This document shows positions 1 to 64,000 of a DNA stretch of 64,000 nt, in pieces. Source of the stretch: Cenococcum geophilum 1.58 (taxonomy: Eukaryota; Ascomycota; Dothideomycetes; Gloniales; Gloniaceae). Numbering within the stretch: position 1 is the stretch's first letter; each line of letters begins with the position of its first letter. The stretch is taken from the NCBI GenBank assembly GCA_001692895.1, contig KV748207.1, positions 1,550,001-1,614,000 on the forward strand, in the 5' to 3' direction. Made by a program: the position numbers and the translations under genes. The notes under the pieces were generated by a model. That model made no database searches. It was not told where the DNA came from and was given only the letters and a program-made list of their open reading frames with translations.

Positions 1-467
1 TTTTGCTTATTTATAAGGGAAATCTTCTTCTTTACGTATGCCTACTTAAAGCGCCGCGCACCTTTAGTATGTCGTTTAAGCATTATCTTAAGCTGGCGTG
101 GTTTAACTCTAATATTAAAGTATTTAATCTAAGCCTTAAGGAACTAATCGCGGACTGGATTTAACGGAGATACCAAGCGCTAGCATTGCTCTTTTGTAAC
201 TCAAGACTTATAACTAAGGACTTTTGACCTCTTGCGCGTACAACGATGTATATTACGTCCATTTAAACGTCTATCGTGGAGCCAGCGTTTTACTGTAGGT
301 TCGGTAGTGCCAGATTTAATCGCAATCGTAAGAATGGATTTCTCGCCGTGTTCTCGGTCGTACGCGTTAAAAAAAAACTGGTCTTTTTTAATCGTATCGT
401 ATTCCCCGACATGTCTTTAGTTAGGAGGAGTCTTTTCGCGCGCTGCACGCCGTGTTATAGGAGCCAT
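1..467 (-). pseudogene. Tc1/mariner-type transposase, N-terminal part, RIP-mutated and cut by the window edge
   Basis: Read on the minus strand from the ATG at 467, a single frame runs to the window edge with only five stops, all of the type RIP makes from CAA, CAG, CGA or TGG. The readable part is a helix-turn-helix DNA-binding region (motif GTTEPTVKRWLHDRR) followed by a basic stretch with the motif KPRQLKIMLKRHTKGARR. This layout is that of the N-terminal half of fungal Tc1-like transposases, which bind the terminal inverted repeats; the catalytic DDE half would lie left of position 1. The ATG is chosen because the frame is coherent from there. The Copia element inserted about 70 bases upstream of this start. 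The superfamily call rests on motif memory and is moderately sure; a pogo-type transposase is the alternative. Confidence 0.6.
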
Positions 468-539
468 AATAGTGATGGTAAAAATGAGCGTTTTCGCGTT
501 TTCGCGTTCTCGCTTATTTTGACCCGTATCACGAGTAGC

Positions 540-724
540 TGTCAGATAATCTGTATTCTCGGTGGCGTAGGACGTGCACTGGTCACGTGCACGGGTCACG
601 TGTATTGTAAATATCTTCGTCTAAGCCTAGGGGCCCTAGGTCAAGCAACGATCTAGACACGATTAAGATCATTAATTAATTAACCCATTTTATTAATAAA
701 TAGCTCTATATAAACCATCTGACA
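540..724 (+). repeat. 5' LTR of Copia C1
   Basis: 185 bp with perfect short inverted ends TGTCAGAT and ATCTGACA. It matches the 3' LTR at 45749-45933 in length and along its whole course, differing mainly by C/T and G/A changes. This copy is less RIP-mutated than the 3' one: for example it keeps GTCACGTGCACGGGTCACGT where the partner has TA-rich versions. Confidence 0.95.
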
Positions 725-735
725 GTTATAAGCCC
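725..735 (+). other. Primer binding site of Copia C1, initiator-tRNA half-molecule type
   Basis: Directly after the LTR comes GTTATAAGCCC. The complement of the anticodon arm of initiator methionine tRNA contains GTTATGAGCCC, so there is a single G-to-A difference. Drosophila copia and related elements are known to prime from a 5' half of initiator tRNA at this same region. The position and near-match support this use here; the tRNA comparison is from memory. Confidence 0.6.
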
Positions 736-739
736 GGTC

Positions 740-2543
740 CACCGATATAAGAAGCTATTTAGCTATTACTTAATCATTTAAAGAAATTCTACCTTATTGT
801 CAGACTCTGATACTTAATCGTCATAAGACGACCCTGATTGAAATCCTACCTCAATTGTTACAGGACGAGATTCCATGAGATTCCACGAGATTCTACGAGA
901 TTCTACCTTAATTGTTAAAGGACGATCCTAACAATAAAGACGATCCTAATAATAAGGACGATCCTGATAATAAAATACTATCTTAATTCCTCCTTTGCCT
1001 ATTAGTTAAATGACTTTACCGATTACCTTATTAAACACGATTATCCTTAATAAGCTAGAAGACTAAGAATAATAGCTATAGCAACTCTAAGCCCTTATAG
1101 CTTAGTAAATTTAGGCCTACGTTAACCCAGCTATAGAAGCACCTTAAGAAGGTCTACTTAAAAAACCACCTTATCTAAAGGTTATAGATTTTAATAAGAA
1201 TGCAACCTTATATGTATAGCTCTCGTTAAATTAATAGAAAGCGTATAAGAATAGTAGATAATACTACAACTAGGATATAAAGTATTTTGTAACCGACTAC
1301 GGTACCCTGCCAAAACACTACCTTGTCTCACTAGCGTACCACCTTGTTTCAGTTGCCTAGCCCTTGACTCGCTCACCGACTCGGTCTACTTTCATGTATT
1401 TATACCACTTGATTTCCATAGATTTACAATAAAGTTGCTCATTCAATCCTTCACACTGCAAAGCTTACATATTTCCTAAGATAGGAAGATTATCTTTAAC
1501 AGATCCGCATCTAGATTACATCTATAGTATTAATTTAGAAGAAGCTACTGCTTAACCCTTCCTTAACTATTAAGGAATGGCTATCTCGGTTAAAGGAGAA
1601 CATAGAACCTACCTTATTGTTTATTAGAAAGAAGGTATAATACTAGTATACGGAAGCCCTTAAGGGGTTTAAACACTTATTAAAATTAAATTAGTGGTTA
1701 GATTAATGGGAATATATAATAGTACTAGAAGAGAAGTATAAGATCCCTTAAATATTAGATGGAATCTAGCTATAAGATTTAGCAGAAGTTATTTAACCTT
1801 TTAGCGACGCCTACTATATAAAGTATACTACCGAGTTAAATAACCCTTAGAAGTTAAGATCTTCCAAATACCGCAGAGTAGTAAAGGAGCTGTAAGAAGG
1901 ACTTAAAATACCCTTAAAGAAAGCTAATACTACTATAAGAGGGAGTACCTTTAATGCAGACTTTGTAGAGTAAGCCACAATAGATTACTTTAATACTACT
2001 AAAGGTCTAGGGAAAGGAACCTTAGTATATACTAGACGCTTAAAGAGAGCCAGGTTATTAGTAGATAAGAAGACATTCTATAAAAAGCTACTACCTGTGT
2101 ACTTAGCGTGCGAGAAACAAGGATATTCCTTTTAAGACTATTAGTATTTATTTAAAGATAAGAGACCTAAAGGAGTTATAATCAGAGATGCTCGCATTAA
2201 AAGGGTGCTAAAGAAGGTAGAAAAGAATAAGGATCTTACTAACTAAGTTATAAAGATTAGACTTAAAGAATAAAATAAGGCTTAATAACAATAGGATAAG
2301 AGCTAGGAGATAGTTAAGATTAAGGGAAAAGCTAATGCGATATTCCTAGAATTGTATTATACCGGTTAACTCTATCCGCTAAAGCTATTAACTATTCTTA
2401 ACTTAGGAACCACTCTCTATATCTTTAATAACCTCTCTTATCTCTATAACTTTAGGAAAGCTTTAAGATATAAATATATTATCGCCGGCAGCTTAGAAGT
2501 GCCTATACTAGGCTATAGTAATATTACTATCTAAATCACAAAA
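740..2543 (+). pseudogene. Copia C1 gag and start of protease, RIP-mutated, interrupted by element T
   Basis: The frame around 1650-2250 reads as a Gag polyprotein with only RIP-type stops, including a block near 2070-2130 (KTFYKKLLPVYLACEKQGYS) where a zinc knuckle would be expected; its cysteines are partly lost. At about 2396-2430 the protease active site can be read as LNLGTTLYIFN, where the family has L-D-S-G-A-T; the aspartate has become asparagine by a G-to-A change. The insertion of element T at 2544 falls inside the protease, which resumes at 4694. Gag packages RNA in cytoplasmic particles and the protease cuts the polyprotein; neither could work here. 740-1500 is less readable, but no other feature is seen in it. 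Confidence 0.75.
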
Positions 2544-2799
2544 TGTAAGGGTTATTTTGGCCCTTACTTGGCTATATCGCCTAGGGGCTCTTAGGGGTCG
2601 CTAAGGCTAGCCTTCGGCTAGCCCTTAGCACCTCCTTATAAGCACCTTAGGCTTACAGCCCTTCCCTCCTTATTAGTTTGTCTTTTTATAGGCTATTACC
2701 TACTCTTATTACTATATCGTCCTCTTTTATCAACTCTCCTTATAACTTATGCTTGGCTTACCTACTCCCTACTATATACCCTAGCAATACTGCCTTATA
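2544..2799 (+). repeat. 5' LTR of element T
   Basis: 256 bp, TGTAAGG at the left end and CCTTATA at the right end (RIP-changed from CCTTACA). It matches 4438-4693 along its whole length. Confidence 0.93.
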
Positions 2800-4437
2800 T
2801 TTAAACCGATCCTATACCCTTACGGGTAATAGCCTATAGTAAGCCGAGGGCTGCGCCCTTAAGCAATTTTACGATCCTCTATTTTTACCTAGAACGATTA
2901 CGTTTACTATAATACAGTAGGTACACCAGTAGACGCCTAGAGATTATATCTGCATAACAGTGTTAGAATACGGATTAGATCCTCTTCTTACCTAGAATAA
3001 TCGCGTATACTATAAAGCAGCTATACTAGTAAACGTCTAGCAGATCGTATCTGTATATTATAGTAGTAGATACGGATTAGAAGATAAGGGAGACGGTAGC
3101 TACCTAGCTAAGGGTTAGGGCTATTTAGATTGTACGCGATTATCTCCTAAGGCGATTGGTATACTTGTATATAATTAGCAGTGCAGCGGTGCAGCTCTAC
3201 CCCAACAGCAACTTAAAGGTAATTTAATTGCTATCCGAAAGCTTTCTGGCAGGAGTTAAAGGGAATCCTATATAATTAAGCTTGTAAACACTCTATAACT
3301 AACCGCGGTTTACTTACTATAGAGGTCCCACTAATAGAGATTAGAAGGTTAAACGTCCTTAAAGAGATATAGCTACCCTAGAGGCTATCTAATTGCTATT
3401 TAATGGCTATCTAAGAAACTAACGGCTAGTTTTTAAAGCTATAGCTACTACTATACGCTTCCAGATTAAATGCAATTAGGGCTATAGCCTAACCTAGAAA
3501 GTTTCTGGCTATTAGCTATAGGGCTGCCAAGACTAAACCGTAGGCGGTTGTTTCCTAGAGCTATAGCTTACCTAAGAGAATGGCGGCGGCTTAAAGATCC
3601 TATATAATCTCTTACGGAGCTATATCCTAACCCAGAGACTCTCTAGCTGTTAGCCTAAGGGCTGCCGAGACTAAACCGTAGGCGGTTGTCTCTTCTTAAG
3701 CTACGGCTTACCTTAAGAGCTATAGCTTGCCTAAGAGAATGGCAGCAGCTCTTAGATCCTACATAATCTCTTCTTATTGCTAATATTACTCCGTAATAAT
3801 AGTGTAATTTAGAAGAAAGGAAATACGCGTATGGCTATTTGGCCATCACTTCCTTATAAAAACTAATTACGCGGCCAGGGGAAGACAATTAAGACGTTAG
3901 TTTAAAGTCTCTAAAAAAGAGCTACGTCTTATAAAGATTGTACGCGATCTCTTAGCAAAGCTTTAGTTGCTTTAAGAGCTCCAGCTTGCTTTAAAAGCTC
4001 ATAAAACCCTATTGCGGTTAAATACCGATATCTCTCCGAACCCCTTCCGGGACGAGCCCTCTATAATCTCCCGCTACCGTAAGGTAATAGAGGGGGCTGA
4101 CCGTAAGAAGGGGGGGGGGTAATATAAGGGATATTCTTGCTGCTATTAGCCATAGAGCTGTCGAGACTTAATCGCAGGCGATTGTCTCCAAGACTGATCG
4201 TATACGATTAAGTCTTACCCACTAGCAGACGCTCTTTTCCTACCTAAAATAGGCCCTTTTTCCCACTGGGTTTTGGCTATAGGTTAAGGTTTTTATCAAG
4301 GCTGCTTGGCTAGTCCTTTTCCCCTATTTCTTTATTCCCTATATAAGCAAGGCTTTTACACTACTTACCTTTCTATATATAAAATCAATCTATTAGGATA
4401 CGGGCTAGGGGCTAGCCCTAACTAAGGGGGGGGGCAA

Positions 4438-4693
4438 TGTAAGGGTTATTTTGGCCCTTACTCGGCTATATTGTTTAGGGGCTCTTAGGGGTCGCTAAGG
4501 CTAGCCTTTAGCTAGCCCTTAGCACCTCCTTATAAGCACCTTAGGCTTATAGCCCTTTTCTCCTTATTGGTTTATCTCTCTATAGGCTATTGCCTACCCT
4601 TATTACTATATCGTCCTCTTTTATTAACTTTCCTTATAACTTATACTCGGCTTACCTACTCCCTACTATATACCCTAGCAATACTACCTTACA
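4438..4693 (+). repeat. 3' LTR of element T
   Basis: 256 bp with intact ends TGTAAGG and CCTTACA. It follows a run of nine G and is followed by the duplicated target CAAAA. Confidence 0.93.
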
Positions 4694-5967
4694 CAAAACT
4701 AGATAAGAGTAAGGGAATCCTATATCTTAAGGACGTTGCCTTTTATATGGACTTTAATACAAATCTAGTGTTATTCCGTCTACTTTAAAAATAAGGGTAC
4801 TACTAGAACAATAAAGGAGAGAATAATCTTTTAGTTTAAAAGGATAACTTAGTCCTATATTAAATGGAAGAATATTATAAACTATAGACTATTAAATACG
4901 TCCGACTAGGAAGACTATTAGCTTTTATTTTAAGCCGACTGCTACGCCGCTAACAGAAGCGCAGAATATCGTTAAGAGACGTTTATCTAGATTTAAAAGG
5001 TAATATATAACTATAGTATCTACGTCTAGGTTATCTAGAACCTATAAGCCTTTATTATTTAGGTATTAGCGCCCTAAGTGTTAAGCTTTAAGGCCCTAAG
5101 ATAACGGAATATTAACACTATAGCCTTGCTAAAATTAAGCGTTAGGTCTTATAAAGGCTCTTAAAATAAAAGATTAATAAACCCTATCTTAACCTCTATA
5201 TTAACTAAACCAACCTTATAGAAGCGTATACCGGATTTATACAAGTTATGCTTATCTATAATACCTACTTAGGAAAATCCTTCCTATACTTTATAACGAC
5301 GCATAGTAAGGAAAAGGAGATACTATAAGTGCTTAAAGATTTCATCTAGTGGATTCGTCTAAGGTATAACCTTAAAGTTAATACTATTAGATTAGACAAC
5401 AAGCTAGGGAGAAGAAAAACCCTTAAATAGCTACGGACTTAAGGGATTATATTTAAGCCTTTAGCGCCATATATTTAAGCTTAGAATAGTACCGCCAAAC
5501 GCTTAGGGAGTGTAATTATTAAGAGAGCATAAGTAATAAGAATTGCTGCTAATCTACTATATAATCTATAAAACGAGATAGTTAACTATATAGTCTACCT
5601 TAGAGATTAAACGCCACGGGAAAGTAATAGATAGAAATTGCTATATAAGAGGTTTTATACCTTCCTAGCTAATAGGAGATTAAGAAAACCATAACTAGTA
5701 TACCTAAAAGCCTACGGCTATAGGGTGTACGCGATAACGTCAGACGCCTAGCTAAAGAAGAAAAGGCTAAGCAAACTAGATCCGCGAGCCTATATTAGCT
5801 ACCTTATTAGCTATAACTCTACTAATATCTATAGAATCTAGATCCTATATAGGGGTATCATTATCTCTACTAGGGACGTTATCTTTAATAAAAAAATGTT
5901 CTTTAATAGTAAGTAAACGGATATCTTAAAGAACCTATATGCTGAATTAGATATACTAATTAAGAAG
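4694..5967 (+). pseudogene. Copia C1 protease end and integrase, RIP-mutated
   Basis: Directly after element T the frame reads LYLKDVAFYMDFNTNLVLF, the region that follows the protease in Copia polyproteins (L-x-x-V-x-Y-x-P-x-x-x-x-N-L). Further on, at about 5300-5410, comes an integrase core stretch with the motif VLKDFIQWIRLRYNLKV followed by IRLDNKLG, where the family has a second catalytic aspartate in an R-S-D-N-G-x-E motif. The integrase inserts the cDNA into nuclear DNA. The block ends abruptly at 5967, where G1 entered. RIP stops are spread throughout. Confidence 0.8.
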
Positions 5968-6391
5968 TGTTAGGAACGCTTTAAGTACAATATTATAACT
6001 ACTTAGAGAAGAGTCGGAAGAAGCTAGTTAGTTAATTTAGGTATAGTCTAGAATAGAGCTAATAGAGCTATATAACGAGGAATGGTAACTAAGGTCACGT
6101 AATATAATCTATATAATCTATAAGATCTATATAATCCATAATAAAGTAAATAGAGTACACGTACACTATATATAAGAAGGATTTTATAGGAATACGGTTG
6201 CGTATTTAAGGACCCTTAATCCCTACCTAGATAGTTCCTTCCTTATAGTAATTCTTAGAATACAATTAGAGTTAATCTATTAGGTAACTACTTTACTAGT
6301 TATTATTACGTTGTTAACTTTAATTTATATTACTTATACACCTAGCCTATTAATAAGCCTATTTTAGTACTTACTATAAGGTTCCGTTACA
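5968..6391 (+). repeat. 5' LTR of G1
   Basis: 424 bp, begins TGTTAGGAACGC and ends TTCCGTTACA. The same family of LTR occurs at 9073, 38235, 42985, and reversed at 47530 and 61589. A TATTTAAG motif near 6201 followed by a conserved GGACCC block is the likely core promoter. Confidence 0.95.
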
Positions 6392-9072
6392 TAATTACTA
6401 CCTAGTTATAGTATTAAATATAGAAAGTCGAATAACATACTACTAAAAGCAGCCACTATAACGCCATTAACGGCGGTAACTACTTTAAGGTTAGGAAACG
6501 ACACTAGTATAGCAGATACTAACTTATAGCAACCTATAACGGTTAAACAGCTATAAGAGATAACCAGTTAATAGAAAATAATATAATATTAAAAAATAGG
6601 ATTAACGAGATAGGAGCAGCAAAGATTAAGTTACTATTAATTAAAAGATTCTTAGGAGAAAGGTTAAAGCTTAAAGGATTTCTTATATAAATGCACTTTA
6701 AAGTTATATAAGAAGGGGTAAAGCTACTAATACCTATGGATTGAATAGTATATGCGGGACTATTCCTATTAGGAAGGGTACTTAAGTAGTTTAAGCCTTA
6801 TTTTATGGAAATATAGGTAAACGGAATAATAACCACTAATTAGGAGGTATAATTTATATTTTTAAGCTAGGAAGGGTTTATAGAGCGACTTATATAGATA
6901 TTTAGAGACCTAGAGGTAGTAACTACGGCGAAAAGAAAACTCTAAAATATTACGTAATAAACCTTAGCGATTAAGTATATAATGTAGTTTTAGATGTTAG
7001 CTATATAAGTTAAGTGGAATAATGAGGCGCTTATGGTACAGTATAAATAAGGACTTAAGGCTAAAGTCTAGGACGCGATTATTCTAATAAAAGATGCGGA
7101 AACCCTACGGGATTTTAATAGATTAAGCGATTAAGATTAACAATTAGATTTACTAAAGGGAATAGGCCAAGAGAGGCTAAGATAGAGTTCTATAGTTATA
7201 TAAGGCGTAAAGTACGTAATAACTAAAGCTAAGTTAGAAATTATAGTATAGCGCAGAGCTAATAGACCTAAGTAGTACTAAAGAAGCCTATAAGAGATAA
7301 AGTAAGAAACTATAAAAACCTAAAGGTTAAGGATCTAGTAATTATAAGACTAAACAGTAGAGGCTAAACCAGGGATCTTAGCAGTAGAAGATGTTTAGGC
7401 GAACTCTATAGCAAAGTTAGTAGTTTAAAGATAGAGCTTATATAAATTGTAGAAAATAAGGTTACTTCGCAAGAGATTATAAAGATAGTTAAAGTTACTA
7501 TATAATAAAGGGAACTAGACTAGTAGAAGATATATATATATAGATAAATAATAGTATACTATAAGGAACAAAAGAATATTTAATTAGAAGTTTTGCGTTT
7601 TATTATAATAACGTATACTAAATTTATAAAGACGCTAAGTATAGCGTAAGCTACTAGCTATAGGAGCTAAAATCTTTAAAGTATAGGGGAACTAATAAAC
7701 TATTACGTAGATTAGATATTAAAGACGACGAGTTTAATATAGGCAAAGTATTTATAGACGATAAGGTAATAAAGGCAGTTTACTAAGAACGCGTAAACCT
7801 TAAAGAAGTTATATTAGAAGTAAAGACTAAGACCGCTATAAAGCAAGGTTTAGTAACAGGAATTATAATAATATTAAATACGGCATCTATTGCTTTATAA
7901 GATAAAAGAAAAAGTATTTTATAGGGATTAAGTAAGCAAACAACTACTAGTGCTAATTTATTACTTAATAAAGGTAAAAAGCTAAAGGCTTAAGATTTTT
8001 AAGATGAGATAAAAAACGACTAAGATTTTTAAGATAAGATAAGGTATACCTAAGGACCTATAACGGATAGAAACCGATAAAGTAGGGCAATAGCTTAGTT
8101 TAAAGATATACGAATAAGTATAAGGTAGAGTTTCCTATAGGTATAAGACTCTTAAGATAAAATAAGTAAGATTTAAGACTCTTAAAATAAGATAAGAACA
8201 CCTAAGCCTAGTTAGACTAAGGTAGAAGTAAAGCTTAAGATAGAAGTAAGCTTAGAATTAAGAATTCTATAGAACTAAGACTTTAAGATACAAATAAGGA
8301 CTATTAACGAGATTAAGAAGTAAGAAGACTTTAAGAATCTACTTATAAAACGCAAAAGAAAAGAAACTATAGAGGAGTTTAAAGTAAGAATTACCTTATA
8401 GCAAGATAAGAAACTAGATAAGAAATTTAGTATACTAGAACGTATAAAGGATAGAGCATCTATATAAAGAATTACTAATAGGCCTAGGGTAGGCATATTA
8501 AGAGCTAAGTAGCTTACTAAACTGAAATAAGAAGAGGATTTAAGGATTTTAATTAGATTTAAAGAACGATATATAAAGGGCTATTATAACGTAGTAATAA
8601 GAAGATACTTCCTTATGGACAAGCCGTATATACTTAAGGGGCTATACTAAAAGTAGTATAGGCAACGGCATAATAACAAGTAGGAAGATTTCTATATATA
8701 GCTAGATAAAAAGGTTGTCTAAGACCACCCGATTATAGAAAAGGCTATAAGTTATATTAAAGAAGCCTTAATTATAATATTAAAAGATCTAGAGAAGTAA
8801 TTAGAGGACTAAAGAAGTAAGAAATAAATCTTAGTATCTATAAATAAAGTTATAACGCTTAAATTAATATAAGAAAGGTTTAAACTTAAAGATAAAGATA
8901 AACTAAGAGTTAACCTAAAATACTAAGTATATTATACGTTGGCATAAATTATATATATAAATAATATATATAATATATATAAAGTATCTAATAAGGATAT
9001 ATTAGGCACTAGATAAGGCGGAATATAGAAATGCTAAGTATATATATAGTTGGCACTTAGTAGAAGTATAAA
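6392..9072 (+). pseudogene. G1 gag region, RIP-mutated, cut by G2
   Basis: The frame beginning near 6433 matches the gag of G2 (which starts at 9545) almost base for base. A degraded zinc knuckle reads AYINCRK-x-GYFARDYK near 7437-7490, where the family has C-x2-C-x4-H-x4-C. The long region 7560-8960 is rich in repeated AAGATTTTTAAGAT-like units and would code for an acidic or charged linker before the protease. G2 interrupts the element at 9073, before the protease, which continues at 38666. Gag would form the particle shell; nothing intact remains. Confidence 0.75.
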
Positions 9073-9498
9073 TGTTACAGACGCTTTAAGTACGATGTTA
9101 CGACTACTTGGAGAAGAGACGGAAGAAGCTAGTTGGTTAATTTAAGCACGGTCTAGAATAGAGCCGATAGAGCCATATAACGAGGAATAGTAACTAAGGT
9201 TATATAACATGCTACGTGTTAAATAAGAAGAACGAGAGGAACTTATATACCTTACGTATAAGACGTATATTACGTATAAGAAGAATTTTATAAGAGTACG
9301 GTTGTGTATTTAAGGACCCTTAGTCCCTACCTAGATAGTTCCTTCCTTATAGTGATTCTTAGAATATAATTAGAGTTAATCTATTAGGCAACCACTCCAC
9401 CAGTTATTATTNCTTATTAACTATTATTACTTGCATTTCCTACACACCTAGCCTAATAATAGGACCTACCGTAGTTCTTGCTACAAGGTTCTATTACA
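9073..9498 (+). repeat. 5' LTR of G2
   Basis: 426 bp, begins TGTTACAGACGCTTTAAG and ends TTCTATTACA. It is the partner of 38235-38660. One undetermined base is at 9411. Confidence 0.95.
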
Positions 9499-9544
9499 TA
9501 ATTACTACCTATTTATAGTATTAAATAATAGTAAGTCGGACAAC

Positions 9545-12340
9545 ATGCCACTGAAAGCAGCCACTATAACGCTATTGACGGTAGCAACTACTTTAAGGTT
9601 AGATAACGACACTAGCATAGCAGATACTGACTTATAGCAACCTATAACGGTTAAACAACTACAAGAGATAGTTAACCAGCTAACAGAAAATAACGCGACA
9701 TTGAAAAATAGGATTAATAGGATAGGCGCAGTAAAGGTTAAGTTACTATCGATTTAAAGATTCTTAGGAGAGAGATTAAAGCTTAAAGGATTCCTTACGC
9801 AAATGCACTTTAAGGTAGCGCAAGAGGGAGCTAAGCTAGTAACACCTATGGATTAAATAGCGTACGCAGAATTGTTCTTAACAGGAAGGGTATTTAAATA
9901 GTTTAAGCCTTACCTTACAGAAATCTAGGTAAATGGAATGACAACTACGAACTAAGAGGTACGGTTTATATTCTTAAGCTAGAATGGATTTATAGAACGA
10001 CTTATATAAATATTTAGAGACCTAAAGGCAGTAACTACGGCGGAAAGAAAACTCTAAAATATTATATAATAAACCTTAGCAATTAAGTATATAACGCAGT
10101 TCTAGACGTTAGTAATATAAGTAGAGTAGAATAATAGGGCGCTTATAGCACAGTATAAACAAGGACTTAAGGCTAAAGTTTAGAACGTAATTATTCTAAT
10201 AGAAGATGCGGACACCCTAAAGGAACTAATAGATTAAGCGATTAAGATTAATAATCGGATCTACTAAAGGGAACAGACTAAGTAAGGTTAGGATAGAGTT
10301 TTATAGTCGTATAAGGCGTAGAGTATATAATAACTAAAGCTAAGTTAAAAACCATGGTATGGCGTAGAGCTAATAGACCTAAGTAGTACTAAAGAAGCCT
10401 ATAAGAGATGGAGTAAGAAACTATAGAAACCCAGAGGATAAGGATTAAGTAATTAAAGGTCTAAGGAGTAGAGGCTAAATTAGGGATCTTAGTAGCAGAA
10501 GATATTTAGGCGGACTCTATAGTAAGAAAAATGGTTTAGAGAAGGAGCTTATATAAATTATAGAAAACAGGGTTATTTTGTAAGGGATTGCAGAGATAGT
10601 TAGAAGTACTATATAATAAAGGGAACTAGACTAACGGCAGACGATATATATATATAGAGGGATAATAATATACTACGAGGAATAAAAGAGTGTTTAATTA
10701 AAAGTTTTACGTTTTGTTATAATAACGTATGCCGAATTTATAAGGATGCTAAGTATAGCGTAAGCTACTAGCTATAGGAGCCAGTACTTATAGGATATAG
10801 AGGAACTAATAAACTAGTTCGCAGATCGGATATTAAGGACGATAACTTTAATATAGGCGAAACATTTCGTAATAATAAGGCAATAAGGGCGGTTTATTAG
10901 GAATACGTAGCCATCGGAGATGTTATACTAAAGGTAGAGGATAATTCCACTATAGAATAGGGAATATTAGTAGGGATTAAGACCCTACTAGATACGATAT
11001 CTATCGCTTCGCGAGATGTAAGAGAAGTAGGACAGCGAACTACTTTGGCACTTGGTAAAGGCAAAAGGCCATAGGCTTAAGATTCTTAAGATAAGATAAG
11101 AGACGATTAAGATTCTTAAAACAAGATAAGAGATGACTAAGATTCTTAAGACGAGATAAGGTAAGCTTAAGAACCTATAATAGACAACAACTAATAGAGC
11201 AGAGCAGCGGCTTAGTTTAAAGATATACGAATAAGCTTAGGACGAAGTTTCCTATAGGTATAAGACTCTTAAGACGAGATAAGTAAGATTTAAGACTCTT
11301 AAGACGAGATAAGAATACTAAGTAAGCCTAGTTAGACTAAGGCTAGAGCTAGGCTTAAGTTAGAAGTAAGCTTAGGATTAAAGAATTTAAGGGGCTAAGA
11401 ATTTGGAGAATAAATTAGGACACCTATAGATAAGAAGTAAGGAGCTTCTTTATAGATTAGAGAATCTGTAATATAAATAGCAACTAGACTAAGAGACAGA
11501 CACATAAACCTAAAAGATTTACTAGTAAAATATAGTGTTTAGACTAAAGATTAAAAAGTTAATATTAAGATTAAAAAGTAAAAGAACTTTAAGGATTAGA
11601 GCGTAAGACGCAAACTAAAAGAAACTATAAAAGAATTTAGGCAAAGAATTATTGTATAGTAAGAACAGAAACTAGATAAGAGATCTAGTATATTAGGACG
11701 TATAAGGGACAGAGCACTAGTACGAAGAATTACTAATAGGCCTAGGGTAGGTATATTAAGAGCTAAGTAGCTTACTAAACTGGAAAATAAAAAGGATCTA
11801 GGGATCCCTACTAGGTTTAAAGAATAATATATAAAGGGCTATTATAATATAGTAATAAGAAGATACTTCCTTATAGATAAGCCGTATATACTCTAGCAGC
11901 TGTACTAAAAGTAGTATCGGCAGAGACATAATAATAAGTGGGAAGATTTCTATATATAGTTAGACGAAAAAGTTATCTAAGACCACCCGATTATGGAAAA
12001 GGCTATAAATTATATTAAAGGAGCCTTAATTATAATATTAAAGGATCTAGAGGAATAATTAGAGGACTAGAGAAGTAAGAGACGTATCTTAGTACCTATA
12101 AATAAAATTATAATATTTAGATTAGCATAATAAAGGTTTAAACTTAAGGATAAAGATGAACTAAGAGTTAACCTAAAGCACCTAGCACACTATACGCTAT
12201 TATGGATTATATATGTGGACGATATATATAAGATGCACAAAAATCTAAAGGAAAAAAAATCGGAAATACCCTATAAGGATATATTGGATAATAGATAAGC
12301 AATAATATAGGAATGCTAAGTATATACATAGCTGGCATTT
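9545..12340 (+). pseudogene. G2 gag, RIP-mutated
   Basis: The frame starts at ATG 9545 (MPLKAATITLLTVATTLRL) and runs with only RIP-type stops through a capsid-like gag domain (RFIFLSQNGFIERLI-type block near 9960-10020). A zinc-knuckle remnant YRKQGYFVRDC is at about 10550-10590, with cysteines and histidine changed to tyrosine by RIP. After the knuckle a charged linker contains repeated GATTCTTAAGA-type units near 11080-11300. The start is chosen because the ATG sits about 50 bases after the LTR and the homologous position in G1 is the same. It would package genomic RNA; it is now non-functional. Confidence 0.8.
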
Positions 12341-12344
12341 AGTA

Positions 12345-15300
12345 AAAGTTTAGGAGTTAGGCAACTTAATACTTTAACTAAAAAGATTCCTTATGGAAGA
12401 ATGCTTAGACGGATAATAGTGGTGGGAATGCCTAGAGAATACGTGTTTATAGTATATTAAAGATAAAAAGCGAACTAGGTATTAGCTAAAGAGTAAGCCA
12501 AGTATAATAGGATTAAGCAGCTAATAGTTAGGAAAAGTAGAGGCCTCCGGGACTAGAGGGAGCCAGTAGTAGAGCCTTAGACCCTTAAAGGAATTTAAGG
12601 ATAACACCTAAATTTATAAGTAAAATAGCAAGATTAATAGTTTAAGGCGTTAATAGATAGTGGAGTAATAAGAAACTATATCTTGCTAGTAGCAGTTAAA
12701 AGAATAGGATTACCTTATAGATAGAAGGAGCAACTTTACTTATTAGTAATAATTTTAGGAGATCCAATAGCCTATAGAGGAGGGATTATTAATCTAGAAA
12801 CAGGACCTATTTAGTTAACTATTAAAGGGAGATAAATTGAGATGTCTTTTAATATCCTACTATTAGGAAGGGATAAGGCAGTATTAGGGATGCCTTAGTT
12901 ATAGGAATATAATCTAAGGATTAATTAGGTTATAGGTTAAGTTAATATTAGGGATATTTAACGCCGTAAAATGTAATAATAAGCTAAGATGGTATAGTAC
13001 TAAGTTGGAGCGATATATAAAGAGACTAAGTAAGGCTTAAGTTATATACCAAAAAGATACTATAAGTACGGTAAGAAACTATGGTCACTAGAAAGTAAAA
13101 AGCTATTAAATTATGTAATATGGGACTATAAAATAGAATTAGAACTAGGAATAAGTCTAAAGTTCTTTTTAATCTATAAGCTTATTAAGGAAGAGGGTAG
13201 AGCACTAAAAGAGTTTATCTAAGAAAATTTATAAAAGGGATATATTAGACCATCGTAATTATTAGCGGGATATCTAGTACTGTTTGTACTAAAGAAGAAT
13301 AGTAAACTAAGGCTATGCATTAACTATAGATAGTTAAACAGCATTACTAGAAAGGATAGGTATCCTTTACCCTTAATTAGTGAAATTTAAGACAGAATAG
13401 GTAATGCGTAAATCTTTATAAAGATAGATCTAAGATAGGCGTACTATTAGATCTAGATTAAGGAAGGTAATAAATAGAAGGCAGCCTTTAGGTTAAAGGA
13501 AGGACTATATAAACTATTAGTTATGCAATTTAGGCTTATAAATATACTAGTAACGTTCTAAAAGTATATTAATAATATATTAGGAGAACACTTGGATGAA
13601 TTTATTATAGTATACTTTAATAATATTATTATCTACTTAATAACTAAGAAAGAATATAGGGAATATGTTAAATAGGTCTTAAAGAGACTATAAGAAGAAT
13701 AGATACTAGTAGCAATTAAGAAATGCAAATTCTTTACTAGGAAGACCAATTTTATTGGATTTATTATTAAACTAGGCCAACTTAGCATAGATCTAAAGAA
13801 GATTGAGGCTATAGTAAATTAGTAGGAACTAGAGAACGTTACGCAGCTAAAATCGTTTTTAGGATTTTGTAATTACTGTAGAAGGTTTATAGCGTAGTAG
13901 TTAAAGGATATTAAACTATTTATATAATTAATAAAGAAAGAAGAACTATAGGTATAGGGGAGAAAGCAATAGAAATTATTTAAAAAAGTTAAAGAGCTAT
14001 TTACCTAGGAGCTAGTTCTTAAGATCTATTAACTAGGACTAGAGACGGTTATAAAAACAGATATATTAGACTATATACTAGGGGTATACTTTATATAGAA
14101 ATATTAAGATGGATAGCATCTAGTGGCATACTATAGTCGAAAGATAACACTACTAGAGTTAAACTATAACATCTATAATAAAGAGTTATTAGGTATAGTT
14201 GCAGTATTAAAGAAATAAAAAGCATTCTTATAAGGTATTGAAAAACTATTTATAGTTAAAACGGATTATAAGAACCTAATAGGATTTCTAATAATAAAGG
14301 AACTTAATTAAAGATAAGTTAGATAGGCAGAGATGCTTATAGAATACTATTTTAAGATTTAATATACTAAAGGTACAGATAATACGCGAGCGGATGCTCT
14401 AAGTTAAAAGGCTAAATTATAAAATAATAAAAAGCTATTAGGGGCTTTATTGCGAAAGGATATAGATGGATTAATTAGGTATAATTATCTAAAGATTATA
14501 GCAACTTAAGAGGAGCTAGAAAAAGTCTATAAGATACTAAAAAGCTTTTAGGTATAAAGAATTCTAGAAGAATAGCTAGAAGATCTATAGATGGATATAT
14601 ATAAAAATTAAGAAGTAAAGTATATCCTAAAAAGCATAGCAGAGTAATTTATGGAAGAATTCTATAAGGGATTAACTTAAGGATATAATAGAGCTATAGG
14701 CTTAGTATTAAGACTCTAAAAGGAGTATATTATTAATAGAATCTAGAAGATAGCTAGGAAGGTTATAAAAGAATATCTAGATTACTAAAGGAATAAACTA
14801 ATAAGGTATAAGCTATATAGAGGGCTATAACCTATTAAAATACTAGAGAGACTATAGGAAGTTATATCGTAGGACTTTATTATTAAGTTACTAAAGTTAA
14901 GAGACCCTATTATTGGATAAGATTATAATACGATTTTAGTAATAGTAGATAAGCTTATAAAGTAGGGATACTTTATAGCATGTATAGAAGAAATCTTAAT
15001 AGAGAATATCGCTAGAATCTATATTAAAGAAGTATTTATAAGATATAGAGTACTAAGTAAAATTATATTGGATAGAGACCTAAGATTTATAGCAGTATTT
15101 TAGGAGGTATTCTTAGCGGAATAAGAAGTTTAAGTAGTAACTTCTACTGCATATTATCCGCAGACAGATGGTTAAACGGAAAGATTAAATTAGATACTAA
15201 AGCAGTATCTAAGACATTATATTAATTACGTATAGAATAATTAGGTATTATTATTACTAGTTATACAGTTTACATATAATATAATACCTTAAGAAAAAAT

Positions 15301-15525
15301 AGGCATATTACTATTTAAGGCAAATTATGGATATAAGCTAAGAATATTGTTATTACTATAATAAGTAAAGAAGATAAGTAGCATAGCTAAAGAAAGAATA
15401 AAGATATTAATAAATCTTTATATAGACCTTATAGAATTAGTAAAGAAAGTATAGAAAAGAATAAAAAAGTACTATAATGCTAAGAGATTTAAGGGACCAG
15501 ATCTTAAGGAGGGAGATAAAGTATA
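12345..15525 (+). pseudogene. G2 pol: protease, reverse transcriptase, RNase H and integrase, RIP-mutated
   Basis: Aspartic protease: LIDSGVIRNY at about 12640-12675. Reverse transcriptase: LRLCINYRQLN near 13310, DLRQAYYQI near 13430 and the catalytic box read as VYFNNIIIYL near 13610, where the family has Y-L-D-D; both aspartates have become asparagine. RNase H and connection follow to about 14400. Integrase: DFIIKLLKL near 14870, LDRDLRF near 15070 and QTDGQTERLNQ near 15160-15195 mark the D, D and E positions. The gene is cut at 15525 by the 20-kb transposon and resumes at 35649 with its chromodomain tail. These enzymes copy the RNA to cDNA and insert it. Confidence 0.88.
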
Positions 15526-15539
15526 CATTGGCAAAATAT
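15526..15539 (+). repeat. Left terminal inverted repeat of the Plavaka-type element
   Basis: CATTGGCAAAATAT, preceded by target TA. The partner is at 35635-35648 with two mismatches. Confidence 0.8.
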
Positions 15540-15641
15540 GGTACCCTACCAATGGCCTTAATAGTTAGTGGTTGACGCAATTGGCGCGCAGTTAAGGGCA
15601 TTTAGCAACTNNACCGACTAGCCTATGTCGTGTTTTTTTAA

Positions 15642-15706
15642 TACGTAGCCTGCGCGTAGCTTACGCGCAACCTACGCGCAACCTACGCGCAACCTACACG
15701 TAACCT
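15642..15706 (+). repeat. Left subterminal short repeats
   Basis: About five units close to CCTACGCGCAA follow each other 120-180 bases inside the left end. Such subterminal repeats are typical transposase binding sites in CACTA/Plavaka-like elements. The right end has its own different subterminal repeats (35230-35590), both containing CAATT-GCG or ACGCGTAATTG-like words. They are less RIP-mutated than their surroundings. Confidence 0.6.
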
Positions 15707-16439
15707 GTAACCACAATTGTATTTAGAGCCATCCACCTCTTTTATACTAACAGTATATTTTAGATAATAAACAAAGGCTACTTTAAAGCTATTTATAAGG
15801 CTAGTAAGGTAAATTGTATACACTTCTTTATATAATCTATTATATTGTTTTAAACAATTTAATATAATATCCTAACTATTTTATAATATATTCTAAAAGC
15901 ATAAGACCTTTCCTACTCTCCCTATAACAATAATATACTATAAATATTTAGCTTTGCTAATATAGCATATATATATAGCCAAAAAGTAGCTACTAAGAGT
16001 AGCAGATATAGGCCGAAAGAAAGGTAGATTAAGAGCTAGTATATATAATAAAGAAGCCGCAGTTATCCTATAGGAGAGTATAGAAAGTCCTATACCTAAT
16101 CTCCTACTAAAAACTCTACTGGCTCCTTTATACTAGAGTCCAGAGCATATATTATAAACTTTATATACTACTCCTTATTCTTAATTAAATTTAATATTAC
16201 TTTTCTATTACTATACTAGCTATAGCTATCCTCTATAAGGCTATAGTACTGCTTAAATTATGCAAATAACTTATTAGATTTAAACCTTTCCGGCCTAGGC
16301 TTACCGGTTCCTATATTTAGGACAAAGTAGTACACTAGGGCGGAGGATATATATTCTACTAAATCTAACAAACTTAGCTAGTTCTAAAAGTTAAATTAGC
16401 AAATATTATAGTAGTAGTAGGGCCCTAGATTTTCTAGCT

Positions 16440-16575
16440 TACTTTAGGGCTCTCCCTTTAAGACGGACTTAGCGGACTAGTCTAGCCTACTCTAGAGCTC
16501 TCTATTTGGAATAGACTTAGTAAACTAGTCTAGCCTACTCTAGAGCTCTCCCTTTAAGACAAACTTAGTAGATTA
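16440..16575. repeat. About 60-bp direct repeats inside the DUF6532-like gene
   Basis: The block CTAGTCTAGCCTACTCTAGAGCTCTC recurs with about 60-bp spacing (two and a half copies). On the minus strand it codes a short repeated basic motif around GRALEQARL. Confidence 0.65.
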
Positions 16576-17765
16576 GATGGTATAGCCCGGCTTACTAATA
16601 AATAGCCTAAGTTAATAATCGCGTTAGTTTTATTATCGCTAAGGCTTATAAAGAACCTCTCTCTTATATTATCGCTTAGATCCGCTATAAGGTCGTTAAG
16701 GTTATCTTTATGCGGGTCCTTAATAATTTCTATAGTTAATTAATCCGGCATTAGGCCTATAGCATATTTAATAACTATGGGCTAAAGCCGCAGCCAGATT
16801 CTAGATTGCCGTTTTCTAGACATCTGGTTCTAGCTGCCTAAAAGGTTAGCGTAGGCTTCTATAACGGGTTAGAGAATAATAATAGGTAGTAAAATACCGG
16901 ATATATACTAACCGCTAATAACAGTGCCATAAAAGTTGTCTATTCCCTTAGACCTAGTTCTATACTCCCTAATTATATAATATATTACTATTAAAACGAA
17001 AGCAATAGTGTTGCCGGTAAGCTTTTTAAACATATTATAAGAGTAGGGTAATTGGGCAAGGCCGTTTCTTCCTCTACTATAAAATATACCAGCTATACTA
17101 GCAACTATCGCGTCGGAACGGAAGCGGTTATTACTTAGCTATTAACTCTTATTAGCATTTTACTAAATAGCACGGGTAAAATACCTTTATATAATCCAGC
17201 GTAATAAAATTATAATTAGTTAGTAGTTCCACAATTAGTTCGGGCGCGTTATTAAACCCTAGCCTATATACCTCCCTTACAACTATATAAGCCTTTATAA
17301 TTACGTAGTTCCTAAAGTTCCCTATTACGTTAAATAGCTATATATAATATTAAGATTGTTAGTGGATAATTTAATACAATATTTCTAGTATATAAATACC
17401 TTATAAGCGGACACCGGGTCAGGAATACAATTAGCTTTTTTTTGCACTACTTTTAGCTACTTTAAAATAGCTTCTAACTATACCTTTTTCATTATATCCT
17501 TAATAAGGCCTAGAAAGCGGTCGAACTATAGGTTAATAAAATGCCCGTTATAAGTCCTAGAGTTAGTTACTAGCCTTACTAGTAAAATAGACCTACAAAG
17601 CGCAAATATAGGCTCATGTCTCTTAGGTGGGTTTTCTTTTATACGTCGCCGTTATAATATCTAGAGGTACTCTTCTCTTGCCCGTATCGCGGCAGTTAGG
17701 TCAAAATCGTCATAGTCTAACTCGTCCTCACTTTCCCTAGTGCTATCCAGGTCCCCTTTAAATCA
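16500..17765 (-). pseudogene. Possible DUF6532-like protein in the transposon, RIP-mutated
   Basis: On the minus strand one frame is readable from about 17765 down past 16600. It starts with an acidic stretch (SEDELDYDDFDLTAAIRARE), continues FDRFLGLIKDIMKKV near 17520, and reaches a block near 17030-16930 reading FKKLTGNTIAFVLIVIYYII followed by an arginine-rich segment. An alpha-helical core with A-F-V-x-T-x-I-x-x-x-x-x-E-W is, from memory, the signature of fungal DUF6532 proteins, often found with transposons; that match is weak. No catalytic motif is seen. Stops are of RIP type. Function unknown; it may be accessory to the transposon. Confidence 0.35.
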
Positions 17766-17880
17766 AACACTAGATTAGTATACTCTATATTAGAGGGAGG
17801 TCACTTATTTTGTAGACGAAGCTATATTAGGGTTCAGGCGAACACGGCTTACTAGGGAAAATATAAAGCCAAATATTAGT

Positions 17881-18600
17881 TATTTACGCGATAAGGTTCG
17901 GATTAGGCGCGTAGGAGAGTATTTTAAACTAGTACGCAATTATTTACGCGGTAAGGTATAGATTAGGCGTATAGAAAAGTATTTCAAACCAATACGCAAT
18001 TATTAAGAGCCGGAGGTATATTACGAAGATGCTGCTTTTTATAGCAGTGGGCGGTTAGATAGTAAAGAGAGTGTTCTATTTACTAGGGCTCGCTAAGTGC
18101 CAAATAGTAGAGGAGACTATTAAGTATTGCAGTTAGACTCCGGTTATACATAAAGGTATAACCTACCTTAACCAAAAGATTGGGACTTTGCGTCTTTAAC
18201 TAAGCTAGTTTTGCTGCCAGATTATTAACAGATTTAATAGATTTATTAATATTTAGTCGCTGTCGTTTTGTAGAAGAAGCAGGTATAGACTCACAGTCAC
18301 TATCCTCATTATTAGAGATTACCCTTTTTAGCCGGAGGCGGCCATATATATTCTATATATTATTAGCCAGCTTAATATATTATATATAACGTTAATAGGG
18401 TCTATTACATACCTGCTCCTCTCTATATTTAGATATAACTAGACCAGAGTCGCTATTCTTATCATTAGATATTACCCTTTTAAGCCGGAGGCGGTTATAT
18501 ATATTCTATACATTATCAGCCAGCTTAATATATTATATTCAATATTAACAGGGTCTATTACGTACCTACTCCTCTCCGCGCCCAGATATAACTAAACTAG
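17881..18600. repeat. Two sets of direct repeats: 60 bp x 2 and about 150 bp x 2
   Basis: 17881-17940 and 17941-18000 are tandem copies of a 60-base unit containing TATTTACGCG and AGTACGCAAT. 18300-18450 and 18452-18600 are copies of a unit containing ATTACCCTTTT, GCCGGAGGCGG and CTATTACGTACCT. Each pair differs mostly by transitions. They separate the DUF6532-like region from the larger unidentified gene. 18600-18850 shows nothing further that I can name. Confidence 0.75.
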
Positions 18601-18849
18601 AGTTATAATATTGCTTATTCTAGCTGGGTTCTACATACTTGTCCTAGCTAGGTTCTACGTACTTATTCTCCGTCAACGCGTTTTTCCTTCCGTTAGCTAG
18701 GACGTGGGCAACTCCTAGTAGTAGGCTAGGTAGAGACGTAAGGTTAATTATACTAGTTATCCTCATTTCCTTATTCTATATTAACTTAAAGTAGGGTTCT
18801 TGCTACTAGTTTAAGTGTTTAATAACGCGTTTTTATATTTACCTACTAT

Positions 18850-21040
18850 AGTAACACTTTTATATTTGCCTAGTTAGCAGAAGGTATAACTTATAGCTAA
18901 AATGGGTTACCTTACGGCTGTTTTTATAATGTCTAGGGCGTATATAGATTAACAACTTAAAAGAATATATACTGGTATGGTATATATTGGACTAATAGCA
19001 GTATTAGTAGGAGTATTATTGCTATAGTGCTTACAAATAACTTAAATAGGGGTGCATTTATTATAATTAGCTGCTAGTTCTAACCGGTTACAGTTAAGCC
19101 GTAACCGCGACCTATTAACTCGCATTAAGTTAGTAGTTAAGAAAACATTATTGTATAGTTAAAGATTGTCTAATACTATTTACTATTATACGCGAAACTA
19201 TTTTATTCTATTAGCATATCCCTTAGCAGATACGGTATACGTATATAAAAGGTTAAACGTTAATCCCGGCAATAAAAGCAGTAGGCTAGTAAGGCTTATG
19301 TCTAAATTTAATAGGGAGGTACCTTATTAAACCACTTTACCCACCTAGGGCGCTGGCTTTTAGATCCTATACCTTATTCCAGTCCACTTATACTAGGTTT
19401 AACACCTGTTTCGCGCTTAAAGCGAAGCTTATCCACCTTATCTATATAGCTTACTAGTATAGATAATACTAGGGTAGGCATAGGCGGTATATAGGACAGC
19501 AATCACACTTCTACACAGTTATATCGCTATATTCTATACCCTTATGCAACACCTAGTATTTCTACCGTAAACATCTAACGTCATTCTTCCGCGTTGTTAA
19601 CCCCACCAGCCTATAGTAAGCCCAACTTATCCCCTACATATATATCGTAATAGCAATTAAATTTAGCAAAATAGTAAGGAAAGCGCAAGCATAGATATAA
19701 GGATTGGGTGTTAGATACTAAGAGCGAGCCAGGGACGGTGTTAATATATATTACCCTAACGAGTTTACTAAAAAGAACGGGTACAAACCTTAGGCTTTAT
19801 TATCTAATCCCCTTAGGCGTTTTAAGAATGCCAGATAAGTTATAAGAATATCTTAGGTTACATTATTCTAAGACTCCCTCGCCTAATAGTATACCGAGGG
19901 GCTCTATTAAGCCGTCTACCTTTATATATGGTAATCTATTAAACTAGCAAGCATTCCGGATAAAGCAGTGGCTTTAAGGCGCATAATCCATGCTGCGGTT
20001 ATAGTTGCCTTCGCCTTTTCTATTGCGGGTTAAGGCGTAGAGTAAGGGCTCTTTTTTAACTAGGAGAGGTTTTTTAGGACAACTATAGGTTAAGTATCGC
20101 CTTAGTATTAACCCGTTTACTAGTTCTACCTATTCTTATATATATAGAGTGCGAGTTATCTAGTAAAGGCAAGGGTGCGGAAATAAAGGGTAAGTAATTG
20201 TATCATTCTTAGCTGGTAGCGCAGACTGTAAATATAAGTTAGTAACACTGGCTTAACTTTAAGCAGTAACCTACTTGTTTTTCTTTATTCTATTATAAAT
20301 AAAAACCTATCCATTTCTTATAGAAATATATCCTTAACCACACTACGCCATTTCTCTTCGTTTATAAGCTAAATTTGTCCTCTAGCTATCTTATCGCCAA
20401 TATAGTAGTAAAGCGTTTCGCTTTTAGGGTTAAAGTTAATATCCTGGCCTAGCATATCTACAAATATATTAAAGCTTAGATCATTAACGTGTATATCTAG
20501 AGCGTCATTCTTACTAGTCACTAGCTTTCGGGTTAGGATAATTATTGGCTCTTTATTAGCTACCCGCCGGATTAATATTATTATTATTCCATATAACCTT
20601 AGTGTTCCCTCCTACCTTATTACCTTTAGTATGCCAGCTAGTGAATAATACGCGATGGCGGAGTGTAGGAGTACTAGGTTGCCTATTATAATTTACCTAA
20701 TAAGAGCCGTTTTGTTTATTCAACGCGTCGCGTTATAGCTATAGCGCTAGGCAAGCTATTTAATATATTTAGTATATAGGTTCTTGGGTAAACCTAAAAA
20801 CACAGATAGGAATTCGTTGGAGATTTCGTTTAATATTTGCCGTATTTATGCCTTGCTTATAAGGGAGCGTAGTAGCTATCTAAGGAGCCCACGCGTCAAC
20901 ATTTTAATTTCAATATTATAGTAGATCGTATTATATTATTCGTTCGTAAGCCCTAGATCTCGCTTAAGAGTGTCTTTAGTGTTATAGCTTAGGTCTGTTA
21001 TTAGTACCATAATTCCAGAAGCGTTGGGGGAGGTGCGGTA
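18850..21040 (-). pseudogene. Large unidentified protein of the Plavaka-type element, RIP-mutated
   Basis: A coherent minus-strand frame starts near 21010 (IMVLITDLSYNTKDTLKRDL) and can be followed for more than 250 codons with only RIP-type stops. It includes LDIHVNDLSFNIFVDMLGQD near 20500 and INEEKWRSVVKDIF near 20340. After one apparent frame shift near 20100 it continues YALTRNRKGEGNYNRSMDYA (near 20020), then LRFVPVLFSKLVRVIYIN near 19760 and KLRFKRETGVKPSISGLE near 19410. The length, roughly 650-700 residues, and the low stop density show a real gene. I do not recognise a family: there is no clear zinc finger, helicase motif or membrane segment. A transposon accessory protein is the simplest guess from its position. 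Confidence 0.5.
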
Positions 21041-21257
21041 GGAAAGACGTCTTAATTACGCGCCAAGACCAATATACAGAATTGTATAGACAGGTATATT
21101 ATTTAGTTATTATATAAAACAATCGGTTAAATATCTTATAAGAAATAAATAAGCGTATTAGCGAACGCTTCTTCACCCGCCACACCACCCAGACTTACAA
21201 CCTCCTATCCCTTTCACGTCTCCGTCTATAAGCTCGATTTAGTACCCAGATTCGTTA
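21041..21257. other. Intergenic spacer with no visible gene
   Basis: This is the likely promoter region between the divergent minus-strand unidentified gene and the plus-strand ZNFX1-like gene. It includes a less RIP-mutated C-rich stretch at 21175-21230 (CACCCGCCACACCACCCAG). No coding frame or structured repeat seen. Confidence 0.4.
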
Positions 21258-21410
21258 ATACTTTTTTTTTATATATTTTTTTATATATTCATTATATTAT
21301 ACTACGTATAATAATGCGCATATAGCCTCTAGGCTATAGTGCTATAGTTCTATATATATAAATCCTTTCTAGGCAGCTTAATATATACTAGTAACTATAT
21401 TTGCCAATAC
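21258..21410 (-). repeat. Reversed copy of the 3' end of the 36301-37768 retroposon
   Basis: Read on the minus strand, this segment matches 37635-37765: CTAGTA...TTAAGCTGCCT, then a GATTTAT block, a hairpin around ATAGCCTAGAGGCTATAT, TACGTAGTATAATA, then an A-rich tail (seen here as a T-run at 21268-21285). It is therefore a 5'-truncated copy of the same polyadenylated repeat. A target duplication could not be fixed with confidence. Confidence 0.65.
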
Positions 21411-21439
21411 TTTAAGACACCTAGTTAGCCTATAACTAA

Positions 21440-22665
21440 TAGAGCCTAGTTAGCACAATTGGAGGTCCCGACCTTTACTAAAATACTTAATATCCCTAAT
21501 AAGGGCCAGAATATCATTAGCGAAAACGGAGATATTTTACTACAAGTCAATAAGATCTTAGGTCTATATAGCTTGACGGAGGAGTATCTAAGCTCTTAAT
21601 ACAATCTTTTAAGAGAAGACACAATTAAACCGTTAAGAGAAGTAGTAGGTCAAATTAGAGCAAACCCTTTTTAGTTTACCGGAATCTGGATATAGTAATA
21701 GAGTCGGTATATATAAACAGGTAAACATACCACAATTCCAAAGCAGTTATCCCCTAATATCTGCAAGGTCCATACCAGCTTAGTAATATTTTCACCTTAA
21801 GGGCTAGTAATCTACGTGGCGTTCTTACTTAGGAGAGTAGGGAAGATAATCCGTTAGGATTAGTCGAAAAGACTAGTCACCGGGTCTCTAGTTGCTTTAA
21901 CTCCCGAGACTAATAATTTTCGAACGAAATATATACTTATAATAGTGGCGGCGAGACCATTGGCCGCATTAGAACAGAATCCCCTAAAGGTTAACTTATT
22001 CTTTAAGACCTAAAGATATTAAAATTGACTTATCCGTATTATAGACAATAGTTAAGGAATAAACTAGATTTTACAAAGTCAGTTGCTATACTATATTAGC
22101 ATTACAAAAGCTAATAAGAGAGCCGTAAGTATATAATATTTTCTAAATAAGAAGATATCTAACTACTAATAGATTCCCGTTATTAGAACACCTTATTTAA
22201 GTTTAATAGAATATTAAAGCACTACAATACGTCATAAATAAGCCTTATACGGATCTTAGTTTAATTATAGCTATTAAGGATGCTTCCTTATTTAAGAATA
22301 TTCACATTCTTAAAGACTAGTCAGATATAATTACTATAGGGCTTAACAAATCTCAAGCTACTATACTGAAACGAGTTCTTATAAAGCGTCTTATAATAAT
22401 CTAAAGACCTCCAAGCACTAGAAAAACGTAGCTTTAAAGGCGTTACTCAGCAATATAACAATAGGAGATCCCTCTGTTATTGTCACATGTTATATAAACT
22501 ATGCGCTAGACTAGTTCTTTAGATATATTGCTTAAAGTAATATATACTTTATAAAATTTCCTAGTACTTCTAACCGTTTTAATACTATCGCTTATACGGA
22601 TAGACGATATTACACTGCATTAGGCGCCAGGGCCATAGGAGTAAGAAGAAGAGGAAGCGTTAGGG
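21440..22665 (+). pseudogene. ZNFX1-like (UPF1-type SF1) helicase, N-terminal half, RIP-mutated and truncated
   Basis: The plus-strand frame shows the features of ZNFX1 in order. LTEEYLSSQYNLLREDTIKP (about 21575-21635) corresponds to the conserved L-L-R-E-D-x-x-x-P-L-R-E motif. SKRLVTGSLVALTPETNNF (near 21870-21925) corresponds to K-R-L-x-x-G-S-L-V-x-L-S-x-D-N-F. After a frame shift, LNKSQATILKRVLIKRLIII is followed by RPPSTRKT (22340-22430), which is the Walker A site G-P-P-G-T-G-K-T with glycines changed by G-to-A RIP. IVTCYINYALDQFF (near 22480-22525) is motif Ia/Ib. One stop inside a motif was read as glutamine. ZNFX1 proteins bind RNA and act in RNA silencing and antiviral surveillance in several eukaryotes. 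The rest of the helicase core, and any NFX1 zinc fingers, are missing: the gene runs into a minisatellite at 22680. Strong family call, dead copy. Confidence 0.8.
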
Positions 22666-22734
22666 CTCCCTCTTTTTATATCTTATATTTTATTTTTTTA
22701 TATTATCTTATATTATCCTACCATTATCCTGCCA

Positions 22735-23240
22735 TTGTATTATATTATCCCATATTATCCCATATTATCCTGCCATTATATTACATTATCCTACCATTAT
22801 GTTACATTATCCTGCCATTATATCACATTATCCTACTATTATGTCACATTATCCTGCCATTATGTCACATTATCCTGCCATTATATCATATTGTCCTATT
22901 ATCGCCCTGCCATTATATTATATTATCCTAATATTATCCTACCATTGTCCTGCCATTGTGTTATATTGTCCTATCATTATCCTGCCATTATGTCACATTA
23001 TCCTACCATTATATCACATTATCCTACCATTGTGTCACATTATCCTACCATTATATTATATTATCCTATCATCGCCCTACTATTATGTTATATTATCCTG
23101 ACATTATCCTACCATTATCCTACCATTATATTATATTATCCTGTCATTATCCTACCATTATATTATATTGTCCTATTATTATCCTGCCATTATATTATAT
23201 TGTCCTATTATTATCTCATATTATCCTACTATTATCTCAG
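22735..23240 (+). repeat. 21-bp minisatellite (about 22-24 units)
   Basis: Units close to CCTGCCATTATATTACATTAT follow in tandem. Because 21 is a multiple of three and the unit lacks stops, three overlapping open frames of 100-192 residues appear; these are artefacts of the repeat. It begins right where the ZNFX1-like gene breaks off. The CpA dinucleotides are largely intact, so this array escaped RIP or formed later. Confidence 0.9.
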
Positions 23241-24290
23241 TACTACTATATACTTTTTACTATTTACTAAGATTATAGTTATAGGTATTTATCGGCCAGG
23301 ATCCGGGCAGTAACTCTTAGCAGTAATTTTACTACCTAAATCTCTTATAGATCAATCAATTGGCGTAGAGCCGTTATATCGTAGTAAAGCCATATCTAAG
23401 CAATCTATATCGTAATCCTTAGCATAGTATTGCACGTAGAAATATTCAATCGTTAGATTTAGGAAGGTATTTATATTTTAATCAAATTCATAAGACTATA
23501 ACTAAGGGCCTTTACAGCGCAGTGGCATGGTAAGTTCTACAATCGCTTTAGTTTAGGGTTGCTTAGTTACTATAGGAAAGTTGTAATACTTAGCGTGGTG
23601 TTAAACTTAAGGTGCCTTGCTACTGTAGTGGCAGAGATATAGTAGATTAACTGCTTACTAAAATATAGCGCCCCCGTTACTGTAGTAGCCACTACAGTAA
23701 CAGAGATACCCTATATTTATAAATTTAGATTCTATATACGGTATAGCTTACAAATTTAACGCGCTTACCGATTTAGAGGAGCTTTCAAATTAGAAAGTCG
23801 CTAGATTAACCGAACGATCGCGTCAGAATCAGATTTAAGCTTTAGCTCGGATATATTCTATAGCCTTTAGATTCAATCTAAAGTCACAACTAAACGTTCC
23901 CTAAGATTCAATACAGGGATCTCTCCCTAAGGATCTAGTTTAATCGTAAGGTTTAGGAAGGGGTTATAATTTAGTTAAATTTATAAGATTACATTCTAAA
24001 GTCCTCATGGCGTAGTAGTATAGTACGTTCTACCTCTTACTATAATTTAGAGCTAGCCTAACATAATTAAAACTCAACGTAGAAGAGCTGATATGCTTAG
24101 TATATAGTGCTAAGATTTCGTTAAATATATAACTTTGGGCGTTATGGGACACGTATAAAAATACGAGCTTAATTTAGAGCCTTACTAACGCCTAATTTAA
24201 TAGAAAACGACCTTCTTTTTTAATATTTTTAATATTTTTAATACGCGATAAGTAGGAATTAAACCCGCCACGCCTAGGAGTTAAATACAC
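23241..24290. repeat. Non-coding stretch with a roughly 500-bp-spaced direct duplication
   Basis: 23440-23560 and 23935-24045 are related: both contain GGTTTAGGAAGG or TAGATTTAGGAAGG, a shared AATT-TATAAGA block and end GTAGTTCTAC-like. 23600-23720 holds an imperfect inverted word around CTACTGTAGTGG and CCACTACAGTAA. No coding frame was readable. Confidence 0.45.
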
Positions 24291-24302
24291 AACATCCAAT
24301 TA

Positions 24303-24560
24303 CTTAATCTGGCTAGGAGGCTCGGCGGCAATACAATAGGGCTTAATAATATAATAAGGCTTGACGGCGATATAATAAGACTCGGCAATATAATAAGACT
24401 TAACAATATAATAAGGCTTGGCAACGTAATGAGGCTTAGCGACGTAATAAGACTTAACAATATAATAAGGCTCGGCAACGTAATAAGGCTCAGCGGCAAT
24501 GTAATAAAACTCAACAATATAATAAGTCTTAGTAATGTAATAAGGCTTAGGGCCGGGCAA
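24303..24560 (-). repeat. 18-bp minisatellite downstream of the SNF2-like gene
   Basis: About 13 units close to CTTAACAATATAATAAGG, a few of them 21 bp. The period is a multiple of three, giving two artificial minus-strand open frames of 78 and 86 residues. It may encode the repeated C-terminal tail of the SNF2-like protein, or lie just beyond it. Confidence 0.8.
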
Positions 24561-24564
24561 TAAG

Positions 24565-27500
24565 GGGAAGATTTAAGGTTACTTAGTTACTAATACCTAA
24601 CAGCGAAATCCAACAGTATAGTACTGCTATTAAGGTATTTTAATGCGGGTAGGTTATATAAAGGTTTTGTCCGTAATATGTCTAACATATCCCAAAAGTC
24701 TGCCTTTTGCTTATCTTTAAGGTCAAATTTCTAGCCTATAATAAATTAAATATTATAGTCAGTAAGAGCACGACAAATAACAGTATATTTTGCCCTGTTA
24801 TTTTTAGAACCGTTAAACACAAAGTAGTAGGTAGTCCATTAACTTATATCTATTAGTGCCGGCTAATAAAGTGCCTTTAAAACGTACCAATATCAATAAT
24901 AGCCCTTTTATTTTATAGCATAACAAGCTTAATAGCAACGGGGTTTCGGTCCTTATAATTAAGCATATTTATCTAGCGGAGCTAGGTTTACCAATTATTC
25001 CAGTCAGCATTATATTATAGGTTAATTTAATATCTTACACCAATGGAAAAAGGTAGAAGGCAGATTAAATAAAATAATCAGGGTACGCTTTTCTTCGCCG
25101 TTAGGGATTTTATATAGACGTCATATAGCGTACAGGTAGGAGCTGGTAGTCATTAAGACGTCGTGGGCAGTAGTAAAAGTTTTATATAGGATAGTAAGAT
25201 CTTAAAAACCACTACTAATGGTTCCCCCTCATAGCAGACAACTACGTATATACGCTATAACTATACAATCGGCAGACGAAAGCGGTAGTTATAAACGTTA
25301 GTTTATCTATTCTAATGCCGTCTTACTTTTTATAACAATTTAAGATATAAAGGGAGCTTTAGTTACGGGATAATCCTCTTACATACTAATTAGGCTTTTG
25401 GAATAATAAAGATGGTATATATATATAGTCTATCAGTAGAGAAAATATACCTTAATAGGAATTATTAATATATATTAGGAACGAGAGTTGGTAGGGTTAT
25501 AGGCTAGATTACTTAATAGGTGTTAAGGTAGTTAGTGGCCGGAGTAATATTAATCTAAATAAAATTTAAACTTTTTAAGGTTTAGTTAGTTATAAGGTAG
25601 TTAACACTAAGATAATATATTACAAAATATTAAACAGTTGTATATTGTCTATATATATATACATTATACTAAAACATACTCTTATTACAGGGGGTTACTG
25701 CTCCAACTGCACTAGCTACGCTATTTCCATTATATTATCATCAGCCTACTAAGTAGGTTGGGCTTTAAACACTTCGTAGAACTTATTAATCGTTATCCTT
25801 TTAGTTATTATACGCCTTACTAATATAACCATATTAATCGGGTTCCACTTATCCGTACTATACATTATTAACACAGTAACTACTAGCGCTGGCTATCTAG
25901 ATCTAGCAGCTCGGCCGAATACTTGCACCTCTATATCTACCATTATCGCCAGTTTAAGTAGATAAACTCTATGCATAGAAACCAAATTTAAACCCTCTCC
26001 TTTAACTCTTCGGTTAATAATAAAAAACTAAACCACGTTATTTTAGTAAAAACCGCCTATTAGAATACGAAACGCTTTATAAATATTCTTCTAGTCTTTT
26101 AGGGATATCCTAAACTCTATCTAGTAAACAGTTAAATATTTAAACTGGCCGAGCCTTTTATAGAAATACTATATTATATTATTAGTAACAGTTTACTACT
26201 AGTCTAATAGCTAACTTATAAGGCGTAATAGCGTATATACCGCTAGTTCGTAACTGCTAAACAGTAGTCTCTTATTAGGATTCCTTTTAAGTACTTTATT
26301 AACATATTTTATAATTCCATTTAGTTTCCCAGAGTTAATAATCGTGCTTTAATTCTTCTAAAGTAGATTCTTATCCGAAGGTTCATCCCATTTTTCGCTA
26401 CGGAACTTATTAACTATCTACCTCGGCTTTATTCCAACTTTTATCTCATCCTTTTACCACGCATCCTACCACTTATCTCCTACCTTAGCTAGGCCTAGAA
26501 AGATAGCAAAAATTTTTAATAAGCGACCGGCTCCCTCTAGAAATTAATCCATATTAAAAACGGGTTCTTCTCCTTTTCTTCCTTTAGCTTTCCAGTATCT
26601 AAAAGCTTTATTTAGCTGTTTAAAAGCTTCTAAGGATACTTTACGCCAGAGCTTCTTAATATACGGTTTAAATATTAAATCGTTCGTTACATAGCAGTCT
26701 TAGTAAACGACCAGTGGTAGCTCATTAATTACCCTCCTATTAAACCATCGGTCTTCCCCTATCCTACGCATAATTAAAACCTTTACAATTAAAGAGGAGC
26801 ATTTTTTAAAGCCTATAATAACCTTATTTGGAAGAAAAGAGTAATTAGCTACTCCTAGCTTTTCATATTTAATTAACGCTTTAACATTGCAATTATTAAT
26901 TAATTTTGTATTTGGGGAATCCGTCCAATTAGGGGCCCTAAAAATTTCCAAGGCGGGAATTAGACTCGTAAAACCTTCGCTAGTTAGCGTACCAGAAGTA
27001 AACACTACTAAAGGTCAAGAGGTATAGTAGGTTATTTTACTATTACCGTCCTTATAAGACCGGCCCGGGCGTTAGAAGCAAGGAAATACTGCTTAATCAT
27101 TATACACTTATTTGGCAATTTTTATTAGATAACCTATCTCTAACCTGTCTATATAGAACTTATTAGTAAAAATCCCACTAATAATATAATAAGGACCACC
27201 GTCTCTATAGAAATTAAAAATGGTTTTATACTATTCCTAAGCGGTCTAGGTTATTGCCTAAATTTATAAGGTCGTAATTATAAGATATAAAGCCAATCTT
27301 GGGTCCATTTTCCACCAAACCACTTCGCCTTCTCCTTTATATTTTATAGGTTCAAGAATATCCCTATCTTTATCTATAAAATTATACTTCTTTATACTAG
27401 ACCTAATAAAAGCCATATAGCGCACGCGGACTTATAGTTTACCTCCAAAAATAAAATTATTTAGTTCTAAGGTCTTAAACCATAATTTAACGTCTTTAAC

Positions 27501-29570
27501 CGCTTAGGGCAGTAGATTCTATCTAGTAATATATATAGTTGGTCCTACTAGCCGGTTAAGAAATTTTCTAGCAATACTTCCCTTAATATAACAGCACTGT
27601 AGCATACCATCTATTTAACTTAGGCATTAGGCGTTAGGCAGCTGCGGGTGTTTATCTATACTAGGGGTAAGGTAAAGACTTTCATCTCTACCTTTTTAAT
27701 TTTTCCAATTAAGCCAGTCGAGGTTAATCTTGGTTATTAACACGCCGGTATACTAAATTAAAAGCATTTAAAGTATCTTACCTAAACCCATTATATCCGC
27801 AAGAAAGGTCCTACCTAGGGTTATATAATTAAGAAGAGTATAGGTAACACTAAGCAGCTAATATATCCACATAGCTTTACCCTTTTTTATACCATATAAG
27901 TAAAAGGTTACGTTTTAAAGAGTATTACAAATAGTTAATAGAAATAAGAGGAACTATAGCGCCTTTACCTATAATATTAGGTTAATATATACTTCTCGCA
28001 CGTCCTCTAGGTAATCAACTTCCTAATTAACCTCCTTAATTTTATCCTTATACTCATCTTTTAGTTCCTTATTAGTCAAAATAGGGTTAATTAAGGCGTT
28101 AAAGTAGCGGCGCTCCTATATGCGGTTAAAATTAATTTCCCCAATATAAATTAGGTTAGGGTTATTATTTATATCCTTAAATAATATATCAATAAACATT
28201 TCGCGATTAGACTTTAGCCATTTATCACACTATCCTTTTATTTCATCCCATGGCATTATCTTAAATATTTACACTTTATTTAGATCTACGCCTTTTAAGA
28301 GCTCCAATTCATCTAGTAGGGGCTAGTCTTTACTACTATAGGTCCAGCTATAAGCAGTTTTAATTATAGCCAGCTGTATAGCTAATAATATATTAGTAGG
28401 TATAGATGGCGTGGACTTTAGGGTTAACGTAGGCTTTGGATTTAACTGCTTAGGTATAGGTAGCGTAGACTCTAGGGTTAACTGCTTATAACTACTTCAA
28501 CCCAGGGCAGGTATATCTATTCTTCTCCTAGTCAGCACTAGTCGTACAATATTAGGGTCAGAGTTAGACTTAAAATCACCCTCATTAAATCTTATGCCTG
28601 TAAACGTACGTTAGACAACTCTATACAATATTATACAATTTTATAAATTATAAAGTCTTTTACACTTTATAATCTAATTAGGATCTTTAACTCCAATCAT
28701 AATTATATTAAGTCCGGCCTTCTTTATAGAAAGCACTATAAATGCCAGGTTTATATAGTTAAGAATTAGTATACTAGTAGTCAGATCTACTATAGTCTAG
28801 CTATCCCTATATTTATCCGCCAAGAAGTTTTTACTTATCGCGGCCTACAGCTTATTATATCCACAGTAATATACATTAATTTTCTCTGGAGAATCGGACA
28901 ATAGATACTTATACTTAGTTTTTAATGCAAATCTATATAGAATAGGGGCCCTAGTAAATAGCGTTTTATCTAGGTAACTGTACACAGCAAAGCTCATTTT
29001 ATAGAATGGTATAGGTGTGGTATTTAGCTATTATAGGGCTTTAATAGACAGATTACTAAGCACCTAGAGAGCCTCGGAGGTTGCCCTTAATCTAAATAAG
29101 TTAACAAACTGCTCTCTAGAAGATAAGGCGCCACGCTTTTAAATAGCATTAGTTATCGTAACCTCTACACCTCTACGTCTATTAGTCGTTATATATCGCT
29201 ATATAGATTTTTTGGCGGCAATAGCAAAAGCTTTAAACTCTAATAGCAGATCGGATCTCTTAAATATATACCCATACTTAGTGTCAAGAAGGTTAAAGAC
29301 TATACGCTTAACTCTATTTTGCACGGGTCCAGACATTAGCAACCTACCGCTAGACGCTTTATTAATTTCACTAGCACAGTATTAGAGGATTTCGCTATAT
29401 GTTTTTTCGTTAATTATAAGTCCTTACTACAGCTTTGGACCACTTATTTACGATAAGTTCTTATTAGTCGTAGTAGTTAAGTACTAACTAGATTCTGGAT
29501 ATAGCGCCGCTATTATAGTTAGGGACCCTATATATTTATAAGTGGGTAAAAGCTTAATATAGAATAGTAT
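24565..29570 (-). pseudogene. Very long SNF2-family helicase-like protein carried by the transposon, RIP-mutated
   Basis: One minus-strand gene can be followed from about 29570 to 24565, some 1,600 codons, mostly in frame with RIP-type stops. N-terminal region: NRVKRIVFNLLDTKYGY near 29310 and YSYLDKTLFTRAPILYRFAL near 28950, no known domain. Helicase motif I reads FLADIMGLGK at about 27775-27805 (family: L-A-D-E-M-G-L-G-K-T). A 101-residue open piece at 26700-27005 holds FTSGTLTSEGF, the motif III-like turn. The C-terminal helicase lobe reads RLLFSSYELAVYTLL near 26290, GLNLVSMHRVYLL near 26010 and QVFGRAARSR near 25910, i.e. motifs V and VI. A tail region (DFWDMLDILRTKP near 24690) has no known domain. 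SNF2 ATPases remodel chromatin or act in DNA repair and methylation. Which subgroup this is I cannot tell. Confidence 0.75.
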
Positions 29571-29941
29571 AGAGTAACTTATAAAGACAGTAGAGCGGAT
29601 AATATATTAAATAATTAGCAATAATATAATAAGATAATCCTAACAGTTATAATAAGAAGGTGTGCTAATAGTATTAACTTAAAACAATAGTAGATACTAA
29701 TAAGAGTAATCTAAGAGTAATATAAGAAATAGAACGGAATGCGAGTCTTAATGTGAGAAGTAGGATAAGATATAAGCTTTAATGTGGGCAGTAAAATAAA
29801 ATGTAAGACTTAGAGTAAGAAACGGAACAAAAGGTACGTAGCAAGACAAGATATAAGATTTGCGCTGCTAACTAAGTAAATAACAATAAGAGAGCTAATA
29901 ATTCTATTCTTTATATTATAACTAGTTAGTAAAGTAGCTCT
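29571..29941. other. AT-rich spacer upstream of the SNF2-like gene
   Basis: No coding frame seen. It contains short AAGANNTAAGA-type runs at 29740-29850 (ATGTGAGAAGTAGGATAAGA and relatives) and is the likely promoter area of the minus-strand SNF2-like gene. Confidence 0.35.
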
Positions 29942-30293
29942 AGAGAGGTAGGGAAACAAGTTTAAGACAATCTAAGATATTAAAAAATGTCTAAGATTGT
30001 ACAAAAAAGTAAAATACAATATGGCATTTTATTCCGCAAGTATAAGGTAAGGCAAAATGCATAGCAGAAAGAGGTAGGGGAATAATCTAAGACATTATAA
30101 AAGGTCTAAGATTGTACAAAAAAAAGTAAAATACAATATAGTATTTTATCCCACAAGCGTAAGATAAGGTAAAGTACATAGTAGAGAGAAATAGGGGGAT
30201 AATCTAAAACATTATAAAAAGTCTAAGATTGTACGAAATAAAGTAAAATATAATATAGTATTTTATCCTACAAGTGTAAGATAAGGCTTTAGG
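29942..30293. repeat. Tandem repeat, three copies of about 115 bp
   Basis: Each copy contains GAGGTAGGG, TCTAAGACATTATAAAA, GTCTAAGATTGTAC, AAAGTAAAATACAATAT and a TAAGATAAGG end. Copies start near 29942, 30068 and 30190. Inside each, GTATTTTA follows an AAAATAC word, giving a potential hairpin around the ATAC-AATATAGTAT centre. It sits between the divergent SNF2-like (minus) and unidentified plus-strand genes. Confidence 0.8.
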
Positions 30294-30843
30294 ATACCCT
30301 TTCACCTAAAATATAACCTATTTTTAAGCTATATTACTAATAAAGCAACTTTTTTTTAGGTAAGCTGTTACGTCTACTACATAGGCAACCTAAAACTAGT
30401 ATCCTAGATCCCACTCATAGCTACTACGCCTCATATCAAAGATATTCGCTAGACTTATTTATATATAGGTCCTGTAGTCCGAATTATATATTAAGCTATC
30501 TATAACACAGCTATTATTACTCTAGCCCTATAATACCGTACTCTTATTTATACGCCTTTTTCTTCTATTTCCTACCATTATCCGCTTAATCTTTTAAACT
30601 TCCATAGCCGCCTAAACCAACACCACAGCCTCTTTATCTTCAAAAACACAACTACGTCAAGCTTAGCTCAGCCTCAATTTCTCTTCAAAAACACGGCTAC
30701 GTCAAGCTTGCCTCGGCCTTAATTTCTCCAAATATACACTGCCTAGAAATATATCCCGCCTTACACAACTACTATAAGCTCTACCTATAATATAGCGTCT
30801 AGTACCCTAGCGCAGAGCGGGCTCTCTTAAAAGCCGCATTATA

Positions 30844-31490
30844 ATGCCTTCTAGAGACCAGACACCTAAAGCTTCTTTAGCCGCTATAAATAAGGGAGAT
30901 ACCAATATATAGATCAACGGTGGCATACCGGGTGGAGATAGCCCTAATCTTCGCGAGCTAGGGTAGGATATTAAGGTCAAGCTAGCCAATCTACAGACTA
31001 ACCCAAATAACCCGTTCTTTTCTACTAAATTATTTAAAGAGCTCTAACTATATTTTAGCTTTCCGCACCCTAGTAGTATATAGGCTCATACTAATATATC
31101 TATTTAACAGAAAACCGGAGGTATTAAAAGGAATTCTAGAAATGAACTTTCGAAAGCCGTTAAAGACAAGTAGTTAGCCTATAAGACACGGGCTTTCTAT
31201 TTAGTTACTTTACGGGCTTTAAATCATCTATATTATTGCCAATACCCATTATCTAGCCTAACCCTTTAGCGTTACCCTAATAACAAATATAAGACTTCCG
31301 GGCGGCAGCTTAAGTTAGACATTAGTTAGAACTCTATATACCTAAGACCGGATATTATAGTTCTAAGTACTAACTTATTTAGTTATCTTAACTTAACTAG
31401 CACTACCCTTAATCCTCCCTTTTTTCTTACTACGGCTTATATAGAAACAACGGAATTATAGGTCTAGATAGCTAACATCGTCGGGCTCTA
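30844..31490 (+). pseudogene. Unidentified plus-strand gene upstream of the Plavaka transposase
   Basis: From ATG 30844 a frame runs about 215 codons to a stop near 31490, broken only by RIP-type stops. It starts MPSRDQTPKASLAAINKGDT, continues DSPNLRELG, DIKVKLANLQTNPNNPFFST and later KTRAFYLVTLRALNHLYYCQ and IYLRPDIIVLSTNLFSYLNL. The opposite-strand open frame at 30807-30989 is a shadow. I do not recognise the family; there is no clear DNA-binding or catalytic motif. It lies about 360 bases before the transposase in the same direction, so it may be a transposon accessory protein or an upstream exon region. 31500-31850 contains a repeated coiled-coil-like word (CTTAAGTCCTTAAACTCGGTG, twice) of unclear strand. 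Confidence 0.45.
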
Positions 31491-31849
31491 TAACATTAGT
31501 GGTAAATAATATCTTCGCCGTAGCTATAGTCCTATAGCCATCGCCTAAGAATACTATATATTATTATTTAGACGGATAAAGGTTTTTTAGGTACTATTAA
31601 GTCTTTAGTTTACAGTTCGGCTGCTTTAGACTCTTTTAAGTCCTTAAACTTAGTATTAAGCTCGGTGTTAAGCTAGTCACACTTACACTTTAGTATCTAG
31701 TTTGGTTGCCTTAGACTCTTAAGTCCTTAAACTCGGTGTCAAGCTAGTTATACTTATGCTTTAGCATAACTAGTTCTAGCAAGAAAATAAGAGGTATACT
31801 CTTAGCAGCTATAAAGCCAAGCCACTTAGATTAAATACCAGTAATTAAC

Positions 31850-34800
31850 CGTTAGTACTATAATACGCACTCTTTACGCCTAGAAATAATACCACATTGT
31901 TTAATATATAATTAGCGACAATACAGCGAAGCTATCTATGGTGTTCTTATACCCCTAAAAGTTATAGCGGCCTTTACTAACACCTACGGTACTATAAAAG
32001 GCGGCTACCTAGCCACTAACACGTCTATAAAAAAACACGCGAAGAGAGATACAACACTCGCACGTTTATTGCGGCCCAACTACTTACAATTTGCGATTAA
32101 TTCCACCACTCTAACTAGTTAGATAACGCGTAATTATAACTAGATAGTATAAACACGGATACTAACAAGTACGCTTTAGTGGCGGTAGAATATAAGCAGA
32201 ATACCCACCCGGTGCCTCTATGTAGTATACTACATCAGAAAAGCGTCCTATTGTCATTATTATTACTTAAAGTAGAGACATTTAAAGCAACTAAGAATAT
32301 AAAGGCAGGTAAACCAATTTCGTATAAGACCGATAATAATGTATAGTAAGTTAACTAGACAATTTTAGATATTACCATATAATAACACGACAATAGCCAA
32401 AGTATACCATATAATCCTTTTTATTTAGAGTTTAATTACACCTTTTTAATATAGCTGCACTACATTCGCTACATAAAGGGAGACGTTAACACACTGCTTA
32501 AAGACACCCGCCTTAGCCCACTTTATAGCCTACTTAGCTTCCAATCTACAAATTAATAGGAGGAACTAATTACCGCTATTTTATTTAGCATATAAAACGA
32601 ACAATAGCTCCAATTAGAGTGTAAAGTAGAATTAAATATTAAAGGCTCTAAGCAGAGGAAATACTATATTCTTTACTAGGATATTATAAATATAATTACC
32701 TTTCTAATTGGCTATTAACCCTTTAAAGATGCACTAGCATATACACCAAAGAAACTCTATAATGCTAATAACCACCAAGTCTATAATAAGCTATACAGTA
32801 GTAACTAGTAGTAGGAGACATAAGGCAAGGTTCCTAGCGGTGCTATAGTAGTTCCTATACTTATAGCAGTTAATAAAACCCAGCTAACAATACACCATAG
32901 CAACAAATCGGCCTAGCCGGTATATTTTACCATTAGTAATCTTAACCAACAAGTTCAACGCCAATAGATATCCCCCGCAAATATTCTTATCGGTTTTATG
33001 CCAGTTATTAAAGAAAAGGATAATAATATAAAAAGTAAAGCATATTATAAGGCGATAAAAACTATACTTAAACATAAGTCCTGCTTTAGTATTCTAACGC
33101 TATATTCTATAAACTAAAACATAATAGTAATTAAGCATCTTATAGAAAGCGGCATAAACCTTTAATATACAGATAATTTTATACGACGATGTTATCCAAT
33201 TATATATGGAATAATGGCAGACTATAAAGAACAAGTGCTGCTCATAGGTATCAAAAGCCAACAGCACTGCACTATATACTAGGTCCCCCCTTTAAAGCGT
33301 AAGAACTTAACTAAGAAACAATACCTGCTACGCACCTATAAGGAGACAAGAAGACAGATTAAACGCCAGCAACTAGAGAACATTCTTCCATCCTTAGACA
33401 ACTAGGTACACCCAGTAGAATATTTCACATGGCACTATCGCCTATTTAACATCCATAAGGGCATAATAGTAGATATTCTATATCAGCTTCTAAAGGGTAT
33501 TATCATACGACTTATTAAATAGGTACGGAAACTAGTAAGCGATGTCGTCCAGCCAAAAAAAAAGAGAAGAGGGACAAAGATAACCACAACAAATATATCT
33601 ACGGAGGCTTAGCTTAATTAGCATTTTAGATAAATCCCAGCTTTTACGGGGCTAAAACGGTTTAATAATCTATCATTTAGTAAAATTACTTAATAAACAG
33701 GTAATAAACAAAAAGCCATGGTTCGTCAACTTGTCGCTATGCTAGCCCCACTACTATCGTCTAGGGAACTATATGCTATACATTTTACAAGAGCCGTATA
33801 CAACTTCGTTATTATAGCTTAGTATCACACCTATAATAAGGAGACACTACAATATATGCACCACGCCCTATATCAAATTAATATGCTTAAAGGCGTATTT
33901 CAAAGTTTCCGTCCAAAGGCAAAGGATTCTAATACGGGCCATTTTAATATACTAAAATTCCATGCCCTCGTACATTTTAAGGAAAATATCCGCCTATACG
34001 GATGCGCAAATGGGTACTACACTAGCGTAAATAGCGAAGCTGGACACCATTACATTATTAAGGCGTTTTATAACTTAACAAATAAACGGGATTCGCTATC
34101 TTAAATCTGCTCTTACAATTTAAGACAGGTAGCAGTACTAGCAATAAAAGACAAAATAGCTTTTATAAATAGTAATTCTATACTATAGTCTTCCCAGCGT
34201 TTAGAGGTACAGATTACTTAACTAATATAGCATTTAGCAGTTATAAAGCTTTAGTAGCCTTTAGAAGATATAGATAGGGCAACAGATCTTGTCTAGAGGC
34301 GTCTTAGGTTAAAGACATAGCTTCATATATCTTATATAGCAAACTACTGCGAAATCCTAGGGTTTCTAGATGGCATTATAGTATTTATCCAAGAGTGCAG
34401 GCGAAAACTACAAGGCGAACGTGCCTAGAACTCCAATATGGACCAGAAAGAGAAGGATCCTTTATAGGTTAAGCGCCTGCTTATTAAAATACATCCATCT
34501 ATCCGCTATTAAAAACGAGACGGAAAAAATGCAACCGACCTTAAGGCCCAAATTAGTAAGGTAGTACGTTACACACTAGATTAGCAATATTCTAACTAGT
34601 AGAGGCGTAATTACGTATAGGTCTAAGAGTATATGGATAATAACAACCGTATTAGAAAGGGCCGCACACCGTTAGGTAGAAGACTTATAGGCCAGCTTTA
34701 GCTAATTATTACTATTCTAGATATTAAAAGGTTAGATAAATACGGTGTATATATACAGTATACTAAAGCTATAGTAGAGCTGCTTTAGCCATTAAATTAT

Positions 34801-35085
34801 AGACTGCCGCATCCAACACATAGCATGGTTAAGGTGAAAAGGTAGCCGCGCTCGAGCGTAAATACTAGGCAAGTACTTAGAGGTGGTTGCTTTTATTCAA
34901 TGCTATCTATTCTACAAAGCGCGCATATTATTCCAGCCGCTACTTCTTATCCAGATTTATACTATATCAATAATTATATTAATTGGGACTAATACAATAC
35001 TCTATACTCGGACAACTTTCTTAAAGAAGGAACCCGTATCGCGTTATTATATAGAAGCCAGGACAAATAACAAAAGCAGCTAAGC
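31850..35085 (+). pseudogene. Plavaka-family transposase, RIP-mutated
   Basis: About 1,070 codons in one direction. Landmarks: NKTQLTIHHSNKSAWPVYF (32870-32930), ANILIGFMPVIKEKDN (near 32985), YTDNFIRRCYPIIYGIMADY (near 33170-33235), and the still-open stretch 33856-34104 with NILKFHALVHFKENIRLYGC, VNSEAGHHYIIKAFY and NLTNKR. The C-terminal part has RKGRTPLGRRLIGQLQL (near 34655) and YYINNYINWDQYNTLYS (near 34960-35010). These match, in order, the pattern I know from Plavaka transposases (W-P-V-Y-x-T-x-G-N, C-x-D-G-x-x-R-x-x-x-P-x-x-A-x-Y-x-A-D-x-x-E-Q, F-H-x-x-x-H-F-x-x-x-I-R, G-Q-L-x-x-V, D-W-D-Q-Y). Such enzymes cut and paste the element at its inverted repeats. The gene ends about 560 bases before the right inverted repeat. 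RIP stops, for example within 33590-33700, make it inactive. Confidence 0.88.
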
Positions 35086-35089
35086 TAGC

Positions 35090-35600
35090 ATAGAACCTAT
35101 ATAAGACTATATAGGACTATATAAGATTATATAAGATTATATAAAATTATATAAGATTATATAAAATTATTTTAATCCTAATATATATTATAAGCTAGCA
35201 TACTACAGGCTAAGAAAATAGTAAAAATTCATTTACGCAATTGGCATATAACTTTAAAATAATATATTATATTACCTCAATTGCATATTAAAGAATGTAT
35301 AGTTGGCTTTTAAAGTTATTAAGTTAGTCAACTACGTGTTATTTAAATTTTAAGTTGGTCAATTACATATTAAGGAATATACAGTTAGCTTTTAAAGTTG
35401 TTAAGTAGGTCAACTGCGTATTATTTAACTTTTAAATATATCAAGTTAGTTAATTGCGTATTAAGTTAATTAAGTTGCATATCAAGTTGGTTAATTATGT
35501 ATTAAGTTAGTTAAGTTGCATATCAAGTTAGTCAATTACGTGTCAAGTTGGTCAATTGCGTGTCAAGTTAGTCAAATTGCATGTCAATTACGCGAAACGC
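35090..35600. repeat. Right subterminal repeats of the Plavaka-type element
   Basis: 35090-35165 is a run of ACTATATAAG / ATTATATAAG units (about eight). 35230-35590 holds at least twelve short units of the type AAGTTGGTCAATTGCGTGT, getting closer together towards the end. Together with the left subterminal repeats they would be binding sites for the transposase. The last 50 bases before the inverted repeat contain CGCGAAACGCG. Confidence 0.7.
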
Positions 35601-35634
35601 GAAAAACAAAGTCTACTTAAATCTCATCCTGCGA

Positions 35635-35648
35635 ATATTTTCCTAATG
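35635..35648 (-). repeat. Right terminal inverted repeat of the Plavaka-type element
   Basis: On the minus strand CATTAGGAAAATAT, matching the left end at 12 of 14 positions, followed by target TA at 35649-35650. Confidence 0.8.
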
Positions 35649-36290
35649 TAGCTACTATATAAATTTTTTAAAAGTTAATAACTAAGTAAGAAGTTAGACT
35701 ATGTTAGACTAGGACCTTTTAAAATTACGTAAAGAAATTTTACTAGTTATATTTAAGTTAAACCTACTAGCTAAAATAAAGATCTACCTTATATAGTACA
35801 TTGTAATACTAGAGCCAGTATATAGGAATATTAAGCCACTAGTTTATAAAGTAGACATATATAGAGGACAGGAAGAAGATAAATAGTAAGTTTTAAAGAT
35901 TATTAGTTATAAGGACATTAACAATAAAATATAGTATAAGGTTAAGTAGATAGGCTATAATAAAACTACCTAGGAGCTACTAGAAAATTTAAAGAACGCT
36001 ATAAGAAAGGTATAGGAGTATTAGAAGAAATTAGGTTAGGCAGTATTAATAAAAAAGGATCGCTAAAGAATAAGTCACCTAAGGGGGACCTAAGAAGAGC
36101 AGTTGCCGAACTACTTAGATCTATTTTCTTCTCTATTAGGGGAGAATCCGTTCTTTTATCGCCAAGTTCCTATAAACCTTATTCTATAAGTTTCTACTCC
36201 TTAGAATAAACCTTTTTACGTACCTTCTTAAGATAAAGCAACTGAGTAGATGCCGCGATATGAGTATTTAGGGCCTTCTATTCCGCATTA
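35649..36290 (+). pseudogene. G2 pol C-terminus with chromodomain, RIP-mutated
   Basis: It resumes exactly where 15525 stopped, as the uninterrupted G1 copy (41850 onward) shows. The frame at about 35905-36030 reads KIISYKDINN, IQYKVKQIGYNKTTQELLEN: the chromodomain pattern (I-x-x-x-r, Y-x-V-K-W-x-G-Y, T-W-E-P-x-x-N-L) with tryptophans turned into stops. Chromodomains steer chromovirus integration to heterochromatin. The end of the block is interrupted at 36300 by the retroposon. Confidence 0.7.
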
Positions 36291-36300
36291 TAAGAACGTT

Positions 36301-37768
36301 TTAGTCCGTCGCCTCCCTTTCGACCTCCGTCCGTCGCCTCCCTTTACTCCTCCGCCGTCGTCGCAGGGGCGCCGCTGGTTATATACCCCCTGAGGACGCG
36401 TCATCACGACGCTAGCCACCACCACCAGTCTGCTATAGAGCGGACGACCTCCTTAACCCGTCTGCTATAGAGCGGACGACCTCCTCTATAACCCGTCTGC
36501 TATAGAGCGGACGACCTCCTCTATAACCCGTCTGCTATAGAGCGGACGACCTCCTCTATAACCCGTCTGCTACAGAGCGGACGACCTCCTCTACAACCCG
36601 TCTGCTACAGAGCGGACGACCTCCTTTATAACCCGTCTGCCACAGAGCGGACGACCTCCTCCTTAACCCGTCTGCCATAGAGCAGACGACCAGCCACCAC
36701 AACTAACGATTCCACTACAACCTGTCTGCTGTAGAGCAGACGACCTCCTCTACAACCCGTCTGCTATAGAGCAGACGACCTCTTCTACAATCCGTCTGCT
36801 GCAGAGCAGACGACCTCCTCTACAACCCATCTACTGTAGAGCAGACGACCTCTTCTACAATCCGTCTGCTGCAGAGCAGACGACCTCCTCTATAACCCGT
36901 CTGCTATAGAGCAGACGACCTCTTCTACAACCCGTCTGCTGCAGAGTAGACAACCTCTCCTATAACCTGTCTGCTGCAGAGCAGACGACCTCCTACATCC
37001 AGTCTACAGCCATCGTGCTGTAGACGACCTCTACTACAACCAGTTTATGGCTGTCGCGCTATAGGCAATCAAACTATAGAGGACCGAAGGCGTACCGCAG
37101 GCGCACCGCAGGCGATGTACTGCTAGGGTAGCTATAGTAGGGGATAGGGGAAGGGGGCTGGCCCGTATTACCATTAGCACGTAAAATATAAGGTGTATAG
37201 GGAAATTGGTATTTATACCCTATACAGACAACCTTGTGAAAATTTTTCCTACTAGGGTGGGTTTATGTAGCAAGGTTCGCCCTTCTAAAATACTATTAGT
37301 AGCCTACTTTTGGGGAGAGTAGCTATTAATTACTAATTCCCTACCTATTCTTAAGCAAGGAGAAGAATAGGTTACATTACCGAAAAAAGTCGTATAGGAA
37401 TAACTGGTAGTTGTNTNNAAGCTNGCAAACTATATAGAGCCCTTTGTTTTTATATGCAAATGTTATTAAATCTATCTTTTAGAGCGCTTTTTCTACTCTA
37501 GGAACGGCAGAATANAGCAGAAATAGANAAAAGAGCNAGGATTTCTTTATTTCCTTGGTGNAAACTAAATATTAGAGAGCAAAATACCAGGACAAAACTC
37601 CCCTAGCATTTAAAACGGACCAAAGTGTCTACTTAGTTACTAGTACATGTTAAGCTGCCTGGGAAGGATTTATGTATATAGGACTATAGCGCCATAGCCT
37701 AGAGGCTGTATGCGCAGTATTGTACGTAGTATAATACAATTGGATATAAAAAAAAAAATTAAAAAAAA
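36301..37768 (+). mobile_element. Polyadenylated retroposon (about 1.47 kb) with a hairpin-repeat 5' half
   Basis: It is inserted in the G2 3' region. It ends in an A-rich tail (37748-37768) and is flanked by AAGAACGTT on both sides (36292-36300, and after the tail at about 37768-37776), as expected of target-primed insertion. The G-C-rich 5' part (36301-36420) leads into an array of hairpin units (36430-36990). The middle (37080-37560) is unremarkable. The 3' part has a hairpin around CATAGCC-TAGA-GGCTGTATG near 37695-37712. No reverse transcriptase is encoded, so it must use another element's machinery (SINE-like), although a truncated LINE cannot be excluded. RIP is light. Undetermined bases lie at 37414-37561. 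Confidence 0.7.
36430..36990 (+). repeat. Hairpin minisatellite, 16 clear units plus two diverged ones, about 35 bp period
   Basis: The core of each unit is GTCTGC-TATAGA-GCAGAC, a perfect 6-bp stem with a 6-base loop; in the first seven units the right arm is GCGGAC, which still pairs through a G-T wobble. Units are joined by GACCTCCTCTATAACCC-like spacers. Two weaker units follow at 37000-37075. Changes in loops (TATAGA, TACAGA, TGTAGA, TGCAGA) are free, while stem changes keep pairing. Confidence 0.9.
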
Positions 37769-37776
37769 AGAACGTT

Positions 37777-38234
37777 CTAATTTAATAAGGGCTTAAGACA
37801 GTTTACTATCTAGCCGCGTAGTAGTAGATTAAATATAAGACTCTAAGACAAATTAATTAGGGAACTAGACGACTATTAAGAGTAATAGGTCGCATATATT
37901 TAGTATTAGAAGTAAAGCAAATATTATAGGATAAATAAATATTTGCTTTAGTGCACTTTAAGTAAAAGAACGGTTGTTATAAAGATAGACTCGCTAACGT
38001 AATATAAACTAACCCATTTTTTAAATAGCGAGAATACGGAGATAGCATAATCTTACTAAGAGATAATATTGCAGCAATAGTGTAAGCACAACGTTAGGCG
38101 TGTAAAGAAGAAATTGCTTTAGGCATAATAAGTAATAATATTAACTAAATTAATTAGATGGATATTATACCTTTAGTAAACAACTTAGAGATATTTTAAA
38201 TCTTTAAGGATAAAGATAAAGAGGAGGGAGATAG
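37777..38234 (+). other. Conserved 3' internal region of G2 with polypurine tract
   Basis: It aligns with 42545-42984 of G1 and, reversed, with 62013-62450. I could not find a convincing coding frame, so this may be a structured untranslated region. It ends in AAAGAGGAGGGAGATAG, the polypurine tract that primes plus-strand DNA synthesis at the 3' LTR. Confidence 0.65.
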
Positions 38235-38660
38235 TGTTACGGACGCTTTAAGTATAATATTACAACTACTTAGAGAAGAGACGAAAGAAGCTAGTTAGTT
38301 AATTTAAGTACGGTTTAGGATAGAGCCGATAGAGCTATATAATGAGGAATGGTAACTAAGGTTATATAATATGCTACGTATTAAACAAGAGAAATAAGAG
38401 GAACTTACGTACCTTATATATAAGACGTACCTTATATACAAGAAGGATTTTATAGGAGTACGGTTGTGTATTTAAGGACCCTTAGTCCCTACTTAGATAG
38501 TTCCTTCCTTATAGTAATTCTCAGAATATAATTAGAGTTAATCTATTAGGCAACCACTCCACCAGTTATTATTTCTTATCAACTATTATTACTTGCATTT
38601 CTTACACACCTAGCCTAATAACAGGACCCACCGTAGTTCTTGCTATAAGGTTCCGTTACA
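38235..38660 (+). repeat. 3' LTR of G2
   Basis: 426 bp, begins TGTTACGGACGCTTTAAG and ends TTCCGTTACA. It is followed by the target duplicate ATAAA. It keeps the least RIP-changed ends of the family in this window. Confidence 0.95.
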
Positions 38661-38665
38661 ATAAA

Positions 38666-41600
38666 GCTAAGGGGACTTAATACTTTAGCTAGGAAGATTC
38701 CTTATAGAAGAATACCTAGATAGATAATAGTAGTAGAAATGCCTAAAGAATACGTGTCTATGGTATATTAAAGATAAAAAGTAAACTAAGTATTAGCTAA
38801 AAGTGGACTAAGTATAAATAGGATTAAGCAGCCAATAATTAGGAAAAGTAGAGGCCTATAAAACTAGAGGGAACTAGTAATAGAGCCTTAGACCCTTAAA
38901 GGAATTTAAAGATAGTATCTAAATTTATAAGTTAAGTGGCAAGATTAACAGTTTAAAGTATTAATAGATAGTGGAGTAATAAGGAACTATATTTTACTAA
39001 TAGCGGTTAAAAGAATAGGGTTACTATATAGGAAGAAGAAGCACTTTTACCTATTAGTAATAATTTCAGGAGATCCAATAGCCTACGGAGGAAGTATTAT
39101 TAACCTTAAAATAGAACCTATTTAGTTAACTATTAAGGGAAGATAAATTAAGATATCTTTTAATATATTACTATTAGGGAATAATAAGGCAGTACTAGGA
39201 ATGCCTTAGTTATANNAATATAATNTAANNATTAATTNGNTTATAGGNTAGGTTAATATTAGANATACTTAATAANNTAANATNCGATAATAAGCTAAGT
39301 TAGTATAGTACTAAGTAAGGGCAACCTATAAAAAAAATAGAAAAAGGATTAAGTTATATACTAAAGAGATACTATAAGTATAGTAAGAAACTATAGTTAC
39401 TAAAAAGTAAGAAACTATTAAAGTATATAGTATAAAACTATAAGATAGAATTAGAACTAGGAATAAGTCTAAAAAAATTCTAATCTATAAGCTTACTAAA
39501 GAAGAAGGTAAAGCATTAAAAGAGTTTATCTAAGAAAACTTATAAAAGGGATATATTAAACCATTATAGTTATTAGTAGGTTATCCAGTACTATTCGTAT
39601 TAAAGGAGAATAGTAAACTAAGGCTGTATATTAACTATAGATAGTTAAATAGCATTACTAGGAAGGATAGGTATCCTTTACCTTTAATTAGCGAAATTTA
39701 AGATAGAATAGGCAATACGTAAATCTTTACGAAGATAGATCTAAGATAGGCGTACTATTAGATTAGAATTAAGGAAGGCAATAAATAGAAAGTAGCCTTT
39801 AGGTTAAAGGAAGGACTATATAAACTATTAGTTATATAATTTAGGCTTATAAACGTACTAGTAATATTCTAAAAGCGTATTAATAACGTGTTAGGAGAAT
39901 ACTTAGATAAATTTATTATAGTATATCTTAATAATATTACCATCTACTTAATAACTAAGGAAGAATACGGAAAATAAGTTAAATGGGTTTTAAAGAGACT
40001 ATAAGAAGAATAGATACTAGTAGTAATTAAGAAATACGAGTTCTTTACTAGGAAAACCGATTTTATTAGATTTATTATTAAACTAGGCTAACTTAGTATA
40101 GATCTAAAGAAGATTAAGGCTATAGTNAATTAGTAANAACTAGAGAACNTTANNNANNTAAGATTNTTCCTANGGTTTTGCAATTACTATAGAAGGTTTA
40201 TAGCGCAATAGTTAAAGGATATTAAACTATTTATATAATTAATAAAGAAAGAAGAACTATAGGTATAGGGAGAGGAATAGTAAGAGCTCTTTAAGAAAGT
40301 TAAAGAGTTATTTACCTAGAAGCCAATTCTTAAGATCTATTAACTAGGATTAGAAACGGTTATAAAAACGGATATATTAGACTTTATACTAGGGGCGTAC
40401 TTTATATAAAAAATATTAAGATAGATAGTACCTAGTAGCATATTATAGTTGGAAAATAACACTACTAAAGCTAAACTATAACATTTATAATAAGGAGTTA
40501 TTAGATATAGTCGCAGTATTAAAGGAATAGAGAGCGTTCTTATAAGGCATAGAAAAACTATTTATAGTTAAAACAAATTATAAAAACCTAATAGGATTTC
40601 TAATAACAAAGGAACTTAACTAAAGATAGGTTAGATAGGCAGAGATACTTATAGAATACTATTTTAAGATTTAGTATATTAAGGGTATAGACAATATATA
40701 AGCAGACGCCTTAAGTTAAAAGGCTAAACTATAAAATAACGAGAAGCTATTAGGGGCTTTACTGCGAAAAGATATAGATGGACTAATTAGGTTTAATTAT
40801 CCAAAAATTATAGCAACTTAAGAGAAACTAGATAGAGTTTACGAGTTATTAGAGAGCTTTTAGGCGCAGAAGATCTCTAAAGTATAACTAAAGGAATAGT
40901 TAGAATATCTAGGGGAAGAAATATTATATAAGTATAGAGAGGTAAGGTATATCCTAAGAAGTATAGTAGAACATTTTATAGAAGATTTCTATAAGGGAAT
41001 AACTTAAGGATATAATAGAGCTATGGGCTTAGTGTTAAGACTCTAGGAAGAGTATATTATTAATAAAATTTAGGGCTTAGTACGGAAAATTATAAAGGAA
41101 TATCTAGATTACTAGAGAAATAAACTAATAAGGTATAAGCCGTACGGAGGGCTATAACCTATTAAAATACTAAAGAGACTATAGGAGGTTATATTATAGG
41201 ACTTTATTATTAAGTTGCCGAAATTAAGAGACCTTATTACTAGNTAAGATTATAACGCAATTTTAGTAATAGTAGATAAGCTTATAAAGTGGGGATACTT
41301 TATAGTATATATAGAAGAAATATTAGTAGAAGATATTGCTAGAATCTATATTAAAGAAGTATTTATAAGATATAGAGCACTAAATAAAATTATATTAGAT
41401 AGAGATTTAAGATTTATAGTAGTATTTTAAGAGGTATTCTTAGCAGAATAAGGAGTTAAAGCAGTAACTTTTACCGTATATTATCCGTAGACAGACGGTT
41501 AAACGGAAAGATTAAATTAGACACTAAAGCAGTATTTAAGACACTATATTAATTACGCGCAGAACAATTAGGTATTATTATTACTAATTATATAGTTTGC

Positions 41601-42984
41601 GTACAACACAACACTATAAAAAGGGATAGGCATATTACTATTCAAGGTAAATTATGGATATAAGCTAAGAATATTGTTATTACTATAATAAGTAAAGAAA
41701 ATAAGTAGTATATCTAAAGAAAAAATAAAGATACTAATAAATCTTTATATAGACCTTATAGAATTAGTAAAAACGGTATAAAAGAAAATAAAAAAAATAC
41801 TATAATGCTAAGAGATCTAAGGGACTAGATCTTAAGGAGGGAGATAAAGTATAGCTACTATANAAAAANTTNAAGAGTTNANNANTAAGNAANAANTTNN
41901 ANNANNTTAGACTANGANCTTTTANAATTANNTANAGNATTTNACNNGTTACGTTTAAGTTAAACCTACTAGCTAAAATAAAGATCTACCCTATATAGCA
42001 TATCGCAATACTAGAGCTAGTATATAGGAATATTAAGCTATTAGTTTATAAAGTAGATATATATAAAGGACAGAAAGAGGATAAATAGTAAGTTTTAAAG
42101 ATTATTAGCTATAAAGATATTAATAATAGAATATAGTATAAGGTTAGGTAGATAGGCTATAATAAGACTACCTAGAAGCTACTAGGAAATTTTAAAAAAA
42201 ATACTATAGAAAAGGTATAGGAGTATTAGAAAAAATTAGGTTAGGTAGCATTAATGAAGAAGGATCGCTAAAGAATAAGTTACCTAAGGGGAACCTAAGA
42301 AGAGTAGTTGCCGAACTACTCGGATCTATTTCCTTTTTAGTTAGAAGAGAATCTATTTTTTTATTACTAAGTTCCTATAGACCTTATTCTATAAGCTTTT
42401 ACTCCTTAAAACGGACCTTTTTATAACCCTTTTTAAGACGGATTAACTAAGTAGACGCCGCTAAACGAGATTTAAGGGCCCGTTACTAAGTATCGGCAGC
42501 CTCTTATTTAGTGTTTTAAAAGTAGTATAACTCCGCCAGAGCAATAGACAGTTTATTATCTAGCTATATAGCAGTAAATTAAATATAAGACCCTAAGATA
42601 AATTAACTAGGGAACTAGACGACTATTAAGAGTAATAGGTTATATATATTTAGTATTAAAGAAAGAGCGAACATTATAGGATAAATAAATATTTGCTTTA
42701 GTGCACTTTAAGTAAAAGGACGGTTATTATAAAGAAGGGTTTACTAACGCAATATAAACTAACCCCTTTTTTAAATAGTAAGAACATGGAGACAGTATAA
42801 TCTTACTAAGAGATAATATTATAGCAATAGTATGAGTACGACGAGCAGTTAAGGAAGAAGAAATTGCTTTAGGTATAATAAGTAATAATATTAACCAAAT
42901 TAATTAGACAGATATTATACCTCTAGTAAATAACTTAGAGATATTTAGGATCTTTAAGGATGAAGATAAAGAGGAGGGAGATGG
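38666..42984 (+). pseudogene. G1 pol: protease to chromodomain, RIP-mutated
   Basis: It continues the G1 frame after G2 and aligns with G2 pol (12345-15525 plus 35649-36290) along its full length. Protease near 38955 (LIDSGVIRNY-like), reverse transcriptase near 39620-39960 with its catalytic box read as YLNNITIYL (both aspartates lost), integrase ending QTDGQTERLNQ-like near 41490-41520, and chromodomain near 42120-42230. This block has more stops than G2 and many undetermined bases, densest at 41863-41953, close to the site where G2 received the 20-kb transposon. 42545-42984 is the non-coding 3' region with polypurine tract AAGAGGAGGGAGATGG. Confidence 0.85.
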
Positions 42985-43408
42985 TATTATAAATGCTTTA
43001 AGTATAATATTACGACTACTTAAAGAAAAGTTAAAAGAAGCTAGTTAGTTAATTTAGGCACGGTCTAGAATAGAGCTAATAGAGCTATATAACGAGGAAT
43101 AGTAACTAAGGTCACGTAATATAATCTATATAATTTATAAGATTTATATAATCCGTAATAAAGTAAATAGAGTATATATATACTATATATAAAAAGGATT
43201 TAATAGGAGTATAGTTGCGTATTTAAGGACCCTTAGTCCCTACCTAGATAGTTCCTTCCTTATAGTAATTCTTAGAATATAATTAGAGTTAATCTGTTAG
43301 GTAACCACTCCACTAGTTATTATTACGTTATTGACTTTAATTTGCATTACCTATACACCTAGCTTATTAACAAGCCTATCGTAGTACTTGCTATAAGGTT
43401 CCGTTATA
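42985..43408 (+). repeat. 3' LTR of G1
   Basis: 424 bp. It begins TATTATAAATGC (RIP-changed from TGTTACGGACGC) and ends TTCCGTTATA, followed by the target duplicate AGAAG. Confidence 0.95.
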
Positions 43409-43413
43409 AGAAG

Positions 43414-45748
43414 ATTTAACTCCCTAATAACTAGACTAAGAATAAGGTCCTTCTAAAAGATAATAAAGAAGTATTTAAACTATTAATTTAAGAGGAAGAT
43501 AGTGACGTTAATAAGCTAATTTAAACCTTTAATAAGTTAGCAGACTTTAAGCTTATAAGAGCTCTTAAAGATGTGTATTATACGCCACCTCTAATAAAAG
43601 AAGATAAAGAATCTCTATTGCCTTTTACGTTAAGTATTTTATAAAGTTAGAGATATAAGATACTAATTAGGACAACGTTAACTAAGTAGGAGATAGGTTT
43701 TATACTTAGGGGGTATTTAACAACTCGGTTAAAGATTTATTTAAGGAAGTCGGCGATTATAGGTTTAAAGACTTTATTACTAAAATGATTACTTTAGCCT
43801 ATTATGGCGCCTTCTTAGCAGGAAGGAAGTTTAACCTTAATAGTTAACTTAATAATAGCAAGCTAAAATTAGGTAAAATACGTGATATTAGATTATATAG
43901 GAAGAACTTACCTCCGCCACCTTAGACGATCCGCGACCTTAATATATATCCTCTTTAAGATCATTTCTAAGAGGCTTAATAAGCCTACCTCCTATCTTAT
44001 TATTAAATGAGGTTATTTTAAGAAATAGATAGGAAGTATGTAAAGGAATAGTAGATCCTTAGCTTAATATAGGTATTTGTCTATAAGGCGGATAAGTATA
44101 GATTTCTCTAGAAATATAAGGCACGCTTAATAGTATGCGGAAATTAATAGGCCCTAGGAGACCTACCTATAAGAGCTACTATATTAGTAAGTATAACCTT
44201 TTAGACCCTAATGGCGATTACTATAAAATTTAACCTAGAGATGATATAGATAGATATAGTTAACGCGTTTATCTATTATAATCTTAACAAGGTCGTTTAT
44301 ATAAAGCTACCGCTAGGGTTTAATAAAGGAAAGATAGATAAAGTACTGCGTTTAAGAAAAGCCCTTTACGGTCTATAACGATCCCCTCTATTATAGCAAA
44401 AGAATCTTATAAGCTTGTTAAACGAATTAGGTTTTAAAGAGGTTTCTTAGGAGCTATACGTTATGCTAAAAGGTAGAATAGTCGTCTTCTTCTACGTTAA
44501 CAATATTATCTTCTACTACCGAAAGATAGATAAAATAAAAAGCTTAAGAAGCAATTAGGGAGCTAAGCAGGGAATACTAGATAAGTACCCTTAGTGAGCT
44601 AAAATAGTTCCTAGGAATCTATATACTACGTAATTATAGCTAGAGGCTCCTATAGCTATCCTAGGAAGCCTATATTAAGAAGATAGCTAATTAGTATAAG
44701 ATAGATCTTAAAGGGCATCTTTTAGATACTCCTATAGCAGAATTAAAACTCCTCCCTACTAATTACTAATTAATCTGTTTAATGCGTCCGTCCCCTAATA
44801 TAGACCTATTAGTTCGTCCTATATCCCTACTAGCTTATATAATACTATATTAGAGAAAAATGGGTTTAGTACTCTATATAGCTACTATAACACATTTAGA
44901 TATTACTTTTGCAATATTATAGCTGGTAAGGTTTAATTAGAACCTAAGCTATAAGCACTATTAAGCGGTAGATAGAGTAATCTAGTACCTATATAGCATA
45001 AGGAGCAGAATAATCTACTATAGAGGAGATAAGAAAGGAATAAACGGTAGAGGGAGAGATAAAGGAATATGTAATAAAGGACGAGATAATAAAGAAGACA
45101 GTAAAAGTAAAGCGCAATTATTTATCTGTGCTAGCGACGCATTATTTACAGACAACTCCGTTAATAGAAAGAGCTCGCAAGAATATATTATAAAGCTATT
45201 TAGGGGACTAATCGCCTAGAGAGCAAATAAGTAGGGTACTGTTACGACATTAAGTATAAAAGCTAAGTTATTAGCCCTATTACAGACAGTAAAGAAAGCT
45301 ATCTTTATTAGTAGGCTATTTAAAGTAATAACGTTATACCTAAACGAGCCCTTAATTATTAACTGTAATAACGTCTAGATACTCTAACTAATTATAAAAG
45401 ATACGGTAAAGCTAATTATAAAGCTCTAATACGTTAATATCTATTAATACTAGTTGCGTTAAGAATACGCAATAAGATAAGTGCTATTACAATAGAAAGC
45501 GATAAAGGAGATAATCGTTAATAGACTTATAAAGGCCCTACCTAAGTAGAGGTTTAAGAGCTTCGTTAATATAATTAAAATAGTGGATATTAAGGAGCGG
45601 CTAAATAAGGAGAAGCAACTAGAGGACCTAAGGGAGAAGGTTAGGGCGAGAAGGAAGGATTTAGATAAGATTATAGTTTAATTAACGCATAGACAGACAC
45701 GAGAAGGTAGCTAGCTTCGTCCTTAACCAGGTTAAAGCTAAGGGGGTA
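43414..45748 (+). pseudogene. Copia C1 reverse transcriptase and RNase H, RIP-mutated
   Basis: It resumes the Copia frame after G1. Reverse transcriptase: VNAFIYYNLNKVVYIKLPLG (44258-44318), the hallmark V-N-A-F-L-x-x-x-L-x-x-x-V-Y-M-x-x-P-x-G-F of Copia, and the catalytic box YVNNIIFYY at 44493-44519, where Y-V-D-D has lost both aspartates. RNase H: SDALFTDNSVNRKSSQEYI (about 45135-45190) and TLSIKAKLLAL near 45255, matching D-A-D-W-A-x-D-x-x-x-R-K-S-x-S-G and S-S-T-E-A-E-Y. The polypurine tract AAGCTAAGGGGG lies directly before the 3' LTR at 45735-45746. Confidence 0.9.
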
Positions 45749-45933
45749 TATTAGATAATCTGTATTCTTGGTGGCGTAGGATATATACTAGTTACGTATA
45801 TGGGTTACGTAGATTATAAATATCTTCATCTAAGCCTAAGGGCCCTAGGTTAAGCAACGATCCAGATATAATTAAGATTATCAATTAATTAACCTATTTT
45901 ATTAATAAATAGCTCTATATAAACTATCTAACA
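45749..45933 (+). repeat. 3' LTR of Copia C1
   Basis: 185 bp, TATTAGAT to ATCTAACA, followed by the target duplicate GTAGC. More RIP-mutated than the 5' LTR. Confidence 0.95.
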
Positions 45934-46099
45934 GTAGCTGCACCCTCGTAAACCCTTCTTCCTTTAATAACCTTAAGATTCCTACTTAGCAGAAGGAGAT
46001 TATTTAAGCTCTTAGTAAAACCTACTTATCTTAGGACTCTTACCCTATCTTAAATAACTTTATATTAGGCAAAGGGCGCGGATTTATTACCCTCCTATA

Positions 46100-46164
46100 G
46101 TATATTACTATACCCTTTCTTATAATATTAGTTATACTATTATCTATTAAGATAGGCAAATTAG
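46100..46164 (+). other. Intron 1 of the AAA+ ATPase
   Basis: 65 bp, begins GTATAT and ends TTAG. Removing it restores the frame from LLY to RPPSISKT and brings Walker A into its expected place after I-x-L-L-H. Confidence 0.7.
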
Positions 46165-46237
46165 TAGGCCGCCTAGTATTAGTAAGACCTTAATAGTAGA
46201 GGCGATATTAAAATACCTTAAGAGACTACTTTATATC

Positions 46238-46283
46238 GTACGTCTCTATTCCCTTATAATTATAGCTCTTTCTAACTAAGTAG
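46238..46283 (+). other. Intron 2 of the AAA+ ATPase
   Basis: 46 bp, begins GTACGT, branch-like CTAAC at 46272-46276, ends AAGTAG. Removing it joins R-L-L-Y-I to I-S-A-R-E-L-G, the expected R-P-L-Y-x-x-S-A-G-E-L-G. Confidence 0.75.
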
Positions 46284-46869
46284 ATCTCTGCTAGAGAATT
46301 AGGCATAATTATAGATGCACTTAAGAAGAGGCTTTCTTATATCTTTAAGATAGTAACTTACTAAAAAGCCACTCTGCTTTTTAATAAGGTGGATATATTT
46401 ATAGAATAGCGTGCTACTAATAATATCCATTATAATGCCCTTGTTTATATATTCTTGCATAAGCTTAAATACTATAAAGGAATCTTATTTCTTACGACTA
46501 ATTAAGTAAAGATAATTAATAAAGCTATCATAAGTAGAATATACCTTGCGCTTTAGTACGGTCTATTAAATGGAAACGCTTAAGAGGTAGTTTAAAAGAG
46601 TTTCCTTAACAAGGCGAGCATAATAAAAGGAGCCGCAGATTTTATGGAAAAGAACCTCAATATTCTAGTAAGGAAGGATCTTAATAGCTAAGAGGTAAGA
46701 GGATTTGTGTCTACAGTAAAGCTAAGCTAATTAATTTTCCAATCTAGATTAAAAATGCTATTTTTACGGCTTAAGTATTAGCTAGCTATAAAGAGATATA
46801 AGTATCCTTATTATATCTAGAATTCGCTATTAGTACGAACGTAGAATTTCTGCATAATTTTATAAAAGG

Positions 46870-47529
46870 AGGTAAGTTTAACAATATATAGTCCTACGCT
46901 TAGCTTTCTTAAATTTACTAGGATATTAGGGGTCTATAAAATATATACCTTTTTAGTATATAGGTAGATATACGTTTGGGATTCAGCTATCTTTTTCTTT
47001 TCTTCTTTTTTTCCTATTTATACTTATTAATAGTTAGAGGCAGTACGTTACTTAACTATACTGTTTATTAGCTAGTAATATATATATATATATATCCTAA
47101 TAACTTTACGTTATATAGCTTTAATATAATATAGATATATAGCTTTAACGTAATATAAATATATAGCCTTAATCCTAAAATATAGAATCCAGTATTACTA
47201 AATAGAATTAGTTACATAAGTAGGTTTTCATTAAAATAAGATAGAAAAACTAGAACTTTATTATTTTCTTAGATATGCTATCTATATAGGATAGCGTAAA
47301 AAAGAAAAAAAGAAAAGCTAGTAATTTTAAACGGTTTTAAATAAAGTTCCGTACGGGATAGAAAATAATAAAAGTATTATTTTTTAGCCACTTTTCCCGT
47401 ATAGGAGGATATTAAAAGAGGTATTTAAAAGCTAGATATAAAAAGAGAATTTTAGTAGAAATCCTATATAAAACATTATTTTTTATAAATATATTTTTAA
47501 AATAGAACATAAATTCTAGTTTCTATAAG
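46870..47529. other. AT-rich stretch without a readable gene
   Basis: It contains an (AT)n run at 47070-47093, then about four units of ATATAGCTTTAATATAATAT type (47110-47175). No protein motif was seen on either strand. The G1-family solo LTR follows. Confidence 0.45.
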
Positions 47530-47949
47530 TATAATAAAGCCTTATAATAGGAACTATGGTAAACTTATTAATAGGCTAGGTATATAGGTATAGAATAGTT
47601 AACAACGTAATAATAACTGGTGGAGTGGTCGCCTAATAGATTAACTCTAATTATATTCTGAGATTTACTATAAAGAAGAGAACTACCTAGGTAGGGACTG
47701 TAGTCCTTTAAATACACAATACTACGCCTAAGAAACTCTAAGTACGTAAGGTATGTAAGGTACGTAAGGTATATAGATAGATCCTATAGATCTAATAGAT
47801 TAACAGATCTCTTCCTATAACTTATTATATAACTTAACTACCCCTTATCCTATAGTTTGACTAGCTCTAGCACCTCCCGTGCTTCCATTACTAGCCCGTT
47901 TATATCTCTCCTTAGTAGTGCTACTACTGCTAATATAAGGTCCGTAACA
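47530..47949 (-). repeat. Solo LTR of the G1/G2 family with perfect target duplication
   Basis: 420 bp. Read on the minus strand it begins TGTTACGGACC and ends CTTTATTATA. The middle is shared with the G1/G2 LTRs (CCCTACCTAGGTAGTTC, GAATATAATTAGAGTTAATC, CCACTCCACCAGTTATTATT), but the 5' third differs, so it is a subfamily. ATAAG occurs on both sides (47525-47529 and 47950-47954). No internal sequence is present, so LTR-LTR recombination removed the element. Confidence 0.92.
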
Positions 47950-48059
47950 ATAAGATTTTTTATTAAATTATTCCGTATGGGATATTATAGGAAATAGGAT
48001 ATAAAATTTAGGTAATTAAATTTTAATATAGGATTAAAATATAGTAGATTATTATATTT

Positions 48060-48440
48060 ATTAGCTGTTTATACTATATAGATAAAATTAAAAACTATAT
48101 AGGCGAATTGCTAGTAGATCTAGAAATAGGAGAACGAAAGCTATAAGGCATTAGTTCCTGTACAGGAGAGGAAAACGTAGCTAGTAGCTTTTATAGGGGA
48201 GCTAAAGCCGTGCCTAGAGGAACGTCAGTTCTAAAAGGAGTTAAATACCACCCAAGAAAAAATTAGGGTGCGCTCGTCTTACCCTCTTATTAGTTAAATC
48301 TTTTCGTCCTTATTAGCTAAATCTTCTTACCCTCTTATTAATTAAATCGTCTCACCCTTTTATTTATTAAATTTTCTTATACTTTTACTTATTAAATCTT
48401 CTCGCCCTCTTATTAGTTAGCTTTTTACCTCTTTAGGCTA
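48060..48440 (+). pseudogene. Unidentified coding-like stretch with repeated tail
   Basis: A plus-strand frame (48085-48250) reads with RIP-type stops as a glutamine- and glutamate-rich, coiled-coil-like segment including QLVAFIGELKPCLEERQFQK. It then enters four or five units of about 30 bp (48270-48430) with CTTATTAGTTAAATCTTCT, coding a repeated L-I-x-Q-I-F. I cannot assign a family; a gag-like or structural protein is possible. 48440-48650 shows nothing further. Confidence 0.35.
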
Positions 48441-48649
48441 ATTAACGTATTCTCTTTGGAATTTCTTTACGCCGCACTTTACTTTATTATAGATTTAGCG
48501 TCGCTTAATAAAAATCTTAATAACATATTTTTATTTTATTTTAGGAATTTGGAATTAAATCTACTTATTATCCTTTAAGACTTTCTATTATTAAAACTAT
48601 GCTCTAAGTATATAGTTCTCTAATAAAGTATAAATTTGTTTAAAATTCT

Positions 48650-49026
48650 AAGATATTTCCTATATATATATATCCAATTTATCTAGCCTTTATCTCCTTA
48701 TTAAGTCTACACTCTAAGAAACTTTTCTAGCCTAGAAGATAGCTAATCTTAACTTTATTTTAACTTATAGCTTATAACAGTTAGATATAAAGACTTATAA
48801 ACCTAAAAGATATTATTAATAACTTAAATAGAGTTCTTAAACTTAACTTTCTCTTCTATAGAGAATAAAGAAGGTCTACTAGGGTCTATAAGAAGGAACT
48901 GCCTTAAGCTTTATAACTAGTTATAGCAAAAGCTAGTATATATAGTAGGCTAGTTCGAGTATATATAATTAGAGATCTCTTCTTTATTATTATTATAGAT
49001 TATAGTATAATAAGCAAGGTGCTAGG
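48650..49026 (-). pseudogene. PIF1-like helicase, C-terminal piece
   Basis: On the minus strand the frame reads LAFAITSYKAQGSSFLQTLV at about 48945-48885. This is the late PIF1 motif A-Y-A-I-T-x-H-K-x-Q-G-x-T-L, with a downstream stretch that should hold the S-L-Y-V-x-L-S-R-x motif (read as ISLYLTVISYKLK). It is the continuation of 57590-59250, cut off by the insertion of G3. Confidence 0.7.
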
Positions 49027-49263
49027 TGTTACGGCATTGGCAGAACTTAGCAGAACTTGGCAGAACTTCACACTAGCAAGTTGCTACAGATTGCCGCATA
49101 TTGCGATCACGTGACGCGAAGACCTTATAAAACACTGAACGGCACTACTTTTCTTCTCCTTTCCTTTCCCTAGCTTTAGATTCTTATTTATAGACAATCC
49201 AATTATATAGGCTTGCGTGACCCTTTTGCCGTACTTATATCTCGATTAACTAAGTCGCTAATA
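49027..49263 (+). repeat. 5' LTR of G3
   Basis: 237 bp, TGTTACGGCATTGG to GTCGCTAATA. It opens with three tandem GGCAGAACTT-type decamers. The partner is at 57348-57584. Confidence 0.95.
49125..49133 (+). promoter_or_regulatory. TATA box in the G3 LTR
   Basis: TTATAAAAC lies about 100 bases into the LTR, after an E-box-like CACGTG (49111-49116) and before a pyrimidine-rich stretch (49149-49173), the layout of an RNA polymerase II core promoter. The 3' LTR keeps TATAAAAC too, but its CACGTG has become TACGTA. Confidence 0.6.
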
Positions 49264-49472
49264 TTATCTAAAGCTTACTCTACTCTTTCTTCCTAAGAAG
49301 GAACTTAAATATATCTGCAAGAACATAGAATAGGACCCTAAGGACATTACTAGGACCATTAAGGATAGGACCTAAAAGAAAAGAAAAGAACCCTAAGGAA
49401 AGAACCTATAAGACATATATAGACCAAAACCCCTAAAGAAATTACCTAGAATTACCCAATACCCCTACTACC

Positions 49473-51137
49473 ATGCCACGAACTATAGTAGCAGGCAAAG
49501 CAGCTATAGGACCCTTAAATACTTTAGATAAAGAAATAATTAACGTTTTAACCCCCCAGGCGGAGCTTGCGGCTGCTAATACCGAAATTAAATAACTGCA
49601 AGAGCTGCTTAAAGCTAGAGATACCCCTATATTTAATAATAAGTTATTATTAAATAACTAAAGACTTGCTATAGTCCTTTAGGCCCTATCCTAGTGTGGT
49701 GGGGTAAAATGGGCCACTACTTAGTGCCTTGGCATTTTCCTGTATATATTAAGCCTTCGGCTTCTCTCCTTCTCACCATCACGACCTACCAGAATACATT
49801 CTTTCCTTTCTTCTTACTGACTGCTTTCCTACTGATTGATTACAGCTGACGACCGACCGACCGACCGACAGACAGACAGACAGACAGCATTGTGACTTTC
49901 CTATCTGAGAGTGGTCGTACCCTCCCACACTAGCGCCTTAGTGGACCCACTAAGGCCTATATAGCACTAAGGCGGTCGGCAAAGGTCGCGGATCCCCTGC
50001 TACTTATAGACGGAACCAACCCTATATTTAATAATTGGAAGCTTTAATTACGGGATAAGCTTAAAGTTAATGCAGACCACTTCCCTAACGCCCGAGCCAG
50101 AATGGCCTACGTTTTCGGCCGTACTAGCGGAGACGCCTAGACGCATTTACGCCCGCAATACACTAAAGACTTAGTAGACCCCTTTATCTCTAAAGAAGAA
50201 ATAATTAAATACTTATCTTCTATTTATAAAGACCCTTTTAAAGTATAGAACGCCCGCCTTAGCTATAAAAGCCTAAATATAAAAATAATAGAGACCTTTT
50301 CGGCCTTTTAAACCCGCTTTCTATACCTAGCTAAATAGGCCTAGATCCCCTAGGAAGACCTACTACTAGACCTCTTTAATAAGCTTACTCTAGACCTATA
50401 GCGGGCTGTATTGCTAGCTTATACTACGGCATAGACGTTAAAGGAACTTACGGACTATTGCCTAGCTATTAACTAAGGCCTTTATTAAATTAAGGCACAC
50501 GCTAACTAGCTAAAAACTAGAAACCTTGTAAACTAGGCCGTAAGTACTATAAGTACGGCCTATAGTGCCCCGGTATAATTGGCAACTCCTATAGTTAACC
50601 TAATAGCTAGCCGCGCAGCTACCCCTACTATGGGCCTAGTATATACCCGGCCTATATATAGCAACCCCTATATATAGGCCCTTAGCGATTAAGGAGCTTA
50701 CTTTTTATGCAGTTAAATAGGCTACCCTATAAGAAACTGCCTAATAAAGGTAAAGATAAATAAGGTCCTATTAATTTAGGAGGATAGTACGGAGCCGGAA
50801 AAAGAGAAACCTTAGAGAAAGACTCCTCTCTAGGGTTAAAAGGGATTAATATATTATATATCGATCTAGGTCGGCTAGTTAGTAGAAGAAGCTACACTAT
50901 CCCTTATACTTTATTTCGCAATAAATATTAAGTTTTAACCTCTGCTTTAGCTGACTTAGGAGTAAATACCTTTACCTTAATTAATATAAAGTGCGCTATA
51001 AAACTAGCTGACTTTTTAAATGTATTCCTTAAAGAACTACCTAAACTAGTCCCTATTCGCAGTTATAACGGACGGATAGGACTACCTATTATAACTATCT
51101 TGCGGATCTACCTCCGCGTTAACGGACGAAGGCGGTA
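49473..51137 (+). pseudogene. G3 gag and protease start, RIP-mutated, with two insertions
   Basis: It starts at ATG 49473 (MPRTIVAGKAAIGPLNTLDK), chosen because the frame is coherent and the relative at 63300-63450 has the same start. After the MITE at 49694-49930 it continues LIDGTNPIFNNWKLQLRDKL (near 50010-50065), VKVNADHFPNARARMAYVFG-like capsid sequence, and VQNARLSYKSLNIKIIETFS near 50245. The zinc-knuckle remnant CSQIGYPIRNC is near 50709-50742. Protease: SALADLGVNTFTLIN near 50945-50985, where the family has D-S-G-A. The big inverted-repeat element at 51138 then splits the protease. Stops are RIP-type. Confidence 0.85.
49694..49930. mobile_element. 237-bp TA-flanked MITE inside G3 gag
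   Basis: The ends are inverted: GTGTGGTGGGGTA at the left and, reversed, GTGTGGGAGGGTA at the right (11 of 13 match), with TA on both sides (49692-49693, 49931-49932). It interrupts the gag frame, which resumes directly after. It contains a (GACC)n/(GACA)n run at 49851-49888 and is almost free of RIP, unlike the flanking gag. No coding capacity. TA duplication suggests mobilisation by a Tc1/mariner-type transposase. Confidence 0.75.
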
Positions 51138-51524
51138 TCATCAGGAATTTTTTTTTTGGGCTCGTTGTTGCGGTTTGCGGCAATTTGCGGCAAACTGTAC
51201 GGTCGCGGTGGGTGTATATAGTCCTTAGCGATTTGCGTAAAACGCGCATTTTGCAACAAAATTGCAGCATCCTATAGCAAATTGCGGCAAAATACTTAAC
51301 CACTGTGCGAAATGTACGAAATGTACGAAATATACAAAATGTACAAACTGTACAAATTGTAACTATATAAATTATATTATATAATACCCAGATTATTGCA
51401 TATTTCTATAGATTACTATAATATTCTTTTAAATATATTTATATTATAACTATATAAAATATAGAGCTATCTACTTAGGTATTAAGGGGGAAGCCTCTTA
51501 TAGAGGCTCCAAATCGTTAATTGG

Positions 51525-51780
51525 CGGTATTTACCTACCTGCCTGCCTACCTACCTACCTGCCTGCCTGCCTACCTACCTACCTACCTACCTGCCTATTT
51601 ACCTGCCTATCTATCTATCTATCTGTCTATACCTACCTACCTATACCTACCTATCTATGCCTACTGTCTGTACCTACCTGTCTATACCTACTGTCTATAC
51701 CTACCTGTCTATGCCTACTATCTATGCCTACCTGTCTATGCCTACCGTCTGTACCTATTTATCTATACTACCTCTGAACG
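51525..51780 (+). repeat. (CCTA/CCTG)n microsatellite
   Basis: Tetranucleotide run of CCTA, CCTG and CTAT units, giving an artificial 87-residue frame rich in Y-L-P. Confidence 0.9.
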
Positions 51781-51899
51781 GTAGTCGTCCGGGGTGCCTC
51801 CATAGGAGGGCTTAATTCGATTCGATTCGGTAATAGACTAATAATAAGGCTCTGGTTTGATTCGACCGATCGAATCGTTTAGTGTTTGCTGGCTGGGTC

Positions 51900-52165
51900 G
51901 TTCGAACGGTTAGCGGTCGTCTAGCTCTGGCGACGGTCGTCTGGCTTTGGCGACGGTCGTCTAGCTCTAGCGACGGTCGTCTAGCTCTGGCGACGATCGT
52001 CTAGCTCTGGCGACGGTCGTCTGGCTCTGGCGACGGTCGTCTGGCTCTTGCGACGATCGTCTAGCTCTGGTGACGGTCGTCTAGCTCTGGGGACGGTCGT
52101 CTGGCTCTGGGGACGGTCGTTTGGTTCTGGTGACGGTTATCTGGTTCTGGCGATGGTCGTCTGCT
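51900..52165 (+). repeat. 24-bp minisatellite (about 11 units)
   Basis: Units of the form GACGGTCGTCTGGCTCTGGC with a four-base link, 24 bases apart. Each contains GACGNNCGTC, a short palindrome. Confidence 0.88.
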
Positions 52166-52279
52166 GGCTGCCGTTTTGGTGCCTCTCTAGGTAGGGAGGA
52201 TGTAAGGAAGGAAGGGTAAAAAATAAGGTGGCTACCTATGTGTAGAGGCTATTGGGAATATAGCGGGGACCCGATAGTA

Positions 52280-53160
52280 ATGTGTTATGCGGAGCTTTGT
52301 GTAGAGCCTCCGTACGCAGAGCTTCGCGTAGAGCCTCGTGTAGAGCCTCTGTACGTAGAGCTTTGCGCAGAGTTTCGTGTAGAGCTTCGTATAGAGCTTT
52401 GTGCAGAGCTTCGTGCAGAGTCTTAGTAGAGCTTTATGTAGAGCTTCGTGCAGAGCTTTGTGTAGAGCTTTGTGTAGGGCTTCGTGTAGAGCTTCGTGTA
52501 GAGCTTCGTGCAGAGCCTCAAGAACTTCGTGTAGGGCTTTCGTGTAGAGGTTCGTGCAGAGCCTCTGTACGCCGAGCTTCGTGCAGAGCTTTGTGTAGAA
52601 CTTCGTGCAGAGCTTTCGTGCAGAACTTCGTGTAGAGGGTCGTGCAGAACTTCGTGTAGAGCTTCGTGTAGAGCTTCGTGCAGAGCTTCGTGCAGAGCTT
52701 CGTGCAGAGCTTTGTGTAGAACTTCGTGCAGAGCTTCGTGCAGTACTTCGTGTAGAGCTTCGTGTAGAGCTTCGTGCAGAGCCTCGTGCAGAGCTTCGTG
52801 CAGAGCCTCTGTACGCAGAGCTTCGTGCAGAGCTTCGTGTAGAAACTTCGTGCAGAGCTTCTTGTAGTACTTCGTGCAGAGCTTCGTGCAGAACTTCGTG
52901 TAGAGCTTCGTGTAGAGCTTCGTGCAGAGCCTCGTGCAGAGCTTCGTGCAGAGCCTCTGTACGCAGAGCTTCGTGCAGAGCTTCGTGTAGAAGTTCGTGG
53001 CAGAGCTTTTGTGTAGAACTTCGTGCAGAGCTTGTGTAGAACTTCGTGTAGAGGCTTCGTTGTAGAGCTGCTTCGTATAGAGCTTCGTATAGAGCTTCGT
53101 GCAGAGCTTTGTAGGTGGAGTTTTGTGCAGAGCTTTGTGTAGAGCTTTGTGCGGAGCTTC
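52280..53160. repeat. 15-bp minisatellite array, about 55-58 units
   Basis: Units close to AGAGCTTCGTGCAGA, 15 bases apart, with occasional 16-base units that shift the phase and a higher-order block (GCCTCTGTACGCAGAGCTTC) recurring near 52310, 52560, 52805 and 52950. The unit length and lack of stops create open frames of 323 and 257 residues on the minus strand and 144 and 117 on the plus strand. None has the look of a real protein. Confidence 0.92.
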
Positions 53161-53425
53161 TGCGTATTTGTAGCAATTTGCGGTAATTTGCAGCAATTCG
53201 CATAGGCTACTTATAAAGTAGCTGCGTATTTATAGCAATTTGCATAGGCTACTTATAAGTAGCTGGCGTATTTGTAGCAATTTTGCATAGGGCTAACTTA
53301 ATACGTAGCTGCGTGTTTGTAGCAATTTGCTGCCGAATCGCGCAAAATTGCGACTCTACGCAGGTTTTGCAGACCGCTTGATGTTTCGCTTGCAACCAAC
53401 GTGCCCAAAAAAAATTTCCTGATGA

Positions 53426-56400
53426 TAACGTCCCTTTTCTATAATTACGGACCTTAAGCAGCTATAAGTATAATCTTAGGGTAGGGCAAAAGGACGTAGC
53501 TATTTAGGTGTATATCTTAAGTCATATAGATATAGGCAGCTTATCTGTGGCCTAGAAAGCTATACGCCTGAACGGCCTTCCTTTATTTAAGAGATTAGTA
53601 TCTCCATAATAGAAAACCTTATACGGCCGCAAATAAACCCGTTTACTAGGCTAATGTAACGCGTAACGGGACTAGGCTTTAAGGAAGGATGTATAGCTTA
53701 ATCCGCATAACGGATCCGTTATACTACGCCGCCCCTAGACTTGCCTTTATTATTACCACCCGCACTAGAGACTTAGGAAGTTAGTAGTGGCCTAGCTAAG
53801 TCCTAATTGGAGAACTTAGGCCCTACGCAGCTATAAGAAAGCTAGGGATATTAAATAATATACCAAACTAATAACTAAAAGGGATAACTTATAGAAAATG
53901 GAACGCAAGCTAAGGAAGACTATAAACCTTATACCGCAAAATACGGCCTAATAAATATCCGTAAAGAAACCCATAGACCTCCCGCTAGTTAATATCTGCT
54001 ATATTAGCGCTATAGGATTCTACTAAAACCTGGTTTAGCCTAGTACCGTTGCCTTTATAACTAGCTTATACGAAATTAATTAAATAATTAAAGAGAAAGA
54101 AGCCCTAGCCTAAGAGAAAGGCGAGCTTATGGATAAGGAGCTAGTAGAACAGAAACTGCCCCATTAATACCAGAAATTTAAAGACACTTTCTCCAAAGTA
54201 GCGTTTAATATACTCCCGCCTTACCGACCGTATAACTATAAGATTAAAATTAAGCCGGATAAGGTAGTTACCCTTAGCTATAGCCCCCTCTAACAGCAAT
54301 CTACTGCCAAATTATAGGCCATAAAGTAGTATCTTATTAATAACCTGGATAAGGGCTTTATTAAGCCTAGTTAAGCCCCTTTTAACTTACCTATTCTCTT
54401 TACTAAAAAGCTAAATAGAGGACTTCGTTTCTATATTAACTACTATAAGCTTAATAATTTGACCCTTAAAGACCGCTACCTACTACCTTTACTTAATAAG
54501 ACTTTGGCCCGAATAAGTAGAGCTAAGATCTTTACGAAGCTTAATATCCGCTAGGCTTTTTACCGGATTAGGATAGACCCTAAATTAGAAGACCTTATTA
54601 CGTTTCGGACCCGTTATAGAACGTATAAATGTAAAATACTGCCTTTTAGACTAACTAACGGACCGGCCATATACTAATGATATATAAATAACGTACTATT
54701 TAACTACCTTAACGACTTCTATACAGCATACCTAAATAATACTATAATCTACTCTGAAAACAAACTAAAATATAAAGAGTATATCTATAAAGTCCTATAA
54801 CGGCTTTAGGAAGCTAGCCTCTAAGCTAATATTAAGAAGTTAGAATTTAGTGTTAAGCGTATAAAGTATCTAGGGTTTATTATTAGTATAAATAGGATTA
54901 AGGCAGACCCAGAAAAGACGGCTGTAATTAACTAATAGGTACCCCTAAGGACCGTAAAGGGGGTATAGTTATTCTTAGGGTTCTATAACTTCTACTAACG
55001 CTTTATTAAAAACTACAGCAGGATTACCTAACTACTAAGCCTACTTACCTATAAGGACCGGCCCTTTTACTTTAACACTATATATAGGCAGGCCTTTAAT
55101 AAGCTTAAGAAACGACTAGTCTCTACTTCCTTACTCGCCCACTTTAACCCAAAACGGCCCTTAATGCTAAAAACCGATGCCTTAGATAGTATTATAGCTG
55201 GCGTTTACTCCTAAAAGCAAACAAACGGAGAATGGCACCCTATTACTTACTATTTAAAGACTATAGTAGATGCTAAGCTAAACTACCCAATTCACGATAA
55301 AGAAATGCTGGCTATTATCTCTAGCTTTTAGCACTAGCGAGCCTAACTAGAAGGCACCCCTAAGTCTATTTAGGTAGTTTCCGATTATAAGGCCTTAGAA
55401 TATTTTATAATAATAAAGGCCCTTATAGCCCGACAGGCGTGCTAGGCGGACACCCTATCTTAGTTTAACTTTCTAATTATATATAGGCTAGGCGCCACCA
55501 ACCGTGCAGACGCTCTTATAAGGCGTAAATAGGATATAAATAACTAGATAGCCGTAAAGATCTTATTACGGACCTAAGCGCTACTATAACTAGAATACCT
55601 TAACTTTTAGATATAGGCAGAACTAAATACAGACTCTTTAGATGCCAAGATATGCCCTATTAACTCCATAGAACTGGACCTTATTAATAAACTGCTGCAG
55701 GTAAACCGTACGGCCCCTTCTCTATAGAAGTACCACGAAAAGGCAAAGAATGTTTCTAGCCTATGGTCCCTTAAAAGTGGACTACTTAAGCACCGTAAAC
55801 GGCTAGTAGTAGCAGAGGAACAGAACTTATAGACTTAGCTTATTGCTAAAGCATATGCCTAGGTCTCTACGGCCCACCCTAGAAAAAATAAGACCCGTAG
55901 GATTATTAGCAACTACTACTACTGGCCCGGAATAATTATAAATATTAACCGCTATATATGGAACTGTAATAACTACCGTAGGTTTATAATTCCATAAAAT
56001 AAGACCTTAGGACTATTAAAACCCCTCCTAATACCTAACCGCCCCTAGTAATATGTCTCTATAGACTTTTATAAGCTACCTTTAGACCGTAATAGATATA
56101 ATATAGTTATAATTCTAGTTAACCGCTTCGGCAAGCGCCTATTCTTAATTCCCTATTATAAGAATATTAATACTAAAGAGGTAGCCTAGCTGTATATCTA
56201 CTATGTTTACCAAATTTATAGATTACTAGACACTATTGTATCCAACCATAGGCCGTAGTTTATATCAGCCTTTTGGAATAAGTTTACCTAGATCTTAGGT
56301 ATTAAGCTAAAGCTTTCTATGGCATATTACCCCTAGATAGACAGTTAAACGGAGATTGTAAATTAATACTTAGACTAGAAACTCCGGCCTTTTATTAACT

Positions 56401-57225
56401 ACTTCTAAGATAACTAGGCTAAACTATTGCTCTTAATAGACTACGCCCAAGCAACCCTACCCTATAACTCTACCGGATTTGCCCCTATTTAACTAGAAAT
56501 AGGTTACCTATCCTATATAAGCTTTAACTAGGAAAGACTAGAAGGGCCCTAGACTATACGCGAAAAACTATCTTATAAGGAAGCCTAGCAGTACGCTAAG
56601 CGCTTAAAAGAAGCCTGGAAAGTGGCCTATATAAACTTAGAAAAGGCCTAGAAATTAATAGAATAGCAGGCGAATAAGTATAGGCGCGAGCCTGACTTTA
56701 CTATAGGCGATATAGTCTAGGTTATAATAAAGAACTAGAAAATAGAACGGCCTAGCCGTAAGCTGGACTATAAGATAGTAGGACCGTATAAGATTCTTAA
56801 TAAAGTAGGCAACTTATATAAGGTTAAGCTCCCAGACTTAATTAAAGTTTACTCTATTTTCTTACTAGATAAGCTACGAAAAGCTATAAATAACCTACTA
56901 CCTAGATAAAAGAATAAATCTCCCCTACTAATTTAAGTTAATAGCGATAATAAATAGGAAATTAAAGAAGTGCTAGCCTGTAAACTTATAAAGGGAACGT
57001 TAAAGTATTATATTAGTTGGAAAGGATATAACTTAGACCCCACTTAGTACCCTATATAGAACTTTATAGGTAGTCCCTATAAGCTTTAGGAGTTCTATAG
57101 CCGTTACCCTAATAAACCTAGACCGCTAAAGTACCTAGATAAGTGGATAGAATACTAGCATAACAAAGATAATAAGCTACTAGAAGAATATAAGGACAAA
57201 AACACCCTAGAAATTTCTTAGTTAC
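53426..57225 (+). pseudogene. G3 pol: protease end, RT, RNase H, integrase and chromodomain, RIP-mutated
   Basis: One frame runs about 1,260 codons with RIP-type stops only. Reverse transcriptase: LTLKDRYLLPLL (near 54460), FTKLNIRQAFYRIRI (54530-54575) and the catalytic box YLNNTIIYSE at about 54730-54757 (both aspartates lost). RNase H: LKTDALDSIIAGVYSQ near 55170 and HDKEMLAIISS near 55290. Integrase: HHCC zinc finger with WNCNNYRR near 55960, then SIDFYKLPLD near 56060, IVSNHRPQF near 56235-56262 and IDSQTEIVNQYL near 56335. Chromodomain: GTLKYYISWKGYNLDPTQYP at about 56996-57055. The frame ends at TAG near 57220, before a polypurine tract at 57334-57347. This is the best preserved gene order in the window, but it is dead. 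Confidence 0.93.
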
Positions 57226-57347
57226 GTAAGGTGTTAAAATATTTAGGAACTTTAACCGACGGTTGAAGTTATCTAATTGGTCAGATTCTCTTACTAAGAC
57301 TTTTAGCGACAAAGCCTAAGGGCAGGCTTTTTTGGAGGGGGGGGTAA

Positions 57348-57584
57348 TATTATAGCACTGGCAGAACTTAGCAGAACTTGGCAGAACTTTACACCGGTAA
57401 GTTGCTATAGATTGCCGCATATTGCGATTACGTAACGTAAAGATTTTATAAAACACCAAACGGCGCTACTCTTCTTCTCCTTTCCTTTCTCTAGCTTTAG
57501 ATTCTCGTTTATAGACAATCCAATCGTATAGGCTTGCGCGACCCTTTTGCCGTGCTTATGTCTCGATTGACTGAGTCGCTAACA
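57348..57584 (+). repeat. 3' LTR of G3
   Basis: 237 bp, TATTATAGCACTGG to GTCGCTAACA, preceded by the purine tract GGAGGGGGGGG and followed by the target duplicate CTAGG. Confidence 0.95.
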
Positions 57585-57589
57585 CTAGG

Positions 57590-59250
57590 CTGTAGACTAG
57601 GAACTTAAATATCCTTAATATCTTTAGATATTACTAACAGTTTAGCTAGAGGGCCAAAATATATTATTATTTTATTTAATATAGGATAGCCTAAATATTA
57701 TAGATCTAGAATTACATCTACACTCTTAAATTTGGCGCTATTAACGTATTTTAGACTAACCCTTTTATTTATAGTCATTATAACTAGCGTTTTAGGTACG
57801 ATTATATAGAATAAAGGGACCGTAATTTTAAAGTATTGAGAACCTTATAAATCTCGTTTTTGTTTTCTATTTCTATCCCTTTTTAAATTCCCTATCTCTT
57901 CTAGTAATACTTTAATAGAAAAATAGATATATATTTATTAAGCTTTATTATATATTAAGCAACAGCCTTAATATTTAGGAGCAGTCTTAGCTTATTTATA
58001 GGAACTATAGCTCTTACACTAGTAGTAAAATTAGATATTAACTAGCGCGAACTTGTTTTTAGAGAATCACAACATTAATAAATTTTTAAAATAGTTAAAA
58101 TCCTTATATATACTTCGAGTCCTCTTTAACTACTAGTAAAGTTAACTCGTTAACATTTATCGATAACTTTAGTAAACTTATTCTTATAACTAGAGGAAAC
58201 TAATAAAAGTTGCTAGTAAAAATAACCACTAGGATTCCTCTAAAAGGTTATTATTTCTCTTTAAAATCCCTATATTTCTTATTAATTTTCAAAAGCGTTA
58301 CGCCAGAAATTATACATATTTTATTAATAATAAGCATTTTTCTATACTCCTAAAGTTTGGCTGTTTTTAACTACTTTTCTAAATACCTAATATTTGTTAT
58401 ATCTAATTACCCGTAACTAATATAATTTTTTAAGTTCTATTTTTATTATCTATTAAAATTAATAGAGCTAAGTAAACGGTAACGTCTTATATCTTTACTT
58501 CTTAACAATGCTATTAAAACAAGTTATCTCTCACAATTTAGAATTTTAAAAACATCGTAAATAGCTTTAATTACTCTTAATTTGCCTATTTTACCAGCGT
58601 CTCTAAGATACATAAGGTATTGTCTTTATTCTTAAATAGATTTATTTCTTATATATCTCTTTAGAAATTTAAACAGTTATATAACTACTTAACTCTATAA
58701 CTTATTTAAGTTCTAAATCTCGTAACTATACTTAGCAGCACTAATATACAATTTAAAGGATCCTGTTCGCAATTATATAGTAAATCTAGGTCCTAGGTAA
58801 AAGATCTATTCGACTTATAAGCTCTACTAAGTTAAATCTTAAGTATTCTCTCCACTAATACGCTTAGTAATTACTTTATCTAGATTTTTTATAGCTTGCT
58901 TAAGCGCTTTATTTAAGACTTTCCTAGATTTACTATACTAATTACTTAATTATTATCTCATTAAATATTATTATAGAAATCTCCATTTCTTAATCTAGAA
59001 ATTTAGGTTAAAAGTTTTAAGAAATTGCTAATAATAGGGTTTAAAGCTTAAATGATTCACATAAAGTCTAGTAATCTTTTAGTTACTTCTCCTTTTTTTA
59101 TAGCCTTTTTAAGTATCTTTCGAAAAGCTATAAAATAATACTCCTTAATAACAACATTATTTATACTATAATCTTATTTAGTAGCTTTTTTATCTATATC
59201 TTTAAAGGCTCCTTCTTTAGTTTAATCCCTATTAGAAAGCTTCTTCCGAA
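57590..59250 (-). pseudogene. PIF1-like helicase, main part, RIP-mutated and split by G3
   Basis: On the minus strand: YLRDAGKIGKLRVIKAI at 58612-58563, corresponding to the Walker A region Y-L-G-G-x-G-G-T-G-K-S-R-V-I; LIINKICIISGVTLLKINKK near 58330-58280 (motif II, I-D-E-x-S-M-x lost); FRGILVVIFTSNFYQFPLV at 58245-58190 (G-x-V-I-F-x-G-D-F-x-Q-L-P-P-V); and LFQKFINVVIL followed by KQVRAS near 58090-58030 (motif L-x-x-x-M-R). It continues at 49026 after the G3 insertion. PIF1 helicases unwind DNA; in fungi many copies belong to Helitron rolling-circle transposons, but I could not identify a Rep domain or Helitron ends here. Upstream 59250-59461 is AT-rich without features. Confidence 0.75.
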
Positions 59251-59461
59251 GTCTAGTATTAGCTTTAGCATCCTCTGCGCTTTTTTATAGAAGACAAATA
59301 TTTTAAACGTAAAATTTAAATCTTAAGCTTAAATTTTCTAACAGCTGTTTCTATAGTGTGGTAAAATTATCTAGTATTTTATCTAAGAAAGCTTCCTAGA
59401 GAATAAATAGAGTAAGATATAAGATGGCGTTTCTAAAATTAAATATTAGTTTATATATTTA

Positions 59462-59837
59462 TATTATAGGTCGTTAATATATATAATAATTATAAGGGCG
59501 CGAAGAGACTTTAGGGAAGATTAGAAGGAATAATATAAATTCTATCTAAATCTAAGGGTATATAGCTCTTGCTAAGAACAAGACGTTGCGTAAAGAAGCG
59601 AAAGGAATAACAAGAGAATTATATAATTAAATAGTTAAGGGCTTTGTGGTTAATACGTGCGTATATATATATACAGTCTTTAACAGACTTTAGTAGAATT
59701 TAATTAATCTAGCAGAACTTAGTAGAAGTTAATTAAGCTAGCAAAATTTAGTAGAATTTAGTTAAAGCGTCGGAATTTATCTGTTAAGTGTTTTACTAAG
59801 ACATTCCTACTATAACTAGGCTAGTCCCATTATAGTA
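59462..59837 (-). repeat. 3' LTR of a further Gypsy (G6), minus orientation
   Basis: On the minus strand, a purine tract (59850-59838, AAAGGGGGAGGG) is followed by TACTATAATGG, the start of the presumed LTR. It extends to TATTATAGG read from the plus strand at 59462. It contains an (AT)n run and GCTAGCAAAATTTAGTAGAA-type repeats (59690-59760). No second LTR is in the window, so the left limit is an estimate. Confidence 0.5.
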
Positions 59838-59839
59838 CC

Positions 59840-61588
59840 CTCCCCCTTTAGCTAAAGGTCTAAAAAAATTTAATCTAGTTAAGACTTTATAACTTATCGC
59901 GTTTTTATATATTCGCGTTAGCTAGTAATATAGAGTTTTACCAGTTCTAATCGTAAATAAACTAATTAGGATTTTCTATGCCCGGTATAGAAAATCGCTA
60001 TTAGCTTAGTTAGGGCGGTAAGTAGAACTAATATCTTTATAGTAGGTCTTAGTAAGGTAAATCTAACCAATTAAATAACTTTAACTGGCGGTTAAAGTTT
60101 TTTAATTATATAACCGTATTATAAATATTATGATATATTTTAAGTTTTTTTTTAATTTTAAGCTTCCTACTATTGTTTTTCGTATATTCGTATTAGGTTG
60201 TAATTATTTACCTTTATATTATGTCTATTTAGCTAAAGTAGGCCGTAAAGGATAGTCCTTATAGAATTCTTTTACTAGGGAAGGCGTATTAGTCTTAATT
60301 TGCTTATAAGGTTCCTAGGTTTATATCTTATATTCTTTCTATTTAATAAGAAGTTTAAATTATTTAGACTATGTCTTCTATTATATATCGTTAATTAAGT
60401 TAATAAAGTAAGAACTATTACCGTTATTAATAATTACGAAAGGTAGTGGTAGTACTTCGCAAGTTATAGGTTTACCCTTTAAGGGTTATAGCAAGTTTAC
60501 ATAAAACGTTAGATATATTTCTATCTTCGTTAGTAGTTTAAGCTTATAAGCTTATAGGCTTATAAACTTCTAGTCTAGTTTCTTTAAGGGTTGTTAAGTC
60601 TTTAGGTTTTATATATTTAGGTAAACTATATTACCTTAAAGTCCTATATAAGAGCTTATCCTTTATTTATATACTATTCCTATACTATTTAAGCGTACGC
60701 TAATTTACTTTATACTAGTTCCGTTAACTACTTTATTTAATTAGCAAAGTTATACGCGTTAATTAGTTAAATCCTCTTAATTATAGGTTTTATTATATTA
60801 ATTTTAGGTTATAGTTTAAATCTAAGTTAAGGGTTTTGTTTATAGGTTACGTAAAATAGCATTACGCCTATTAATTTATTTTTCGTATTATTTGCAGTAA
60901 ACTTAGCTAAAGGTAGCCACTTTTCCTAGTTGTCTTATAGGTAGGAGTAATATATTTATAGGTATTATTCTATAATTGCGTCTATAATTTTAGTTTAACT
61001 ATTTATCTTTAGATAAAATATAGTTAAGAGTTATATTTATATACTTAATTACTTATATAGGGCTTACCAGAAGTATAAAACGAATTAGTTTTTATAGTTA
61101 GATATTATTAAATTAGGAAGTCTATATAGCTTAAAGACATACTTAATAAAATATTCGGCTACTAATATTGCATTAATTAAGTCTATAGGAATCATATATC
61201 GCATTTTTATAAGACGGTTAATAACTACTATAATATTTATAAACCTATTATTGTTAAGTAGGTTAACTATAAAGTTAATTAAAATATCTCGCTATTTTTA
61301 TATTAGAATTGGTAACGGTTAAAGTACTCCTTATTTCTTTATATAAGAAGTCTTCCTATATACGTACATTTTATATACTTAAACGTATTTTTATATATAG
61401 TTGTGTATTATAGGCGAGTAATATACTTATTAGATAATTTTATAGGTTTTTATATAGCTAGGATACCCTACTATAGGGGAATCGTGTATAAATTTAAGTA
61501 TCTTAAATTATAAGGGTTTAGAATTTAGGATTACTATCTTCTATTAATAGTATAACTAATTATTACGGGTTTTATATTTAGCGAGTAT
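59840..61588 (-). pseudogene. G6 integrase and C-terminal region, RIP-mutated
   Basis: Minus-strand frame near 61030-60790: FYLKINSQTKIIDAIIEQYL (one stop read as glutamine), then KWLPLAKFTANNTKNKLIGV. This is the last part of a Gypsy integrase (D-G-Q-T-E, W-L-P-L-A-E-F-A-x-N-N). The end of the coding part near 60100-60060 carries the palindromic word AACTTTAACCGCCAGTTAAAGTT, also found near the end of G3 (57247), so the two are related chromoviruses. The N-terminal two thirds are missing because a G1-family LTR begins at 61589. Confidence 0.65.
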
Positions 61589-62012
61589 TATAACGGAACC
61601 TTATAGTAAGTACTACAGTGGGCTTGTTAATGGGCTAGGTATATAGGTAATATAAATTAAAGTTAATAACGTAATAATAACTAGTAGAGTAGTTGCCTAA
61701 TAAATTAACTCTAATTATATTCTAAGAATTACTATAAGGAAGAAACTATCTAGGTAGGGATTAAGGGTCCTTAAATATATAACTATACTCCTATAAAATC
61801 CTTCTTATATATAATATATATATGCTCTATCCACTCTATTATAGATTATATAGATTTTATAGATTATACGGATAACGTTATATAACCTTAGTTACTATTC
61901 TTCGTTATATAGCTCTATTAGCTCCATCCTAGACTATACCTATATTAACTAACTAGCTTCCTTTAACTCCTCTCTAAGTAGTTATAATATTATACTTAAA
62001 GTATCCATAACA
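61589..62012 (-). repeat. 3' LTR of a G1-family element, minus orientation
   Basis: 424 bp, same length as the G1 LTRs. On the minus strand it begins TGTTATGGATACTTTAAG and ends TTCCGTTATA. It follows the polypurine tract (AAGAGGAGGGAGATAG, reversed) at 62013-62030. Confidence 0.9.
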
Positions 62013-63090
62013 CTATCTCCCTCCTCTTTAGCTTTATCCTTAAAGATCTTTAATATCTTTAAGTTATTTACTAGAGGTATAATATCCATCTAATTAATTT
62101 AGTTAATATTGTTACTTATTATACCTAAAGCCTCTTCTTCTTTATATGCGTAATATTATACCTATACTATTACTATAATCCTATTACTTAGTAAAATAAT
62201 ACTATCCCTATATTCTTATTACGTAAAAAAGGGGTTAGTTTATATTACGCTAGCGAGCCCTTTATCTTAGTAACCCTCTTCCTATTTAAAGTACACTAAG
62301 GTAAACGTTTAGTCCTCTTATAACGTTTATTCTACTTTTAACGCTAAGTATACGCATCCTATTACTCTTAATAGTCTTTTAATTCCCTAAGTAATTTATT
62401 ATAGGGTCTTATATTTAATCTACGGCTATAAAGCTTAATAGTAACCTAGTATAGGCCCTTATTAAGCTTAAGCGCTCTTATAACGCGGAGTAAAAGGCCT
62501 TAAATACTTATATTGCGACGTCCGCTTAGTTACTTTATCTTAAAAAGGTTTATAAAAAGGTCCATTTTAAGGAGTAGAAATTTATATAATAAGGTTTATA
62601 GAAACTTAGTAATAAAAGAATAGATTTTTCTCTAGTAGGGAAGGAAATAACTTTAAGTAGTTCAGCGGTTGTTCCTCCTATATCCCCCTTAGGTAATTCT
62701 TTCTTTAGTAGTTCTCCTTTACCTAACCTATTCTCTTTTAATACTCCTATACCTTTCTTATAGCGTTTTTTAGATTCTATAGTAGTTTCTAGGTAGTTTT
62801 ATTATAGCTTATCTACTTAACCTTATATTATATTTTATTATTAATATTCTTATAACTATTAATCTTTAAAACTTACTATTTATCCTTTTCTTATCCTCTA
62901 TATATATCTACTTCGTAAATTAGTAGTTTAGCGTCCTTATATACTGGTTTTAGCATTATAATATACTATATAGGGTAGATCTTTATTTTAGCTAGTAGGT
63001 TTAACTTAAATATAACCGGTAAAATCCTTTACTTAATTTTAAAAGGTCCTAGTCTAACGTAGTCTAATTTCTTACTTAATTATTAACTTT
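62013..63090 (-). pseudogene. 3' part of a G1-family Gypsy (chromodomain and conserved 3' region), minus strand
   Basis: It aligns reversed with 41875-42984 of G1 and 35665-38234 of G2, including the block TTAGACTAGGACCTTTTAAA near 63040-63060 and the chromodomain region near 62800-62900. It stops abruptly at about 63090, where the sequence changes to G3-family gag. The rest of pol, gag and 5' LTR of this element are absent. Confidence 0.8.
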
Positions 63091-63587
63091 TGAAATTTTT
63101 GTATAGTTAGTTCTATCTATAAGTAATTAGGGGTCTATAACCTTTATAAACTATAATAATACTAATACTATATATTAGGCTAGGGCTTTAAGGACTATAG
63201 TAAGTCTTTAGGTATTTAATAACTCCTTATTAAGTATAGGGATGTCTCTAGTTCTAAGCAGCTCTTAAAGTTATTTAATTTTAGTATTAGCTACTATAAG
63301 CTCTACCTAGGAGTTTAAGTTAGTTACTATTTTACTATTAAAGGTAGTTAAGGGTCCTACGGCTGCTTTACCAGCTACTATATTTCTTAGCATAGTATAG
63401 GGGTATTAGATAATTCCGGTTAATTTCTTTAGGTATTTCGTTTATATTTCTTTTAAAGTTATATCCTTTTACGGTCCTGTTCTATCCTATCCTTTAGGGT
63501 TTAATTCTATATCCTAGTCCTATTCTTAGTCTATAGATATATTTAAGTTCCTTTTTAGGAAGAAAGGGTAGTATAAGCTTTAGATAA
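63091..63587 (-). pseudogene. G3-family leader and gag start, minus strand
   Basis: It aligns with 49264-50030 of G3: leader, then RNIVAGKAAVGPLTTF-like gag start near 63370-63320 (the ATG and first codons are RIP-changed), and a conserved CTTATAGA-GGAAC block near 63110. It lacks the 237-bp MITE seen in G3 gag, which shows the empty site for that insertion. It breaks off at about 63090 into G1-family sequence. Confidence 0.75.
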
Positions 63588-63801
63588 TATTAGCGACTTA
63601 GTTAATTAAGGCACGGACACGGTAAGGGAGACGTGTAAACCTATACAATTGGATTATCTATTAATGAGGATCTAAAGCTAAAGAAAAGGAAAGGAAAAGA
63701 CAAGCAGTAACGCGAGGAGTTATATACAATCCCCTAGTCACGTGAGAGTCACGTGAGCTCTGCGTCTACCATAACTGCCGCTTTCTACCAGTGCCGTAAC
63801 A
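63588..63801 (-). repeat. 5' LTR of the G3-family element, minus orientation
   Basis: 214 bp. On the minus strand it begins TGTTACGGCACTGG and ends GTCGCTAATA, like the G3 LTRs, but its middle differs: two CACGTGA words and a GCGGCAGTTATGG stretch replace the GGCAGAACTT decamers. It is a subfamily of the G3 LTR and is little affected by RIP. Confidence 0.88.
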
Positions 63802-63802
63802 A

Positions 63803-64000
63803 TGCGCGACGTTCGGCTCTACCCCCTACTGTCCTACTAATATAGCTCTAAATTATATAAATAGGGGCTAGTTTTATAGCCCTAGTAAAGGGCTATTATA
63901 TAAGGCCTTATTTATAAAATATAAAGCCATATTGGTAAAGCTATTGGGGGTATATCGTTTTGATAGGGTGGGCGATGCGCAACGTTCGGCTCCAAGCCAG
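63803..64000. repeat. Flanking sequence with a 171-bp-spaced direct repeat at the window end
   Basis: TGCGCGACGTTCGGCTCTAC at 63803 and TGCGCAACGTTCGGCTCCA at 63974 are near copies. The stretch between them is AT-rich with no readable frame. It could be the edge of a further LTR or satellite continuing beyond the window. Confidence 0.5.

Follow-up and report, generated by a model that had tools for sequence, protein, structure and literature searches.

A large Plavaka element in Cenococcum geophilum 1.58 that probably combines genes of its own with captured pieces of host genes

The question raised by this locus is whether a 20-kb segment with a transposase near one end and several other genes and gene remnants inside it is a single mobile unit, and what those genes would be doing there. 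We addressed this question in a window of 64,000 nt (the whole stretch of DNA analyzed) from the genome of Cenococcum geophilum 1.58. A first-pass annotation had described the segment as a 20-kb cargo-bearing Plavaka element, a reading borne out by 19 copies with paired ends, seven colinear copies, and a transposase of family PF18759. Our favored explanation, to which we assign a probability of about 0.8, is that this is a large Plavaka element (CMC-type, cut-and-paste) holding its own genes together with captured host pieces, that it spread in a recent burst, and that it was subsequently struck by RIP. The cargo would be of two kinds: frame-intact genes (the transposase, an SNF2-like gene, and probably a DUF6532 gene) and dead host pieces that retain introns.

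The complete copy in the window, here assigned to family A, spans 15526..35648 (no strand assigned) and is defined by its paired ends, its colinearity with other copies, and an empty site. Its length is 20,123 bp, and the coordinates given previously were exact. The left terminal inverted repeat (15526..15539, plus strand) reads mostly YATYGGCAAAATAT across copies and the right one (35635..35648, minus strand) mostly ATATTTTCCYRATR. The two 14-bp ends of the window copy agree at 12 of 14 positions, as had been noted, which is weak by itself because 12/14 or better is reached by 17 of 676,396 registers around both ends, the true pair among them. The element is confirmed because the same ends recur, with identical 2-bp flanks and an uninterrupted copy of the target. 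Family-A copies occupy about 55 places in the genome, and both ends were paired in 19 copies, 17 of which measure 19.8 to 20.3 kb (19,809 to 20,320 bp) and two of which are longer (25.9 and 41.0 kb). Copies of 4 to 6 kb containing only the transposase, named by the first-pass annotation as the finding that would count against its reading, were absent among the 19. Identical 2-bp flanks were present in 18 of the 19 paired copies (TA in 12, AA in 2, and GA, CA, TC, and TT once each), and the remaining copy is flanked by TA and CA. The target duplication is thus 2 bp, with TA preferred and not fixed. The TA target site proposed earlier stands as a preference; TA as an obligatory target is ruled out by the 6 of 18 identical duplications that are not TA. 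In the window copy, the paired-end survey places the TA duplication at 15524..15525 and 35649..35650. The empty site was also found where it had been claimed, within the window: the joined flanks, with the element removed, match 41553..42152 (plus strand) as a single stretch, 86% over 601 bp. Searches of the genome with the ends, taken over the best 40 of 573 to 614 candidates, also revealed some loci at which related ends surround a different interior.

The Plavaka transposase previously placed near the right end was recovered from the raw window as a PF18759 domain at 32632..33504 on the plus strand (E 5.1e-45; 154.5 bits against a curated cut-off of 26.3). Pfam, a multi-copy composite, and stop counts together give an open reading frame of about 1,049 codons in one frame at 31921..35067 (plus strand), with a putative N-terminal limit and a Cys/His-rich N terminus. 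This frame has 17 shared stops in 983 codons versus 41 to 80 in the other frames. By eye, the composite shows the catalytic order D, D, C(2)C, H(3)H, E, with the residues at 32872 (D), 33220 (D), 33268 (C(2)C), 33961 (H(3)H), and 34036 (E). The transposase of a second family, B, has the identical order, the first H of H(3)H reading Y, and is 44% identical to that of family A and alignable with it in one frame. We file the element as Plavaka (CMC superfamily) and, because its termini differ from those of PlavakaB, not as PlavakaB. Starships have a tyrosine-recombinase captain at one end. No such captain was present among Pfam matches in the element frames scanned (part of all frames), nor did these frames give a Pfam match to a TET/JBP dioxygenase gene. 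The inverted ends, 2-bp duplications, and DDE transposase speak against a Starship. Short repeats with an 11-bp unit lie beneath the left end (15649..15706), and repeats with units of about 20, 41, and 82 bp lie beneath the right end (35277..35587), both found by repeat scan. The motif CAATTRYG has three occurrences within the right 400 bp and two, in inverted orientation, within the left 400 bp, versus one in 18 kb of interior. We propose that the DDE transposase encoded at the right end would act on the 14-bp ends and this subterminal motif as its likely substrate.

Seven family-A copies read over their full length (the window copy and six others) are colinear, so the same cargo lies between the same ends in each copy examined, as the first-pass annotation had supposed. 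At least 99.3% of the differences among them are transitions, and each pair differs by only 1 to 11 non-transition changes over ~20 kb. The changes fall in RIP context (CA 58%, CG 32%, CC/CT about 4%). Given that the whole copies are colinear and that their differences are almost all transitions, in RIP context, we conclude that the cargo spread together, as a single unit and in a recent burst, with RIP then acting on the copies. The spacing of the parts is similar beyond these copies, with the transposase region 7.0 to 8.0 kb from the SNF2 region in 30 of 40 places (the best 40 of 60 SNF2-region candidates).

The putative SNF2-like helicase gene lies on the other strand at 25752..29513 (minus) as a single frame of 1,254 codons, delimited by the composite and by stop counts. 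It is of equal length and its frame is kept in all seven whole copies, with 26 shared stops in 1,268 codons versus 42 to 139 in the other five frames. Its identity rests on helicase motifs I (27774-27800) and VI (25893-25925), seen by eye in the composite, and on a sub-threshold Pfam match: the composite protein matched Helicase_C at 1.4e-4 (22.5 bits, just under the cut-off of 23.5) and did not match SNF2_N. The best PDB match was ERCC6 (E 0.055). The raw window gave no Pfam match at E 0.1, Pfam on the seven raw copies gave a match in one only (E 0.19), a profile of these copies found nothing in PDB at 0.5, and an NCBIfam search gave no identification. AlphaFold returned a pLDDT of 33 for the region as read in the window copy. 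When a 105-aa stretch was searched against the genome, 51 places had a whole, single-frame match, the remaining 9 of 60 rows were partial matches in 5 places, and no host counterpart was found. We considered that the entire cargo, SNF2 included, could be passenger DNA acquired by accident, as in a pure Pack-type element, and play no part in transposition. Captured host pieces do account for two of the five coding features, but the lack of a host counterpart to the 105-aa stretch in this genome and the frame kept over 1,254 codons, unlike that of the ZNFX1 piece described below, make this reading unlikely. The intact frame in 7/7 copies leaves an accessory role possible for the SNF2-like product, which might act on chromatin or aid transposition if it is an active element protein.

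A DUF6532 gene is probably encoded as well, at 16905..17760 on the minus strand (domain match 16905-17156, with a putative extent). The match in the raw window (1.8e-4) was under the Pfam cut-off in one scan and just over it in another, and on the multi-copy composite it was over the cut-off (1.6e-7). This domain was found in 76 places: 30 have the family-A layout, 14 lie 3 to 6 kb behind another Plavaka family on the same strand (4.4 to 4.6 kb in 13), and 27 are farther than 30 kb from any listed Plavaka. That DUF6532 travels with another Plavaka family points to common inheritance, and it is probably the element's own gene and not a captured one. We also considered a composite origin, in which a small Plavaka element would have been invaded by at least one other transposon bearing SNF2 or DUF6532 before multiplying as a nested unit. 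The cargo lies on both strands, the element holds several tandem arrays, and DUF6532 lies on one side of the transposase in family A and on the other in family C, all of which would suit such an origin. Against it, apart from the window itself, the SNF2- and DUF6532-region places match at 90 to 93% (the best 40 of 60 and of 71), and 38 of the best 40 of 60 SNF2 places lie within 40 kb of a family-A transposase region or left end. There is therefore no independently mobile source of either gene among the matches listed, and the company that DUF6532 keeps with another Plavaka family argues in the same direction, so that we regard a composite origin as quite improbable. Besides these genes, there is an open stretch of 133 codons without a stop common to all seven copies (20321..20720, minus strand, from stop counts), with no Pfam match at 0.05 and one PDB match at E 0.57. 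The repeat scan found tandem arrays at 22698..23183, after the ZNFX1 piece, and at 24326..24550, the latter matched also in family B (L083). A candidate tRNA near 24.3 kb was rejected because ARAGORN finds none in the window.

The ZNFX1-type domain reported earlier is present in the raw window (PF25396, 1.2e-14). Pfam and comparison with the donor identify 21141..22535 (plus strand) as a frameshifted fragment of a host ZNFX1-type helicase gene with a retained intron. The intact donor is at C16:2570963, where the matched stretch has no stops. Three indels relative to the donor are common to all seven whole copies, the fragment ends shortly past helicase motif Ia, and each of its frames has 26 to 29 shared stops of about 410, none having clearly fewer. 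It was found in 55 family-A places, in 54 of which the query aligns as two separate matches, the break being a 6-kb insertion in one case. A working ZNFX1 gene is ruled out by the truncation, the shared frameshifts, and the intact host donor; on sequence grounds, what the element carries is a captured pseudogene fragment. Family B holds another piece of the same gene, ending ahead of helicase motif I. The pieces of the two families have in common 14 RIP-type and 6 reverse transitions relative to the donor, no indel, and 1 transversion out of 11 in A and 10 in B. Separate capture by the two families would be the simpler account, with one early capture as the alternative. The first-pass annotation had suggested that both the SNF2 and the ZNFX1 helicases serve as accessories against silencing. 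Both gene types do occur in the element, and Plavaka families may carry a TET/JBP dioxygenase, the TET-bearing ones being proposed in parts of PMC12730594 to escape silencing. Given that the ZNFX1 piece is truncated and frameshifted with its host donor intact, and that the piece in family B stops before motif I, a joint role is highly improbable; the suggestion survives as a possibility for SNF2 and falls for ZNFX1.

Comparison with a second donor identified a captured fragment of the host DBP5 gene at 30472..31179 (plus strand), comprising 5' flank, exon 1, intron 1, and the start of exon 2. The donor is at C1:6339308, again without stops in the matched stretch, and a search of the genome gave 57 matches, one of which is the host gene and the others of which are putative copies of the piece. 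The first-pass annotation named neither this piece nor the DUF6532 gene. Family A thus has host fragments between terminal repeats, donors elsewhere, and fragments that spread with the element, the marks of a Pack-type element. Gap repair and template switching are routes by which Pack-type elements acquire such DNA. The element has taken up intron-bearing genomic DNA from two or more host genes, perhaps by one of these routes, and the fragments had already been broken by the time the whole 20-kb unit spread. According to a RIP rule quoted in PMC6710886, donor genes should be exposed to RIP once the captured piece exceeds about 400 bp. No RIP scars were found in the parts of both donors that were read. 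Host-side C-to-T differences in CA context number 1 of 15 for DBP5 and 4 of 16 for ZNFX1 (5 of 15 and 8 of 16 in CA or CG), and the dinucleotide indices of the donors differ widely from the element's.

The captured pieces could be functional and not mere passengers. Because the DBP5 piece retains about 270 bp of the sequence preceding the donor's start codon and is oriented like the transposase, which lies about 740 bp downstream of it, the transposase may be served by a housekeeping promoter and 5' intron taken from DBP5. Genes of the ZNFX1 type are linked to RNA silencing, and the capture of ZNFX1 by two Plavaka families would fit selection for pieces that depress the donor through antisense or small RNA or by drawing RIP to it. 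If this were true, an element that also had its own SNF2 helicase would be an anti-silencing kit; we offer this combined reading as a speculation and consider it rather improbable. Irrespective of it, the family provides a natural case with an intact donor for each captured gene, several dozen copies struck by RIP, and a burst that can be dated, and donors free of RIP scars in the parts read allow donor escape from RIP to be tested directly. That DUF6532 is repeatedly paired with Plavaka transposases also offers a functional lead for this domain, as a candidate accessory transposition protein.

Family A shows that Plavaka transposons are able to acquire host DNA and increase its copy number, and what appears to be new is Pack-type capture of host genes by such an element in a RIP-active fungus. 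Among open PubMed Central papers, mostly at the level of titles and abstract openings, we found no report of a Plavaka element with SNF2, ZNFX1, DUF6532, or captured genes. Helitrons are rolling-circle elements and, unlike family A, have no inverted ends or target duplications. They are similar in that host gene fragments are captured in fungi, as stated in part of PMC6431247, with PMC4289320 as a further paper on the subject. The En/Spm (CACTA) families of the red alga Chondrus, at 16 to 20 kb with 4 to 5 ORFs, are likewise CMC-type, of the same size class, and rich in ORFs; they differ in transposase lineage and host, and captured host pieces are not mentioned in the portion of PMC6431247 that describes them. 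PlavakaB of Agaricomycotina (Kojima 2025, PMC12730594, in part) is closer, with C(2)C and H(3-4)H between the second D and E as in our transposase, extra genes, and target duplications of 2 to 3 bp, a range that includes the 2 bp of family A (PlavakaA also has 2 bp). Its termini likewise start with CATC, but are CATCA..TGATG there and CATCG..CGATG in the least mutated copies here, agreeing at four of five bases. Family A further differs in its host with CA-type RIP, in its SNF2-like gene and captured host pieces, and in that TET was not found in the frames scanned; SNF2 is not mentioned in the main text of PMC12730594. The closest parallels for capture are the hAT elements with histone H3 in Pyrenophora (PMC3538342) and Pseudocercospora (PMC6710886), in which, according to parts of these sources, pieces of host genes were also multiplied between transposon ends. 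In Pseudocercospora, the H3 copies were inactivated by RIP and the original survives, as in family A. The hAT cases involve a captured transcript, whereas family A is a Plavaka element holding genomic DNA with introns, in which pieces of two donor genes sit together, and one of these donors was used by a second Plavaka family as well. Our findings thus add Plavaka to the hAT elements and Helitrons as fungal transposons that capture host genes, here in the form of genomic and not transcript DNA.

The element at 15526-35648 of the window (20,123 bp; family A) is most likely a large Plavaka transposon that has picked up pieces of host genes. Its first 301 and last 301 bases were searched against this single genome (177.2 Mb in 162 contigs), and the best 40 of 614 and the best 40 of 573 first-look candidates, respectively, were scored. 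Both ends were paired in 19 copies, of 19,809-20,320 bp in 17 and of 25.9 and 41.0 kb in the other two, with terminal sequences that were mostly YATYGGCAAAATAT and ATATTTTCCYRATR. The first-pass annotation had based the inverted ends on a 12/14 match in the window, which is weak alone given that, of the 676,396 registers in the sequence surrounding the ends, 17 (including the true pair) match equally well; the recurrence of the same ends across copies proves them. Its TA target site stood in part: the 2-bp flanks were identical in 18 of the 19 paired copies, as a TA duplication in 12, but AA (2 copies) and GA, CA, TC, and TT (1 each) were also used, and the last copy had nonidentical flanks (TA/CA). 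The empty site was borne out, given that, with the element removed, the two window flanks form one continuous match to 41553-42152. The right 300 bp of the element was also seen at 83-89% identity at 1499-1799 of two loci, L037 (C13:2055470) and L038 (C49:31149), whose upstream interior is common to both and absent from family A. A subterminal motif, CAATTRYG, has two inverted occurrences near the left end, three occurrences near the right end, and one in the 18-kb interior. First-look candidates numbered 573-614 for the ends versus 60-72 for the interior, and thus related ends may be common to a larger group of elements.

Seven of the 19 paired copies, the window copy among them, were aligned over their whole length and were colinear, so the cargo does lie inside the same ends across copies, as had been proposed. 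Pairwise identity was 0.897-0.918, and each pair of copies differed at 1,611-2,059 positions, of which only 1-11 were nontransitions; 4,383 of the 4,404 variable columns were transition-only. The share of cells with a changed C was 58% in CA and 32% in CG context, versus 4-5% in CC and CT. This pattern is repeat-induced point mutation (RIP) as in filamentous ascomycetes; the available portion of PMC12730594 places RIP in Pezizomycotina. Given the colinearity and the near-exclusive transitions, the interior spread together and recently. Approximately 40 genome places were scored each for SNF2 (best of 60 candidates), transposase (72), DBP5 (65), and DUF6532 (71). Among the matches listed, a transposase lay 7.0-8.0 kb from SNF2 in 30 of 40 SNF2 places and 9.6-19.7 kb away in 4 more, with none within 40 kb in the other 6. 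RIP load differs between copies, given that the DBP5 stretch is stop-free in those at C4:3838237, C33:1053982, C49:865458, and C9:1388070. Of two tandem arrays inside the element, that at 22698-23183 is 149-348 bp longer in the window copy than in the six others, and that at 24326-24550 is a reverse match to the end of the stretch fetched for a second Plavaka family (family B, locus L083). Elsewhere in the window, the minus strand of 52232-53203, GC-richer than its AT-rich surroundings, reads as repeated HEALHEAL-type peptides.

The Plavaka transposase reported near the right end was confirmed, with E values of 5.1e-45 (raw window) and 1.2e-62 (seven-copy protein composite); in the composite, the residues follow the order D, D, C(2)C, H(3)H, E that the accessible part of PMC12730594 gives for Plavaka transposases. 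The raw transposase aligned with that of family B (L083) in a single frame at 44% identity. Since RIP yields transitions only, frame-keeping separates working genes from dead ones. Stops common to the seven copies occupied 17 of 983 codons in the transposase frame and 41-80 in the remaining five frames. When 33 copies were aligned over the rightmost 1.8 kb, no all-copy stop was left in this frame at 34231-35067, with those at 34219 and 34228 remaining, so many of the stops shared by seven copies are RIP hits. A minus-strand frame at 25752-29513 had stops in all seven copies at 26 of 1,268 codons (other frames, 42-139) and a length of exactly 3,762 bp in every copy. Its composite protein carries SNF2-like motif I (ADMMGLGKT) and motif V/VI; Helicase_C was sub-threshold (1.4e-4; 22.5 bits versus a cut-off of 23.5), the closest PDB chain was ERCC6 (E 0.055), and we call the predicted protein SNF2-like. 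A 105-residue stretch of it was matched whole in 51 places in the same genome, the remaining 9 of 60 matches being partial and falling in five places, of which four hold broken copies and one a fragment; this search found no separate host SNF2-like gene.

A DUF6532 domain on the minus strand at 16905-17156 was below the cut-off in the raw window (E 1.8e-4) and above it in the composite (1.6e-7). Genome-wide, the family was matched in 76 places, of which 30 had the family-A layout and 14 lay 3-6 kb (13 of them 4.4-4.6 kb) behind a same-strand transposase of a third Plavaka family; 27 were more than 30 kb from any listed Plavaka, and the other 5 were arranged differently. This count used 110 Plavaka places (the best 123 of 266 candidates minus 13 second halves of split matches), and a random point would fall likewise behind a listed Plavaka with a chance of about 0.001. 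DUF6532 and Plavaka also stand side by side for two Ganoderma genomes in a domain listing in PMC8955403. We regard the DUF6532 protein as probably an accessory of Plavaka elements.

The ZNFX1-type helicase had been suggested as an accessory, a role that we abandon, given that the stretch at 21141-22535 is a frame-broken piece of the host gene at C16:2570963, with indels (+1 base, -2 bp, and -13 bp) common to all seven copies. The donor stays open through GPPGTGKT and past (1.8 kb read); the piece retains an intron and ends shortly past motif Ia. Genome-wide, 54 family-A places matched the ZNFX1 query in two separate parts, which in one place are divided by a 6-kb insertion. The query aligned through in 12 places: the host gene, one family-A place (C2:2915701; 52% identity, ten stops, adjoining SNF2 and DBP5 matches), nine lying 2.8-3.8 kb behind a same-strand family-B transposase, and one without a listed Plavaka within 15 kb. 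The family-B piece, read in one copy (L083), is approximately 860 bp and 93% identical to the donor, and its ends and indels differ from those of family A. L083 (C30:1712501-1717500) is little mutated, and its transposase is separated from its ZNFX1 piece by about 1 kb of repetitive sequence.

A second host piece, at 30472-31179, comprises the 5' flank, exon 1, intron 1, and exon 2 start of DBP5 (C1:6339308) and matches PDB Dbp5 with an E value of 3.7e-6. All seven copies lack 11 bp past the first start codon and share an insertion of 45 bp and a deletion of 1 bp. Lying upstream of the transposase, the DBP5 piece may represent a captured promoter. Transversions relative to the donors were found at 11 of 1,146 and 6 of 651 sites (near 1%), versus 0.005-0.056% nontransitions between element copies, and thus the captures are much older than the burst. 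No RIP scars were seen in the donor parts read.

We propose that the element's own transposase would act on the inverted ends, and perhaps also on CAATTRYG, probably helped by the DUF6532 and SNF2-like proteins, and that the host pieces were acquired as genomic DNA. The SNF2-like protein could open silenced chromatin or aid transposition.

Among fungal DNA transposons, hAT elements are known to capture host genes (available portions of PMC3538342 and PMC6710886); in the literature searched, neither captured host genes nor an SNF2 gene was reported for Plavaka. Other papers name Plavaka in Rhizophagus and in a protist. Plavaka families have been reconstructed from Agaricomycotina, among them PlavakaB with termini CATCA..TGATG (PMC12730594, accessible part). 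The termini of family A differ from these at the fifth base, and we therefore file family A as Plavaka rather than PlavakaB.
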